From: a bacterium
GTDB lineage: Bacteria; Chloroflexota; Dormibacteria; Aeolococcales; Bog-877
Reading direction: 5' to 3'
Length of the DNA stretch: 64,000 nt
NCBI GenBank assembly: GCA_021795235.1
Contig: JAJYPP010000007.1
Location: 1-64,000, forward strand
Shown here: piece by piece, positions 1-64,000 of the stretch
How positions within the stretch are numbered: position 1 is the stretch's first letter
Layout: each line of letters opens with the position of its first letter
Made by a program: the position numbers and the translations under genes
Notes under the pieces: model-generated
Told to the model about the DNA's origin: nothing
Database searches by the model: none
Seen by the model: the letters and a program-made list of their open reading frames with translations, nothing else

Positions 1-1402
1 TGCGCACCATGATCCGTCGCCAGGGGCCGCTCCCGGCCACCGGCACCTGGTCCTCGGCGATCCAGAAGCGCAACTTCCTGCCTTCGAACTTGGTCTCATG
101 GCGGGAGAACCGATCCCGGGGCAGCTTGGGATCCCCCTTCTGGTAGGTGATGAAGTCCAGCTTCTCCTTTCGCAGCCAGGTGAAGAGGTTACCGTCGTAG
201 CCACCGCGATCGAAGATCACCGTGAAGTGCCGGTCACCCAGAACCTTGCGGATCGCCTTGACCACTCTGGGCATCGCCTTGGCCAGGGTGACGTTGGCTT
301 CCTCGGTGACGAACAGCAGCGGCCTGCCCTGCAGGTCGTTGACGAAGTGAGCCAGCATTCCGGGCAGGGGCATCCGCCGCTGCGAATTCCAGCACTCCGC
401 CAGTTTGCGCTTGCCGTGGTACGCCTTCATGTGACCGTCGACATATAGATAGGAGGTGGCCACCACCGCCTGCTCCACCCAGCGCTTGACGAGCAATTCT
501 TCGAAGAGGACTGCGCCATTCTGCTGGACTAACTCGGCCAATTTGCGCCGCAACGTCTTCACCGCCGGCGCCCGTCCCGCCCCGATCACGGGCCCGAACT
601 CGAAACGGCGCAGGTGCTTGGCCGCCTCCACCGTGGTCTGGCTGAGCAAGGTGAGGAAGAACAACGTCAGCGTCACCGCCCGTACTCCGAAGAGCTCAGA
701 CCTGGGAAGTCGAAAGCACTTCCTAGCCGCCTCCACCAGCCCCAGCACCTCCAGGGCCGGGTAGTACAGCGCAGTGCCCATGTACCGCCCCCTGGCGACT
801 GTCGGCACCACCGCCGCAGGCTCAAAGGCGGAAGGCAGCTCCTGCTCCGGCACCGCTGCGGCCACTTCCGGCTGTGGCTCTGCCTTCACAGACACTGCCT
901 GATCCCCGGCAGATTCGGCCTTTTCTTCCTGTGAGGAGCAGTTGTCCGGGAGCTGCAGCTCGGCCTGGTGATAGGCTGCCTGTCCCCGTAGCTGGCGGAC
1001 GTACACCGGGCTGAGCCGCACCCCCAGCTTCTCAAACACCATCCGGCTCACCTCTGCGGAAGAGAGCTTGCTGTTGTCAAATACGACCGCACGGACTTCC
1101 GGAGTGACCTTGTGGGGACCCTTGGGACCTGGCTTGGCAGGCACCACCGCTCTCATCCCGCCAGTCTCCAGGCGCTGCCGGACCCGCTCCACCGTGTTGC
1201 GGTGGACTCCGAAGGCGCGCCCGATTTCGACCTTGCTCGCCCCGCCGACTGCGGCGAGACTGCCCATTACGTAGGCGGTCTCAGCCCGGTCATCGGGGTC
1301 AAAGAGGTGGATGGGCATTGCCCCTGCGAGGACCACCGCCTGGTGCTCGTCTCGCAGCAATGAGTAGTGCCGACCGAAGCGTGCTCCTGGAACTGGTTCC
1401 AT
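1..1402 (-). CDS. DDE-type transposase with N-terminal helix-turn-helix domain, 3' part beyond the left window edge
   Basis: Own reverse-strand translation from ATG at 1402 is open to base 1 (MEPVPGARFGRHYSLLRDEHQAVVLAG...HRNTVERVRQRLE...YLYVDGHMKAYHGKRKLAECWNSQRRMPLPGMLAHFVNDLQGRPLLF...FTVIFDRGGYDGNLFTWLRKEKLDFITYQKGDPKLPRD). Absent from the ORF track because no stop falls in the window. Confidence 0.85.
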   Translation of the reverse strand, partial: MEPVPGARFGRHYSLLRDEHQAVVLAGAMPIHLFDPDDRAETAYVMGSLAAVGGASKVEIGRAFGVHRNTVERVRQRLETGGMRAVVPAKPGPKGPHKVTPEVRAVVFDNSKLSSAEVSRMVFEKLGVRLSPVYVRQLRGQAAYHQAELQLPDNCSSQEEKAESAGDQAVSVKAEPQPEVAAAVPEQELPSAFEPAAVVPTVARGRYMGTALYYPALEVLGLVEAARKCFRLPRSELFGVRAVTLTLFFLTLLSQTTVEAAKHLRRFEFGPVIGAGRAPAVKTLRRKLAELVQQNGAVLFEELLVKRWVEQAVVATSYLYVDGHMKAYHGKRKLAECWNSQRRMPLPGMLAHFVNDLQGRPLLFVTEEANVTLAKAMPRVVKAIRKVLGDRHFTVIFDRGGYDGNLFTWLRKEKLDFITYQKGDPKLPRDRFSRHETKFEGRKLRFWIAEDQVPVAGSGPWRRIMVR

Positions 1403-1501
1403 CTGGATCAGGTCGGGTTGGACGTAGGGCGCTGCTGGGTTGTTGATCTCCCCAGTCTACCACACCAAGAACTGAAATGCAACTCTGATTATCAGCATTC
1501 T

Positions 1502-2014
1502 CTACATCTCGATGTCCATTGGTCTGAGCCTGGCCTCGAAGCTGACTGTGAAGTAGTCGGCCTGCGCCGTTAGCCGGGCCCGCTCCAGCAGTGAACCGGT
1601 TGCGCTGAAGGTGTACAGGGTCAACTCTGAGCCCTTGGTGACGGCGCCGAACTGCGCCCCAGGGGGGAGCTGGGAACGACCGATCAGGGCGACCAGTGGA
1701 AATGAGTACCTGGTCCTCGCGGTGGCCACGGCGAGGATCCCGGTCTGGCGATCGAGTGCCAGGGTGTAGGCGCTCTCCCGAATCACCAGGGGGCTGGTCG
1801 CTCGGGTGGGCTGGACCCAGACCCCACTCGGCGGTCCAGGCGGACTTGAGTACGGCTGGCCCGACGCCGGCTTGCTGGCGCCGCCCGTTGCCCACACCTC
1901 GCCCCCGGTCGCGACTGTCGTCAGCAGAGCGACCGCGATCGCCAGCCGCAGACCGTGACGCGGACCCCGGGGCCGGGCCCCTCCGCCCTCTTGGCTCCGG
2001 TTACCGAAGCGCAA
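1502..2014 (-). CDS. Putative secreted protein, probably truncated by the adjacent IS
   Basis: 170 aa ORF with signal-peptide-like N-terminus (RHGLRLAIAVALLTTVATGGEVWA); it stops about where the upstream end of the transposase element should lie. Confidence 0.45.
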   Translation of the reverse strand: MRFGNRSQEGGGARPRGPRHGLRLAIAVALLTTVATGGEVWATGGASKPASGQPYSSPPGPPSGVWVQPTRATSPLVIRESAYTLALDRQTGILAVATARTRYSFPLVALIGRSQLPPGAQFGAVTKGSELTLYTFSATGSLLERARLTAQADYFTVSFEARLRPMDIEM

Positions 2015-2080
2015 GGTCGACTCTCCAGCTCATCACCTTCCAGCTTGCGGCGAGCTGGCTGACCGATCGGCGAGCGCAAG

Positions 2081-2385
2081 CCCCCGGCTTCAGCCGTGGG
2101 GTCGTGCGAGTCACGGAGTGGTACAAGGAAAGCTCGATGCGGAGCACGGCTCCAGCCCCAGGACTTCGGGGTAGGTCGGCATCGAGCGGCATGGAACCCA
2201 CGGAGTCAGCTGCTGTGCGGCGGTACCGGAAGCGGGGCTCCCGGACAGAGCGGACCGGCTTGAACCCGGTACAACCCCGGCCTACGGCGGGGACGGTGAA
2301 AGCCGCCCACGAGACAGCCAAGGCGAGACGGGAATCCCCCGGATTTATCCGTGGGGAGGAGGTCAAGACAGATCCCAGGGCTTGC
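2081..2385 (+). mobile_element. Short IS200/IS605-like relic (PATE-like or TnpB 3'-end remnant) bounded by two matching imperfect hairpins
   Basis: Hairpin 1 CCCCCGGCT-TC-AGCCG(T)GGGG at 2081-2101 and hairpin 2 CCCCCGGAT-TT-ATCCG(T)GGGG at 2336-2356: same orientation, same bulged T, compensated base pair. The motif GAATCCCCCGGATTTATCCGTGGGGAGGAGGTCAA resembles right ends of IS1341/IS605-type elements. Confidence 0.5.
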
Positions 2386-2442
2386 GCCCGTGGCAGCCGG
2401 ACTCTCTTGCGCAAGCGCTGGCGGACCCGTGCCCCCCGCCGC

Positions 2443-3054
2443 TCATGGTCTGGTCCGACCCGCGCCTTGAGCGGCCCACAGGAGGACCACCTTGTCGTGC
2501 CCGCCGTGGTCGACGGGGCTGCCGTCACGCTTCACGGTGGCGAGCCGCTCCACCACCAGGGACTTCGGGGTGGCCTCGAGCAGTCGGCCCTCGGTGTACA
2601 GCAACTCCGCGCGAGGCGGGCCGTCGTGACCGAGCGCATCCAGGTGGTGGCCGACCACGAACAGGTGGCCGTCAGCCCTCAACCCCCGCGCCGCGCGCTC
2701 CAGCAGCGCCGCCAGCCCATCTGGTCCAGGATGGATGTTGGCCACCACCACCAAGTCGAAGGATCCGGCCGGGAGTTGCAGCTTCGTCAAGTCGGCGGCC
2801 AGCAGGTTAAGGTCGAGGCCCGCGGCCCGGGCCCGCTCCCGCGCCTGTCGGAGCCCCACCCGCGAGCTGTCCACACCGGTCACGCGGAACCCCTGCTGGG
2901 CTAGCCAGATCGCGTTCCGCCCGGGTCCGCATCCCAGGTCGATGGCCTCTCCCGCGGGCAGGCCCCCGACCATCTCTACCAGCAGAGGATCCGGGTCATT
3001 GGACCACGTCTGTTCGGCAAACCGGCGATCCCACTCCGCAGCTCCGGAAGTCAT
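2443..3054 (-). CDS. SAM-dependent methyltransferase (class I; tellurite-resistance TehB-like)
   Basis: MTSGAAEWDRRFAEQTWSNDPDPLLVEMVGGLPAGEAIDLGCGPGRNAIWLAQQGFRVTGVDSS; motif I DLGCGPGRNA. Confidence 0.82.
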   Translation of the reverse strand: MTSGAAEWDRRFAEQTWSNDPDPLLVEMVGGLPAGEAIDLGCGPGRNAIWLAQQGFRVTGVDSSRVGLRQARERARAAGLDLNLLAADLTKLQLPAGSFDLVVVANIHPGPDGLAALLERAARGLRADGHLFVVGHHLDALGHDGPPRAELLYTEGRLLEATPKSLVVERLATVKRDGSPVDHGGHDKVVLLWAAQGAGRTRP

Positions 3055-3415
3055 CGGCAGCTCTCCACGCTCATCATGCCCATTCAGCCTCCCATGCCTG
3101 AGGCGGCCCCTCTCCCTGTGTCGCTGGTGTGGGCAGCCGGTGGGGCACAACTGGAGAACGTGCCAGGAGCCAGAAAGGTTTGCGGGCCACCCCGCTTGAG
3201 CAAGTCGCCTGCTGCTCTCCGCCAGCATGTCGGGCTCCTGGCCCAGGTTGATCGCGAAGCCCGTCGGTTGGGCAGGCGTTCGAGCATCGGAGAGGTTCTC
3301 TTGGCCGCACCGAGCTGGGCGGTCGCCCGCTATCCTCTCGAGCACCGCATCTTGGCTGGGGCCCCCGCCCCGCGACGGCTCTGGAGACAGTTTGAGAAGA
3401 CCGAAACTGGGAGGC

Positions 3416-5221
3416 ATGGTGGGGCGGCCGCTGCGGTCCAGCCAGGCGGCCAAGGAGGAGATAAACCCGGTCGAGGGCCTCTCCGCCCTCTCCCTGGATG
3501 CGCTCACCTCGGTTGCCTACGGACCCCAGGCGCTGCTGGTGGCCCTGGGTGCGGGCGGCCTGGTAGCCCTTCGGTTGGCGCCATGGATAAGCCTGGCGAT
3601 AGTCGTGCTCCTGTGCCTGCTGGTGGCGTCCTACCTGCAGGTGATAGTGGCCTACCCCGGGGGCGGGGGCGCCTACGCGGTCGCGCGCGCCAACCTGGGC
3701 AGCCGGTTGTCCCTGCTGGCCGGTGCCGCCCTGATTGTCGACTACACGCTGACGGTGGCGGTCTCGATCGCGGCCGGCGTGGCGTCGCTGACCTCGGCGT
3801 TCGTCGGCCTCTATCCGTACACCGTGCCCATCTGCCTGGTGACCCTGGCTCTCATCACCTACCTGAACCTGCGCGGTCTGGCGGAGGGCGCGAAAGCATT
3901 CCTGCTGCCCACCATAGGCTTCATCGCAGCGGTGCTGGTGGTGATCGTGGTGGGCCTGGTGCATCCGTTCGCTCCCCACCTGCACCAGTTCGGGAGCGCT
4001 CAGGTCGCGGGCCATGCCCTCCAGGCGGTCGGCGTTCTCCTGATCCTGCAGGCATTCTCCGCCGGCTGCAGCGCCCTGACCGGGGTGGAGGCGATCGCCA
4101 ACGGCGTCCCCCTGTTCCGCAAGCCCCGGGTCAGAACGGCGCGCCAGACCGAGGTGATGCTGGGGGTTCTCCTGGCCGTGATGCTGCTGGGACTGGCCGT
4201 GCTGGTGCAGAAGTTCCACGTCGAGCCGCGCACCGGGAATGCCGTCCTCAACCAGATCGTCGCCTACTCGATCGGTCGCGGCTGGCTCTTCGACGCCGTG
4301 TCGGTCCTGGTGACCTTGGCCCTGGCCCTGGCCGCCAACACCAGCTTCGGCGGCCTGCCGGTGCTGGCGAGCCTGCTGGCTGGCGACAACCGCCTGCCGC
4401 ACGCGTTCGCGATCCGGGGGGACCGCCTGGTCTTCGGCTACGGGATCTGGGTGCTGGCGGTGCTGGCCGGGGTGCTGCTGGTGGCGACCGCCGGCAACAC
4501 CAACTCCCTGATCCCCCTGTTCGCGATCGGGGTCTTCACCGGATTCACCCTCGCCCAGGCCGGGCTGGTGCGCCACTGGCTGAGCACCCGCGCGCACGGC
4601 TGGCGCTGGCGGATGTCTCTGAACGCCATCGGCGCCACCGCCAGCGGCGTCTCCACCTTGATCTTCGTGCTCACCAAGTTCCGCGAGGGGGCGTGGGTGG
4701 TTGTGATCGCCATGCCCCTGCTGATCCTGCTCTTCGTGCGGATCCACACCTACTACGGCAAGGTGGGAGCACAGCTCCATCTCGGCGACCGTCCAGCCAA
4801 GCCGAAGCGGGCGCGCTCCATCGTGGTGGTCCCCTTCACCGATGTCTCCAGGTTGACCCGGGAAGCGCTCTCTCAGGCCCTGTCCATGGGTGATGAGGTT
4901 CACGCCGTCACAGTGGTGTTCGCTGAGGGCGGGGCTCGGCAGAAGGCGGTCGAGCAGGAGTGGGAGCGCTGGGATCCCGGGGTCGAACTGGTGGTTCTGC
5001 GGTCCCAGTACCACTCTGTGGCCAGGCCCCTGCTCCGCTACATCAGCAGCCTCAAGCCGTCAGCTGCCCGACGAGTCATAGTCCTCATCCCGGTGGTCCT
5101 ACCCCGCCACTTCTGGCACCGTGCCCTGCACAACCACCTGGATCGGGTGCTCTCGGCGGCGCTCAGCCGGCGTCACAACGTGGTGGTGGCCCGGCTCACC
5201 CTGCCCTTGAGTGACGAGTAA
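3416..5221 (+). CDS. kimA: APC-superfamily permease, KimA-like high-affinity K+ transporter
   Basis: Long similarity to the B. subtilis KimA pattern from memory: LSLDALTSVAYGPQ, AYPGGGGAYAVARANLG, LLAGAALIVDYTLTVAVSIAAG, AFSAGCSALTGVEAIANGVPLF, C-terminal cytosolic domain VVVPFTDVSRL...RHFWHRALHNHLDRVL. Start chosen at 3416. Confidence 0.82.
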   Translation: MVGRPLRSSQAAKEEINPVEGLSALSLDALTSVAYGPQALLVALGAGGLVALRLAPWISLAIVVLLCLLVASYLQVIVAYPGGGGAYAVARANLGSRLSLLAGAALIVDYTLTVAVSIAAGVASLTSAFVGLYPYTVPICLVTLALITYLNLRGLAEGAKAFLLPTIGFIAAVLVVIVVGLVHPFAPHLHQFGSAQVAGHALQAVGVLLILQAFSAGCSALTGVEAIANGVPLFRKPRVRTARQTEVMLGVLLAVMLLGLAVLVQKFHVEPRTGNAVLNQIVAYSIGRGWLFDAVSVLVTLALALAANTSFGGLPVLASLLAGDNRLPHAFAIRGDRLVFGYGIWVLAVLAGVLLVATAGNTNSLIPLFAIGVFTGFTLAQAGLVRHWLSTRAHGWRWRMSLNAIGATASGVSTLIFVLTKFREGAWVVVIAMPLLILLFVRIHTYYGKVGAQLHLGDRPAKPKRARSIVVVPFTDVSRLTREALSQALSMGDEVHAVTVVFAEGGARQKAVEQEWERWDPGVELVVLRSQYHSVARPLLRYISSLKPSAARRVIVLIPVVLPRHFWHRALHNHLDRVLSAALSRRHNVVVARLTLPLSDE

Positions 5222-5361
5222 GACCGGAGTCATGCCCGGGTTCTGATCCAAGCTTCGGCGAGACCGTCCTCCTGAGGTCATGCCCCCGTGTGAACTCCAA
5301 CTTGACGCGCACTGTTGGGAATCTGCGAGAATGCATCGAGTAGCGCGATGAGGCCCGCGTA

Positions 5362-5408
5362 AGTCGGCTTGCCGACTAATGGCTTCTACCGAGAAGCCTC
5401 ACTTTTTT
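5362..5408 (+). terminator. Tandem hairpins plus T-tract just upstream of Ehr operon 1
   Basis: AGTCGGC-TT-GCCGACT (5362-5377), then GGCTTCT-ACCG-AGAAGCC (5381-5398), then TCACTTTTTT; 20 nt before the TTG start of the first operon gene. Confidence 0.7.
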
Positions 5409-5427
5409 CCTCATCTGGAGAGTCGCG

Positions 5428-6375
5428 TTGCCCTATCTACTGCAGTTCCTGCAGTCGTTTGCGGTTGTCCTCTTCGCGCCCTTGTACGCGGGCGCTTTGG
5501 TCAAGGCGTCGGCCCTTGTGCAGTCGAAACGCGGTCCTAGCGTCCTCCAGCCCTACTGGGATCTGCGCAAGTGGTTGGGCAAGGGCAGTGTCTATTCGGA
5601 CCAGGTCAGCCCTGTGTTCAAGGCAGCTCCCTACGTAGCCATGGCGTGTTACCTGGTGGTCTCCACCATCGTGCCGGTGATTACCGATCAGCCCCTGCCT
5701 CTTGCATTCCTGGGTGACCTCCTCGGCGGCGCGCTGGTGCTGGCCCTGGCTAGCTTCGTGATGTCCTTGGCGGCGCTGGATACGGCCAGCCCCTTGGGCG
5801 GCCTGGGGGCTAGTCGTACCACCTGGATCGGCAGTCTCGCCGAGCCGGCTCTCATCCTCGTGTTCTTCACCGTCGGGGTGCTGTCCGCCTCCGACAACCC
5901 CTATCTCATGAACCACGCCATCGCCGCTTCCCCGCTGGCCATGGTGCTGCCCACCCACCTGCTGGGGGCGGTGGCGTTCTTCATGCTCCTGCTGGCAGAG
6001 ACCGGTCACATCCCGGTCGACAACCCGGCGGGAACGATTGAGATCTCGATGATCGAGGAGACCCGGGTCCTGGAGTACTCCGGGCGCGAATACGCGATCG
6101 TCAAGTGGGGCGGGTGGATGAAGCTGTTCTTGCTCTCCGCCATCTTCATGAACGTCTTCGTCCTGCCGGGAGGACTCGGCAGCGCCAGCAGCCTGGCGGG
6201 TGGGTTGATCGGCATAGCCGCGGTCCTTGGCAAACTGGCCCTGTGTGGGGTCGCGATCGTGGTAATCGACTCCTCCTTCGCCAAGCTCCGGTTCTTCCGA
6301 ATTGCCGAATATCTCGGCGGCGCTTTTCTGCTGGCGCTCATCGGCATCATCACCTCGTACGTGGTGGCGAAGTAG
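5428..6375 (+). CDS. Ehr/Hyf complex 1, HyfC/NuoH-like membrane subunit
   Basis: 315 aa, multi-TM; LVKASALVQSKRGPSVLQPYWDLRKWLGKGSVYS, ETGHIPVDNPAGTIEISMIEETRVLEYSGREYAIVKWGGWMK. Confidence 0.88.
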   Translation: MPYLLQFLQSFAVVLFAPLYAGALVKASALVQSKRGPSVLQPYWDLRKWLGKGSVYSDQVSPVFKAAPYVAMACYLVVSTIVPVITDQPLPLAFLGDLLGGALVLALASFVMSLAALDTASPLGGLGASRTTWIGSLAEPALILVFFTVGVLSASDNPYLMNHAIAASPLAMVLPTHLLGAVAFFMLLLAETGHIPVDNPAGTIEISMIEETRVLEYSGREYAIVKWGGWMKLFLLSAIFMNVFVLPGGLGSASSLAGGLIGIAAVLGKLALCGVAIVVIDSSFAKLRFFRIAEYLGGAFLLALIGIITSYVVAK

Positions 6376-7050
6376 ATGCAGGATTTCTCCTTGGCTTCGC
6401 CGGCCGGAGTCGTGCTGAGCTTGGACGCGGTGCTGATCCTGTTGCTTGCCCTGGCGTGTCTAGGGTCAAAGCTCTTCGACCGCTATCTCACCTACTACGG
6501 GCTGCAGTCCGTGTTGCTGGCGGTTGCGGCTGGCACGGCTGCGTTCGTCGAGAGGGATCCGGCCCTATGGATCCTCGCGGTCCTCACACTCGTGCTGAAA
6601 GGCATCGCCATTCCAACGGCGGCGCGCCGGCTCTTGGTACGCCGTCTTCAATTGAAACGCGACGTGGCGACGATCGTCGGCCCATCCACCTCGCTAATCC
6701 TCGGAGCAGTGCTGGCCGGCTTCGCCTACCTCGTGATCGGGCCACAGCATCTCGCCCACGGGCTGATAGCCGCTTCGATCATCCCCATATCCACCGCTGT
6801 CATCTTGATAGGAGCGCTGACCATGGTGATTCGACGTCACATGGTGGCTCAGCTCCTAGGCTGGCTCATTATGGAGAACGGCGTCTTCCTGGGCGGGATC
6901 ACGTTGACAGCGAGCTTTCCTTTCATCGTTGAGGCTGGCATATTCTTTGACCTTATCGCTGGCTTTCTGATCATGCTGGCGATGACCACCGGGCTCGCCG
7001 AGAGCCTCACGACCACCTTGGCGGGCCGCCAGCGGCGGGAGCCGACATGA
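6376..7050 (+). CDS. Ehr/Hyf complex 1, HyfE/NuoK-like membrane subunit
   Basis: 224 aa, multi-TM, directly abuts HyfC; LGWLIMENGVFLGG...AGIFFDLIAGFLIMLAMTTGL. Confidence 0.85.
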   Translation: MQDFSLASPAGVVLSLDAVLILLLALACLGSKLFDRYLTYYGLQSVLLAVAAGTAAFVERDPALWILAVLTLVLKGIAIPTAARRLLVRRLQLKRDVATIVGPSTSLILGAVLAGFAYLVIGPQHLAHGLIAASIIPISTAVILIGALTMVIRRHMVAQLLGWLIMENGVFLGGITLTASFPFIVEAGIFFDLIAGFLIMLAMTTGLAESLTTTLAGRQRREPT

Positions 7051-8525
7051 TAGTCCTGCCGATCGCCGCCGCCTTGACGCCGCTGCTAGGGACGGCCGCT
7101 GGACTCTTGACGGCAAGGGCCCGTGTCGCGGGGGTTACCGCGATCATCGGCGGAGCACTATGCTTGGTCCTCACGATCGGCAGTGCCGCCGTGGTGATGG
7201 CCGGCCGGCCGATTCAATCCGCCGGCAGCCTGGTCTACCTGGACGGGTTGGGGGCCTTCTTCGCGCTGACGATCGCCGTGGTCATCCTGCTGTCGAGTCT
7301 GGGCTCGCTGTCCTACCTCGCGGTGGAGCAGCGTCGCGGCGTCCTCTCACCACGTCGCGTGCGCGTTTACTTCGTTGTGTTTGGCCTCTTCGCTACCGGA
7401 ATGATGGCGGCCGTGGAGACGGCCAACCTCGGGCTCCTGTTCATCTTGGTGGAGGCGGCCACTCTCGCCAGCGTGGTATTGGTTCCGATCGAGGGGCGCA
7501 CGTCGGGCTTGGAAGCCGGTTGGCGCTACGTCGTGGTGAGCAGCATGGGGATCACCATGGCGTTGGCGGGGACCCTATTCGTCTTCTACGCCGCCACCGG
7601 AATCCCGGGTGCGCCGGAACAACACCTGGCTTGGGCATTTCTGGTCCGTCACGCGGGCTCGTTGCAGGCCGTCAGCCTGCGCTTGGGCTTTTTGCTGGCA
7701 GTGGTCGGATATGGGACCAAGGTCGGTCTGGTGCCGATGCACACTTGGCTTCCAGATGCCCATGCGGAAGCGCCGAGTCCGGCCAGCGCCATGCTGTCAG
7801 GGGCGCTTCTCAATGTGGGGATGTACGCGATCATCCGCTTTGTGGCGATCGCCAACGGCCGCCTCGGGCCCGCGTACGCGGGGCACGTACTGCTGGTGTT
7901 TGGCTTCCTGTCGGTCATCGTGGGGGCTCTCTTCATGATCCGTCGCCGGGACTTCAAGCGGCTGTTCGCATATTCCTCGGTGGAGCATATGGGGATCATC
8001 GCCATCGGTTTGGGCTTCGGGGGACTGTTGGGTGTCTATGGGGCCCTCCTGCATGTCCTTAACCACAGCATCGGTAAGACGCTGCTGTTCCTGACCGGAG
8101 GGAGCGTGGTGCTGGCCTACGGGACCCGCCGGAGCGACCGCATCGGAGGGGTGGTGTCGAGCCTGCCTCTGACCGGGGCCGCTCTCCTGGTGGGCTCCTT
8201 GGCCATCCTCGGATCCCCCCCGTTTGGGCTGTTCCTCAGCGAGTTCACCATCATCCGGGCCGGGTTGGCGGCTACCTATCCGGGCCTGGTGGGCCTGTTT
8301 CTCTTGCTCCTGGTGGTCATCTTCATCGGTTTCTTGCGTACCACCAGCGGGATGGCTCTAGGTCCGGCCGAGCCCCGGGTTGGCTCCCCATACAGCGGGC
8401 GGCTCGAGCGCTGGTCGGCCCACGCGCCGGTGGTGCTGGGGCTCGGGGCAGTCCTACTGCTCGGGCTGTGGGTGCCGGGTTGGTTGAACGCGCTGCTGTT
8501 GCGGTCGGTGGCCCTGGTGCGATGA
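7047..8525 (+). CDS. Ehr/Hyf complex 1, HyfF antiporter-like subunit
   Basis: 492 aa; [46 protein letters not shown]; overlaps HyfE by ATGA. Confidence 0.9.
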
Positions 8526-10105
8526 TCGACGTGACCGCGTCAGAGCTCCAGAGCGTGCTGAGTCTACTTCCCGGGACGGCTGAGCGGCCGGCTCAGAACG
8601 GTGTCGTGCGTTGGACATGCGAAAGCGCGGACACGCTGGCCGCAGTGCGCCACCTCAGTGTTGCCGGCGCCCGCCTGGCCGACATGTTTCTGCTCCCGGA
8701 GGGACGGCCGCAGGACGGCGGCTGGCTCATGCAGCGGGTCACGGTCTTCGCTCTGGACCGTCTTGGGGTATATCTGGAGTTGCGGAGCCCGGTTGGCGAC
8801 GGGCCTGCGGAACCGTTGTCCACCGTGGTCCCGGGGGCGTACCTAGAGGAGTGCGAGATCTTCGAGCTCTGGGGGGTGCTGCCCGCGACAGGGGTTCCTC
8901 TGAACCGTGTCCTTCTGCCACCCAATCGAGAGGCTGGCGAACCCCTCCGGGGTTCTCGGCACAAGGCTAGGTCCGCCTGGGTCCCGTCGGAGGTGCGAGC
9001 ACCGCAGGTGGTGCAGGGAGAGGCCTTCGAGTTCCCCGTCGGCCCGGTGCGCGGCGCGGCCCAGGAGTCCCTCTACATGGGCCTGGTTACGACCGGGGAG
9101 GAGCTTCTTGACGCCTATCTGGCCTGGTTCCACAAACACCGCGGCATTGAGCACAGGTTGGTCGGGCTGGTTCCCGATCAGGCGCTGTTCTTGGTTGAGC
9201 GGTGTGAGGGCTTGGGAGCGGTGGGAAATGCCATCGCGCTCGCCGAGGCGATTGAGGCGGCAACGGGAATCGAGGTCCCCGACGCGGCATCTCGCACCCG
9301 CACCCTGGCGCTGGAGATGGAGCGTATCTATAACCACGTCGCCGCAGTGGCCGCGCTTTGTCAAGCCACCGGTCTGGGTGTCGGGCAGGCGGAGATGGAG
9401 ATCCTGCTTGAGGACTTCCTGCGTCTGAATGCCGTTGTGTTCGGGCACCGCTACCTTTTCAACGTGGTCGCGGTGGGGGGGATCCAGCGCGGCTGTGACC
9501 CGACCGCGCTCGACGGTTCGCTGGAGGCGCTCTGTCAGCGGTTCTTCGCTTCGATTGCTGCCCTGTTGGCCACCAACTCCTTTGTGGACCGATTGGAGAA
9601 TGCCGGCATCGTGTCGGCTCAGGCGGCGGCCCGACTCGCCTTGGTGGGGCCTCTAGCCCGAGCCTCAGGTGGTGGGCAGGACTGCCGTCTGGATCATCCC
9701 TGGAACGGCCACTATGTCGGGCTTACAGTCGCGGCTGAGCCAGATGGCGATGTCTTAGCCAGATTGCGGGTGGCGATCAAGGAGGTCGCCGAAGCCGAGC
9801 GGTTGATCCACCACTGGGTCCGGTCCACCGAGCTGGTGGACATCTCGGTGGCGCCGGGGCCCCTGCGAGGTACCGCTTCCCGGACAGCGTCGGGTGAAGC
9901 TCTGGGTTGGTGCGAGTCTCCGCGGGGGGAGGCGCTCGCCTGGACCAGGGTGCAAGATGGCCGGCTGGTGGCAGCCAGGCTCAGGCCCGCCTCAGTGCGT
10001 AATTGGCGCGCGTTCGATGATGCCTTGCGGGCCCGGAACGTATTCACAGATGTCGCCATCGTGGAGGCGAGCTTCTGGCTGACAGTGGCTGGGTTCGCGC
10101 GCTGA
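8522..10105 (+). CDS. Ehr/Hyf complex 1, fused 30/49-kDa (HyfG-like) large subunit without Ni-binding Cys pairs
   Basis: [43 protein letters not shown]-terminus [18 protein letters not shown]. Start ATG 8522 overlaps the HyfF stop. Confidence 0.88.
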
Positions 10106-10440
10106 TGGCCAACTGGTTTCTGAGGGGCCTGTGCCGGGGAGTGGTGACCACCAGGTACCCGAGACGAGCGGACCCATCAGCCGCCGACCTGCCCGGGCCG
10201 CCAACCTTTGACGGGCGCCAAATGGACCAGGCGCTAGCCAGGCTGTTGGTGAGCGTCTGTCCGAGCGCGGCGCTGAGCCTGGAGGCCGATCTGTTGGTGC
10301 TCGACATCTCGACCTGCACCGCGTGTCAGCGCTGCCTGCCTGTAGCCGGCCGCGCCGGGCGGCCCAGTGCCAGATTCGAGTGGGCAGCTCGGGACCGCCG
10401 TACGCTGAGAGTCGAGTTCCCGCTGGGTGGTTCCCGATGA
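10105..10440 (+). CDS. Ehr/Hyf complex 1, small ferredoxin-like subunit with one recognisable [4Fe-4S] motif
   Basis: 111 aa; VCPSAA...STCTACQRCLPVAG; N-terminus FLRGLCRGVVTTRYP matches the N-terminal domain of the 16110-16955 fusion protein. Confidence 0.75.
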   Translation: MANWFLRGLCRGVVTTRYPRRADPSAADLPGPPTFDGRQMDQALARLLVSVCPSAALSLEADLLVLDISTCTACQRCLPVAGRAGRPSARFEWAARDRRTLRVEFPLGGSR

Positions 10441-10988
10441 GAGCTGACGCCTTGTCACCGCCGAGGACTGGTCACGAGGGCATTCGGGGGGGCCTCGAAG
10501 CGGTCCCAATCAGCGAAGCTGCCGCACGGCTGAGACGACGCTCGGTACAGCTCTTCGGCCGCAGCCTGCACATCCGGACGGTTGACACAGGTTCCTGTGG
10601 TGCTTGCGAATCTGAGCTGAGGCTACTCGCGTCGCCCCGCTACGACTTCCACAGACTGGGACTGTTCTTTACGCCCTCACCTCGTCATGCGGACTGCCTG
10701 ATGGTGACCGGGCCCGGAACGCTGGCGATGGACCACGCCCTCCTGACGACTTACGAAGCCATGCCCGATCCCAAGATCGTGGTCGCCGTCGGCGCTTGTC
10801 CCATGGGTGGTGTCTTCGGGCCCGATGAGTACAGTCACGGGGACCTGAGCGGCCAGCTCCCGGTGGATGTCTACATTCCGGGATGTCCGCCGAGTCCCCT
10901 GGCTCTGATCCAGGGCCTGCTCCTAGCCTTAGATCGTGTCCACCCAGAGACGGGCGGGGGGCGGCCCCTGAGGACAGGCAATGAGTGA
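10437..10988 (+). CDS. Ehr/Hyf complex 1, NuoB/HycG-like small subunit
   Basis: LHIRTVDTGSCGACESELRLLASPRYDFHRLGLFFTPSPRHADCLMVTGPG...VGACPMGGVFG...PVDVYIPGCPPSPLALIQGLL; four cluster-N2-type Cys retained. ATGA overlap with the preceding gene. Confidence 0.9.
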   Translation: MRADALSPPRTGHEGIRGGLEAVPISEAAARLRRRSVQLFGRSLHIRTVDTGSCGACESELRLLASPRYDFHRLGLFFTPSPRHADCLMVTGPGTLAMDHALLTTYEAMPDPKIVVAVGACPMGGVFGPDEYSHGDLSGQLPVDVYIPGCPPSPLALIQGLLLALDRVHPETGGGRPLRTGNE

Positions 10989-12996
10989 GCCGACCACCGT
11001 CTTGTTGGTGGCCATAGGGCTGCTGTGGGCCGCGGCAGGCACCTGGGCCGCACTGGTGCGGAGTGGGATCGGGCTGAGGGTGGCGGCCGGCTTGTCATTT
11101 GCGGGCGGCGCGGCCGCGCTCACGGCTGGGGTCATGGAGCTCGTGGACCACGCCGTGGTTCGAGTCGAGTTGTCCTCAGGAGTCGCAGGCGCGGTGGCCC
11201 TTGTGCTCACCCCGTTGGGGGCGGTCTTTCTGGTGGCACTGGGATTGGTGGCGATGGCGATTGCCGCCAACGTCCCGCGTTCCCACCGAGCGGGTCCGGG
11301 CACCGGGACCTATCTGGTCGCCTATCACCTGGCGCTGGTGGCGAGTCTGCTTATCCTCCTGGCCGGAACGGTAACAGTGTTCCTGGTCGCCTGGGAGACC
11401 ATGACCGCGGCCAGCTACATCGTGGCCTTGAGGCACCACCGAGCTCGCGGGGTCACCCACGGGGCGTTCCTCTTCATTGCCCTGGGCGAGGTTGGATTCG
11501 CGATGGTGGTCGCCGCGTTTGCGATTCTGGCAGTGCGCACCGGCAGCCTCGACTTCGCGGTCATCCACAGCCACGCGCGCCAAGTCGGTAGTGGCTGGGA
11601 AGACGCCGTGTTCCTGCTGGTTCTGCTCGGCTTCGCGTTCAAGGCCGGCTTCATACCGCTGCACCTGGCGCTGCCGGAGGCCGATCCGGTCGCTCCCCCG
11701 GATGGGGCTGCCTTCCTCTCGGCGATCGTGACCAAGCTGGCGGTCTATGGGATCTGCTTGGTGAGCTTCAGGCTCTTGCCTTCAGGACCCGTTTGGTGGG
11801 GGCTGACCGCCATGTCCCTGGGCGCCGCGTCGGCGGTTCTAGGCGTTCTGTACTCACTCATGGAGCGCGACTGGAAGAGGTTTCTCGCCTATTCGACAAT
11901 TGAGAACTTGGGCATCATCCTTATCGCGGTGGGGGGAGCCCTGACATTCATGGAGTCCGGGCAGCCAGCGATCGCCGCCCTTCTGCTGATCGCAGGCCTC
12001 TATCACGTGCTGAATCACTCGACCTACAAGGCCCTGCTCTTCCTGCAGGCAGGGGTCGTGGAGGCTGTCACTGGGCTGCGGGACCTGGACCGGCTCGGCG
12101 GGCTGATGCGACGTATGCCGAGAACCGCAGTGATCACCCTCGTCGGAACCCTGGGAATAGCTGCGCTGCCGCCTCTGAACGGATTCGTCAGTGAGTGGCT
12201 GGTATTTCAAGGCTTGTTCCAGGGGTTCCGCATCCAGAGCCACCTGGTGGCGGTCTTGCTGGTGGTTACGGCGGCCTGCCTCGCACTCACGGGTGGCTTG
12301 GCCGTCAACGCCTTTGCCAGGATGTTTGGCATTCCCTTTCTGGGAATGCCTCGCAGCAACGGGGCCGCCCAGGCCACTGACCAGGGCCAGCCGGTGGTCG
12401 GCGGCGCGCTCCTGGCGGCCGCATGCGTCCTGCTGGCCCTCGGCGCCCCGGTCGTCCTCACTGGCCTCGACGGTGCGGTGGCTTCGGTCACGGGCGTGAA
12501 CATCCTTGCGACACTTGTGGTCCCTGGCCTGACCGTGATCCCGGCGCACACCAATTTCAGCTCCTTCTCTCCAACCTACCTGGCGGTCTGCTTGGTGGCG
12601 ATGCTCGCGGTGCCGCTGCTCTTGGTTCGGCTGAGGCGTCGTGGGGTCTTGGACCGTACCGCCCCCGTGTGGGCGGGAGGCATCTACCGGTTCCGGCCGC
12701 GGATGCAGTACACGGCTACCACTCATGCCAACCCCGTGCGCGTCACCTTCGATGAGCTCTACCGCCCTCATATCGAGGTCACCCGGGCGTCGGATGAACC
12801 CGCCGGGCAGTCGGGCCCCGTGCACTACGGGTTCAGGGTCACACCGCTGTTTGAGCGCTACCTGTATCAGCCCGTGATTCGTCTGGTGGAAGCAGTGGCG
12901 CGGCGTGCTCAGCCAATCCAGTCCGGTGACCTCAATCTCTACTTGCTATATGTGCTGGTGGCAATATTGGCCGCCTACGCGGTGGCAGTGCATTGA
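10981..12996 (+). CDS. Ehr/Hyf complex 1, HyfB antiporter-like subunit
   Basis: 671 aa; VAWETMTAASYIVALRHH, FAFKAGFIPLHLALPEADPVAPPDGAAFLSAIVTKLAVYG, FLAYSTIENLGIIL, LYHVLNHSTYKALLFLQAG. Confidence 0.9.
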   Translation: MSEPTTVLLVAIGLLWAAAGTWAALVRSGIGLRVAAGLSFAGGAAALTAGVMELVDHAVVRVELSSGVAGAVALVLTPLGAVFLVALGLVAMAIAANVPRSHRAGPGTGTYLVAYHLALVASLLILLAGTVTVFLVAWETMTAASYIVALRHHRARGVTHGAFLFIALGEVGFAMVVAAFAILAVRTGSLDFAVIHSHARQVGSGWEDAVFLLVLLGFAFKAGFIPLHLALPEADPVAPPDGAAFLSAIVTKLAVYGICLVSFRLLPSGPVWWGLTAMSLGAASAVLGVLYSLMERDWKRFLAYSTIENLGIILIAVGGALTFMESGQPAIAALLLIAGLYHVLNHSTYKALLFLQAGVVEAVTGLRDLDRLGGLMRRMPRTAVITLVGTLGIAALPPLNGFVSEWLVFQGLFQGFRIQSHLVAVLLVVTAACLALTGGLAVNAFARMFGIPFLGMPRSNGAAQATDQGQPVVGGALLAAACVLLALGAPVVLTGLDGAVASVTGVNILATLVVPGLTVIPAHTNFSSFSPTYLAVCLVAMLAVPLLLVRLRRRGVLDRTAPVWAGGIYRFRPRMQYTATTHANPVRVTFDELYRPHIEVTRASDEPAGQSGPVHYGFRVTPLFERYLYQPVIRLVEAVARRAQPIQSGDLNLYLLYVLVAILAAYAVAVH

Positions 12997-13188
12997 GCAT
13001 GCCGGAGCGTGCATCCTCCCATCGCTCAAGGCCGCGACGCCTGCGGCACACGTCAGCTGCCCGACCCTTCGCCCCGCGACCAGGGCCAACCCCGAACCGG
13101 GGACTATGGTGCCGTAGGCCGCGGCGCACGAGGGGGGGCACTGCGCCCGTGGTCGGCGGCGGCGGTGGGGCCGTACCCCAATCTCCGA

Positions 13189-13533
13189 ATGGAGTTGGAA
13201 CTGATGGGCCGCGGCTGCAGGCTCATGAGCGTGTTGGAGCGTCGCACCCACAAAGCCGCGGGACTCGGCCTCGCCGAGTGCGAGATTCTGGTCAGGGTCG
13301 CGGCGGTCGCATGGGGTACCATCACGATGTCTGGTCTGGCCGTTCAGAGCGGTCTGACGCTGAGTGGAGTGAGCCGGGTGGTGGATCGGCTGGAATGGCG
13401 ATCTCTTGTCGAATGCCACATCGGCGTCAGGGACCGCGGGCAGACCCGGGTGCAGGTGACGGCTTCAGGCGCAGACATCGTGCGCGACCTGCTGGATCTG
13501 CTGGACGATGCCTGCCGCGAGGGTCTGGTGTAG
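13189..13533 (+). CDS. MarR-family winged-helix regulator
   Basis: LGLAECEILVRVAAVAWGTITMSGLAVQSGLTLSGVSRVVDRLEWRSLVECHIGVRDRGQTRVQVTASGADI; start uncertain. Confidence 0.72.
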   Translation: MELELMGRGCRLMSVLERRTHKAAGLGLAECEILVRVAAVAWGTITMSGLAVQSGLTLSGVSRVVDRLEWRSLVECHIGVRDRGQTRVQVTASGADIVRDLLDLLDDACREGLV

Positions 13534-14026
13534 CAGCACAGGTGGCGGCTGGCCGCCACCTGGAGATCCTGGGCGCGGTGGCAAGTGTTGCGCGCGCCAT
13601 CGGAGAATGAGGTCACGACAGCTACAGATCCCAACGTCGTGGGGAACTCTAGAGCCAGCGGCACCATCGACCGATGGATATGTTTGTCCGTACGGTTCGC
13701 CGCCATCCCGTCGATGCTGTGCAGGGCATCCCCACCCCTCTCAGCGGTCTCTTCGAACGGGCAGCCATCGAGGTGGTCACCTGCGACGGTGATCTCCATG
13801 CGTAGCGCTTCCACATCGACGTCAGCAACCGCCAAGGTCACACCTGCCACGGCGACGTCAGAGTCGACCGCCTCCAGGAGGGGCCCCGCCATGGCCCTGC
13901 CCCCGTGGAGAAGTAGGCGGCGGCTGTCCCTTCCGGCGACGCCGCTGGCCCGGGGCCACCGCCGGCCGCGACTTCCACCTGGGTGCCGTGCCCCTTGTGC
14001 AATGCCTGTCATCAGCGACGCCATCC

Positions 14027-16120
14027 CTATCCGTGGATCAGGAGCACCACCACCATGACGGCCACAAGGTACAGCAGGTAAAGACTGACGTTGCCAGCCT
14101 GGATCACCCTCGACCATCTTGAGATGCGCCGGGCGGCGCCTACCAGGGGGCGGTACAAGTAGGTCTCGACCGGCTCCACCACGCGGCGCTCGTAGCGCAC
14201 GGAGTGAGCGTAGTACGGCGCCTGGTGATAGTCCTGCTGGACGGACCTTTGGTCGCCGAAAATGCCTCCGAAGGTGGACCGGAAGAGGTTTGTGAAGGCC
14301 GTGGCCGTGTACTGCATCGATGGGAGAAATGGACGTCCCGCCCCCACCCAGACATCGTGCTCCACCCGCTCGCGCCGACCGAGGAAGTGGATGACGACCG
14401 CGACCAGGGCGATGATCGCCAGCAGGCTCAAGCAGATGTAGGTCGGGGAGATGAACGAGTAGCCGAAGCTGGTGGGAGTGATCACCACGCCGTTGCCGGG
14501 CAGGATCTGGCTCAGGAATGTTCCGCCCAGCCGCACCGGCAAGGCGAACTGCGCGGGGTGCAGGAATAAGGGGGGCAGCATCGCGTTCAGGAGTCCTGGC
14601 ACCCGGGTCGCTCCGCTCGCAGAGGTGGCAGCCGCGCCGATTCCGATCGCGGGCACCAGTGCGGTGATCACGGCCGCACCGGCGGTGATCAGCATCCCCA
14701 GCCGCATGGTGCGAGGGACCTCTCGAGCGTTGCGGGCATCGCGGCTCCTGGGAGCGCCCAGGAAGGCGGCTCCGAACACCCTGAGGTAGGCGGTGGTGGC
14801 CAAGGCGAAGGTCAAGGTCAGCAGCATGCCGGCGCCGGCCATGTAGAGCCGACTCTCGGGAGTGTCCAGAATGCGGGCCCGAATCAGCATCTGCAGGCCC
14901 AGCCACTCGGTTTGGAAGCCATTCAAGGGCGGGATTCCAGCCAGCCCCATGGCGCCCACGAAAAACAGCAGGGTCGCCCAGCGCATCCGCCTGGCCAGGC
15001 CCCCCAGGCGATCCAGGTCCAGTCCGTGGGCGGCGACATCGACGCACCCGGCGCCCATGAAGGCGGTGCTCTTCAGGAGGGCATGGTACAGGGCGTGCAG
15101 AATGGCCACCACCAAGGCGGCCGCGCCGAGGAGGGCCTGATGGCTGCTGGTAAAGACCAGCGCCAGGCCCACCATCGCGATCATGAAGCCCAAATTCTCC
15201 ACCGTGCTGTAGGCCAGCATGCGTTTGAGGTTGGGCACCAGCAGCGAGAAGAGCACGCCATAGACGGCGGTGATGACGCCCACTCCCAAGGTGAGATATC
15301 CCCACCACGCGGCGGGGGGACCGAGCAGGGTGACCACGGTCAGGATCATCCCGTAGACTCCCATCGCGACCACGATGCCTGACAGCGCCGCGGACACATT
15401 GGCTGGTGCTGCGGGATGGGCTTCCGGAAGCCAGCCCTGCAGCGGCACCAGTCCCGCCTTCACTCCGAACCCGACCAGGAAGAGCACAAAGGCTGCGGAT
15501 GCGATGCCGGCGCTGAGGTCCGGGTGCTGGGCGAGGGCCGTGAAGGTGACCCCGGTCCTCAGGGCTCCGATGGCCAGAAACCCGACGGCCATGGCGATGA
15601 ATCCGATCTTGGACAGAGCCAGCATCAGAAAGGCTGCCTGGGGTCGCCCCGGGCGGTCGAACTCCACGGTCACCAGCACGTAGGTGGAGATGACCATCAC
15701 CTCCCAGGCCAGCAGGAAGGTGAAGGCGTTGGCCGCTGCCAGCACCAAGATGGTGGCGGCGAAGGTGACGTTGAGAAGGCAGTGCACGCAGGCCTGGCGG
15801 AGGACTCCGCCCACGTGCGGGGTGTAGCCGGCGCTGAACAAGGAGACGCCGGTCCCCACCAGCCCGGTGAGCAGCAGGAAGGTTGCCGCCAGCGGCGTGG
15901 CACTGAACGCGAATCCTCCCAGCGGAGTGCTGATGGGCAGCGTCACCTGGGCCCTGGCGCCGCCCAGCCAGGTGGCGGCGGTCGCCACCACCAGAACTCC
16001 GCCCACCACCCCTGACGCCGCGGAGAGGTCAGCGAACCCGCGCCATCTGAGGACCCCCAGGCCGGTCAGACCAGCGATGGTGTAGCAGGCCAACGCTGCC
16101 CACAGGAGCTCAAGTGCCAC
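14027..16120 (-). CDS. Ehr/Hyf complex 2, HyfB antiporter-like subunit
   Basis: 697 aa; LLAWEVMVISTYVLVTVEF, FGVKAGLVPLQGWLPEAHPAAPANVSAALSGIVVAMGVYG, MLAYSTVENLGFM, LYHALLKSTAFMGAGC. Confidence 0.9.
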   Translation of the reverse strand: MALELLWAALACYTIAGLTGLGVLRWRGFADLSAASGVVGGVLVVATAATWLGGARAQVTLPISTPLGGFAFSATPLAATFLLLTGLVGTGVSLFSAGYTPHVGGVLRQACVHCLLNVTFAATILVLAAANAFTFLLAWEVMVISTYVLVTVEFDRPGRPQAAFLMLALSKIGFIAMAVGFLAIGALRTGVTFTALAQHPDLSAGIASAAFVLFLVGFGVKAGLVPLQGWLPEAHPAAPANVSAALSGIVVAMGVYGMILTVVTLLGPPAAWWGYLTLGVGVITAVYGVLFSLLVPNLKRMLAYSTVENLGFMIAMVGLALVFTSSHQALLGAAALVVAILHALYHALLKSTAFMGAGCVDVAAHGLDLDRLGGLARRMRWATLLFFVGAMGLAGIPPLNGFQTEWLGLQMLIRARILDTPESRLYMAGAGMLLTLTFALATTAYLRVFGAAFLGAPRSRDARNAREVPRTMRLGMLITAGAAVITALVPAIGIGAAATSASGATRVPGLLNAMLPPLFLHPAQFALPVRLGGTFLSQILPGNGVVITPTSFGYSFISPTYICLSLLAIIALVAVVIHFLGRRERVEHDVWVGAGRPFLPSMQYTATAFTNLFRSTFGGIFGDQRSVQQDYHQAPYYAHSVRYERRVVEPVETYLYRPLVGAARRISRWSRVIQAGNVSLYLLYLVAVMVVVLLIHG

Positions 16121-16955
16121 GGCCGTCCTCCCCGCGATCGTGACCGTAGCGTTCCTCGGCCCGGTCTATTGCCAGCAGCAGGCCGTGGAGCATTGCCTGC
16201 GGGGTGGGTGGGCACCCGGGCACGTAGGTGTCCACCGGCAGCAGGCGGTCCAGCGGTCCCTTGGTCGTGGGCCCATGGGCAAAAACGCCTCCGCTGACGG
16301 CGCAGGCGCCGGCCGCGATCACCAGCTTGGGCTCCGGGATGGCCCTGTACGTCTCCAGTAGCGGCTCCTCCATGTTCGCGGTCACGACCCCGGTCACCAA
16401 TAAGGCGTCGGCATGGCGCGGGGTGGGGGTGAAGAAGAGCCCCAGGCGGTGGAGGTCGACGTAGGGCGAGCCCAGCATCTGCAGCTCCGACTCGCAGCCG
16501 TTGCAGGAGCCGGCATCGACGTGGCGGATGTGCAGGGAGTGGCGAAACAGCCGGTACGCTCGTCGCTGGACCTGGGCTGCCTCCCGCCGCAACGCAGCCG
16601 GAGCCGGAGGCTGCCCATCCTGCCAGCTCAAGACCATCTGCAGCCGACCTCGGTCACGCACAGCTACCCGGGGATCCGCGACAGACTGGAAGGCCTCTGG
16701 CAGGAGCCGTGTGCACCGGCCGCACATGACGCAGGCGCCGGCATCGAAGCGAAGTTCACCGTTCTCGTGGGTCCCTGTGGCCGAGATCGCATCGGTCGGG
16801 CACAGAGCCGCGGCCGACAGGGCCTTCGACCCGGTCAACTTCTGCCAGTGCAGCGCGACGGTGGAGCCGGCCTGCTCTTCGGCGACGGCCCTGGGATCCG
16901 GAAACCGGGTGGTCCTGATGCCGCGGCGCAGACCGCCCACGATCCAGCGACTCAT
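16110..16955 (-). CDS. Ehr/Hyf complex 2, ferredoxin-like domain fused to NuoB/HycG-like small subunit
   Basis: MSRWIVGGLRRGIRTTRFPDP...LCPTDAISATGTHENGELRFDAGACVMCGRCTRLLPEAF fused to LHIRHVDAGSCNGCESELQMLGSPYVDLHRLGLFFTPTPRHADALLVTG...AGACAVSGGVF...YVPGCPPTPQAML. Confidence 0.88.
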   Translation of the reverse strand: MSRWIVGGLRRGIRTTRFPDPRAVAEEQAGSTVALHWQKLTGSKALSAAALCPTDAISATGTHENGELRFDAGACVMCGRCTRLLPEAFQSVADPRVAVRDRGRLQMVLSWQDGQPPAPAALRREAAQVQRRAYRLFRHSLHIRHVDAGSCNGCESELQMLGSPYVDLHRLGLFFTPTPRHADALLVTGVVTANMEEPLLETYRAIPEPKLVIAAGACAVSGGVFAHGPTTKGPLDRLLPVDTYVPGCPPTPQAMLHGLLLAIDRAEERYGHDRGEDGRGT

Positions 16956-18505
16956 CGATCGAACTCCGCATGGGAGAGGGCGAAGCTGGCCTCGATGACG
17001 GGAAAGTCGGTGAGATTGTTGCCGCTGGCGCAGGCGTGCGCGAAGGGGTGCCAGTTGACGACTGCCGGCGGGCGAGCCCGCCAACTGATCACCAACCCCT
17101 CCGCGTCCAGGGTCACGAAGTGCAACGCCTGGCCGCCTGGAGCCTCTGCCCAGCCGAGCGCCGAACCCGGTCGAGCCGGGGCCACCTCGGGTGGATGGGT
17201 ATCGGCCGGCCATCCCTCCAGGAGCTGAGTGATTATGGCCAAGGACTGTTCCAACTCCAGGGCATGGACCTGGTATCGGGCCTTGGCGTCGCCATCGGCG
17301 AAGACTGGCACCTGGAATTCGACTTGGGAATAGGCCGCGTACGGGTGGTCGCGCCGAACGTCGCGGTCGATGGCACTGGCCCTGCCCACGGGACCGACCA
17401 GGTAGTGCTCGGCGGCGTACTCAGGCTTTAGGAAAGCGGTGCCCTCCAGCCGGTCCACGAAGGTTGACGTCTCCTGCAGAAGGTTGCGCAGACGCCGGGT
17501 GTGCGTGATCCAATCACTCACCTGCTGGTGCAGCCACTCGCGGGCGGGACTTTCCGGCACCACCTCGGTCCCTCCCAGGCGCAGCACGCCCCGTAGGTAT
17601 CGATGTCCTGACATCCTTCCCGCGGCTCGCAGCACTTCTTCCTTGAGGAGGCCGTACTGGGCCCCAGCGACCAGTAGTCCGGTGGCTTCGGCCAGCCGCC
17701 CGATGGTGCCCAGATGGCTGTGTACACGCTCCATCTCGGCAAAGAGGGTGCGGGTGAACTCTTCTGGCGGCGCGACGACCGCTCCCATCGCGCGTTCGGC
17801 GGCCCTGCTGAAGGCAAGCGCATTGGCAAAGCACGAAGTGCCGGCCAGCCGCTCGGCGAGCTGGACGACATCGGCCGCCGGTCGACCCTCTGCCAGCCGT
17901 TCCAGCCCGCGGAACTTGAAGCCGAAGCTCATGTCGACCACCACGATGTCCTCACCTCCCGAGGCGAAGGAGAACCCTCCCGACTCCTGGGGCCCGCTGC
18001 GAACCGGGCCCAGCGGCAGATGGAAGACCCCTTGGCCGGTGACCGCCGGCCGGCCCGTCACTTCGCTGTGCCGCGGGGACTCTCCAGTGTGGAGATGGGT
18101 CCGAGCTCGGGAGGAGCGGTGCCCGGTAGCTTCCGGCTGCCGCAGCGGAGCGGGTGCCGGGTGCCCCAGAGGAGCCAGACCGTGCATCTCGAGGATATCG
18201 CGCTCGTACCAGCTGGCCGCGTGCGAGGATGCTATGAGGCTCGGGAACTCGGGCTGGCTGAGATCCGTGTGCACGATCAGCCAGGTCGGGTCTCCGGGAA
18301 CCTCCAAGATCGCGGTCAGGCGGGGCTGCCGGCCCACTGGGGTGGTGGCGAACCAGTCCGCCAGCCCAGCGACCTCCACCAGGTGGCCGAGCCGGACCTC
18401 TAGATCCTGCTCCTGGCAGAGGGATACCAGTTCATCCCGCGATCCGGCCCGCACGTCGAATCCCGCCGAGTCGGCCGCCGCTCGCGCGCTGGGAGCCGAG
18501 GTCAC
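16952..18505 (-). CDS. Ehr/Hyf complex 2, fused 30/49-kDa (HyfG-like) large subunit without Ni-binding Cys pairs
   Basis: FRGLERLAEGRPAADVVQLAERLAGTSCFANALAFSRAAE, LFAEMERVHSHLGTIGRLAEATGL, C-terminus LTDFPVIEASFALSHAEFDR. Confidence 0.88.
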   Translation of the reverse strand: MTSAPSARAAADSAGFDVRAGSRDELVSLCQEQDLEVRLGHLVEVAGLADWFATTPVGRQPRLTAILEVPGDPTWLIVHTDLSQPEFPSLIASSHAASWYERDILEMHGLAPLGHPAPAPLRQPEATGHRSSRARTHLHTGESPRHSEVTGRPAVTGQGVFHLPLGPVRSGPQESGGFSFASGGEDIVVVDMSFGFKFRGLERLAEGRPAADVVQLAERLAGTSCFANALAFSRAAERAMGAVVAPPEEFTRTLFAEMERVHSHLGTIGRLAEATGLLVAGAQYGLLKEEVLRAAGRMSGHRYLRGVLRLGGTEVVPESPAREWLHQQVSDWITHTRRLRNLLQETSTFVDRLEGTAFLKPEYAAEHYLVGPVGRASAIDRDVRRDHPYAAYSQVEFQVPVFADGDAKARYQVHALELEQSLAIITQLLEGWPADTHPPEVAPARPGSALGWAEAPGGQALHFVTLDAEGLVISWRARPPAVVNWHPFAHACASGNNLTDFPVIEASFALSHAEFDR

Positions 18506-19986
18506 CGTCCCGCCACCTGACTGGCTCCCACCAACATCGAGTGCAAGGGGCCGGGTATCCAGACGCCCAGGACCAGGACCGCCACCAGCAGGATGTAGCC
18601 CGGGGCCAGCACCGCCAGCCCGAGCTCTGCCCGAGGTGGCAGGGACTCGCCTTGACCCCGACCGAAAACCATCCGGTTGAACGGCTCCATGAGCGCCAGG
18701 AATGCGACCAGCAGCAGAGCCGCGATCCCAGCCCCAACGGCCCAGGCGTGGTTCAGCAGTGCTCCCCGGATGATGGTGAACTCGGAGATGAAGAGTCCGA
18801 ACGGAGGAGCGCCGGCGATCGCCAGCGCTCCCGCTATCACGAGGATCGCCGAGGCTGGGGCGACCCGGATCGCTCCCCGAACCTCATCGATAGTGGTGGT
18901 GCGGAAGCGCAGCAGGAGGTTGCCAGAGTTGAAGAACATCAGGCTCTTGGCCAGGCTGTGAGTGATCATCTGCAGCAGCGCGCCGACTGCGGCGACCGGC
19001 GCGCCGATGCCGAAACCCGCCGCGATCAGCCCCATCTGCTCGACGGACGAGTAGGCGAGCAGGCGCTTGAAGTTGCGCTGAGAGATCAGGAAGACGACAC
19101 CGACCACCATGGACAGAAGGCCAAAGGCGAGCAGGGCCTCGTGCAGTCCCACCGCGCGAGCCCTATTGGCAGGTGTCACCAGCGACAGCACCCGCACGAT
19201 CGCCAGCATCGCGCAGTTCAGCTCTGCGCCGGAGAGCATCGCGCAGACCGGGGCGGGCGCCTGACTGTGGGCGTCGGGCAGCCAGGTGTGCATGGGCGCC
19301 AGTCCCGCCTTGGCACCGAAGCCGACCAGCACCATGAGAAACCCGATGGCTCCCAGTGAGGCGGTGAGGTGGGGGCCCGCCTGCTCCAGGACCGGGATCG
19401 AGAAGTTGTAGGAGGTACCGAGGCGGGCGATGCCGGCCTCGTACAGCAAGAGGAACCCGAGCAGCGCTATCAACTCGCCGGCCACCGCCAGGACCAGAAA
19501 CTTCCACGCGGCCTCCAGCGGTTCGTGGGAGCCGTAGAAGTCCACCAGCGGAGCGGCGGCGAAGGTGGTGGCGGTGACTCCGGTCCAGAGCAGGATCAGA
19601 TTACCCGAGACCGTGGCCAGAATCATCGTGAACGTGAAGAGGTGGAAGAGGCCGAAGTACTTCCGCAGTTCACCCGGCCGGAGCACGTGGCCCTGGGCGT
19701 CACTGCGGAAGTAGGCGATGGAGTAGGCTCCCGCCAGGGTGGAGACCACCACCACCACCAGCAGGACCACCGCATCGAGATCATCCAGGTAAAGCCAGTC
19801 GCCAAAGGCGGTCACCGGGCCGGTGGCTAGGACGCGGGCGATCAGGGTGAAGGCGAGCGCCAAGGTCACCAGACAGGTGGGAAGCACCAGGGCGTAGCGC
19901 AGGCGATCGCTGCGCACCAGAGCGCTGGCGATCCCCGCGAGCAGCGGCACTGCCAGCATCGCCAGCAGGAGTCCCGGGTCGATCAT
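18502..19986 (-). CDS. Ehr/Hyf complex 2, HyfF antiporter-like subunit
   Basis: 494 aa; [63 protein letters not shown]. Confidence 0.9.
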   Translation of the reverse strand: MIDPGLLLAMLAVPLLAGIASALVRSDRLRYALVLPTCLVTLALAFTLIARVLATGPVTAFGDWLYLDDLDAVVLLVVVVVSTLAGAYSIAYFRSDAQGHVLRPGELRKYFGLFHLFTFTMILATVSGNLILLWTGVTATTFAAAPLVDFYGSHEPLEAAWKFLVLAVAGELIALLGFLLLYEAGIARLGTSYNFSIPVLEQAGPHLTASLGAIGFLMVLVGFGAKAGLAPMHTWLPDAHSQAPAPVCAMLSGAELNCAMLAIVRVLSLVTPANRARAVGLHEALLAFGLLSMVVGVVFLISQRNFKRLLAYSSVEQMGLIAAGFGIGAPVAAVGALLQMITHSLAKSLMFFNSGNLLLRFRTTTIDEVRGAIRVAPASAILVIAGALAIAGAPPFGLFISEFTIIRGALLNHAWAVGAGIAALLLVAFLALMEPFNRMVFGRGQGESLPPRAELGLAVLAPGYILLVAVLVLGVWIPGPLHSMLVGASQVAGR

Positions 19987-20627
19987 CCACGCAACCTGGT
20001 GAGCTCGGAAGTATCCGTGCCCGCTACCGCATCGCGCATGCGCGCGACCAAGAACCCCATGACCAAGACGGCGATGAGCACGTCCAGCACGATCGCCACT
20101 TCGATGACCAAGCTGAGCTGCGGTGCCACCACCAGGCTCAGCAGGAGCAGTCCGTTCTCAGCGGCCAGCAAGCCGGTGACCTGGAGGATGGCGTCGCGGC
20201 GGGCGATGGTCGTGAACAGACCAAGCAGGAATACCGCCAGGGAAATTCCCAGCACGGATTGGGGGAGGAACTGTGCTTCGAAGGGGAGCCGGGTGGCGGC
20301 CAGCAAGCCAATCAGGCTGAGTCCGGCCCCTACCAGCAGGGCGGTGGGGAACCGCACATAGTAGGCGATCTCCCGGCCGGCCACCAGGGCGAAGGCAACC
20401 CGGCGCCGGAGCAGTTGGGGGATGAGGATGCCCTTGACGGTCAGGATGAGTAGGCCGAAGAACAATAGCTCCAGCAACCGGGTGTCCAAGTAGAGGGCCA
20501 GAGAAACCAGTCCCAGCAGCCAGGACTGGACGGCGTAGGCGGAAACCGCGCTGCTGAGGCGGCGGGTCACGATGAACCAGTAAGTGACCAGCAGCAGCAG
20601 CGCGGAGAGGATCACCTCAGCCAGCAC
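19983..20627 (-). CDS. Ehr/Hyf complex 2, HyfE/NuoK-like membrane subunit
   Basis: 214 aa, multi-TM; VTGLLAAENGLLLLSLVVAPQLSLVIEVAIVLDVLIAVLVMGFLV; same position as HyfE in operon 1. Confidence 0.85.
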   Translation of the reverse strand: MLAEVILSALLLLVTYWFIVTRRLSSAVSAYAVQSWLLGLVSLALYLDTRLLELLFFGLLILTVKGILIPQLLRRRVAFALVAGREIAYYVRFPTALLVGAGLSLIGLLAATRLPFEAQFLPQSVLGISLAVFLLGLFTTIARRDAILQVTGLLAAENGLLLLSLVVAPQLSLVIEVAIVLDVLIAVLVMGFLVARMRDAVAGTDTSELTRLRG

Positions 20628-20663
20628 GTCCGCTCCCTCGCGAGCTGCCGCCCGTGCGTCTCA

Positions 20664-21611
20664 TCAGTGTCCCACCGTGTAGAGCGCCAGCCCGAGGAAC
20701 GCCAGGACGAAGCTGCCTCCGAGGTACTCGGGCACTCTCATGATGCGGATCTTCGCCAGGGCCGACTCGATTCCCACCAGGAGGATGGCGGCAGCCAACA
20801 TCTTGCCAGCCAGGGTGGCGATGGCCACCGCGAAGGCGGGAATGCTGATGGCACCGGCCAGGCCCAACGGGAAAACCAACACGTTGAGCCAGACGATCAG
20901 CAGCACGAAGAGCTTCATGAAGCCGCCCCACTCGAACAGCGCCAAGTCCGGGCCGGAGAACTCATAGAGCCGCGAGGACTCGATCATCGAGAGCTCTTGG
21001 GAGCTGTTGGGGTTGTCAATCGGCAAGCGGCCCGCTTCCGCCAGGATCACCATCAGGAAGGCGGCGGCAATCAGCGCATGGCTGGGCACGATGTGCGCGG
21101 AGCTGGTGAAGAGCGCATCGTTGACCACGAAGGGCACGGTGCCCCCCGAGATGAAGCCCACCGCGAAGAAGACCACGATGAAAGTCGGCTCGGCCAGCGA
21201 GGAGACGAAACGCGATCGGCTGCTGCCCAGGCCCCCGTAGGGGCTGCCGCCGTCCATGGCGGCCAGGTTGGTGAAGAAGCCCCCGATCCCGATTACAAAG
21301 CCGCTACCGACCATGTCGGCCATGAATGCCCAGCTGAGAGGGGCCGCGGTCAGGACCGGAATCAGCATCGCGAACGCGATCGGAGTTGCGAATACGATGT
21401 ACGGTGCCACCACCGAGACGGCGGATCCGTGCGGCGTGCGGCTTCTCTGCTTGCGCAGGAGTTTGGCGAGGTCGTAATAGGGCTGCCAAGGGGGGGCCCC
21501 CCGGCGCGACTGGACCTTGGCCTTCAGGTTCTCGATGACTCCCTTAAGCAGCGGGGACAGTGCTACCACCGTCACCACGGCAATAAGCTGCCCGATGGCG
21601 GCCGCTAACAT
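20664..21611 (-). CDS. Ehr/Hyf complex 2, HyfC/NuoH-like membrane subunit
   Basis: 315 aa; LKAKVQSRRGAPPWQPYYDLAKLLRKQRSRTPHGSAVSVVAPY, AEAGRLPIDNPNSSQELSMIESSRLYEFSGPDLALFEWGGFMK. Confidence 0.88.
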   Translation of the reverse strand: MLAAAIGQLIAVVTVVALSPLLKGVIENLKAKVQSRRGAPPWQPYYDLAKLLRKQRSRTPHGSAVSVVAPYIVFATPIAFAMLIPVLTAAPLSWAFMADMVGSGFVIGIGGFFTNLAAMDGGSPYGGLGSSRSRFVSSLAEPTFIVVFFAVGFISGGTVPFVVNDALFTSSAHIVPSHALIAAAFLMVILAEAGRLPIDNPNSSQELSMIESSRLYEFSGPDLALFEWGGFMKLFVLLIVWLNVLVFPLGLAGAISIPAFAVAIATLAGKMLAAAILLVGIESALAKIRIMRVPEYLGGSFVLAFLGLALYTVGH

Positions 21612-21781
21612 GATGCGGCCGGTTCGCTCGCGCGGCGATGCACGGGTGCCCTAGCTCCTCTAGTCGTGGACAACAGTTGAAGCCAGGGGCCATTAGCTCC
21701 GATCCGGAGCCAGCTTGGCGAGTCCGCCGCGGCGAGCCCCATCGCCGCTCGTACTAGTGCCAGTTTAGGGGGAAAGATCGA

Positions 21782-21800
21782 GGAGGTCAAACTGACCTCC
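21782..21800. promoter_or_regulatory. Perfect 8-bp inverted repeat upstream of Ehr operon 2 (operator candidate)
   Basis: GGAGGTCA-AAC-TGACCTCC in the gap between the operon 2 start and the catalase gene. Confidence 0.4.
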
Positions 21801-21892
21801 ATCCGCGCGCGGTGGTGATCGCCGGCCGTGGAGGCCGCGGATGCCCGAGTTGGCTCACCTATTCATGGCCCCTGCCCCGGCAGCGGACTGGG

Positions 21893-23362
21893 TCAGCCTT
21901 GTTGGGCGCGACCCAACCCGGCGCCGACCCGCTGACCCAGGTCTCGGTCGACACTGGTCCAGTAGGCGATCACCCGGTCCAGGACCGGGTCCGACACATG
22001 GTCCCCGGCGTGTTCCACGATGTTGGCTACCAGGTGATCTCGGTCGCCACCGGTCATCACGTCCCGCACGAGGGAGCCCGCCTGGCCGAAGTCATCGTCC
22101 TGCGAGTGCAGCTCTTGGGCGTAGCGGCCGAGATCGCCGCCGGGCACGACCCAACTGAGATCGCCCCCGACCGCGGGGTCGGCTGTGGGGCCACCGTACG
22201 AGTTGGGGGCATACACGGGTTGCCTCCCCGAGTGGCGGTAGGCCATCTGGGCGTCCTTGTTGTAGGAGTGCACCTCGACCTTGGGGGCATTGATGGGCAG
22301 CTGCTCGTAGTTGGGTCCGATGCGGTGGAGATGGGTGTCGTGGTAGGAGAAGATCCTGCCCATCAACATCCTGTCCGGACTGAGACCGGTGCCGGGCACC
22401 AGGTTGGCCGGGGAGAACCCCGCTTGCTCAACCTCGGCGAAGAAGTTCTCGGGATTGCGATCCAGCACCATTCTGCCGACCTCGATGGGCGGGTAGTCCC
22501 CATGCGGCCACGCCTTGGTCAGATCGAACGGGTTGAAGCGGTAGGAGGCGGCGTCGTCGAAGGGCATCACCTGGACCTCCAACCGCCACTCCGGCGCCCG
22601 ACCCTGGGCGATGTTCTCGAAGAGGTCGCGGCGATGGAAGTCAGGATCCTCGGCGGCCATCGCCTTGGCCTCGGAGCTGGTGAAGTTCTCGATCCCCTGG
22701 GCGGTCTTGAAGTGATACTTGACCCAGAACCGCTCCCTGTTGGCGTTGATCCATGAGAAGGTGTGGCTGCCGTACCCGTTCATGTGGCGCCAGGTCCTCG
22801 GGGTTCCCCGGTCTGACATCAGGATCGTCACCTGATGGGCGCTCTCAGGCGACAGCGTCCAGAAATCCCATTGCATGTCATTCGAACGCAGACCGGTGTC
22901 GGGCATCCGCTTTTGCGAATGGATGAAGTCCTGAAATTTGGAGGCATCCCGAACGAAGAAGACCGGGGTGTTGTTGCCCACCAGGTCGAAATTGCCCTCC
23001 TCGGTGTAGAACTTCAACGCGAAGCCACGCGGGTCGCGCACCGTGTCGGGATAGCCCTGCTCTCCGGCCACAGTCGAGAAGCGAGCGAAGACCGGGGTGC
23101 GCTTGCCCACCTTGCCCAGGAAGCTCGCACTGGTGAAGGCGGTGACATCGCCTGTCACCTCAAAGAACCCGTGGGCACCGCCGCCCTTGGCGTGGACAAC
23201 CCGCTCGGGGACCCGCTCCCGGTTGAAGTGCTGCATCTTCTGGACCAGGTAATGGTCATGCAGAACCGTCGGTCCGCCTGGCCCTACGGTCAGCGAGTAC
23301 TCGTCGCTGGGGGAGGGCACTCCCGAATCAGTGGTGGTCCTTGGGGTCAGCTCATCGGCCAT
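21893..23362 (-). CDS. katA: Heme catalase (monofunctional)
   Basis: GPTVLHDHYLVQKMQHFNRERVPERVVHAKGGGAHGFFEVTGDVT, FARFSTVAGEQGYPDTVRDPRGFALKFYTEEGNFDLVGNNTPVFFVRDASKFQDFIHSQKR. Confidence 0.96.
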   Translation of the reverse strand: MADELTPRTTTDSGVPSPSDEYSLTVGPGGPTVLHDHYLVQKMQHFNRERVPERVVHAKGGGAHGFFEVTGDVTAFTSASFLGKVGKRTPVFARFSTVAGEQGYPDTVRDPRGFALKFYTEEGNFDLVGNNTPVFFVRDASKFQDFIHSQKRMPDTGLRSNDMQWDFWTLSPESAHQVTILMSDRGTPRTWRHMNGYGSHTFSWINANRERFWVKYHFKTAQGIENFTSSEAKAMAAEDPDFHRRDLFENIAQGRAPEWRLEVQVMPFDDAASYRFNPFDLTKAWPHGDYPPIEVGRMVLDRNPENFFAEVEQAGFSPANLVPGTGLSPDRMLMGRIFSYHDTHLHRIGPNYEQLPINAPKVEVHSYNKDAQMAYRHSGRQPVYAPNSYGGPTADPAVGGDLSWVVPGGDLGRYAQELHSQDDDFGQAGSLVRDVMTGGDRDHLVANIVEHAGDHVSDPVLDRVIAYWTSVDRDLGQRVGAGLGRAQQG

Positions 23363-23374
23363 AGTGACTCCTCC

Positions 23375-23854
23375 TCAGTTTGGCTGCGCTCCAGGGACCA
23401 TGCCGGCGCGTGCCGGATCCCGGCACTCACCACAGATCCCCCAATAGGTGACGTCTGCCTCATCGATCAGGTAGCCGGCGGTGCGGGCAGGTTGCAGGCA
23501 AGGCACCTGCCCGACGGCGCAATCCACGTCCTCCACGGCGCCGCAGGATCGGCAAACCAAATGGTGATGGTTGTCTCCGACGCGGGCCTCGTAGAGGGCG
23601 GGGCTCCCCGCCGGCTCGATTCGGCGGACCAAGCGGACCGCTGTGAAGATCCGCAGCACGTCGTAAACGCCCTGGGTAGAGATGGTGCCGACGCGTTGCC
23701 TCACCCCGTCCGCGATGGCGTCCACCCCCTGGTGGCCACCCTCTCTGAGCGTGGTCAATACCGCCAGCCGCGCCGCCGTGACCCTGAGCCCGGACGCTCG
23801 CAGCCGATCCGCGTCCGCCAGGTCCAGTGGTTGCGCCATGCCCATCACGGCCAT
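23375..23854 (-). CDS. furA: Fur-family regulator (FurA/PerR-like)
   Basis: LRASGLRVTAARLAVLTTLREGGHQGVDAIADGVRQRVGTISTQGVYDVLRIFTAVRLVRRIEPAGSPALYEARVGDNHHHLVCRSCGAVEDVDC; directly upstream of catalase on the same strand. Confidence 0.9.
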   Translation of the reverse strand: MAVMGMAQPLDLADADRLRASGLRVTAARLAVLTTLREGGHQGVDAIADGVRQRVGTISTQGVYDVLRIFTAVRLVRRIEPAGSPALYEARVGDNHHHLVCRSCGAVEDVDCAVGQVPCLQPARTAGYLIDEADVTYWGICGECRDPARAGMVPGAQPN

Positions 23855-23877
23855 AATACTCCAGCCATGTGATCGCA

Positions 23878-23887
23878 CTATTAATAG
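23878..23887. promoter_or_regulatory. AT-rich palindrome, candidate Fur/PerR autoregulatory box
   Basis: Perfect 10-bp palindrome CTATTAATAG within CACTATTAATAGAGTG, immediately upstream of furA, in GC-rich surroundings. Confidence 0.5.
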
Positions 23888-24094
23888 AGTGAGTCAAGTG
23901 CCCGCGGGCGCTGCCGTGCCGGTGGCGCTCGCCGGGTTGATCCGTCGGCTCCATGACGCCGCCGACGGATGGGAGCCGTCGGCGGACGCCGCCTGGGGAT
24001 CGATCCCCGGCCAGCACCACGTGGCCGTTCCGGCCCTGTTCGACCGGCCAGAGTTGATCGCCCACCAGGACTACTGCCCCGGTAACGTCGTGTT

Positions 24095-24311
24095 CCGCAC
24101 CGGTCGTGCCCGACACCCGCACATACAGCGCCTCGCGGCGGGGTATGTCCTTTGGCGCCTGGCCCAAGAACCGGTCCAAGTCCTCGCTACGGAACCTCCG
24201 TTCCCGGCCCGGGCGCACCACCGGCACTCGGCCCTCGTCAGCCCAACGCCTCAACGTCACCGGGTGCACCCCCAGCACCTCCGCCGCCGCCTTGAGTCGC
24301 AACAATGCCAT
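24095..24311 (-). pseudogene. 5' remnant of IS607-type TnpA (MerR-like HTH plus start of serine recombinase domain)
   Basis: MALLRLKAAAEVLGVHPVTLRRWADEGRVPVVRPGRERRFRSEDLDRFLGQAPKDIPRREALYVRVSGTTG, after which the recombinase similarity stops. Confidence 0.65.
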
Positions 24312-24374
24312 GCCACCAAGTCTTACATGTCACTCATGCTCGCTTAGCAAAAGCGGTCACTGCTGCGGACCCTG

Positions 24375-24809
24375 TTGCAGGCCCATCGCTTGCTGGAGGT
24401 CTCGTTGAGCCGGCGCCTGGTGGCGGCGACCGGACCCTCGCTTTCGGAGGCCGAGGTGCTGGTGCGGCTGGCGGCGGCCGCCGGGGGGCGTATGGGCATG
24501 CTGGAACTCGCTCATGCCACCTGCTTCAGCAAGAGCGTCGTGAGCCGGATCGTGGATAGGTTGGAGCGTCGGACGCTGGTCCTGCGCCTGGTTTCCACCG
24601 AGGATCGGAGATTGATCTGGGTCGAGGCGACCGGGGAGGGCCGCGACCTGCTGTGGGAGCTGCTGGCAGCCCTCCAGGTGGCCGTCGAAGAGGACTTCGC
24701 CCGGTACCTGAGTGACGAGGACGTGACCGCCCTGGCGGATCGGCTCGACAAGCTGGTGGCTGGCATCAGGGGAGCGGAGCGCCAAGACGCGGCCCCTGGC
24801 GGTCGGTAG
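24375..24809 (+). CDS. MarR-family regulator
   Basis: LSEAEVLVRLAAAAGGRMGMLELAHATCFSKSVVSRIVDRLERRTLVLRLVSTEDRRLIWVEATGEGRDLLWELLAAL; TTG start uncertain. Confidence 0.75.
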   Translation: MQAHRLLEVSLSRRLVAATGPSLSEAEVLVRLAAAAGGRMGMLELAHATCFSKSVVSRIVDRLERRTLVLRLVSTEDRRLIWVEATGEGRDLLWELLAALQVAVEEDFARYLSDEDVTALADRLDKLVAGIRGAERQDAAPGGR

Positions 24810-24902
24810 CCGGGAATGGCTCACGACCGGAGCCGAGCCGGCACCGCCCCGCTCCGCTGGGATGATTGAGCGACGGAATGTACCGGATCACGGAATCGGC
24901 CG

Positions 24903-25886
24903 TTGAGGCAGGGGAGCGAGCCATTGGGTGAGGAGTTGCGCAGGCGGCGTCTGGGAGCCTCGGGTCCGGAGGTGTCGGCGGTCGGCATCGGGACCAACAA
25001 CTTCGGGCGCCGGTTGGACGAGCGGGGCGCCAACTCGGTTGTGGATGCCGCCCTGGACCAGGGGGTGAACCTCTTCGACACGGCCGACATCTACGGTGGC
25101 GGCGACAGCGAGCGTTTCCTGGGAGCGGCGCTCCGGGGCCGGCGCGACCGGGCCCTCATTGCCACCAAGTTCGGGATGCTCAAAGCCGGGCTCGAGCCCT
25201 CAGACCGTCGCGGGTCGAGGGAGTACATACGCCGCGCGATCACGGGCAGCCTGGAGCGCTTGCAGGTCGACCACATCGACCTGTATCAGATGCATGAGCC
25301 CGATCCCAACACCCCGATCGAGGAGACCCTGGGCGCACTGCACGAGCTGGTCCAAGAGGGCAAGGTGCGTTGGTTGGGGGTCTCCAACTTCGCCGGCTGG
25401 CAGCTGGTGGATGCCCAGTGGACCGCGCGCACCCTGGGCCAGACGGAGCTGACCGCGTCCCAGGACGAGTACAGCCTGCTGAATCGTGACATCGAGCAGG
25501 AGGTGCTTCCCGCCATCGAGCACTTGGGGCTCGGTCTGCTGCCTTACTTCCCTCTTGCCAGCGGGCTGCTGACCGGCAAGTACCGGCGCGGTCAGCCCGC
25601 TCCGGCCGGTACCAGGCTCGCTGGTGGAGCACACGCCGCCCGCCTCGCCGACCAGGCTCAGTTCGACATCGTCGAGCGGCTCGAGGAATTCGCCAGCGAG
25701 CGCGGCGTCACCCTGTTGCAGGTGGCGATCGGCAGCCTGTTGGGCCGGTCGGCGGTCGCGTCGGTGATTGCGGGCGCCATGAACCAGGACCAGGTGGCCG
25801 CCAACGTTGCGGCGTCGTCGTGGGTCGCCTCCGAAGAGGATTGGGCCGAGCTGGACCGCATCACTCAGATGGCGCAGCCAGAGTAG
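24903..25886 (+). CDS. Aldo/keto reductase
   Basis: LGASGPEVSAVGIGTNNFGRRLDE, FDTADIYGGGDSERFLGAALRG, QVDHIDLYQMHEPDPNTPIEETLGALHELVQEGKVRWLGVSNF. Confidence 0.92.
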   Translation: MRQGSEPLGEELRRRRLGASGPEVSAVGIGTNNFGRRLDERGANSVVDAALDQGVNLFDTADIYGGGDSERFLGAALRGRRDRALIATKFGMLKAGLEPSDRRGSREYIRRAITGSLERLQVDHIDLYQMHEPDPNTPIEETLGALHELVQEGKVRWLGVSNFAGWQLVDAQWTARTLGQTELTASQDEYSLLNRDIEQEVLPAIEHLGLGLLPYFPLASGLLTGKYRRGQPAPAGTRLAGGAHAARLADQAQFDIVERLEEFASERGVTLLQVAIGSLLGRSAVASVIAGAMNQDQVAANVAASSWVASEEDWAELDRITQMAQPE

Positions 25887-25918
25887 ATGGCCGCCGGCGA
25901 AGGTAGCGGAGTCGCGAA

Positions 25919-27051
25919 GTGAAGGTCTACATCTCGTGCGCCACGGAAGGGGTGGGAACAGTTGCTCGTACGATGTGCTCCAGTTGGTCCTGATGAGCTT
26001 CAAGGAGCGGTAGCCACTGCCCAAAACCTCCGTGACTGGCCGGACATAGCCAGCCAAAGCGGTGTAGTGGACGCCGCGGCCCCGCCCGCCAGCGAGAGCA
26101 GCGACGGCCAGGACGCTGGATCATCCGGCGCCGTGGGAGGGAGCGTAAGGCCAGAGCCAACGGCTCGGCCAGCACCCGATGAGGCCAAGACCCGTAAGGG
26201 AACCCCGAGAAGGGGTGCCGCAGGAGTGCGCTCACTATAGTTCACTCGCCGGCAACGGTCGCGGGCATCGTCGACTGGCAGCAGTGCGGTCCGGGTCCAG
26301 AGTTTGAGGTGAGCCGGCGGCTCCTGCTGGCGGAGGTCAACGCCGCCATCGATTGGGCGATCGAAGCCGGTGCCGGACACTTCCTGGTGAACGACTCCCA
26401 CGGGGCGATGTGGAACCTGCCGCCGGACCAGATCCATGGTCGGGCGGAATACCTCTCGGGCCGATACAAGCCCCTGTACATGATGGAGGGGATTGACGAG
26501 ACCTTCGATGCCATCTTCTTCATGGCTACCACGGCTCGGTGGACGGTCCCGCCTCCACCCCGTCTCACATGTACAATCCCGCGGCGGTCCTGGTGGCGGA
26601 GATCGACGGCACGATGGTCGGGGAGAGCGGGATCAACGCCCTGGTAGCCGCTCACTTCCAGGTTCCGATAGCCATGGTCAGTGGCGATCAGCACACCGTC
26701 ACCCAGACCAGGGTCCTGTGCCCCGGGGTCACCGCCGCCGTGGTGAAGCAGTCGCTGACCCGGCTGGCAGCTCAGAACCTGCACCCGGAGCGGACCCGGG
26801 AGGTCATCAAGGACGCTGCCAGGTCATCACTTGAGGGGCTGGCTCCGACGGCGGCCCCTCGTTTCTCTGCCGGGACGATGCTGCGGTCGCGGATGGGCAA
26901 CGCCGACCTGGCCGAGCTCGTGACTGCGGTCCGGGACGTCCGGCGCACCGGCGACACCGAGGTCGTGGTCGCGGGAGCGGGGCCCCTCGATGGCTTCCGC
27001 AACTTCGTCGGGGTCCTGCTTATCACCAGAGGTCTGGCGCAGGAACAGTAG
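25919..27051 (+). pseudogene. dppA: D-aminopeptidase DppA-like (M55) gene, interrupted by an insertion and a frameshift
   Basis: MKVYISCATEGV at 25919, then about 290 bp of foreign sequence, then AGIVDWQQCGPGPEFEVSRRLLLAEVNAAIDWAIEAGAGHFLVNDSHG...FDAIFFM, then a frame change near 26525, then YHGSVDGPASTPSHMYNPAAVLVAEIDGTMVGESGINALVAAHFQVPIAMVSGDQ. Confidence 0.82.
25956..26245 (+). mobile_element. Insertion inside dppA carrying a TnpB C-terminal remnant with hairpin-rich 3' end
   Basis: AQNLRDWPDIASQSGVVDAAAPPASESSDGQDAGSSGAVGGSVRPEPTARPAPDEAKTRKGTPRRGAAGVRSL* resembles C-terminal tails of actinobacterial TnpB; terminal hairpins CCC-GTAA-GGG and ACCCC-GAGAA-GGGGT. Confidence 0.55.
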
Positions 27052-27135
27052 GGAGCGACCGCTCCGTCCTCGGCCCACGCCGTCCACGGCCGGTCGCTGT
27101 ACCTGGGCCGGGTCGAGCCCCGGCCCGGTCCCACC

Positions 27136-27912
27136 TCACTCCGGCCGTCGAGCAGCCACCAGGAAGCTCTCCATTTCGAAGGTCAGAGGCCCTTGGCGGC
27201 AGCGCTGATGCAGCGAGACCAGCCGGCTCCAGTACCGTTCAACCGTGAAATCCGGCACTTCCCAGGGGACGGCCAACAGGTACCAGACCAGAGCGCCCAC
27301 GTCCAGCACATGGACCGTGGTCCGAGCTTCCAGCGCCTCCTCGACCATCAGCCCGGCACCGCCCACCTGTCCGACGGCCATGCTCAGTCCCCAGGCGGGA
27401 GCCGCGGACGCGGTTGCCGGTGCCCGCAGCAGGGTGCGGATCGAATTGAAGGTGCTCACCTGTTGAGTCAGGAATCGGCCCCCGGGTCGCAGCACCCGAT
27501 GGATCTCGGTGGCGACGAACGACTCGTGACGGTCTACGACCAGGTGGAACGATCCGGCCGGAAAGGGAAGCGGGGGCTCATCCTCGGTCTGGGCGACGTT
27601 GTCGTGGGGCGAGGTGTAGCCGAGGACCTCGATCCCCAGCGGCTCCAGGCGGGCCCTGGCGATCGGTAGGTTCGGGTCGAATCCCTCGAGGGCAACGGTC
27701 CTGACCGGTCTTCCGGGCAGGGCCGCCAGCCACTCGCCGCCGCCCGTGCCGAGGTCGAGCAGATCGGGCGAGGAGAGGGCCAGCCGGGAGACCATGGCGT
27801 CGTAGTCCCAGGGGAGCTTCGCCCAGGTGAGACGCCCATCCAGCCACGAAAAGTCCCATCCCGAGATCGGGTGGGCCAGTGCCTCCTCGACCAGATCGGA
27901 GAGCTCCTCCAT
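27136..27912 (-). CDS. SAM-dependent methyltransferase
   Basis: DLLDLGTGGGEWLAALPGRPVRTVALEGFDPNLPIARARLEPLGIEV...EIHRVLRPGGRFLTQQV. Confidence 0.85.
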   Translation of the reverse strand: MEELSDLVEEALAHPISGWDFSWLDGRLTWAKLPWDYDAMVSRLALSSPDLLDLGTGGGEWLAALPGRPVRTVALEGFDPNLPIARARLEPLGIEVLGYTSPHDNVAQTEDEPPLPFPAGSFHLVVDRHESFVATEIHRVLRPGGRFLTQQVSTFNSIRTLLRAPATASAAPAWGLSMAVGQVGGAGLMVEEALEARTTVHVLDVGALVWYLLAVPWEVPDFTVERYWSRLVSLHQRCRQGPLTFEMESFLVAARRPE

Positions 27913-28037
27913 CCCGGATGATCTTAAGCAGGTGACCCCGGAGTCGACCTGGGCCCGCCTCGTACTCGTAGAGGAAGGCACATACTGCTGGCTGCGGGCC
28001 GCTCATAGGGCTAGCCGTTGGGCCAAGGAGGACCGGA

Positions 28038-29606
28038 ATGCCCACTGATCCAGAAGTCGAGATCACCCTGGTCCTGCGTCCGCGCGCGGACACGGCAGGG
28101 CCGAGCCCGGAAGATCTGGGCCGCCGTCCTATCCTGCCGAGAAGACACCTCGATCGGGCGAGTTTGGCGCAGGTGCGGGGCTCTGACTCGGACGACGTCT
28201 CCGCCGTGTCGAGCTGGGCCGAGCTGAGCGGGCTGGCAGTGGTGCGGACAGTCCCGGGGCAGCGGGTGGTGATCCTCTCCGGCGCGCTCAGCCGGATCGC
28301 TGACATCTTCAAGGCAGAAGTTGAGCTGGACTCCGGCAGCAGCCCTCCCGGACGCAGGCTGGTGTCTCAGCCGGTCCTGCCAGAGGAGCTCTCTGCGGTA
28401 GTGGTGGCGGTCCTGGGGCTGGACTCGGGGCCGTTCGCGCCTCCCCGGTTGCGCCGACTGCCGCTGCCGGATCCCACCATCTCCCTGCAGCTGGCGGCGC
28501 CTCTCAGCTTTGACCCCCCCCAGGTGGCCAGCCTCTACCGGTACCCGCCCTCAGCTTCCGCAAGGGGCCGCTGCATCGCGTTGCTGGAGTTGGGGGGGGG
28601 CTACCAGCAGGCTGATCTGGGCAGCTACTTCGCGAGCCTGGGGATCAAGGCGCCGATGGTGACGGCGGTGTCGGTCCAGGGAGCGGTCAATGCTCCGACG
28701 GGGGATCCCAATGGACCGGACGGCGAGGTTACCCTGGACATAGAGGTGGCAGGATCGATCGCGCCCGAGGCGCGGTTGGCGGTCTACTTCGCCCCCAACA
28801 CTGACCAGGGGTTCCTGGCCGCTGTGCAGGCCGCGATCCACGATCAGGTGAACTCCCCGTGCGTGCTCTCCATCAGCTGGGGCGGGCCAGAGGCGGGCTG
28901 GCCCAAGGGCACCATCGCGGCGTTCGAGCACGCGTTCCAGGACGCCGCGCTGGTGGGGATGACCGTCTGCGTCGCGGCTGGAGACAACGGCTCCGGGGAC
29001 GGCTTGGCGGACGGTCTGGCCCATGTTGACTACCCGGCCGCCAGCCCCTATGTGCTGGCCTGCGGCGGGACCCGTCTGGAGGCCCAGCCCAATCGGATCG
29101 CCCTTCAGACGGTGTGGAATGATCAGCCTCAAGACGGCGCCACCGGGGGCGGAGTCAGTGCCGTCTTCCCGCTGCCCAGCTGGCAACGCAACGCGGGCGT
29201 CCAACCTTCTGCAAACCCAGGACACTTCCCGGGTAGAGGCGTGCCAGATCTGGCCGGGGATGCGGATCCCCAGACCGGCTACCGCGTCCTGGTGGACCAA
29301 CAGCCCGCCGTCTTCGGAGGCACCAGCGCGGTCGCACCGTTGCTGGCAGCTCTCATCGCCATCTGCGCCGGGGCCCTGGGACACGACATCGGCTACCTCA
29401 ATCCTCTTCTGTACCAACACCTCGCCGCCGAAGGAGTGGCCACGGACGTAACCGAGGGAACCAATGGAGCCTATGCGGCGCGGCCCGGTTGGGATGCCTG
29501 CAGTGGCTGGGGGAGTCCTGTCGGCGAGATCCTGCTCCAGCGCCTGCGCGCCCTGCAACCGGCCCCAGGGACTACGGTGCCGACCACGGGCCAGCACTCC
29601 CTCTGA
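28038..29606 (+). CDS. S53 (sedolisin/kumamolisin-type) serine peptidase with pro-domain
   Basis: GEVTLDIEVAGSIAPEARLAVYFAPN, VCVAAGDNGSGDG, HVDYPAASPYVLACGGT, GRGVPDLAGDADPQTGYRV, FGGTSAVAPLLAALIA. Confidence 0.92.
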   Translation: MPTDPEVEITLVLRPRADTAGPSPEDLGRRPILPRRHLDRASLAQVRGSDSDDVSAVSSWAELSGLAVVRTVPGQRVVILSGALSRIADIFKAEVELDSGSSPPGRRLVSQPVLPEELSAVVVAVLGLDSGPFAPPRLRRLPLPDPTISLQLAAPLSFDPPQVASLYRYPPSASARGRCIALLELGGGYQQADLGSYFASLGIKAPMVTAVSVQGAVNAPTGDPNGPDGEVTLDIEVAGSIAPEARLAVYFAPNTDQGFLAAVQAAIHDQVNSPCVLSISWGGPEAGWPKGTIAAFEHAFQDAALVGMTVCVAAGDNGSGDGLADGLAHVDYPAASPYVLACGGTRLEAQPNRIALQTVWNDQPQDGATGGGVSAVFPLPSWQRNAGVQPSANPGHFPGRGVPDLAGDADPQTGYRVLVDQQPAVFGGTSAVAPLLAALIAICAGALGHDIGYLNPLLYQHLAAEGVATDVTEGTNGAYAARPGWDACSGWGSPVGEILLQRLRALQPAPGTTVPTTGQHSL

Positions 29607-29678
29607 CCGCGGAGGGCGAACTGTCCCGCCTGGATCGTAGGAGTGCACCTCGCCGACTCGCCGTGGCAAGCTGAACCC

Positions 29679-30701
29679 ATGACGGTGGTGGAGAAGGGGG
29701 TGGTGGCGGCTGAGTTGGGAGCCGAGGCGGCGGTCTTGGCCGATGACCTGCGCAAGAGTTACGGCGCGCTGGAAGCGGTGAGAGGGGTCAATTTCCAGGT
29801 GGCGGCCGGGGAGACGTTCGGCTTCCTGGGGCCCAATGGCGCTGGCAAGTCCACCACCATCTCGATGCTCTGCACCATCACCCGCCCCAGCGCGGGGCGG
29901 GCGCTGGTCGCCGGCTTCGATGTGGTGCGGGAACAGGCCCAGGTGCGCCGCCACATCGGACTGGTCTTCCAGGACACCACCCTGGACGACTATCTGACCG
30001 CTACCGAGAACCTCGGCTTCCACGCCGAGCTCTACGGAGTTCCCAAGAGCCAGGTCCGAGACCGGCTCCAGCAGGTGCTGGAGATGGTGGGGTTGTGGGA
30101 CCGCCGCACCAGCCTGGTGCGGACCTTCTCAGGCGGCATGAAGCGCCGCCTGGAGATCGCCAGGGGACTCTTGCACTCGCCGCGCGTGCTCTTCTTGGAC
30201 GAGCCCACGGTGGGCCTGGACCCGCAGACCAGATCGCACATCTGGAGCTACATCACCGAGCTGAAGAGGCGGGAGAACGTGACCATCTTCCTCACCACTC
30301 ACTACATGGATGAGGCGGAGTACTGTGACCGCATCGCCATCATCGATAACGGCCTGATCGTGGCCAGCGACACTCCTCAGGCGCTCAAGGCAAGCGTCGG
30401 CCAGGACCGGGTCGAGCTTCACACCAGTGACGACCCTGGGACCATTCGCCGGCTGGCTGAGCGGTTCGGCTTGGAGGCAAAGATGAGCGAAGGGGCGGTC
30501 GCATTCTTCGTGGCCCAAGGGGAGGAGTTCGTGCCCCGCCTCTTCGCGGAGCTTGGCATTCGCATAGTTTCAGTTCGGGTTGCCCGCCCGACTCTGGACG
30601 ACGTCTTCATGAACTACACCGGGCGCACTATCCGCGACGCCGAGGTCACCGGCTCCGACAAGCTACGGCAGAACCCGTGGATGCGAGCCAGGAGCCGGTA
30701 A
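29679..30701 (+). CDS. ABC transporter ATP-binding protein (DrrA/daunorubicin-resistance type)
   Basis: GFLGPNGAGKSTTISMLCTITRPSAGRALVAGFDVV, RTFSGGMKRRLEIARGLLHSPRVLFLDEPTVGLDP. Confidence 0.95.
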   Translation: MTVVEKGVVAAELGAEAAVLADDLRKSYGALEAVRGVNFQVAAGETFGFLGPNGAGKSTTISMLCTITRPSAGRALVAGFDVVREQAQVRRHIGLVFQDTTLDDYLTATENLGFHAELYGVPKSQVRDRLQQVLEMVGLWDRRTSLVRTFSGGMKRRLEIARGLLHSPRVLFLDEPTVGLDPQTRSHIWSYITELKRRENVTIFLTTHYMDEAEYCDRIAIIDNGLIVASDTPQALKASVGQDRVELHTSDDPGTIRRLAERFGLEAKMSEGAVAFFVAQGEEFVPRLFAELGIRIVSVRVARPTLDDVFMNYTGRTIRDAEVTGSDKLRQNPWMRARSR

Positions 30702-31573
30702 TGGCGGCGGCCAATCAGAGGACGATTCCGGCTCTGGCCCCGGTGAGGGTGGCGGGCAACGGGCTGGCCGATGACCTCCGGGCCATCCTGGTCGTCTGGA
30801 AGCGCGAGCTGATCCGGTTCATCCGCAACCGCCTGAGGATTCTGACCTCGCTGGCGCAGCCCATCCTTTTTCTCTACATCCTGGGGACTGGGCTGTCCCC
30901 GCTGATCAGCCAGACTGAGCACTTCAATTTCCGCACCTTCATGTTCCCAGGGGTGCTGGGGATGACGATCTTGTTCACCTCCATCTTCTCGGCCATGTCG
31001 ATCGTTTGGGACCGCGAGTTCGGGTTCCTGAGGGAGATGCTGGTGGCGCCCGTCCACCGCTGGACCCTGGTCCTGGGCAAGTGCCTGGGGGGGGCGACAG
31101 TCGCCAGCATCCAGGGCGCGATCATCCTGGCTCTGGCAGGCACCGTCGGGGTGCCCTATAGCCCAGTCATGATCCTAACCTTGCTGGGCGAGATGATGCT
31201 GACCTCGTTTGCGCTCACCGCCTTCGGGGTGATGCTGGCGGCGCGCATCTCTCAGGTCGAGTCATTCCAGATGGTCACCCAGTTTTTCGTTCTGCCCATG
31301 TTCTTCCTGTCCGGATCGATCTTCCCACTCAGCGATCTCCCCGCCTGGCTGGCCGTGCTCAGCAAGATCGACCCGCTGTCCTACGCGGTCGCCCCTTTCC
31401 GGGTGGCCGTTTTCAGCCAGATTCAGCTCCCAGCGTCCTTGGCCAGCACCCTCGACCCCGGGATAAGCTGGGGAAGCTGGGTGCTGCCGACCTGGTTCGA
31501 GGTTGCCATGATCGCGGTCGCGGCGCTGGTTATGCTGGCGGCAGCTATGCGCCAGTTCGCCAGGACGGACTGA
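30701..31573 (+). CDS. ABC-2 type transporter permease
   Basis: LAQPILFLYILGTGLSPLI..., VWDREFGFLREMLVAPVHRWTLVLGKCLGGATVASIQG, FFVLPMFFLSGSIFPLSDLPAWL; TAATG overlap with the ATPase. Confidence 0.92.
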   Translation: MAAANQRTIPALAPVRVAGNGLADDLRAILVVWKRELIRFIRNRLRILTSLAQPILFLYILGTGLSPLISQTEHFNFRTFMFPGVLGMTILFTSIFSAMSIVWDREFGFLREMLVAPVHRWTLVLGKCLGGATVASIQGAIILALAGTVGVPYSPVMILTLLGEMMLTSFALTAFGVMLAARISQVESFQMVTQFFVLPMFFLSGSIFPLSDLPAWLAVLSKIDPLSYAVAPFRVAVFSQIQLPASLASTLDPGISWGSWVLPTWFEVAMIAVAALVMLAAAMRQFARTD

Positions 31574-31575
31574 GC

Positions 31576-32994
31576 TTGGCCGGATCCTCCTACGATGGGC
31601 CAGTGATAGGTCCGGAGCGGGTATTCGCCTCGGTCAACCTGTTGGCCGACCCAATCTACCAATACTGCCAGATCACCAAGCAATTGGGCGACGGGTCCAG
31701 CTCCGAGCAGGCTCTGCTCGATCACCCCTGGCTGCAGCGCCAGCGCCGGATCCACCAGCTCCAGTCTGCCTGGTGGGTTTTCCACACCGCCGAGCATTCC
31801 CGCTTCCAACACGCCGTGGGGGCGATGCACCTCTCGGGGCTGTTCACGGAGCACCTCTATCCGAGCTTGCGGGAGAGCTTTCCCGACCTGCCCTCCGAAC
31901 CCCTGGTGGTGGAGACCATGCGAATCTCGGGACTGCTTCACGACAGCGGACACGGGCCCTTCGGCCACTTCTTCGACAGCCAGGTGCTGGCCCAGTTCGG
32001 CATCGACCATGAGGATGTCGGTAGAGCGCTGGTGCTCGGGCCCCTCGAGGAGCTCATCGGCTCGCTGAGGAGGAGCCCCTCCGGGGAATTCGGGAGCCAG
32101 GAGGCGATCGATCCCCGCTGGGTCGCCTTCGTGATGGCCCCCGCGCCCCTGGCCGGGTTCGAGCCCCCAGCCTGGCTCGCCGCCCTCAAGTCTGTCCTCT
32201 GTGGGCCGATCAGCACCGACAACATGGACTACGTGCCGCGGGACGCTTACATGTGCGGGGTTGGGGTCGGTCCGGTGGATCTGGCGCGGGTACGCCACTA
32301 CATGTTCATCAAAGACGGGTCGCTGGTGCTGCACCAGCATGGAGCCCCGGCCTTGGAAGGGTTCCTGGCGGCTCGGCTCTATATGTACAACCACATCTAC
32401 TTCCACCGGACGGTGCGGCGTATCGACCTGCACCTTCGCCCGGTCTTCGCCAAGACCTGCTGGAAGTTGCTCCCGGAGGGGAATCCGCTGGCGCACCTCG
32501 ACGACTACCTGCTGCTGACCGACTGGTCACTGCTGGGAGAGGTGGAGAGATTGCAGCGTCATCCCACCAGTCCCGAAGAGGCTGAGCTGGGGCGCAGCTG
32601 GGAGGCGGTGACCAGTCGGCGGCTGCCGTGGCAACTGGTCTTTGAAGCCTTTCGGCAGATGGGGCTCGCCGAAGAACCGCCCCAGCTTCGGGATCCTGCC
32701 TTCATCGAGAGACGAATCCGGGAAGAGTTGCCCTCCCGGCTTGCCGATGTCGGGTTGGAGGTGGACCTGGCGAGCACCGCTCCCCGTCCGGAGAATCCGG
32801 CGCGGGATGGCCAGCAGCTGAGCATTTTCGACCCCATCTCCCAGCGAGTGGAGGTGGAGGCGGCGCCCCGGCTGTTGGCCCGGCTGCTGCCGGTGAGGAC
32901 TGTCTGGCTCCGGGTCTACAGCCCCGATGCAGTATCCCAAGGGGCGATCAGAGAGGCGGCCAAGCAAGCCGTCGCCAAGCTTCTCCCCGGCTGA
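31576..32994 (+). CDS. HD-domain phosphohydrolase (dGTPase-like superfamily)
   Basis: HTAEHSRFQHAVGAMHLSGLF...MRISGLLHDSGHGPFGHFFD...STDNMDYVPRDAYMCGV. Confidence 0.88.
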   Translation: MAGSSYDGPVIGPERVFASVNLLADPIYQYCQITKQLGDGSSSEQALLDHPWLQRQRRIHQLQSAWWVFHTAEHSRFQHAVGAMHLSGLFTEHLYPSLRESFPDLPSEPLVVETMRISGLLHDSGHGPFGHFFDSQVLAQFGIDHEDVGRALVLGPLEELIGSLRRSPSGEFGSQEAIDPRWVAFVMAPAPLAGFEPPAWLAALKSVLCGPISTDNMDYVPRDAYMCGVGVGPVDLARVRHYMFIKDGSLVLHQHGAPALEGFLAARLYMYNHIYFHRTVRRIDLHLRPVFAKTCWKLLPEGNPLAHLDDYLLLTDWSLLGEVERLQRHPTSPEEAELGRSWEAVTSRRLPWQLVFEAFRQMGLAEEPPQLRDPAFIERRIREELPSRLADVGLEVDLASTAPRPENPARDGQQLSIFDPISQRVEVEAAPRLLARLLPVRTVWLRVYSPDAVSQGAIREAAKQAVAKLLPG

Positions 32995-33002
32995 CGAGCG
33001 CC

Positions 33003-34106
33003 TCAGCCGACCCTGATGCGTGGACCCGAGGGCATGACCGGAGCCGCCACGGCCTCGAAGTTGACCTGGCTGATCTGACCGGCCAGTTGGGCGGCGACCT
33101 CCTCGAATATCTTCGCCTGCTGCGACTCGGGCGCGGCGAGCACCAGGGGTTGCCCCGCACCGCCACCAAGGCGCACCGCCGGGTCCAAGGGAATGGTCCC
33201 GAGGAAGGGGATCCCCCGGGAGTCGGCGAGCTGGCGCCCGCCGCCCCGGCTGAAGACGTCGGTCACCTCCCCACAGTGCGGGCAGGCGAACCCGCTCATG
33301 TTCTCGATGACTCCCAGGATCGGGACCCGGAGCTGCTGGAACATCGCGATGCCCCTGCCCACGTCGGCCAACGCGACGTCCTGAGGAGTGGTCACAATGA
33401 CCGCGCCGGTCAGCGGAATCGACTGGGCCAAGGTGAGCTGCACGTCGCCGGTCCCAGGTGGGAGATCACACACGAGGTAGTCCAACTCTCCCCAGTTGAC
33501 CTCGAACAGAAACTGGCGGAGGGCGCCTGCCAGCATCGGTCCCCGCCAGATCACGGGCTTGTCGGGGTCGATGATCGTACCGATCGAGACCACTTCCAGC
33601 CCGTTCTTTTGCAGTGGGACCAGCTTCCCGTCCTGAGCCGAGGGCCGCTCGTCCAAGCCCAGCATGATCGGTACGTTGGGACCGTAGATATCCGCATCCA
33701 AGAGGCCGACTCGAGCCCCCGTCCGAAGCAGGGAGAAGGCCAGATTGACCGCGATCGTGGTCTTGCCCACGCCGCCCTTGCCGGCGGAGACCGCCACGAT
33801 GTTCCGCACCCCAGGGATCTCCTGACGCCCGGTCACCCCCTTGGTCCGGGAGACGTCAGCATCCCACTCTAGCTCGACTCTCTCCACGCCCTCGACACGG
33901 CCTACAACCGCCGCCCGGATCTCACCCTCGATGCGTTCCTTGAGGGGGCAGGCGGGGGTCGTAAGCACCACCCGGAGCCGAACCGTGGGGCCGTCCAAGC
34001 GCAGGTTCTTGAGCATCCCCAACTGCATCATGGGGCGGTGCAACTCGGGGTCCTGAACTTGGGCCAGGGCGTCCTCGACAGCGGCCAGCCGCTTTACATC
34101 ATCCAT
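33003..34106 (-). CDS. mrp: Mrp/ApbC/NBP35-family P-loop Fe-S carrier with N-terminal MIP18-like domain
   Basis: VSAGKGGVGKTTIAVNLAFSLLRTGARVGLLDADIYGPNVPIMLG, DYLVCDLPPGTGDVQLTLAQ, VIENMSGFACPHCGE. Confidence 0.96.
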   Translation of the reverse strand: MDDVKRLAAVEDALAQVQDPELHRPMMQLGMLKNLRLDGPTVRLRVVLTTPACPLKERIEGEIRAAVVGRVEGVERVELEWDADVSRTKGVTGRQEIPGVRNIVAVSAGKGGVGKTTIAVNLAFSLLRTGARVGLLDADIYGPNVPIMLGLDERPSAQDGKLVPLQKNGLEVVSIGTIIDPDKPVIWRGPMLAGALRQFLFEVNWGELDYLVCDLPPGTGDVQLTLAQSIPLTGAVIVTTPQDVALADVGRGIAMFQQLRVPILGVIENMSGFACPHCGEVTDVFSRGGGRQLADSRGIPFLGTIPLDPAVRLGGGAGQPLVLAAPESQQAKIFEEVAAQLAGQISQVNFEAVAAPVMPSGPRIRVG

Positions 34107-34164
34107 CAGGCATCCACTCCTTCTCGATCATAGCGGAGTGCAACGATGACTCCGCGCACCTGGG

Positions 34165-34184
34165 TGTTGCAATAGTCTCCAACA
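34165..34184. promoter_or_regulatory. Interrupted inverted repeat between divergent mrp and fur (operator candidate)
   Basis: TGTTG-CAATAGTCTC-CAACA, 11 bp before the proposed fur start. Confidence 0.3.
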
Positions 34185-34195
34185 GCTATCATCTT

Positions 34196-34636
34196 GTGGA
34201 GATGGACCCGCTGGAGGCACTTCGCGAGAGGGGAAAGCGACTCACCCCCCAGCGTCGGCTGGTCTTCACGGCTCTTCTTGAGAGTCCCGGGCACGCCACC
34301 GCCGACGAGCTCTGTGCGAGCATCTCCCACAAGGTTCCCGGATTCCAGCGCACCACCGTGTACCGCACCCTCGACCTGCTGGTTGAGATGGGACTGGCCC
34401 GCCGGGTCCAGCTGGGGCACACCAACGCCTACGAGGCGATCCAGGCCGGCAAGGAGTCTCACCAACACCTGCTCTGCGACCTCTGCGGCGCCACCTACGA
34501 CGTCAGCGTCCCCGAGGTTCCCGACTGGGTGGCGCGGATGTCCTCGCGCATCCACTTCCATGTCGAGCGGGTGGAACTGGTTGGGCACGGGGCCTGCGAG
34601 TCCTGCCGCCACGGCCCAGCGTCGGAGCCGCGCTAA
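34196..34636 (+). CDS. Fur-family metalloregulator
   Basis: LRERGKRLTPQRRLVFTALLESPGHATADELCASISHKVPGFQRTTVYRTLDLLVEMGLARRVQLGHTNAYE...HQHLLCDLCGATYDV. Confidence 0.93.
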   Translation: MEMDPLEALRERGKRLTPQRRLVFTALLESPGHATADELCASISHKVPGFQRTTVYRTLDLLVEMGLARRVQLGHTNAYEAIQAGKESHQHLLCDLCGATYDVSVPEVPDWVARMSSRIHFHVERVELVGHGACESCRHGPASEPR

Positions 34637-34762
34637 CTGCCGGCTCTCCGGGGAGCGTCGAAGGGCTTGGTCTGTTCAGGCCAGGTCACTGTGGTGGGTG
34701 GGTTTGGGCACCGGCCCGCCCGGTGGAGAATGCGAGCTCCCTGGTAGCGGGCAGAGGGGCGG

Positions 34763-35104
34763 TCAGCTCTGGAGAAGGGCTGCGAAATCGGTCTCGCCGA
34801 TCGCCCGCGCAAGATCCCGTCCCCCCAGCTCGATCTCCATTGCGGTGTCGTAGACGAAGGCGTAGACGTCCTTGAAGCTCTGCGGCGAGAAGCCCCTCAA
34901 GAGGAGGCCTTCCCCGAGCTCCGGGTTGATCCTCAGCTGCTGGTCCAACTCGCGGGCCGCCAGCAGGAGCGACTCCAAGATCCGCACCTCGACGGTGAAT
35001 TCCGAGATGAGGACGGGATCACCGGCCTGCTCGACCAGGTGAGCCAGGCGCGAGCGCAGGTCGGCGATCTCCTCCAGGTACTCCGACTGCTCGCTCGCTG
35101 CCAT
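34763..35104 (-). CDS. Conserved-looking small acidic hypothetical protein
   Basis: 113 aa; EEIADLRSRLAHLVEQAGDPVLISEFTVEVRILESLLLAARELDQQLR; coding-like composition. Confidence 0.55.
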   Translation of the reverse strand: MAASEQSEYLEEIADLRSRLAHLVEQAGDPVLISEFTVEVRILESLLLAARELDQQLRINPELGEGLLLRGFSPQSFKDVYAFVYDTAMEIELGGRDLARAIGETDFAALLQS

Positions 35105-35150
35105 CAGGTCTCCCCGTGGGCCTCGGGTGCCGCGCCCGGCCCCGACCAGC

Positions 35151-37193
35151 TCAGTGGATCAGGTAGTGGGTGGCGATGATCGGCGCGATCAGGATCGCGA
35201 TGATGTTGACCACCTTGATCATGGGGTTGATCGCAGGCCCGGCGGTGTCCTTGTAGGGGTCGCCCACGGTGTCGCCGGTGACCGCAGCCGCGTGCGTGTC
35301 GGTCCCCTTGCCGCCGTAGTTGCCCTCTTCGACGTACTTCTTGGCGTTGTCCCAGGCACCGCCGCCCGAGGTCATCTGCAGGGCCACGAACAGGCCCACC
35401 ACGATCGTGCCGATGAGCATCCCCCCCAGCACCACCGGTCCCAGGATGAAGCCCACCAGCAGAGGGGCTGCGACCGGGATCAGGCCGGGTATGATCATCT
35501 CCCGCTGGGCGGCTCTGGTCACGATCGCCACGCAGCGACCATAGAGGGGCCTGTCAGTTCCGTCCATGATGCCGGGGATCTCGCGGAACTGGCGGCGGAC
35601 CTCATCCACCACCCCTCCCGCCGCCCGGCCCACCGCCTGCATGGACAGGGATGCGAAGAGCATCGGCAGAATCCCGCCGAAGAGCAGTCCCACGATGACG
35701 CTGGGGTTGCTCAGGCTGAAGTTGTAGTGGTGATTGCCCAGGGTCAGGGTGTAGCCCGCGAATAGCACCAGGGCCGCCAGGGCGGCTGAACCGATGGCGT
35801 ACCCCTTGGTCACCGCCTTGGTGGTGTTGCCCACGGCATCCAGGGGGTCGGTGACGTTGCGGACCGACTCGGGCAGGTCCGCCATCTCGGCGATCCCCCC
35901 GGCGTTGTCGGTGATGGGGCCGTAGGCGTCGATGGCCACCACGATGCCCACCATGCTGAGGAGTGCCATGGCGGCGATGGCGATCCCGTACAGCCCCGCC
36001 AGGGCGTAGGCGCCCAGGATGCCCACTCCGATCACGAAGACCGGCGGCGCCGCCGCCTCCAGGCCCACCGCCAGCCCGGCGATGATGTTGGTGGCGTGCC
36101 CCGTCTGCGAGGCTCGAGCGATCCCCCGCACGGGGCTGAACTGGGCCCCGGTGAAGTACTCGGTGATCGCCACGATCAGGATGGTGATGACGATCCCGAT
36201 CACGCCGGAGAAGAACAGGTTGATGACCGGATGGCCGAGGACTGCGGCGGAGAGAGCTCCGGTGGAGCTCAAGACCGCGGTCAGGATTCCGAATCCGATG
36301 ATCGCCACTACCGCGGCCGTCACCAGCCCGCGGTAGAGGGCACCCATGATCCAGCCGCCCTTGCCCATCCGGACGAACAGGGTTCCGATGATGGAGGCCA
36401 CGATGCTGATCGCCCCCAGCATCAGGGGATATACGGTGAGCCCGAAGTTGTGGAACTCGAGTCCGCCCAGCAGCATGGCCGCGATCGCGGTGACCGCGTA
36501 GGTTTCGAAGAGGTCAGCGGCCATGCCTGCGCAGTCGCCGACGTTGTCGCCGACGTTGTCGGCGATAACCGCTGGGTTGCGCGGGTCATCCTCAGGGATT
36601 CCCGCTTCGATCTTGCCCACCAGGTCGGCTCCCACGTCGGCCGCCTTGGTGTAGATCCCGCCGCCGAGGCGGGCGAAGACCGAGATCAGAGATGCCCCGA
36701 AGGCCAGACCCACGATCGCTTGCGGCTTGTCCATGATCCAGAAGGCGATGGTGACTCCGAGCAGGCCGAAGCCGACCACGAAGAAGCCGGTGACCGCCCC
36801 GCCATTGAAGGCGACTCGGAGGGCGGGGCCGATCCCGCTGCGGGCCGCCTCGGCAGTGCGGTAGTTGCTGCGCACCGAAACGTTCATGCCGACGTACCCG
36901 GCGCTGGCCGACAGGGCGGCGCCGAACAGGAAGAGCAGAGCGGTCTGCCAGCCCAGAGCGGAGCTGATCAACCCCCCCAGGGCCAGCAAGATTGCCAGCA
37001 CCACCCCAATCACCGCGATGATCGAGTACTGGCGGTTCAGGTACGCCGAGGCGCCTTCTCTGATCGCCTGCCCGATCTCCTGCATCCGATCGTTCCCGGG
37101 GGAACGCCTCATCACCCAGCGTGTCAGCATCCCGCCATAGAGAAGGGCCAGCAGGCCGGCCACCAGTATCGGGATCAGGACGGTTCGGTTCAT
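35151..37193 (-). CDS. hppA: Membrane-bound proton-translocating pyrophosphatase, K+-independent type by motif
   Basis: [80 protein letters not shown] (Lys at the K+-specificity position). Start ATG 37193. Confidence 0.95.
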
Positions 37194-37374
37194 GAGCGCG
37201 ATGACCTCCCAGCCGCGCGGCCAGACTGCATAGGAATTGATGGAGCGGGCGCCGGCCCGACGGCTGCCAGCGGCGACAGGCCAAGCTGCCGGATTATATC
37301 CCGGTGGACCCCGCTGCTGCCAATTTCTCGGATCGAGGGTGGAGCAGCTGCGGTGCCAGAAGGGATGCCTCAAC

Positions 37375-38157
37375 GTGACCCAAGCGAGTTGGATCGTCGC
37401 GATCGGAGACGAGGTCCTGTCCGGACACACCCTGGACACCAACTCCAACTGGTTGGCCGAGCGGCTGCGGGAGACGCCCTTCCCGGTCGCCAGGATCATC
37501 GTGGTTCCGGACCGTGACGCCGAGATCGAAGAGGTCGTGAGCGCGGCCATGGATCGGAGCGGCGTGGCGCGGATCTTCTGTTGCGGGGGGCTGGGCCCCA
37601 CCCCTGACGACCGCACCGTGCCGGCTCTGGCGCGGGCGTTGGGAGTCGCTCTGGTCGAGGACCCCGCCACCATGGACCGGATTCGGGTACGGGTGCGGCG
37701 CCTGCATGAGAAGGGGCGGGTTCCCAGTCCCGATCCCAACCCCGGCAATCGCAAGATGGCGCTGATCCCGGCGGGAGCGATGGTCCTTCGCAATCCCGTC
37801 GGCATGGCGCCGCCGCTGGCTATCCCGCTGCCCAGTGCCGCCGACCAGCGCTGGCTCCTGGTGCTCCCGGGAGTGCCCCGGGAGCTGCGCGTGATCGTCG
37901 ACCAGGAGATGATCCCGTCCTTCTGTGATGGAGGCCGGGCCGTCACCTACCTGGAGGCCCAGTTCCAGGGCGTGCCAGAATCGCAGTTCTTCGCCCTGCT
38001 CAGCCACCTCGCCGAAGCCCATCCGGCGGTTCGCTTCGGCTCATACCCGCAAGCTCAGCCTGGCACGGTCATCATCCGGGCCGGCTCGTCGGAGCCGACC
38101 GCGCTGGACCGCGCCATGGCGGAGTTGCTGGAGCGAGCCCCGAAACCCTCCCTCTAG
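37375..38157 (+). CDS. Molybdopterin-binding/CinA N-terminal-like protein (no amidase domain)
   Basis: [26 protein letters not shown]...[26 protein letters not shown]...[17 protein letters not shown] start. Confidence 0.85.
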
Positions 38158-38480
38158 CGAGCCACCCGGTGGCTCTCAAAGCAGGCGCTGCAGTAGACGG
38201 GCCGGTCGTACTTGGGCTCGAACGGAACCTGCGTGAGGGTGCCGCAATCCGCGCAGACCACCTCATGCATCTGGCGCGGCGGCCGTGGCCCAGAGGATCC
38301 GTAACCTCCGCCCGAGCCCTGGCGGGAAGCCTTCGCCAGCTGTCGGCACGGCTGGCAGCGAGTGGGCTGGTTGACCAAGCCCTTGGACTGATAAAACTGT
38401 TGTTCCCCGGCCGTAAAGATGAATTCCGACCCGCACTCCCGGCAGGTCAGGGTGACGTCGACGAGGCTCAATCCGAGCAT
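38154..38480 (-). CDS. Small zinc-ribbon protein with four paired-Cys knuckles
   Basis: CRECGSEFIFTAGEQQFYQSKGLVNQPTRCQPCR...CADCGTLTQVPFEPKYDRPVYCSACF. Confidence 0.88.
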   Translation of the reverse strand: MLGLSLVDVTLTCRECGSEFIFTAGEQQFYQSKGLVNQPTRCQPCRQLAKASRQGSGGGYGSSGPRPPRQMHEVVCADCGTLTQVPFEPKYDRPVYCSACFESHRVAR

Positions 38481-38608
38481 CCTCCAACACGCAACTAGCC
38501 AGGACCACTCGGTCGTGCCTTGTATCGCCGCCCGGAACTGTCTGGCGGCCGGTACTATAGCAGGCCCAAAGTAAGGTTGGGCCGTTTGGCTCAAGAAAGG
38601 CCGCCAGC

Positions 38609-39448
38609 TCAGAAGGTGAAGAGGTCGATTCCACCCGCCACCGGCAGTTGGACGCCGGTCACGTAGGCGGCCTCGGTGCTGGCCAGATAGCAAACCGCGG
38701 CCGCCACGTCTTCCGGTTGGCCGGGGGCTCTCATCGCCGTCCGCAGCACCATTCGGTCCACCATTTCCGGAGGGGTGGTGCGGAAGGACTCGGTGGCGAT
38801 TATGCCCGCCACCACCGCGTTGCTGGTGATGCCGTGGCGCGCGCCTTCCAGGGCGAGCGATCTCATGAGTCCCAGGATTCCCGCTGATGTGGTGCTGGAG
38901 CTCGCCTGGCCGAAGCCGCCCGCCACCCCGGTGATGGAGGACATGAAGATCAATCGACCGAAGCTTTGGGCACGCATGTGCGGCCAGACCGCCTGGCTGC
39001 AGTTGTACGCTCCCGTCAGGTTCACCCGCAGGTCCCGCTCCCAGAGGTCAGGCGACTGGTCCATGATCTGGGCCACGTGATCGTGTGCGCCTGCGTTGTT
39101 GACCAGAATGTCCAGGTGGCCGAAGTTCTCCACGATCCGGTCCACGGCCTCGCGGACCACTTGGAAGTCGGTGACGTCGAGCTGCACCGCTTCGGCACGT
39201 CTGCCCATCTCGCGGATCTGTTTGGCGGTGCGCTCCGTGAAGACCACCCGGTCGGTCACCATGACTCTGGCCATCACGCTGTCACTGGCCGCCGCCACCT
39301 CCTCCAGATTGGGGTCGGACTCCACGAGCAGGTCGGCCACGACCACATCGCAACCGGCTCGCGCCAGCGCCAGGGCGTCAGCCCGCCCCAGCCCCCGCGA
39401 GGCGCCAGTTACCAGGGCCACTCGGCCGGTCAGATCGAACATGGACAT
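38609..39448 (-). CDS. Short-chain dehydrogenase/reductase (3-oxoacyl-ACP reductase-like)
   Basis: GRVALVTGASRGLGRADALALARAGCDVVVADL, DILVNNAG, SSTTSAGILGLMRSLALE. Confidence 0.92.
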   Translation of the reverse strand: MSMFDLTGRVALVTGASRGLGRADALALARAGCDVVVADLLVESDPNLEEVAAASDSVMARVMVTDRVVFTERTAKQIREMGRRAEAVQLDVTDFQVVREAVDRIVENFGHLDILVNNAGAHDHVAQIMDQSPDLWERDLRVNLTGAYNCSQAVWPHMRAQSFGRLIFMSSITGVAGGFGQASSSTTSAGILGLMRSLALEGARHGITSNAVVAGIIATESFRTTPPEMVDRMVLRTAMRAPGQPEDVAAAVCYLASTEAAYVTGVQLPVAGGIDLFTF

Positions 39449-39557
39449 CCTGGCAACCGAGTGTACCTGCCTTGACACCGTGGCCAGGCCACCCTTACGG
39501 TCCCCCTCAGCACATGTTTAGGCAGCAGGACCAGACCGGGATTCGCGGAGAGCCCGC

Positions 39558-40316
39558 TTGAGGCGGTGGCAGGCGTGGGTTCAGCCCCGGTTGGGCAGCT
39601 CACGGCTAGCCGGCCTAGCCGCGGTCACGGTGGTAGCGGGCACTCTGCTGGCGGGCTGCGGCCAGAACGGCGAGGCCTCAAAGTCCGGACCCCAGATCCT
39701 CAAGGATTCGGCCAGAGCGCTGATGTCCGCCCACTCCTATCGTCTCCAGGGGGTGGTCCCCGTCTCCGGCGGCTCGGGACGGTTCTCTTTCGATGTGGCA
39801 GGGGCCCACCTCGGAGCCGGCACGTTCACCTTGGGGTCGCTCACCTTCCAATTGGATGTCGTCAAGGGCACGGACTACGTCAAGAGCAAGACCCTGTGGG
39901 CGCATGCGGATGGGGGCGCCCTCCAGGGCGTGCTGGCGAACAAGTGGGTGTCGATCCCGGCAGCCAACTCCTTTGCTCAGGCCTTGACCTCAGGGCTGGC
40001 AGTTCTGACCTCGGCCAAGCAGGAGGCGGCAGCGATTCTCAAGGGGGAAGCCAAGGCCACCCGTGGTCCCACGAGCACCTTCGATGGCCAGGGCGTGGTC
40101 CAAGTGACTGAGGGCGCTGGAACTGCGACGAGCAAGGTCCTGGTCGCCACCAGCGGGACCCCCTACCCGCTGCGAGTAGTTGGCCAGGGCAAGGACTACC
40201 TCAACCTCTCCAACTTCAACCAGAGTTTCGCGGTCAGTGCTCCTCGTGGGTCCGTGAGCCTGCTCCAGGTGATCGCGGGACTGAATGCGGGGTTCGGTTC
40301 CGGCACGCGGAATTAG
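39558..40316 (+). CDS. Lipoprotein (LppX/LprG-like candidate)
   Basis: Lipobox TLLAGCGQNG after a TM segment; SFDVAGAHLGAGTFTLGSLTFQLDVVKGTDYVKSKTLWA...KWVSIPA. Confidence 0.7.
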   Translation: MRRWQAWVQPRLGSSRLAGLAAVTVVAGTLLAGCGQNGEASKSGPQILKDSARALMSAHSYRLQGVVPVSGGSGRFSFDVAGAHLGAGTFTLGSLTFQLDVVKGTDYVKSKTLWAHADGGALQGVLANKWVSIPAANSFAQALTSGLAVLTSAKQEAAAILKGEAKATRGPTSTFDGQGVVQVTEGAGTATSKVLVATSGTPYPLRVVGQGKDYLNLSNFNQSFAVSAPRGSVSLLQVIAGLNAGFGSGTRN

Positions 40317-40326
40317 GAGCTTCCGA

Positions 40327-40749
40327 TTAGCCCAGGCGGCGGAGTTCTAGGGCGGCCTTGCTCAGCACCCTCTCACCGGACTCCGCCGCCGCGTCTAGTT
40401 CCACCACCATCGCACCGGGTCCGGACTCGGCCACCCGAGGCTGTCCCGAGACGAGCTGACCGGAGGGCACCGGCGCGGCGAAGCGACAGGTCACGCGCTG
40501 GGTCCAGGCCCACCTGCCCGCCCACAGTTCGATCTCGGCGCAGGCGGCGCCGAGGGTCAGCAGGCCGTGAGCTATCGTCGATGGGAGTCCCGCTGCCCTA
40601 GCGAAGGTCTGGTCCAGGTGGATCGGGTTGTGGTCGCCAGAGGCATCGGCGTAGGCGTTGATCCGCTCCTGGGTCAGGCGCTGGTGTAGGGGCGGCACCT
40701 CGACCCCCTCCCGCAGGGGGAACTCGTCCACGCCCGCTTGGTCGCTCAC
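40327..40749 (-). CDS. MaoC-like (R)-enoyl hydratase (HadB-like)
   Basis: LTQERINAYADASGDHNPIHLDQTFARAAGLPSTIAHGLLTLG. Confidence 0.88.
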   Translation of the reverse strand: MSDQAGVDEFPLREGVEVPPLHQRLTQERINAYADASGDHNPIHLDQTFARAAGLPSTIAHGLLTLGAACAEIELWAGRWAWTQRVTCRFAAPVPSGQLVSGQPRVAESGPGAMVVELDAAAESGERVLSKAALELRRLG

Positions 40750-41231
40750 TGGGCCCCTCGGACCAGGAACAGGCTCCGGGAATGCGCCACCTCAGTTCCA
40801 TCGGCTGTGCTCCCGTCGCAGACCAGCTCCACGAAGACCATCCCACGGCGCTCCTCGGCGCGGGAGATCCGCCCCTTGGGGCTTAGCCGCTCATCGAAAT
40901 CGAGCGGCCTCTCGAACCAGAACTCCTGCTCGCCGTGCAGCAGCCGGGGGAGATCGAGACCGACTTCAGGGTCCGAAAACAGAAGTGGAACGATTGGCCA
41001 CAGCAGGTAGACCGACGCGAAGCAGGCGAGCGGGCGGGGAGGGTCCGGCACGCCGACCGTTCCCGTCACCGCAGCCAGGTAGGCACGATGGCGGTTCCGG
41101 TCCAACTCTTGCCAATCGGCCGCGTATGTCCTGCCGAGGCAGGCGGGGTTGAATCCCATGGAAGGGTCAAATATAAGCGCCTCCAGCCACGCTTCGCCGC
41201 TGATCCAGGTGGCGACGTGGGCTCGCAGCAC
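40746..41231 (-). CDS. FAS1-like/MaoC N-terminal dehydratase domain protein (HadA/HadC-like)
   Basis: NPACLGRTYAADWQELDRNRHRAYLAAVTG...LLHGEQEFWFERPLDFDERLSPKGRISRAEERRGMVFVELV; 4-bp overlap with the HadB-like gene. Confidence 0.82.
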   Translation of the reverse strand: MLRAHVATWISGEAWLEALIFDPSMGFNPACLGRTYAADWQELDRNRHRAYLAAVTGTVGVPDPPRPLACFASVYLLWPIVPLLFSDPEVGLDLPRLLHGEQEFWFERPLDFDERLSPKGRISRAEERRGMVFVELVCDGSTADGTEVAHSRSLFLVRGAQ

Positions 41232-42009
41232 CCCGGACTAAGCAGGTGGCCAATAGTCTTGTCAGCTTGGCTGGGGGGTAACGCTCACTGCGAGGTGGCC
41301 GTGCCCTGCCCAAGTGTGGTGCCCCACGGATAACCACCGCACACATCTGTTCTGTTTCGGCTGTGCTGACTGCATGTGCCCAGTGCCGCCATCGTCACCA
41401 ACTCGCTGCGGTGATGGCGGCCTCCGTCTTACTGCTTCGCATTCCCCGGGCGCTGCCTGGGGCTCAGAAGCTGCCAGGCTCGTCCTGGCCCAGATCCCAG
41501 GGCTTCAAGTAGCCCTGGCCGAGTCAAGTGCTGCTCCGCCAGAACGTCTCCGCAGACGTCGCGACGGGAGGGTACAGGCCAGTGCCAGATGGCGCCGGGC
41601 TGCTCGGCAAAGTGCCGGGTCTGCACCGCCGACCACTCCGGATGAGCTCCCAACGGCACTCGCCCGAGGGGACCACGCCGGCGCATCGGTGGTGCGTGCC
41701 GGACCTGACCAGCGTCTTGCCCAAGGACAAGACTTATGGCCAGGTGCTTAGCTGGGTTCAGGTGGCGCCGTGGGCTCAGTCACGCTCGGGTCCTGGCCTT
41801 GTGGCTCGCGACCTTTCGCTCTCCCGGTTCCGGGATCGCTGCGCCTCCGAGCTGTACGGGCGGGAAGACGGACCATGGCCGCCCCCTCGGCCGGGCGAAC
41901 TCTGCCATGGGCGTCGGACCCTACCGTCCCGCTGCCGCGAGCTCCCTGCGGGTCGACGTGGGGATGGCTGGGCGCTCGGCTTTGACACCCCCACCCGGCC
42001 TCTGCTAGG

Positions 42010-42978
42010 GTGACCGGGACGAGCGCCGCCATGGAGTCCGGGGCGGTGCTCTTAGCAGCAGGCAGCTTGGGGAGAAGCTACTTGCACGATCGAAGCTTGC
42101 GTCTTACCCATGCCGCGGTGATCGCAGTCGCCTGCGGTCTGCTGGCCGTTGGGGTCATCTCGGGAGCGCCGACCGGGATCCAGGCTTACGCTCAGGCGGC
42201 CGGCTATTGGCCGCCACCCGCCTCGTTTCAAGCCGGGCAGTACTACGACAAGCCGGCGGCCGTGCCGGGAAGCATTCCAGTTCTGCCAGCCCCGCTGGTG
42301 ACGGCTGCTCCGGGAGCCACGCTGGCCACCCTGGGGGCCGAATACCATACCCCTCCCGGGGAGCTGGCGTGGGCGAATCAGGTGCCGGTGGGTCAGGCTA
42401 TCAATGCGGGTCAGCCCATTCTGGTGCCTCCTCCAGGGCCCACCGTCCTGGTGCGCGTGCTCGCTGGCGAGACCTTGGCGTCATTCGCGACGCGCTTCCA
42501 CGTACTCGCCGCAGTGGTTCTCAACTACAACAATCTGAGCAACGGGGGCCGGCTCACCCCTGGCACATTCCTGCTCATGCCCAAGGCCGCTTCTCCATCC
42601 TCTTTGCCTGCATCCGACTTCTTGCCCCTTCAGCAGGGGTTTCCGGAGGTGGTTCCCAGCCACCCCGCAGCGGTTGACCCTTTCCCCTGGGGCCAGTGCA
42701 CCTACTGGGTCGCATCCCAGCGGTACGTTCCCTGGAATGGCAATGCCATTCAGTGGTGGTCTGCCGCTCAGAGCTATGGAGTTCCCGAGGGCCAGGTGCC
42801 GGTGGTGGGTGCGATCGCCGTCTTCGGGGGCTCCTACTACGGGCACGTCGCCTTTGTGACCAAGGTGCTACCCAATGGCGATTGGCAGCAGAGCGAGATG
42901 AATGTGTTTGGCGTGGGCGTGGTCGACACTCGCACCCTGGCTCCTGGGCAGGATGCCTTGGTGGGCTTCATCTACTGA
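42010..42978 (+). CDS. Secreted/anchored LysM + CHAP-domain peptidoglycan hydrolase
   Basis: LysM-like repeats (GATLATLGAEYHTPPGELAWANQVPVGQAINAGQPILVPPPG; VLAGETLASFATRFHVLAAVVLNYNNLSNGGRLTPGTFLLMP) and CHAP motif PFPWGQCTYWVASQRYVPWNGNAIQWWSAAQSYG...YGHVAFVTKV. Confidence 0.9.
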   Translation: MTGTSAAMESGAVLLAAGSLGRSYLHDRSLRLTHAAVIAVACGLLAVGVISGAPTGIQAYAQAAGYWPPPASFQAGQYYDKPAAVPGSIPVLPAPLVTAAPGATLATLGAEYHTPPGELAWANQVPVGQAINAGQPILVPPPGPTVLVRVLAGETLASFATRFHVLAAVVLNYNNLSNGGRLTPGTFLLMPKAASPSSLPASDFLPLQQGFPEVVPSHPAAVDPFPWGQCTYWVASQRYVPWNGNAIQWWSAAQSYGVPEGQVPVVGAIAVFGGSYYGHVAFVTKVLPNGDWQQSEMNVFGVGVVDTRTLAPGQDALVGFIY

Positions 42979-43219
42979 CGGGCCCGGGCTCCAGTGGGAC
43001 TGCCAGTCCGAGGAGTCCACGCCCGTTCCGGGTACGGTGCCGTCGGCAGCCGGGTCGGCACCAACCTCTGCGTCCTGAGGTGGGCGTGGGCATCAGCCGA
43101 GCGTGGGACCCAGGAGTGGCGGTGGCGTGCGGCTCTCCGGAGTCCGGAGTTGGATTCCGGAACCCAGCCAGGCGCCGAGCCGTTGCAATTGAGGTGAGTG
43201 CCGTGCTGGCTTCCCGGCC

Positions 43220-44437
43220 ATGAGCCGTAGATCGTCACCCCTGAAGTGGCTCAAGCTGATCATCCCTGCCGTGTTGGTGATCATCGGGCTGACCGGTGTT
43301 GGCCAATATCTTCGGCCCATCCCGTCCATCCGGCTGGTGGGCGCCTTCTCCTCGACCATCCGCATACCCGGCCGGCTGCCCGCCCTGCCCTGGCCGACGA
43401 CCGGAGAGGCCACGGTGGCCGTCGAGGGCGTCGGCAGCCTGGGAAGCTTCGGGGGCAATCAGCCGGAGGCGATAGGGTCCGTCGCCAAGGTCATGACCGC
43501 TCTGCTGATCCTGAAGGCCCACCCCCTTGCGGTGGGAGAGGCTGGCCCCGAGATCACGGTGACTCCGCAAGACGTTGCCACGTACCTGGCCGACAAGGCC
43601 CAAGTGCAGTCGGTGGTGGCGGTGGCGGCCGGCGAGCGACTTAGCGAGCTGCAGGCGCTGCAGGCGATGCTGATACCTTCAGGCAACAACATCGCGGCGC
43701 TTCTGGCACAGTGGGATGCGGGGACCCAGGCGGCCTTTGTAACTCAGATGAACGCCGAGGCGCTCCGGCTGGGCCTGCACCACACTCACTACGCCGATGC
43801 CAGTGGCCTTTCCGCGGCTACCCTCAGCGATGCTGCCGACCAGACCCGGCTGGCCGAGGTCGCCATGGCCAACCCCGTCTTCTCGAGCATCGTCGCACTG
43901 CCCCAGGTCACCCTGCCCGTGGCGGGGCTGACCTACAACGTCAACTCAGAAGTGACCCACGACGGATTCATCGGAATCAAGACTGGGTCCACTGGTGCGG
44001 CCGGCGGCTGCTTTGTCTTCGCGGCCCAGCGCAAGGTTGGAGTGGCGGACGTCACCGTGGTAGGGGCGGTGCTGGGGCAGGGCGGAGTCAGTGAGTTGAC
44101 CACCGCGATCGGCGAAGCCGTCGCGTTGGTCAACGCGACCTTCTCGGCGTTGACCCCCTACACCGTCGTGCCCAGGGATGGACAGATCGCGTCCCTGGTC
44201 CAGCCCTGGTCGGCGGCAGTTCCGATCGCGGCGCCCACTTCCATGACCGTGGTGGGGTGGCCCGGCCTCAAGCTGCGCACCACCTTGACCGCGCGCCCGC
44301 TCAGCGACAGAGTGACGCCGGGCCAGATCGTGGGGGAGTTCCGCCTTGACTCTGGCTCGTCCACCAACACGGTGGTGCTGCGCGCGCCCGCAACCATTCC
44401 GGCCCCCTCGATCCGTTGGCGACTGACCCGGCTCTAA
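43220..44437 (+). CDS. D-alanyl-D-alanine carboxypeptidase (S11)
   Basis: SVAKVMTALLIL (SxxK), PSGNNIAALLAQWDAG (SxN), GIKTGSTGAAGGCFVF (KTG). Confidence 0.92.
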   Translation: MSRRSSPLKWLKLIIPAVLVIIGLTGVGQYLRPIPSIRLVGAFSSTIRIPGRLPALPWPTTGEATVAVEGVGSLGSFGGNQPEAIGSVAKVMTALLILKAHPLAVGEAGPEITVTPQDVATYLADKAQVQSVVAVAAGERLSELQALQAMLIPSGNNIAALLAQWDAGTQAAFVTQMNAEALRLGLHHTHYADASGLSAATLSDAADQTRLAEVAMANPVFSSIVALPQVTLPVAGLTYNVNSEVTHDGFIGIKTGSTGAAGGCFVFAAQRKVGVADVTVVGAVLGQGGVSELTTAIGEAVALVNATFSALTPYTVVPRDGQIASLVQPWSAAVPIAAPTSMTVVGWPGLKLRTTLTARPLSDRVTPGQIVGEFRLDSGSSTNTVVLRAPATIPAPSIRWRLTRL

Positions 44438-44485
44438 CAGCCCGTAGTTGCCATCCAGCTCCCGCCCGGGCCTGGGTCGGAGGTC

Positions 44486-45180
44486 TCAACCCGCGAAGCG
44501 GTAGCCGATCCCCGGCACGGAGTGGATGTAGGTCGGGTGCTCCGCGTTGGGCTCGATCTTGCGCCGGAGCCGGTAGACGTGGGCGTCGACAGTGCGGGTC
44601 TCGATCTCCACCTCATATCCCCAAACTCGTCGGAGCAACTCCGCTCGGCTCATCACCTGGCCGGGCTTGCTGGCGAGTAGCGCCAGCAAGTTGAACTCCG
44701 TCAGGGTGAGTTGGACCTCCTGTTCATCGTGGTACACCTGCCGGCGGCGGAGGTCGATACTGAGTCCGGGGAATTCAAACCTTTCCTTGACCAGCTCGCT
44801 GGGAACTGAATCGGCCCGGCGCAGGTGGGCCCCTATCCGGGCGACCAGCTCACGAACCTCGAAGGGCTTGACCACGTAGTCATCGGCTCCCAGCTCGAGC
44901 CCGACCACCACATCGATGGTGTCGCTCTTGGCTGTGAGCATGATGATCGGGATCTTGTGGCCATCAGCTCGGAGCTTCCGGCAGACATCGAGTCCGGACA
45001 TCCCGGGCAGGTTGATGTCCAGCAGGACCAAGTCGGGAGCGCTCTCGAGCACTGCCTCCAACCCCTCCGGGCCGCTGGTCGCTTCCAGCACGTTGTAATG
45101 CTGGGGCTCGCAGGCGAGCCGGATGATGTCTCTGGTGCCAGAGTCGTCCTCGACCGTGAGGATGGTCTTGTTGCCCCCGC

Positions 45181-45184
<4 letters not shown>
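44486..45184 (-). CDS. OmpR-family response regulator
   Basis: ILTVEDDSGTRDIIRLACEPQ...LVLLDINLPGMSGLDVCRKLR...LGADDYVVKPFEVREL...RVWGYEVEIETRTVDAHVYRLRRKIEP. Confidence 0.95.
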
Positions 45185-46842
<1,658 letters not shown>

Positions 46843-46970
46843 GGGCTTCGGATTATAGGTCTCGCCACTCTCCGGGAGTGAGTTCGACCCCGAGAGCCCC
46901 GGAGGAGCTGGTGGTCTCCCGGCAGCCAGGGATCGCCTTCTGGGAGTGTCGCTGGAGGCTGGCTTGGAGG

Positions 46971-48023
46971 TCAGCAGCTCCAGCTCCCGGTTATGACGAA
47001 GGAGGCTCCGGTGCGGTTCATGAAGCGGATGGCCATGAGCCCTGAGGAGAGTCCCGGATTGAGGCGAAAGTCGCCGCCGACCGCGGCCCAGCTTGAGCTG
47101 GGTATCTCCCCGGGCGAGGCAGGGGCGGCGTCGCGCACTACCTCTGCGGTCGCCCAGTCGGCCTGCCGGGGCAGGCTCTGGGCGGTGAAACTGGGGTAGT
47201 ACTGTCCCGCTCCCTGGTACTGCTGGAGCTGCACGTCGAGGATGTAATGGTGACCGTCCACGTCCACCACCATGGCGAGGTTGAAGTGGCCTCCCGAGGC
47301 AGTTCGGAAGACACCGCAATTGGGCGCCTGCGCCACCAGATCCGGGCCAGGCACGTCTGATGGGCCCACGTGTCCAGCCAGAACCCCACTCACAGTGAGG
47401 TCCTGGTACGCGTTTATCGCACCCGTGGCCCGACTGGCCCCGTACCCGGCGCCCGCGGGCGCACAGGTCCAAGCTCCGGAGATCTGCTCTGTGGGGGGCA
47501 CACTGCGGCTGGCTGACCGGCCGAATGAGACCGTGAGCGCCCCCCCGCGGCCACCGGCGGCAATCGTTACTGACCCGGCGTCAGCACTGCCGTAAGCGCC
47601 GAGTCGGGCGGCGGCGATGTTGGTAGCGGAGCCGGCCGCCGACTCGACCAGATATTGACCGGGGCCGTTGTACATGGGGAGCTGAATGGTCAGGGTTACG
47701 GGCTTGCCTGGGACCGAGAGTTGGACCGTGGCAAGGTAGCCCTGACCCGGGTAGACGCCGCACTGCACGGCGTAGCCGGAGACCGCTTTCGCGGACAGGC
47801 GGCCTTTCAGGGAGAGCGCCTCGGCCAACCGCGCCCCCCGCGGCAAGGGGGCGGCTGCCAGCTGACCCGGAGCAGCGGTTGGGGTTGCCGTCTGATGGGC
47901 GGCCGGCGCCCTGCGCCTACGCAGGGTCAGATGGGCAGGGACGCTCCCGCAACCCGTGAGGGCGACCAAGCACGCGACCCCGGACACGAGGCTGGCGGCC
48001 AGGAGGCGAAGTTGGTGCGGCAT
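46971..48023 (-). CDS. Lipoprotein with two homologous tandem domains, unknown function
   Basis: Lipobox VALTGCGS; repeat 1 QCGVYPGQGYLATVQLSVPGKPVTLTIQLPMYNGPGQYLVES...SGAWTC; repeat 2 NCGVFRTASGGHFNLAMVVDVDGHHYILDVQLQQYQGAGQYYPS...TGSWSC. Confidence 0.75.
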   Translation of the reverse strand: MPHQLRLLAASLVSGVACLVALTGCGSVPAHLTLRRRRAPAAHQTATPTAAPGQLAAAPLPRGARLAEALSLKGRLSAKAVSGYAVQCGVYPGQGYLATVQLSVPGKPVTLTIQLPMYNGPGQYLVESAAGSATNIAAARLGAYGSADAGSVTIAAGGRGGALTVSFGRSASRSVPPTEQISGAWTCAPAGAGYGASRATGAINAYQDLTVSGVLAGHVGPSDVPGPDLVAQAPNCGVFRTASGGHFNLAMVVDVDGHHYILDVQLQQYQGAGQYYPSFTAQSLPRQADWATAEVVRDAAPASPGEIPSSSWAAVGGDFRLNPGLSSGLMAIRFMNRTGASFVITGSWSC

Positions 48024-48922
48024 TACGACCGGGCCGCTTCGCCCTGGAGAGGACGTTGAGAAGCTAGGGGCATGGCCTGACTGCACGGTACGCCTCTTCA
48101 CCCCTAACTTTCAAGTAGCGTCCCATGGGGGCGGAGGGAGCGGGCGGTCTCCAATCGTTCTTCGGTGCTGGTCGCGAGCCGCGGCCAAAGGCAGCTACGA
48201 CTGTTCCAACAACCGCTGGCGGCCTCGACACTCGGCGAGCCGGCCCCTGGCATTCAGGGCCGCAACCGGGAGCCAGAAGCCAGGGTGCGCAAGCCGGCCA
48301 GCCAGGCCTCCGCACTCTGGCGCGGGTTTGTAGCTCACCACTCGGACATGCGGCAGGAGGTCTGCGGCGGCTACGAGCTGGAACGGTGTCAAGCGGAGTC
48401 AGAGGGGACGCCAGGATGGCTCCTGGGGGCAGCAGCAGGGCTCGCGAAACGGGGATGCAGGGCGAACCGCTCGGCACTGTCCCGGAAGAGGGCCTCCTGC
48501 GGCAGGCCCGGATCGTGGGCCGATGCTCTGCGACCTGCTCGAAGAGGCTCGGTCAATACGAACTCCCTGGCGGCATGGAGGGGGAAGCCGCTCGCTCATG
48601 GGCGGCGTGCCCCGCCACTCTGCTATGAGATGGTCCACGGTCGAGCCGGTGTTGAGCGCCACTGTAGATCAGGATCGGGGAGCAGGTAGGCGCCACTGAC
48701 GGCTGGGCCGTGGTTGGCGGTGGCACCAACTCGGCTACTGGACGATTGCGGTCGGTCGTCAAGAGGCGCACGCTCAGCGCTGCTGGGCGCCTTCCAAGCT
48801 CGCGGGGATCCTGCTCTGGCTTCCACCAGAGCGGGATTCACTCATCTGTCCACCCCATCCCCGCCCCGCCCGATTCGCTATCCTGAATTTGGGAGTGCAT
48901 GGGTCCAGGTGGGCCCCTCGAT

Positions 48923-48996
48923 CTTCAAAATCGATGGGGGGCGCGACATCGCGTCCCCGGAGGGATCGTTCCCCTCGCCTCCCGCCAATTCAAAAT
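48923..48996 (+). repeat. Dispersed structured repeat, copy A (core only)
   Basis: CTTCAAAATCGATGGGGGGCGCGACATCGCGTCCCCGGAGGGATCGTTCCCCTCGCCTCCCGCCAATTCAAAAT; homologous to copies at 54197 and 58839. Confidence 0.88.
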
Positions 48997-49049
48997 TGGC
49001 CTGCTCCGGTGGCTCTAGGAGCTTTCTCTGCTGCTCGGAGAGAGGGGTT

Positions 49050-49073
49050 TGACGGCAACGCTGACGGCAACGG
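49050..49073 (+). repeat. 12-bp direct repeat TGACGGCAACGC x2
   Basis: TGACGGCAACGC TGACGGCAACGG; same 12-mer family as 54059-54094. Confidence 0.85.
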
Positions 49074-49381
49074 GAGTCGGCGCCGCCAGAGCATGTCCCG
49101 CCTTCTTCCGGAGGTCACGGGCGGTCGCTGAGGAAGGCCATCCAACGGCCTCGGGCCCGAGCCGACCAGCCCCCACTGTCCGCAGGTTCACACCTTGGTT
49201 GACATGGGCGATCGGATCGCTTGGGGGTCCGCCTGGACGCCCCCCTCCAAGGCGAGATCATGTTGTTCGACCCAGCCAGGAGCGAGCACGCAAGTCACAT
49301 TGGACTCCGTCGGGCGGAGTCCGGTCGAGCGGGTCGGACGAGGTGGAAAACCCTGTCAGTGAGGCGGCTCGGCCGTTTGCC

Positions 49382-50065
49382 TCAATCCGGCCTTGCTCGA
49401 GGCCCCGGAGCCAGGGCGAAGGTCACGATCACGCGCGCTTCCAGAAGGACGCTGCCAGATTCGACCTGGACCTCGCTGGGGCCGGCGGCCGCACGAAACG
49501 GCTGCAGCGCGCCAGGCATGACCTTCCTCATCTGATGCTGGGGCCGGCCCCCATCCTCTTCCTGGACCCGGATTGGTCGTCCCAGCGTCAGACCCAGAGA
49601 GTCCGCACAGACCTCGGCTCGTTGCCGAGCGTCCATTGCGGCACGGCGCACCACCTCCAGGTGCTCAGGGTTGCGGGCGCTCACCGACCAGTAGGGACCG
49701 CCCACATTCGCTTCGGCCTCGTCGACCGCCCGACTGATCAGGCTGCTCAGGGGCCCGTCAGCGTCCAGCCGGACCCGGACTGTCCCTTGGGCACGGTAGC
49801 CGGCCGGCTGGCCGCGCTCGTCATATCGCCGATCCACCTGGACTCCGGTCGTGATTCGGCGCAGTTCCGGGACCTCGAGCTCGTCCAGCAGCCCGGCCAA
49901 GCGCTTGGAGAGTCGGGCGGCCTTCTCATAAGCCTTGCCCCTGTCGCGGTCCTCACCAACGACCTGCAACCAGATCTCCACCCGGTCAGGGGGCACGCTG
50001 GCCGTGCCTGACCCGCTCATGGTGATCGTGTCGAGGCCTTCCCGGAACGATTGGGCGTCTTCCAC
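49382..50065 (-). CDS. SIMPL-domain (DUF541) protein
   Basis: ITMSGSGTASVPPDRVEIWLQVVGEDRDRGKAYEKAARLSKRLAGLLDELEVPELRRITTGVQVDRRYDERGQPAGYRAQGTVRVRL. Confidence 0.8.
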   Translation of the reverse strand: MEDAQSFREGLDTITMSGSGTASVPPDRVEIWLQVVGEDRDRGKAYEKAARLSKRLAGLLDELEVPELRRITTGVQVDRRYDERGQPAGYRAQGTVRVRLDADGPLSSLISRAVDEAEANVGGPYWSVSARNPEHLEVVRRAAMDARQRAEVCADSLGLTLGRPIRVQEEDGGRPQHQMRKVMPGALQPFRAAAGPSEVQVESGSVLLEARVIVTFALAPGPRARPD

Positions 50066-50302
50066 TGCACTCCCCCTGGTCAATCGTCGGCTGACCGGAT
50101 GTGATCCGCGACGGCTCGACGAATCTTCTCCCCAGGGACCCCAGCGCGCAAGCGGGGCGCGAGGACGACTCGACATCCTCGGCCTCTGGCCGCGAACCAG
50201 CCGCACGATCTCGAACCATGGACGCCGCCGGGTGGCGACGACAGCAGCGAGAGCTGGTTACACCGGCCGTCTGAAGCGGGCCCGGCGTCATCGTCAAGAC
50301 CT

Positions 50303-51415
50303 TCAGATCACCGCGTCCATCCGCTGCACCGCGGCTTGCTGCATGTCTGGGGTGACGTGGGAGTAGCGGTCCAGGGTCATCGCGATCGTGGAGTGTCCGA
50401 GCATCTCGGAGACCACCTTCGGATGGACTCCTTCCCTCAGCAGAAGGGTAGCCGCGGTATGTCTCAAGTCATGAAAGCGGATCTGTTGCAGCCCAGCCTG
50501 GGTCAGCAGGGGCCAGAACTCGCGACGAAGAACGTGCTCCCCCGAGAGGGGCTGCCCCGTAGGGCCGGTGAACACGAAGTCGTCATCGGTCCACTCAGCA
50601 CCCACCGCTTCGCGCTCCCCGTCCTGAGAGATTCGCCCCTGCCGCAGGGCCTCTATCGCCCTCGTAGTCAGAGCGATCTGGCGCCTTCCCATCGCCGTCT
50701 TGGGCTCGCTCAGAGTCCATCCGCCTCCAGGCTTGGGGACCAGGGTCGCCACCACGCGCAGATTCCTGCGGTCGAAATCGACAGCATTCCACCGCAGCTC
50801 GAGCACCTACCCGAGTCTCATTCCTGTGCTCACTGCCACCACGAAGAGGGCTTCGAGCCGATGTCCCCGCGCCGCGTCGAGGAATGTGAGAACGTCCTCC
50901 GGGCCCAGGGTTGTCATGTGAGATGGACTCATCCGAGGAGGCCGAACCAGTTCAGCCACGTTCCGGGAGAGGCGACCCCAGCGCATGGCGTCAGCCAGCG
51001 CTCGGTGGAGCACCGAGTGGGCCTGGTGAACTGAAGTCGGACTCAGCCCCTTGGCAAGCAGACTGTCCTGCAACCGCTGGACGTGATCGGGCCCGAGCTT
51101 GGACAGCTGCACTGCACCCAACTCCGGAGCCAGGTGCGGGCTCACGTACTCCTCGTAGCGGCGCCAACTGCCGGCCCTGATCTGCGACCGGACGGTCGGT
51201 ATCCAGGCGGTCAAGAACTGCCCCACGGTCTCGCTCTGACGGGCAGCCGGCAACCCGGAGTCAGGAGCCTGGAGAGCCACGCGGAGGCGGGCGACCACGG
51301 CGCCGCGCGTCTTGCCGTAAAACCGCTGACGGAGGCCATCGACAACAAGAGCGGCTTCCCAGCGACCGTCCGCTCGGTGGTAAATAGTTCCCTCTCCGTT
51401 GCTCCGCCGTCCCAC
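50303..51415 (-). pseudogene. Tyrosine recombinase/phage-type integrase interrupted by an in-frame TAG
   Basis: MGRRSNGEGTIYHRADGRWEAALVVDGLRQRFYGKTRGAVVARL...VSTGMRLG-[TAG 50807-50809]-VLELRWNAVDFDRRNLRVV...FHDLRHTAATLLLREGVHPKVVSEMLGHSTIAMTLDRYSHVTPDMQQAAVQRM; same frame on both sides. Confidence 0.92.
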
Positions 51416-51691
51416 CGAGCTACCCCCCTCCGACGCTGGTGGGGACTGCCACCAACCACGCAGAGAAGTCGGAGGCTGGTACCGCGACGGACCAGAGGAC
51501 GACCACTGCCCTCAGCACCGCGTGATTTGGCAGTGCCCCAGGTAGAACCTCAAACTGCACCATCCCCAGAGACGTCCGCCGAGACCAGGCTGTTTGGCCG
51601 TTGGCCGATGACGTACGCCTGGATGTGGCGTGGGGACCGGGTGACCAGGACAAGCGTCGGCCGAGATGAGCCCAGATCGCGGACAGTATCT

Positions 51692-51738
51692 TGACCCCAC
51701 GGTGTTACCCCACGGTGTTACAGGCACTCGTGGGGTCA
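51692..51738. repeat. 13-bp tandem repeat plus flanking 10-bp inverted repeat (att/arm-site candidate)
   Basis: CCCCACGGTGTTA x2 at 51695-51720; TGACCCCACG (51692-51701) inverted as CGTGGGGTCA (51729-51738); upstream of the integrase 5' end. Confidence 0.6.
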
Positions 51739-52152
51739 CGGGGGGCTCGCCGGTGGCCCGCATCCGAAATGCTCAAGGCGAACAGCTGCGCGATTCCGCC
51801 CGCTCCCCGGGGTGCCTACGCGACGCTGGGCCGCCGTGTCGGCACGGCCCGCCTTACCGGTCGCGTCGGTCCCCTCCGTCCCTGGCAGCAGTCGCGATGG
51901 GCTGGTCTCGGTACGCCTTGGTGGCGTCCCGCGACCGGCCTATCACTACCCCCGTTCGGTAGGCAACGGCGGAACGTCTGGCGACCTTGGCGCTGGTCCT
52001 GAGTCGCAGACCCTGGGTACGTAGCTCGTGGCGGCCGGCGGCGAGCACTTTTGCCGGCAGCCCCGCAAGACCCTAAGTGACCCGGCGGCACCTCAGCGTT
52101 GAGCGGGGCAGATTGTGGGCCCTCGTATGCGTATTATGTCGTTTATTGATAG

Positions 52153-52176
52153 GATGCGCATATGGTACTGCGCATC
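52153..52176. promoter_or_regulatory. Perfect 8-bp inverted repeat overlapping the abiEi start codon (operator candidate)
   Basis: GATGCGCA-TATGGTAC-TGCGCATC; a related half-site TATGCGTA lies about 25 bp upstream. Confidence 0.55.
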
Positions 52177-52941
52177 GCCGATCTCCCAGACGCCCTGCTG
52201 GCAGACGGCCAACCGTGGTTCACCACCCAAGAAGCTGCCGCTCGTACGCAGCGCGGACTAGGTGCGGTGCACCTTGGGCTTTCGCGTCTGAGGCGCGCCG
52301 GACGCGTCTTCTCTCCCGCCGAAGGCTTTTACGTGGTCGTGCCGCCGGACTTTCGGTCTTGGGGCGTGGTTCCTGGCGAGTGGTTCATTGATGGCATGAT
52401 GCAGCACCTCCATCGCGACTATTACGTCGGGCTGCTGAGTGCGGCCGAGATGCATGGCGCAGCTCACCAGGCACCCCAGGCGTTCCAGGTGATGGTCGAC
52501 CGACAGCTTCGGGACCGCGACTGCGGGCGGGTCCACCTGCGCTTTGTCACAAGCCGCCTCGTCGGACATGTGCCGACCGTGCGGAGGGCGGTTCACACCG
52601 GCTACGTCACGGTCGCAGCCCCTGAGACCCTGGCCGTTGACCTCTCGACCTTCCCGGAGCGGGCTGGGTATTGGAGCAACGTCGCCACGGTCTTGCGAGA
52701 GCTTGGGCCGTTGGATGGCGCGGCTGTGGCTCGGATCGCGGCGCAGCAGCCCGTCCCTGTGGCTCAGCGTCTCGGGTGGCTGGCGGAGACCTTTCATGGC
52801 CAGGTGGATCTTGCTCCACTCGCCGAGTTGGTTCGCGGCGCCCGCACCGTCCTGCTCGAGCCTGGGAGTCGGGTGCCGATCCTGACGACAGACAGGACTT
52901 GGCATCTGAGGGTGAACGCAGTTGTGGAACCGGACGCGTAG
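52162..52941 (+). CDS. abiEi: AbiEi-type antitoxin (N-terminal wHTH)
   Basis: WFTTQEAAARTQRGLGAVHLGLSRLRRAGRVFSPAEGFYVVVPPDFRSWGVVPGEWFIDGMMQHLHRDYYVGLLSAAEMHGAAHQAPQAFQVMV, followed immediately by an AbiEii gene. Confidence 0.88.
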   Translation: MVLRIADLPDALLADGQPWFTTQEAAARTQRGLGAVHLGLSRLRRAGRVFSPAEGFYVVVPPDFRSWGVVPGEWFIDGMMQHLHRDYYVGLLSAAEMHGAAHQAPQAFQVMVDRQLRDRDCGRVHLRFVTSRLVGHVPTVRRAVHTGYVTVAAPETLAVDLSTFPERAGYWSNVATVLRELGPLDGAAVARIAAQQPVPVAQRLGWLAETFHGQVDLAPLAELVRGARTVLLEPGSRVPILTTDRTWHLRVNAVVEPDA

Positions 52942-53778
52942 ATGATCCCCGACGTTTATCTGACTCAGTGGCAGCGCCTGGTGCGCTGGCCCACGATGCG
53001 TCAGGTAGAGCAGGATCTGATCCTCGCCGCGCTCATGGTGGAAATCGCTAACGACCCTGAGCTAGGCAAGGATTGGGCGCTCCGCGGCGGGACGGCCCTC
53101 CACAAGCTCGTGTTACCGCAACCGGAGCGCTATTCGGAGGACCTCGACTACTGCCGTCAATCCCTCGGGCCGATCGGTGAGCAGGTTGATGCTCTACGAC
53201 AGGCTGGGGCTCGGCTTGGATTGGAGCGGACCTCCTACGAGGCCAGAGATCGGAGCTTCCGGTTCTACTTCCACGCTCCGACCGCGCATGGAGGCAAGCC
53301 GCTCCGCATCAAGGTTGAGATCAATCAGCGCGAGACCGAAGCCAAAGAGGTTCCGCGGACCGTGCCCCTTCGCGTGATGTCGCCGTGGCGTTCGGGCACG
53401 GGGGCCGTCCTTACGTACTCGGATGAGGAACTGCTGGTTTCGAAGACGCGCGCCCTGTTTCAGCGGCGCAAGGGCCGCGACCTCTTCGACATTTGGCTCG
53501 GGCTGACGCGCCTTCCCCTCGATGTAGCCCGGGTCGGGCGCCTGATCTCAGCGCACTATCTCCCCGGGGTCGCGCGCGAGGACTTCGTCCAGAATCTGGA
53601 GGCCAAGCTCAGAGACCGTGCCTTTCTGCATGACCTCGATCCGCTCGTTCCCGAGCCGCCGGCCGGCTATTCCCCACAAGCCGCTGGCGCGATCGTAATC
53701 GAGCGACTGCTCTCCCATGTGCCGACTCGGGAACGGATTCGAGTTGGTCGTCGTCCTCAGGATGGGCTACCTGACTGA
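52942..53778 (+). CDS. abiEii: AbiEii-type nucleotidyltransferase toxin
   Basis: ALRGGTALHKLVLPQPERYSEDLDYCRQ (nucleotidyltransferase signature GGTxL...RxSxDLD), KTRALFQRRKGRDLFDIW. Confidence 0.9.
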   Translation: MIPDVYLTQWQRLVRWPTMRQVEQDLILAALMVEIANDPELGKDWALRGGTALHKLVLPQPERYSEDLDYCRQSLGPIGEQVDALRQAGARLGLERTSYEARDRSFRFYFHAPTAHGGKPLRIKVEINQRETEAKEVPRTVPLRVMSPWRSGTGAVLTYSDEELLVSKTRALFQRRKGRDLFDIWLGLTRLPLDVARVGRLISAHYLPGVAREDFVQNLEAKLRDRAFLHDLDPLVPEPPAGYSPQAAGAIVIERLLSHVPTRERIRVGRRPQDGLPD

Positions 53779-53830
53779 ACTCCTTCGCGGAGGAGCGCAC
53801 CCGCGCCAGATCCACTGACAGACACATAGG
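53772..53830. repeat. Diverged direct repeat, copy 1 (overlaps abiEii stop)
   Basis: CTGACTGAACTCCTTCGCGGAGGAGCGCACCCGCGCCAGATCCACTGACAGACACATAGG vs 54510-54566. Confidence 0.6.
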
Positions 53831-54058
53831 CGTCTTGGCTGGATGGCAGAGGGTGGACAATAAGGGGAACCGCCCCCAGTACCGGCATCCGCTCTGCCGT
53901 TCATCACTTGGCGGGCGCTACCGGACGGGTCCCCGAAGATAGCCAGTCAAGGTGCTGCAGCGATGTCCTAGCAACCCAATGAGCCAGGCAGCGGCGCGCA
54001 CCGGACCCTGCCCGCGCCCAAGTCTGGGCGCGAATGGCGGTCCCCACCAGGACAGCGG

Positions 54059-54094
54059 TGACGGCAACGCTGACGGCAACGCTGACGGCAACGG
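54059..54094 (+). repeat. 12-bp direct repeat TGACGGCAACGC x3
   Basis: TGACGGCAACGC TGACGGCAACGC TGACGGCAACGG. Confidence 0.9.
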
Positions 54095-54269
54095 CGCCAC
54101 ACAGTGCCGGATCTTGGCGGACCATGACGTACTCAGGTTCCGGAAACCGACTTCGTGGCGCACGCCTGCGCACGTCGGCGGACAGCCTTTGGGGAGCTTC
54201 AAAATCGATGGGGGCGCCCAAGGCGTCCCCGGAGGGATCGTTCCCCTCGCCTCCCGCCACTTCAAAATG
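54081..54269 (+). repeat. Dispersed structured repeat, copy B (12-mers + spacer + core)
   Basis: About 180-bp similarity to 58722-58915; core 54197-54269 matches copy A. Confidence 0.88.
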
Positions 54270-54337
54270 AGGGTTTCCACCACTGTGGCGGGCCCTGCCT
54301 GCCTCGCGGCCGGTGGGCTCTACTACACCTGGGATCA

Positions 54338-54493
54338 GCCGGGTGGCCCGACAATCCGGTCCAAGGCGTCTACCGCAGCCTGATGCATCCCCGGAGTGAC
54401 GTGGGAGTAGGTGTTCATGGTGATCGCCACGGTCGCGTGCCCGAGCATGTCCGCTGCGACCTTCGGGTGGATGCCCTGGCTCAGCACAAGGTC
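54338..54493 (-). pseudogene. 3' fragment of a second tyrosine integrase
   Basis: SQGIHPKVAADMLGHATVAITMNTYSHVTPGMHQAAVDALDRI, parallel to REGVHPKVVSEMLGHSTIAMTLDRYSHVTPDMQQAAVQRMDAV of 50303-51415. Confidence 0.82.
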
Positions 54494-54509
54494 GCCGCTG
54501 TCGGGATGT

Positions 54510-54566
54510 ACCCACTGACTGAGCTCTTTCACCGAGGAGCGCACGGCCGCCAGATCCACCGACGAA
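54510..54566. repeat. Diverged direct repeat, copy 2
   Basis: CTGACTGAGCTCTTTCACCGAGGAGCGCACGGCCGCCAGATCCACCGACGAACAGATAGG vs 53772-53830. Confidence 0.6.
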
Positions 54567-54769
54567 CAGATAGGGGCTCTGGTCTCGCGGCAGTAGGTAG
54601 ATGGCAAGACGGCCAGGGGAGCCGCCCAGCAGTAGCGCTGTTCGCCTTGCGCTGGCCACTTCTTGGGCATCTCCGGGCTGGTCTCCGCTCGCTGCCAGTC
54701 CGGAGAAGGAGGTTGTCATTGGATTCGACGACTCCGTCTGAGCCGACCGCTAACCTGGCGACCAGACCT

Positions 54770-55942
54770 ATGCGAGTTCTCTGGGCACCGGATCACAACG
54801 CCGGAACCTGGTATCCGATCGTCCCCGTTGTGGAGGCACTGGGACGGGCCGGTCACCAGGTGGTGGTCTCGGGGCCGCCAATGGTGCGGAGTATTGCTGC
54901 CGCGATGGGGTTGCCGTGGCAGCCTGACGACATGACGCTTGCCGGAACCGCGTTCGAGGGCAGGCCGAGAGGCTTTGAGGACGCTCTGCGGCGGCGCGTC
55001 CAGTTCGCCCGAGCGTCGTTTGGGACTTTGCGGCCGCTGCTGGTTGGATGCTTGTTCGACCTGGTCCTGGCCGATCCCTTCCACTACGGGCCGGGTCTGG
55101 CCGCGAGGGAGGCACATGTCCCCTGGGTCAGCTACGTCCACCACTGCTTCTCCGGGGACGAGCTGATGGACGGCCTCTTCGAGATGTCGTGGGCCGAGTG
55201 GGACCGCCGAGGTGACATCGTCACCGAGTACCAGGCCTGGTGGGCCGACCTTCGGTCTCAGCTCGGCCTTGGGCCCGAGTCGCGGACTGCGACCGAAGCC
55301 TGGGCCTACGCGGTCTCCCCAACTCTGAGCCTTATCCTTGGGCCATCGGCGCTCCCGCCCGAGCGCATGCCACCGGGCGCAGTTGCCATCGGGGCCACGC
55401 CATGGGATCCACCGGGGAGCGTCCCGGCAGGAATTCGCGAACGTCTACGCCGCCGTCCGCTGGTACTCGCGGCGGCATCGTCCGGCCAGCCCGACTTCCC
55501 CGTTGCAGCCCTCGCCGAGGCTGCCAGGGCTATCCAAGTCGGCATGATCATCACGGGGGTTGACCTTTCGGCAGTCCCTGGCCCACCCGTGTATGTCACC
55601 TTGGCCGAGAACCTACCCCATTCGCAACTGCTGCCGTTCGTCAGTGCCGTGGTCTGCGCGGGAGGATGGGGCCTCACGACCAAGACATTGGCCGCTGGCA
55701 TGCCGGTCGGGGTGCTGCCCCACGGACTCGACACCGCAAACGTGGCCAGCGCGGTAGTTGCCCACTCGTGCGGAGTCTGGATACGGCCCTCCGCGGCCAC
55801 CCCAGCCCACTTGGCTGCGGCGATCATGACGCTACTTCGAGACCCGGCGATAAGAGGCGGTGCTGTCAGGATGGCCGAGCCGGACGCTCCAGCAGCGGCT
55901 GCGGGCAGGGCCGTGGCAGCAATTGAGGCTGTGCTCGACTGA
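54770..55942 (+). CDS. GT1-family (macrolide/erythromycin-type) glycosyltransferase
   Basis: MRVLWAPDHNAGTWYPIVPVVEALGRAGHQVVVSGPP...LPHSQLLPFVSAVVCAGGWGLTTKTLAAGMPVGVLPHGLDTANVASAV. Confidence 0.85.
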   Translation: MRVLWAPDHNAGTWYPIVPVVEALGRAGHQVVVSGPPMVRSIAAAMGLPWQPDDMTLAGTAFEGRPRGFEDALRRRVQFARASFGTLRPLLVGCLFDLVLADPFHYGPGLAAREAHVPWVSYVHHCFSGDELMDGLFEMSWAEWDRRGDIVTEYQAWWADLRSQLGLGPESRTATEAWAYAVSPTLSLILGPSALPPERMPPGAVAIGATPWDPPGSVPAGIRERLRRRPLVLAAASSGQPDFPVAALAEAARAIQVGMIITGVDLSAVPGPPVYVTLAENLPHSQLLPFVSAVVCAGGWGLTTKTLAAGMPVGVLPHGLDTANVASAVVAHSCGVWIRPSAATPAHLAAAIMTLLRDPAIRGGAVRMAEPDAPAAAAGRAVAAIEAVLD

Positions 55943-56009
55943 CGGGCCTGCCGCTGGCGACCGCTGAGGCCGAAGCTCACCCGGACGGATCGGGTCCAGA
56001 CGCTCCGGC

Positions 56010-57074
56010 TCAGGGACGGCGCGCCCAGAACACCGAGTGAACTCCAAGTCCCTCCCGGATGCTGCCTTCAGAGGTGATCTGCAGGCCCGCCGCACCGAGC
56101 CAGCCGCGGTAGGTCGCTCGGTCGGCGTGGCTCCACCACATCTCCGCGTCGCCGCCCAGCCAACCGTCCTCCGCCCCTGTCCAGGCCGTGTCTCCCGCCG
56201 TCAGCAGCAGCCGCCCTCCGGGCCTGAGCCAGCCCGCGATGTTGCCAATCAACGGGGCCTGAGCCTCAAGTGGGAGGTGGATGATCGCGTACAGGCACAC
56301 CACCGCGTCGAAGGACGCTAAGGCGAATTCAACGGCCGTGATGTCGGCCTTGACGAAGTCCGCTGCCGGGACCAGTTGCTTGGCGCGAGCGATCTGCACG
56401 TCGCTGAAGTCGACCCCTGTCACGTGGTGCCCAGCCCGGGTCAGGTCTCGGGCCACAGGGATTCCACAGCCACAGCCCAAGTCCATAACCTCAGCCTTGT
56501 CGCCGAGGTGGCCAAGGAGCTCACGAATCCACAGCCGGTGCTCGGGGGGAGTATCGCTGTCGCCGCGATACGTGGTGGAGACCCGGTCATACCCCTCCCG
56601 AACGACGGCTCGACGATCGCGCGGGCCAACGGTCGAAATTGCCAGCTCATTCAGGAGTGTGGCCAAGCCATCTGGATACACCGTCTCCTTGGTGCTCCGC
56701 AGTGCTTCAGATGACCACCAGCGACACGCCTCGATAACTCGACGTTCTCCGTCTGTCCAGCCAGAGTCGCTGATGTCGAAGTGCTCGCAGCGAACCAGGA
56801 AGTAGTCTTCTGCCTGAGAGAACCGCGTGCCCTCGAATTCGTAGTCGACCTGGCGGCGTAGGACGACGGGACCAAGGTCGGTCACCTCGAGTCCCGTCTC
56901 CTCTCGCACCTCGCGTTTCGCCGCCGTTTCGGTCATCTCCCCAGGTTCGACCGCTCCCCCAGGGGTGAACCACCACGTGCCGACGGCCGGCCGGGCGGGA
57001 TCTCCACCGCGAAAGAGCAGAACCGCTCCGGACTCGTCCACCAGGATGACCCGGGCCGCCCGGCGTCGTTGCAT
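56010..57074 (-). CDS. NUDIX hydrolase domain fused to SAM-dependent methyltransferase
   Basis: NUDIX box GAVEPGEMTETAAKREVREETGL; then YDRVSTTYRGD...EVMDLGCGCGIPVARDLTRAGHHVTGVDFSDVQIARAK in one ORF. Confidence 0.9.
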   Translation of the reverse strand: MQRRRAARVILVDESGAVLLFRGGDPARPAVGTWWFTPGGAVEPGEMTETAAKREVREETGLEVTDLGPVVLRRQVDYEFEGTRFSQAEDYFLVRCEHFDISDSGWTDGERRVIEACRWWSSEALRSTKETVYPDGLATLLNELAISTVGPRDRRAVVREGYDRVSTTYRGDSDTPPEHRLWIRELLGHLGDKAEVMDLGCGCGIPVARDLTRAGHHVTGVDFSDVQIARAKQLVPAADFVKADITAVEFALASFDAVVCLYAIIHLPLEAQAPLIGNIAGWLRPGGRLLLTAGDTAWTGAEDGWLGGDAEMWWSHADRATYRGWLGAAGLQITSEGSIREGLGVHSVFWARRP

Positions 57075-57353
57075 GCTCGTCCCCGCATTCTAAAGGGTGC
57101 CGAACCTGGGGCCCGGTGCGCCGTGGCAAGCATGCCTTATTGGCGGCATGTGGTCTCTCTGGTGTCACCGCCCATCCACGGCGCCGGTGAAACGGTAGCG
57201 ACCTTGCCCAGAGGGCTCCGCACGTGCCGGCCGCTCTGGGTCGTGCCTGGCATCCCCGCATCGGGCTGCTGCTGCCACTCTCGTCGTCCATAGGCTCGCC
57301 TGTTGGCCCTCGCGATGCTCCGCGCGGCCGAGCCATTTGGGGACCAGTCACCC

Positions 57354-57787
57354 TCACTTGGGCCCGACGATCTTCTCCGCAGTGGCCACGATGTCGCCAG
57401 CGGCGGCGAGGTCCTCCTCCAGCTCAGCGGGATCGACCGGATAGCCGTGGTACTCAGCGAGATTGCGCGTGCGGCGTATCCGGTCCATCTGCTCAAGGGC
57501 CCGGGCGCCCGGGGTGGGGGCGTAAAGCTCTTGCATGATGAGGATCAGGTTGGCATGCGCACCTTGACCCCGGACCCTCAGGCCACGCGCCGCCAGGGTC
57601 GCAGTGCAAGCCTTGCGGGCAGCGTCGTAGGCCAGTTGATATGCGCCGGCCAAGGCCGACTCGCGGACGGCCAGCCTGGCGGTCCTCAGGTGCGGGCGTG
57701 CATCATCGAGGAGCCGGGCGGTGGCGGCGGGATCCGGTGTATGTCCTGGAGCGGGCCTTGGCTACGCAGGTCCTCCAGGCGGGTCAC
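57354..57787 (-). pseudogene. HEPN-domain protein, apparent frameshift near 57740
   Basis: GTG start at 57787 overlaps the upstream stop (GTGA): VTRLEDLRSQGPLQDI, then in another frame TPDPAATARLLDDARPHLRTARLAVRESALAGAYQLAYDAARKACTATLAARGLRVRG...RRTRNLAEYHG. Confidence 0.72.
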
Positions 57788-58386
57788 GGCTTCTCGGCCA
57801 AGGGGACGGGAACCAGCACTCCACTCCGAACCGCGATCAAGAAGCCCTCCTCAGGTGTGGCCCACGCCTCAGGGGAGCGGACCAGGGCGTTGACATCAAG
57901 ACCGAGCCGCTCCTCGGCGGCGCGGGCGGCCCGGTGAACCGCGTTCCGATCAGGCGAGCCAATGACCAGGACATCGAGGTCCTGAGGGGGTGGGCCCGGC
58001 TGCCCGGCCGCGCGTTCCGCCCAAGAGCCATAGATCCATGCCGCCTGGATGCCTGAGACTCGGTTCAATTCTTGGGCGACAATGTGGGCGGGGCCAATCG
58101 CCTTCAAGACCAATGCCTTGACCTCTGGCAGGATGGGAGATTCGGGGTTGGCTTGAACGAGACGGAGGTTGCCGACTCGCCGACTGCGGAGCAGGCCGGC
58201 TGACTCGAGTCGGTCGACCTCCCGGTTCACGGTGGCGTGATGCACGCCCAAGCGGCGGGCGAGATCCGAGAGGGAATGCTCGGTGTCCGGGTTGATCAGC
58301 ACCAAGACCAGTAGCTCTGCTTGGTGGGTGGAGCGGAAGAGGGGAAGGAGAGGCGGCGCCGGTGTGTGCACGACGCGCACCATCAT
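57784..58386 (-). CDS. HTH-nucleotidyltransferase (MNT-like) protein
   Basis: ELLVLVLINPDTEHSLSDLARRLGVHHATVNREVDRLESAGLLRSRRVGNLRLV and AAWIYGSWAERAAGQPGPPPQDLDVLVIG (GSxAxR...DxD). Confidence 0.88.
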   Translation of the reverse strand: MMVRVVHTPAPPLLPLFRSTHQAELLVLVLINPDTEHSLSDLARRLGVHHATVNREVDRLESAGLLRSRRVGNLRLVQANPESPILPEVKALVLKAIGPAHIVAQELNRVSGIQAAWIYGSWAERAAGQPGPPPQDLDVLVIGSPDRNAVHRAARAAEERLGLDVNALVRSPEAWATPEEGFLIAVRSGVLVPVPLAEKP

Positions 58387-58721
58387 ATGCGCTATGCGCA
58401 CACACGCGCACCGGCTACGGCCCTACCAGCAAAGGTTGGAGTTGGCGGGCTGGGGCCAGGCTTGGCCGCTGTGCGTTGCCAGTAGAGCGCGGGATTGGCC
58501 AGGGCGCCAGAGGGGTGGTCGCTCACAACTGGGCAGCCCCCCGTATCACTGGGAGGGGACCGCGACCCACGTGGCGATCGGATGGAGACGGCGCCGCAGT
58601 GCCCGACGGGCAAGGCGATGCAGCGATCAAGGGCCGTCGGATTCTGGTAGCGACGTGCCCAGGGGCCAGGGGCTCGTTGGATCTGCCCGGGAATGGTGGT
58701 CGGGGCCGGGACCGGGACCGG

Positions 58722-58915
58722 GCTGACGGCAACGGCGCCGGACGCAGGCGAACCATGGCGGACCCTGACTGACTCAGGTCCCGGAAACCGACTTCGTGGC
58801 ACACGCCTGCGCACGCCGGCGGACAGCCTTGCGGGAGCTTCGAAGTCGATGGAGGGGGCCCGAGGCGTCCCCGGAGGGATCGTTCCTCTCGCATCGCCCG
58901 GCTTCTCCGGCGTGC
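58722..58915 (+). repeat. Dispersed structured repeat, copy C
   Basis: GCTGACGGCAACGGCGCC...GGTCCCGGAAACCGACTTCGTGGCACACGCCTGCGCACGCCGGCGGACAGCCTTGCGGGAGCTTCGAAGTCGATGGAGGGGGCCCGAGGCGTCCCCGGAGGGATCGTTCCTCTCGC. Confidence 0.86.
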
Positions 58916-58975
58916 CCCGCCCACCACGCCAGCCAGAGTGACGTCGGGTGCTGTGCTGCCAGCTCTCTCCTGGCC

Positions 58976-61900
58976 CTATTCGTGCACGCCCGCCGACTCC
59001 TGCTCCTGACGTGGTGACTGCGCGGTGGCCGACGCCAGCTCCTCGGCAGCCAGGGCCTTCTGCAGGGCCATTCTTGACCCCGATGCCCGGCAGGCGGCGA
59101 CGGCCTCGGCGGCTAGTTCCCTGGCACGCTTGCCTTCCCCCTGTGCCAATACCGCCAACGCTAGGGTGGTGAGCAGCGGGCCTCTCTGGCGTCCCCTGCT
59201 CCGCTGCCCGTAGGCCACCAGTGCGTCGGTACAGAGCGTTTCCGCTTGACTGGCTTCTCCAGCCTGCAGCAAGCATCGTGCCAGGGCCTCTGAGAGGGCG
59301 GCGATATCGTCGCCGAATCCACGTTGGCGCATGAAGTCGAGTGCGGTGCGCAGTAGACGTTCCCCTTCGGCGGTGTCGCCCAGGGCCAGCGCGCTCTCCC
59401 CCTGCAGCCGCTGGGAGACGGCGACGCCCCACTCGTCCCCGATGCGGGCGAAGAGCACTTGACTGGACCGCCCCAGGTCGAGTCCCTCCCGGGAACGGCC
59501 ACGCAGCAGCAGGATTCGTCCCAATGCGTACTCGGCATAGGCGGCCTGCATCGGGTCTTCCATGGCATCGAAGAAAGCCCGGGCCTGCCGGAGCAGGTAC
59601 TCCGCCTCGCCCAGGTCGCCCAGGTCCCGGGTGATTCCGGAGAGATAGGTGTTGGCCTCGGCCAGGGCGCGTCCCAGGCGGAGGCGCTGGCAGTGGGTCC
59701 GGGCCAGGTCACCGTGGCGGCGAGCAGCCTCCAGGTCGCCTGTTTCCCAGCACACGTTGGCCGCCACGCGACGAGCCTCGGCTGCAGCCGTGGGGTCGTC
59801 GGCAAGGCGGGGGTCGGCGAGTATGTCATCCAACTCGGCCAAGAGCCGCTCCGAGTCAACGTTCTCGGTGCGCCAGATCTCCGACCGCAAAGTTCGCAGC
59901 TGCAGCCTACCGACACTCGGAGGGCCGGGGGTCTCCAGCGCCTGGCTTATGGTGGTGGCGGCGGCCTCGATCCGGTCTGAGAGGAACTGGGCCTGAGCCA
60001 GAAGGTAGGCAGCTCGGGCCCGGGTGGCTGGTTCCACCTCAGGGCTGGCCACGTACGGCGCGCAACTGGCTTCCAGATCGCGCAGACGGTAGCGGCCCTC
60101 TAGGAATGGACCCACCGCGACCGCGATTCGGGCAGCCCGCTGCAGGTCGCCCTGGGCCTGCAGCCGATGGGCGGCCAGGGTGATGTCGAGCTCGCGCGCG
60201 TGGACTGCGGAGTGCCACTGCGGTCCGTCCGTCCCGGCCAGATGGGTGCGGGCCACTTCGGCATACTCCAGGAAGTAGTCGGCGTGACGTTCGCTCACCC
60301 GTCTTGACTCCTCTGGTGTCCGCTCCAACTGGGAGCGGGCAAACTCACGCACGGTCTCCAGCAGGCGGTAGGGGCAGCATTCCCCGGCCGGTTGTCGACT
60401 GACCAGGGAGCGCCCTATCAGCTGCGCCAGCAGGCCCGCCACCTCGGCCCGTCCGGGTCTGTCGTCACTGCAGACCGCCTCTGCTGAGGCCAGGTCGAAC
60501 GCACCCTCGAAGACTCCCAGGCGGCGGAGGAGGAGCTTCTGGTCGGGGTTCAGCAGCGCGTAGCTCCACTCCATCGCGCCCAGCAGGGTCCTCCTGGGTA
60601 CAACCTCCGGGCTGGTCAACGCCAGCAGCCGAAAGCGGTCGGAGAGACCGTCTCGGACGTCCGCCCAGGACAACGACCTCGCCGCGGCTCCAGCCAGCTC
60701 CAGAGCCAGGGGCACGCCGTCGAGTCTCCGGCCGATCTGGTCGATCGCACCAAGGTCAGTGTCGGTGGGGTCCTGGTCGGCTCTCGAAGACCCGCGGTCC
60801 AGCAGCAGTCTCACAGCCTCACTGGCCAGCACACCTTCCCGGTCGAAGCCGGAGCCCGCGAACAGCGACAGCGGCCCGACCTCGAACAGCTGCTCCCCGC
60901 GCACCTGCAAGGCGCACTGGCTGGTGACCACGAGCCTGAGGTCCAGACAGGTTTCGACTAGGTCCGCGCAGACCTCGGCCGCCGCGGTCTCCAGCTGCTC
61001 GGCGCCGTCGAGAATGATCAGGCTGGGCCGGGGTCGGATTGCGGTTGCTATTCCCTGGACCGTGACCACCGGTCCGTCAGCATGGAGAGCGGCGGCCACG
61101 GCACGCAGCAGGCCCTCCTCGGCGGTCACGGTGCTGGCATCGACGAAGAGCGGGTCAGCGCCTCCGTGGCCAGGGGCGGCCGCCCGGGCAAGTTCGCAGG
61201 CCAGCCGGGACTTGCCGATCCCCGCTGGCCCAACCAGCGTGATTAGGCGCTGCCCTCGCAGCTGTCGGGACAGGGTTGCGAGCTCGTCTCTACGCCCCAC
61301 AAAGGTGGTCCTCCATGCCGGGAGGTGGGGCGTTCGCATAGAAGTGCCGGCCCCGGCATCCGGCACCGGCGCAGGGCTCGCCGGGAGGGGCGTGGCCCTT
61401 GGCCCCGACAGGAACTCGGCGCCGTCCAGGCGCGGGTCGTGCGCCAGGATCGCTCTCTCCAGTTTCGTCAGCCGGAGGCCCGGGTCCAGCCCCTGCTCGT
61501 CGATCAAGAGCTGGCGGACGCGCCGATAGGCAGCCAGAGCTTCCGCCTGGCGCCCGCACCGGTAGAGGCAGATCATCAGCAGCGCCCAGAGCTCCTCGTG
61601 GAAGGGGTTGTGCTCGAGGGCCGCCTCAACTTCGGGGACGCACTCCTCGTGACGTCCGCGGAGGAGCTGCGCACGCATCAGATGGGTGACCGCCGTGACC
61701 CGGCGTTCGGCGAGGCGGCTGACCGCGGCCCTGGGGCCGGGCTGGTGGGTGAGACCGGGCAGAGGATCGCCCCGCCAGAGGCTGAGTGCGGTCCGCAGCT
61801 GTTGGTCCGCCAGCTCGAGCTCAGGCTCGCTGCCGCCCGCCAGCAGGTCCTCGGCGGTCGTGATCAGGTTCTCGAAGTGGATCACGTCGAGGTCATCCTC

Positions 61901-62170
61901 CGGCCCGCGGAGGCGGTAGGCGGACTGCCGCCATTCGATCCGGAACGAGGTGGGCGCCAGAGCCTGCCTCAGGTGACTCAGATATCCGTGCAGCGTGGCC
62001 GTGGCGCTGGGGGGAGGGTCCTCCCAAATCGAAGCGATAAGTCGATCGCGCGGGACTGGCCTGTTGAGGTTGAGGGCAAGGCCCACCAGAGCCCCCCGCT
62101 GCAACGGGCCCCCCAGGAGGGTGCTGTCGACACCATCAACCTCGATGGATCCGAGAATTCGGATTCCCAC
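58976..62170 (-). CDS. SARP/AfsR-type regulator: BTAD + NB-ARC-like ATPase + TPR
   Basis: VGIRILGSIEVDG...; BTAD EALAAYRRVRQLLIDEQGLDPGLRLTKLERAIL; P-loop LVGPAGIGKSRLACELAR; TPR-rich C-terminus. GTG 62170 preferred over the ORF start at 62311. Confidence 0.9.
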   Translation of the reverse strand: MGIRILGSIEVDGVDSTLLGGPLQRGALVGLALNLNRPVPRDRLIASIWEDPPPSATATLHGYLSHLRQALAPTSFRIEWRQSAYRLRGPEDDLDVIHFENLITTAEDLLAGGSEPELELADQQLRTALSLWRGDPLPGLTHQPGPRAAVSRLAERRVTAVTHLMRAQLLRGRHEECVPEVEAALEHNPFHEELWALLMICLYRCGRQAEALAAYRRVRQLLIDEQGLDPGLRLTKLERAILAHDPRLDGAEFLSGPRATPLPASPAPVPDAGAGTSMRTPHLPAWRTTFVGRRDELATLSRQLRGQRLITLVGPAGIGKSRLACELARAAAPGHGGADPLFVDASTVTAEEGLLRAVAAALHADGPVVTVQGIATAIRPRPSLIILDGAEQLETAAAEVCADLVETCLDLRLVVTSQCALQVRGEQLFEVGPLSLFAGSGFDREGVLASEAVRLLLDRGSSRADQDPTDTDLGAIDQIGRRLDGVPLALELAGAAARSLSWADVRDGLSDRFRLLALTSPEVVPRRTLLGAMEWSYALLNPDQKLLLRRLGVFEGAFDLASAEAVCSDDRPGRAEVAGLLAQLIGRSLVSRQPAGECCPYRLLETVREFARSQLERTPEESRRVSERHADYFLEYAEVARTHLAGTDGPQWHSAVHARELDITLAAHRLQAQGDLQRAARIAVAVGPFLEGRYRLRDLEASCAPYVASPEVEPATRARAAYLLAQAQFLSDRIEAAATTISQALETPGPPSVGRLQLRTLRSEIWRTENVDSERLLAELDDILADPRLADDPTAAAEARRVAANVCWETGDLEAARRHGDLARTHCQRLRLGRALAEANTYLSGITRDLGDLGEAEYLLRQARAFFDAMEDPMQAAYAEYALGRILLLRGRSREGLDLGRSSQVLFARIGDEWGVAVSQRLQGESALALGDTAEGERLLRTALDFMRQRGFGDDIAALSEALARCLLQAGEASQAETLCTDALVAYGQRSRGRQRGPLLTTLALAVLAQGEGKRARELAAEAVAACRASGSRMALQKALAAEELASATAQSPRQEQESAGVHE

Positions 62171-62352
62171 AAGACATGGCCTTCCACTGATACGGGCTGC
62201 CTGTCGCCTGGCCCTATCCAACTCGGCTGCCGGGACCTTGTCAAGGCCCGCGTCCCGGTGACAGAGGCCGGGACCGCGAATTCGCACGACTCGACTGCAA
62301 CCGTTCATCAATCTGCGACAGGTGCCTCACGGTAGAGGGCCCGGGTCCACGG

Positions 62353-62560
62353 TCAGCCGCCAGAGGCCGTTCCGGTGTCCACCGCACTGGCGGCGACGGC
62401 CAGGGGGACCCACCCGACGGGGTTGATCGGGGCGTTGAGGTCTCGGTCAAGGCCCACTCCATAGCTGGAGCAGTGGTAGTCGCTCTCCGTGGGGCCGAGT
62501 TCGGCCTTGAAGCGCCGCGGCGTGAGCTGGTCCTGAAGCTGGGGAACCACCCGCCGGGGA
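62353..62560 (-). pseudogene. TnpB C-terminal remnant
   Basis: RRFKAELGPTESDYHCSSYGVGLDRDLNAPINPVGWVPLAVAASAVDTG: decayed YxCxxCGxxxDRDxNAAxN zinc-ribbon/RuvC-III region. Confidence 0.7.
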
Positions 62561-62707
62561 CAACCAGGTCGGAGCTGCACCGGCGGCACCTTCAAGCAAG
62601 GACGGTGCCCTGTCCGAGGGGCGGCCGCCTCTCGGGCTTGACGATCGCGTCGCCGGAGTGGAAGACTCTCGGCACACGCAAAGGTGGATTTTGGGAGGGA
62701 TGGCGTC

Positions 62708-63550
62708 ATGCCAGACGTGGTCAGAGCGGCCCTGGTTCAGAGCCACTGGACCGGAAGTGGAGACTCCATGGTGGCTGCCAATGTCGCCATGGCCCGTAGG
62801 GCCGCCGACCAGGGGGCGAAGGTTCTCTGCTTCCAGGAGCTCTTCGCCGGTCCGTATTTCTGCCAGGTCCAGGACCCCCAGTACTATCGCTTGGTCGAGC
62901 GGGTGCCCGATGGGCCCACCGTGGAACTCATGTGCTCCCTAGCCAAGGAGACCCAGATGGTGCTGGTGGTCCCGGTGTACGAGGAGGAGCAGCCGGGGGT
63001 CTACTACAACACCGCTGCCGTGATCGACGCCGACGGGCGCTACCTCGGCAAGTACCGCAAGCACCACATTCCTCAGGTGGAGGGCTTCTGGGAGAAGTTC
63101 TACTTCCGGCCCGGCAATCTCGGCTACCCGGTCTTCGACACGGCGGTGGGTCGGATCGGGGTGTATATCTGCTACGACCGCCACTTCCCGGAGGGCTGGC
63201 GGGCGCTGGGTCTGGCGGGTGCGCGCATCGTGTTCAATCCCTCCGCCACCAGCCGCGGTCTCTCCGGTTATCTCTGGCGCCTCGAACAGCCGGCCGCGGC
63301 GGTGGCCAATGAGTACTTCGTCGGCGCGATCAACCGAGTCGGAGTTGAGCCGCTGGGCGCCAACGACTTTTACGGCAGCTCCTATTTCGTCGACCCCCAG
63401 GGCGCCTTGGTCGGCGAGGCGGGGTCGGATCATGACGACGAGGTGGTGGTCCGCGACCTGGACATGGGCGTGCTTGACGAGGTCCGCCAGCGCTGGGCCT
63501 TCTACCGCGACCGCAGGCCCGACTCCTATCAGGCGCTCGGGGCTCCGTGA
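62708..63550 (+). CDS. Carbon-nitrogen hydrolase (N-carbamoyl-putrescine/beta-ureidopropionase-like)
   Basis: VLCFQELFAGPYFCQ...KYRKHHIPQVEGFWEKFYFRPGN...VGVYICYDRHFPEGWRALGLAGARIVFNPSAT (Glu-Lys-Cys triad). Confidence 0.93.
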   Translation: MPDVVRAALVQSHWTGSGDSMVAANVAMARRAADQGAKVLCFQELFAGPYFCQVQDPQYYRLVERVPDGPTVELMCSLAKETQMVLVVPVYEEEQPGVYYNTAAVIDADGRYLGKYRKHHIPQVEGFWEKFYFRPGNLGYPVFDTAVGRIGVYICYDRHFPEGWRALGLAGARIVFNPSATSRGLSGYLWRLEQPAAAVANEYFVGAINRVGVEPLGANDFYGSSYFVDPQGALVGEAGSDHDDEVVVRDLDMGVLDEVRQRWAFYRDRRPDSYQALGAP

Positions 63551-63628
63551 GGTGGCCGTGAACTGGGCTGGGCTGCCGGCGAGACCGGCCAACCGGCTGG
63601 CTCGCGCCAGCCAGGGTGGGGGTGGACG

Positions 63629-64000
63629 ATGCGTCTGATCGTGCAGGGCGGGACCGTGGTCACGGCGGGGTCAGTGGCGCTCGCCGATGTCCTGATCGAG
63701 GACGGCCGGATTCTGGCGCTGGCAGCCACGGGGTCTGAATTGAGCCGGTCCTTTGGCGCGACCGCGGATCGGGTGGTGGACGCCAGTGACCGCTACGTGC
63801 TGCCCGGCGGGATCGATGTCCACACTCACATGGAGATGCCCTTTGGGGGGACGTTCTCCGCGGACACCTTCGAAACCGGGACTCGGGCTGCGATTTGGGG
63901 TGGCACCACCACGGTCGTGGACTTCGCCATGCAAACTCGTGGCGGCTCCTTGCACGAGGGGCTGGAAGCATGGCAGCGCAAGGCCGAGGGCCGGTGCGCC
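63629..64000 (+). CDS. Dihydropyrimidinase/hydantoinase, 5' part only (runs off right edge)
   Basis: Own translation MRLIVQGGTVVTAGSVALADVLIEDGRILALAATG...YVLPGGIDVHTHMEMPFGGTFSADTFETGTRAAIWGGTTTVVDFAMQ. Confidence 0.92.
   Translation, partial: MRLIVQGGTVVTAGSVALADVLIEDGRILALAATGSELSRSFGATADRVVDASDRYVLPGGIDVHTHMEMPFGGTFSADTFETGTRAAIWGGTTTVVDFAMQTRGGSLHEGLEAWQRKAEGRCA

Follow-up and report, generated by a model that had tools for sequence, protein, structure and literature searches.

Ehr complexes, whose function has been called either unknown or suspected to consist of an ion-coupled redox reaction, have been described in Riflemargulisbacteria and Saganbacteria (PMC6349859) and in comammox Nitrospira (PMC10284858). 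The 64,000-nucleotide stretch of DNA analysed here (contig JAJYPP010000007.1, positions 1 to 64,000, referred to as the window) belongs to the metagenome-assembled genome (MAG) of a soil bacterium of the class Dormibacteria and contains two distinct relatives of complex I and of the membrane-bound hydrogenases, arranged tail to tail. In each of them, a single operon combines membrane subunits resembling NuoH and the antiporters with hydrogenase-like large and small subunits devoid of NiFe cysteines, an organization that defines the Ehr type, and both are located inside a well-supported clade in which the HyfB-like gene occupies the end of the operon.

Organization of the two convergent operons

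Open reading frames, together with Pfam and NCBIfam profiles searched over both operons, confirm the two operons at the coordinates given by the first-pass annotation. Operon 1 (T1) extends from 5428 to 12996 on the forward strand with the gene order C-E-F-G-H-I-B, and operon 2 (T2) from 21611 down to 14027 on the reverse strand with the order C-E-F-G-HI-B, HI being a fusion. The identical order previously attributed to both operons thus holds for C-E-F-G and for the final B, but not for the ferredoxin and the NuoB-like subunit, which form a single protein of 281 amino acids in T2.

The first gene of T1 encodes a HyfC/NuoH-like membrane subunit (5428-6375, forward strand, as for all T1 genes; TTG start; PF00146, 106 bits), in which the equivalents of NuoH D63, E157, E220 and E228 are mostly retained. 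It is followed by a HyfE-like (NuoK-like) subunit (6376-7050), whose score of 57.6 bits against the NCBIfam hydrogenase 4 membrane subunit profile lies under the cut-off, and by a HyfF-like antiporter subunit (7047-8525; PF00361, 157 bits) possessing the residues Glu136 in TM5, Lys225 in TM7 and Glu399 in TM12. The HyfG-like large subunit (8522-10105; PF00346 and PF00374) is devoid of NiFe cysteines and exhibits Glu229 at the position of the first L1 cysteine. A separate small ferredoxin (10105-10440), recognized by alignment, contains one 4Fe-4S site (C52P, C71xxC74xxC77), and the NuoB/HycG-like small subunit (10437-10988; PF01058, 84 bits) contains the four proximal-cluster cysteines. The HyfB-like antiporter subunit encoded by the last gene (10981-12996; PF00361, 139 bits) retains the TM5 Glu, TM7 Lys, TM8 Lys and TM12 Glu.

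On the reverse strand, T2 similarly starts with a HyfC/NuoH-like membrane subunit (20664-21611; PF00146, 93 bits) and a HyfE-like subunit (19983-20627), which has no Pfam match and was assigned from its position and homology, being conserved in relatives (2E). In the HyfF-like antiporter subunit (18502-19986), Thr138 replaces the TM5 Glu and a new residue, Glu255, occurs in TM8; its AlphaFold2 model (pLDDT 89, pTM 0.92) finds its fold matches in the PDB among MrpD, NuoM and MbhH. The HyfG-like large subunit (16952-18505; PF00346, 120 bits, and PF00329) also lacks the NiFe cysteines and carries Glu514 at the position of the last L2 cysteine. The fused ferredoxin and NuoB/HycG-like small subunit (16110-16955; PF01058, 99.5 bits) possesses eight cysteines as ligands for two 4Fe-4S clusters. 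The HyfB-like antiporter subunit, again the last of the operon (14027-16120; PF00361, 153 bits), retains the TM5 Glu, TM7 Lys and TM12 Glu, and its TM8 Lys is replaced by Ala in the window copy.

Corresponding T1 and T2 proteins share about 30-38% identity, and no recent inverted duplication can therefore account for the pair, in agreement with the first-pass reading. That reading had also dismissed an assembly fold-back, and here the independent MAG L039 (JAJZJU010000044.1), from the same genus, provides strong evidence against an artefact: the convergent joint is reproduced there with an identical layout and 65-94% protein identity. The congener G002 displays the same convergent arrangement.

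A short MarR-family gene separates the two operons on the strand of T1 (13189-13533, the best start being the ATG at 13189; dN 0.32, dS 0.96). Its presence at the junction had been recognized earlier and an orthologue occurs at the equivalent place in L039, but the gene is short and its MarR_2 score (20.6 bits) falls below the Pfam cut-off. A second MarR gene is located at 24.4 kb of the window, and the MarR gene of another related locus, L043, is the orthologue of that second gene rather than of the inter-operon one, so that the case for a conserved regulator of the operon pair is weak. For a co-regulation of both operons, raised as possible on first reading, this MarR gene supplied no evidence.

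The emptied active-site pocket

All four NiFe ligand positions are occupied by residues other than cysteine in every large subunit (15 T1 and 12 T2 sequences). At the L1 CxxC and L2 DPCxxC positions all T1 sequences exhibit E/G-S..T/G and all T2 sequences A/S..S/E, whereas the hydrogenase motifs are visible in the positive controls, E. coli HyfG and HycE. The maturation gene hypD was detected in the genomes G004, G018, G020, G023 and G025 and was not found in the source genome (G000) or its three congeners (G001-G003), where its absence is likely, with some uncertainty since the MAG is 92% complete. Because the four cysteines are missing and HypD was not found, neither operon encodes a group 4 [NiFe] hydrogenase. 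In the emptied pocket, T1 and T2 each possess their own conserved glutamate, at different positions (Glu229 versus Glu514).

In complex I the quinone is liganded by a His and a Tyr of the 49-kDa/NuoD subunit, E. coli NuoCD having the motifs GPNHPSAHG and DRIEY; in T1 and T2 these positions hold Gln (Q181) and Gly (G230) without exception (16/16 sequences). This loss rules out a classical quinone-reducing complex I and leaves T1 and T2 with no known acceptor site. The NADH-oxidising module (NuoEFG) is absent from both operons, and the canonical nuo genes of the source genome reside on other contigs (C57, C153 and C155). Neither a formate dehydrogenase nor a HycB/HyfA-type linker was recognized among the operon genes and the flanking ORFs examined, and these flanks also yielded no other candidate dehydrogenase partner; the two genes at about 45 kb are those of a two-component pair (histidine kinase, response regulator), not of a formate dehydrogenase.

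Iron-sulfur clusters, coupling residues and predicted function

The four proximal-cluster cysteines of the small subunit are present in 13/13 T1 and 11/11 T2 sequences, and the 4Fe-4S site of the ferredoxin is retained in both types. With respect to the membrane arm, the TMH5 Glu-TMH7 Lys pair is a motif common to each antiporter-like subunit (PMC9802314), and the TM5 Glu, TM7 Lys and TM12 Glu axis is preserved in both antiporter-like subunits of T1. In HyfF, the TM5 Glu occurs in 15/15 T1 and 0/12 T2 sequences; a TM8 Glu has been gained in 12/12 T2 sequences and in 4/4 sequences of the sister group X5. Substitutions of the corresponding residue in NuoM and NuoL (E144A/Q) abolish complex I activity, whereas the effects of NuoN E133A are modest (PMC3046159); by analogy with the latter, the change in T2 HyfF might be neutral.

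Taken as a whole, the sequences make it reasonably likely that T1 and T2 are two distinct, functional, NiFe-free Ehr membrane complexes, predicted to be non-redundant, ferredoxin-fed and ion-coupled. Each complex would receive electrons from a ferredoxin-like donor, and a single 4Fe-4S cluster of the ferredoxin type together with the proximal cluster of the NuoB type would relay them to a putative acceptor in the emptied NiFe pocket. This transfer would be coupled to the movement of an ion through the HyfC, E, F and B membrane arm. From the TM5 to TM8 Glu change in T2 HyfF and the distinct pocket carboxylates, the two complexes are predicted not to be redundant but to use different acceptors and to differ in how they couple to protons or Na+. 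Since these residues are expected to govern chemistry and pumping, T1 and T2 probably do different jobs. That the two might serve different partners, or move ions in different directions, as the first-pass annotation proposed, is in this respect supported at the sequence level.

Distribution and pairing

T1 has been found in Dormibacteria and Acidimicrobiia, whereas T2 is largely restricted to Dormibacteria. In the phylogenetic trees both operons fall within one clade rather than in unrelated families, but in separate subclades with differing distributions and independent histories; T2 groups with X5 and a third type, T3, with X6, so that orthology between the two partner types T2 and T3 is not supported, and no settled branching order emerged among T1, T2, T3 and X4. 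Retention of both operons in one locus, as initially envisaged, is not a general rule: most Dormibacteria carry a single operon (eight genomes T1 without T2, many T2 without T1), indicating that the histories of T1 and T2 differ. Linked T1-T2 pairs occur in G000 and G002. The congener G003 possesses T2 only, at the same chromosomal site in the opposite orientation, between an APC permease and a MarR/aldo-keto reductase block. A pair of MutS-like ATPases and a dynamin-like GTPase recur near operons of the HyfB-last clade in many genomes; a literature search for neighbourhoods combining MutS, dynamin and hydrogenase genes returned nothing.

The recurrent linkage of T1, in each of two phyla, with another Ehr operon, the partner being of a different type in each, and the presence of T3 in 6/6 Acidimicrobiia genomes with T1 (convergent in G242, G243 and G244, in tandem in G241) would be expected if T1 assembled jointly with T2 or T3, e.g., as a hetero-supercomplex in which one complex is redox-active and the other a modified pump or channel. 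Such a mixed or obligately paired assembly appears rather improbable, since neither T1 nor T2 requires the other in the single-operon Dormibacteria and T3 occurs without T1 in G304 and G497. A further proposal, also unlikely, is that this Ehr clade of rotated gene order evolved division-of-labour pairs, made of a redox-competent pump (T1) and, repeatedly placed tail to tail with it, a partner rebuilt in its coupling residues (T2) or its proximal cluster (T3). If true, paired T1 and T2 or T3 would represent an undescribed membrane-energy system common to Dormibacteria and Acidimicrobiia, with which the MutS-like pair and the dynamin-like GTPase are associated.

Redox constraint and selection

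In nearly all copies of T3 the proximal-cluster cysteines of the small subunit are replaced by D/E/D/S, at variance with the proximal cluster expected of an Ehr complex, and this cluster is also missing in several other Ehr groups, which suggests that redox chemistry is perhaps dispensable in the family. Carried further, the whole clade could have lost its redox enzymology and consist of machines that translocate ions or have a regulatory role, and that the MutS-like pair and the dynamin-like GTPase recurrently adjoining these operons would perhaps service. The loss of both NiFe and quinone ligands in T1 and T2 agrees with this idea, as does the rapid evolution of the hydrophilic subunits, dN being 6-15 times higher for the G and I subunits than for NuoCD and NuoB in the same pair of genomes, a rate that fits either relaxed redox constraint or adaptation. 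Both 4Fe-4S sites nevertheless persist in every T1 and T2 sequence, which is unexpected without electron transfer, and a non-redox role is accordingly given a low probability.

Compared with G002, all complex subunits display dN values of 0.03-0.18, except for the T1 ferredoxin (0.27), with dS values of 0.55-1.3; T1 and T2 are both under purifying selection and both complexes are intact. A chance meeting of two mobile, interchangeable Ehr operons at one integration-prone site, suggested by their patchy distribution and by G003, where T2 alone occupies the site at which T1 adjoins the APC permease in G000 and G001, is very unlikely in view of this strong purifying selection, of coupling and pocket residues that differ in a fixed, clade-specific manner, and of the convergence of T1 with a different type (T3) in another phylum.

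For a widespread family of unknown function, T1 and T2, viewed as two distinct ferredoxin-fed complexes, offer a natural pair within a single cell, the members of which diverge at identified residues of coupling and of the pocket. Together with T3, which dispenses with the proximal cluster, they make it possible to ask directly which parts of the complex I family electron transfer requires and which ion movement requires, and T2 HyfF, with its TM5 Glu lost and its TM8 Glu gained, is a naturally occurring test case for the central axis of antiporter-like subunits.

Comparison with known systems

The window operons share with the described Ehr complexes the group 4-like large and small subunits free of NiFe cysteines and the complex I/Mrp-like membrane subunits. 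They differ in that the HyfB-like gene comes last (C-E-F-G-HI-B) instead of first, that two types lie side by side, T2 with its TM5 to TM8 Glu change, and that no formate dehydrogenase was recognized near them. Group 4 hydrogenases and formate hydrogenlyase (FHL) complexes, e.g., E. coli Hyf and Hyc, possess homologous B, C, E, F, G, H and I subunits, and the T2 large subunit has its best match in the PDB with FHL HycE (7z0s); in contrast, the window operons are devoid of NiFe ligands, HyfA, HyfD, HyfJ, a protease gene and a formate dehydrogenase, and no HypD was detected in the source genome. Complex I resembles them through its NuoH, NuoK, NuoL/M/N-type, NuoCD-like and NuoB-like parts and its antiporter fold, but the window operons are deprived of an NADH module and have Gln and Gly in place of the quinone-binding His and Tyr. 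The Mbh, Mbs and Mbx complexes of the Thermococcales, among which Mbs and Mbx are NiFe-free relatives, exhibit a similar ferredoxin-linked group 4 architecture, and MbhH and MbsH are among the folds closest to T2 HyfF; the window operons, however, have no separate Mrp-type subunits and differ in subunit set and lineage. Finally, Rv0082-Rv0087 of Mycobacterium tuberculosis (PMC6901956), compared by description, encodes a complex of the Hyc type in an actinobacterium. The NiFe motif is likewise missing from the Actinomycetota operons found to have the order I-B-C-E-F-G, which branch apart in the tree of large subunits and whose gene order differs from the C-E-F-G-HI-B order by a cyclic rotation.

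Organization of the two Ehr operons

The two operons recognized in the first-pass annotation were recovered by ORF calling and profiles at 5428-12996 on the forward strand (operon 1) and 21611-14027 on the reverse strand (operon 2), with six to seven genes each. Naming the Hyf-like subunits by letter (G, large; I, small and NuoB-like; H, ferredoxin; B and F, antiporter-like), the gene order is C-E-F-G-H-I-B in operon 1 and C-E-F-G-(H+I)-B in operon 2, the ferredoxin occurring as its own gene in the first and as a fusion in the second. The operons are convergent and separated, stop codon to stop codon, by ~1.0 kb comprising a short MarR-type gene (13189-13533), which is the best reading from the frame and the L039 homologue, and ~0.5 kb devoid of any recognized gene. 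The window corresponds to C36:1-64000 of the source MAG (G000), which amounts to 3.67 Mb, with 92% completeness and 7% contamination, and whose closest named relatives are MAGs of Candidatus Dormiibacterota. The convergent arrangement is no assembly artefact, as previously held, since the same layout with a central MarR gene occurs on a single 19-kb contig (L039, JAJZJU010000044.1) of the separate congeneric MAG G002, the proteins of the two genomes sharing 65-92% (operon 1) and 77-94% (operon 2) identity per gene.

A second MarR gene (24372-24793), 44% identical to the central one and on the same strand, lies on the other side of the block formed by operon 2, a catalase and an HTH gene, which suggests a duplication around operon 2. 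The window also contains an AbiEi/AbiEii-type toxin-antitoxin pair (52162-53778) and a tRNA-Sec gene (48890-48986), with SelA located just beyond the window (C36:68850-69926) and a second SelA on contig C17. These two SelA genes, like the duplicate nuo sets of the genome (C57/C155; NuoD-like on C153 and C155), are consistent with either a real duplication or contamination from a close relative, reported at 7%.

Phylogeny and gene order

Loci were drawn from Dormibacteria, other groups of the same phylum and Actinomycetota, every operon being typed, and large-subunit and five-subunit concatenated trees were built with SH-aLRT support from quick searches. The operon 1 and operon 2 types, T1 and T2, form distinct groups but do not represent unrelated families: in both trees one clade (SH-aLRT 100) unites all C-E-F-G-HI-B operons and leaves outside those ordered B-C-E-F-G-I and I-B-C-E-F-G. 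Cyclic rotation converts any of the three orders, I-B-C-E-F-G (L127, L128, L133), B-C-E-F-G-I (L101-L113) and C-E-F-G-HI-B (window), into the others. T1 (100) comprises a Dormibacteria (100) and an Acidimicrobiia (99) group, T2 is sister to the Actinomycetota group X5 (99), and T3, a third type, groups with the related X6 operons (100). Neither tree gave a supported branching order among T1, T2, T3 and the group X4.

Active-site and membrane-arm residues

The four NiFe cysteines, present in the controls (E. coli HyfG/HycE, actinobacterial Hyf), are absent from all large subunits of T1 (n=15) and T2 (n=12), and a search for HypD in G000-G003 found none. In both types the cluster ligands are retained, invariant Gln and Gly stand where complex I has its quinone ligands, and an NADH module occurs in neither operon. 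In T3 small subunits the four proximal 4Fe-4S cysteines are replaced by D/E/D/S, once by D/D/D/S (L115:9419-10276, L117, L119, L121, L122, L124, L126, L131, L148). As these cysteines are also lost, often to Asp or Glu, in L099, L101-L104 and L109-L112, loss of the proximal cluster from Ehr complexes appears to have happened on several occasions.

In the HyfF-like subunit, the TM5 glutamate equivalent to NuoM E144 is kept in T1 (15/15), T3 (6/6), X4 (4/4), X6 (3/3), other Ehr (13/13) and NiFe controls (4/4); its position holds Thr, Ser or Ala in T2 (12/12) and Ala or Gly in X5 (4/4). A TM8 glutamate (SGAELN) occurs in the same T2 (12/12) and X5 (4/4) proteins where nearly all others have Leu. 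The window shows Thr138 and Glu255 in T2 vs Glu136 and Leu254 in T1. The TM7 Lys and TM12 Glu are retained, apart from one Asp at TM12 in T2. Since TM5 loss and TM8 gain fall on the same branch, the two changes may be coupled, although they amount to a single evolutionary event. In complex I, replacement of NuoM or NuoL E144 by A or Q abolishes activity, whereas the effects of E133A in NuoN are modest (PMC3046159). T2 HyfF is predicted (pLDDT 89, pTM 0.92) as a complete antiporter-like subunit, closest in fold to MrpD, NuoM, MbhH and MbsH.

Both operons are under purifying selection according to the G000 vs G002 comparison. The dN/dS ratio is ~0.05 for C and F; in operon 1 its values for G, H and I span roughly 0.08-0.2, and in operon 2 it is ~0.2 for G and I. 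Between the same genomes, dN reaches 0.14-0.18 for G and 0.10-0.14 for I, vs 0.024 for NuoCD and 0.009 for NuoB, so that evolution of the hydrophilic arm is 6-15 times faster in both Ehr complexes than in complex I.

Distribution, pairing and gene neighbourhood

T1 was detected in Acidimicrobiia and in a single family of Dormibacteria, and T2 in both Dormibacteria families f1 and f2 and on one contig labelled Bacillota (G245). Both types coexist in G000 and G002, linked and convergent, and on separate contigs in the Dormibacteria genome G004. T1 and T2 could possibly form a mixed assembly, a reading whose probability is lowered by the many genomes that carry one type alone: eight Dormibacteria genomes have only T1, and G003, G006, G009, G011 and several f2 genomes have only T2. 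In the congener G003, T2 lies alone and in opposite orientation at the syntenic site of the window's T1-MarR-T2, with an APC permease on one side and, on the other, the block of the MarR gene at 24.4 kb and an aldo-keto reductase. T3 occurs in 6/6 Acidimicrobiia genomes found with T1: convergent with it in G242 and G244, likewise in G243 if one bridges a break of the contig within HyfB, in tandem in G241, and unlinked in G240 and G418. This linkage (4/6) is far above chance (binomial ~6e-7, 50-kb target), although the genomes are related and hence not independent. Pairing is thus recurrent, occurring in two phyla and with a different partner in each.

A tandem pair of proteins of ~550 aa each with a MutS-type ATPase domain (MutS domain V), one member resembling the reactivase ATPase KamC, shows recurrent linkage to, or co-occurrence with, these Ehr operons across two phyla (L042:13889-17169, L046, L047, L048, L050, L053, L057, L118, L120, L122, L167, L168; own genome C104:78818-80808, L169). 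At five loci of the Dormibacteria genus g5 it directly follows T1; it adjoins T2 in G031 and G044, is near T1 in the Acidimicrobiia G240, G243 and G244, and in X6 genomes lies at a distance of ~10 kb from Ehr. Uncorrected for phylogeny, it occurs in 4/4 genomes with vs 2/28 without Ehr in f2 (Fisher 4e-4) and in 4/7 vs 2/191 in Acidimicrobiia (Fisher 8e-6). No published link between this pair and Ehr was found in the literature. A dynamin-like GTPase adjoins several of the same loci. It stands beside T1, T2 or T3 operons in L050 (13547-15280), L054 (3745-6168) and L118 (5174-7582), between T1 and T3 in L121 (1100-2831), and next to the MutS pair in L171 and L172; the own genome has it on C88 (L170). 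Several operons of the C-E-F-G-HI-B clade have universal-stress-protein or CBS-domain proteins as neighbours (L096:13598-15493, L099, L100, L121, L122, L125, L126).

Proposed function and comparison with known systems

Electrons would enter these complexes in a ferredoxin-type manner and pass to an acceptor accommodated in the emptied NiFe pocket, their delivery being presumably coupled to ion flow, with a coupling probably altered in T2. In this pocket, T1 (15/15) and T3 (9/9) possess Glu at the position of the first L1 cysteine, and T2 (12/12) and X5 (4/4) at that of the last L2 cysteine; E. coli NuoCD is acidic at both positions. With respect to gene order, M. tuberculosis Rv0082-0087 matches the I-B-C-E-F-G type according to its gene list (PMC6901956), and differs in this from the C-E-F-G-HI-B operons of the window.
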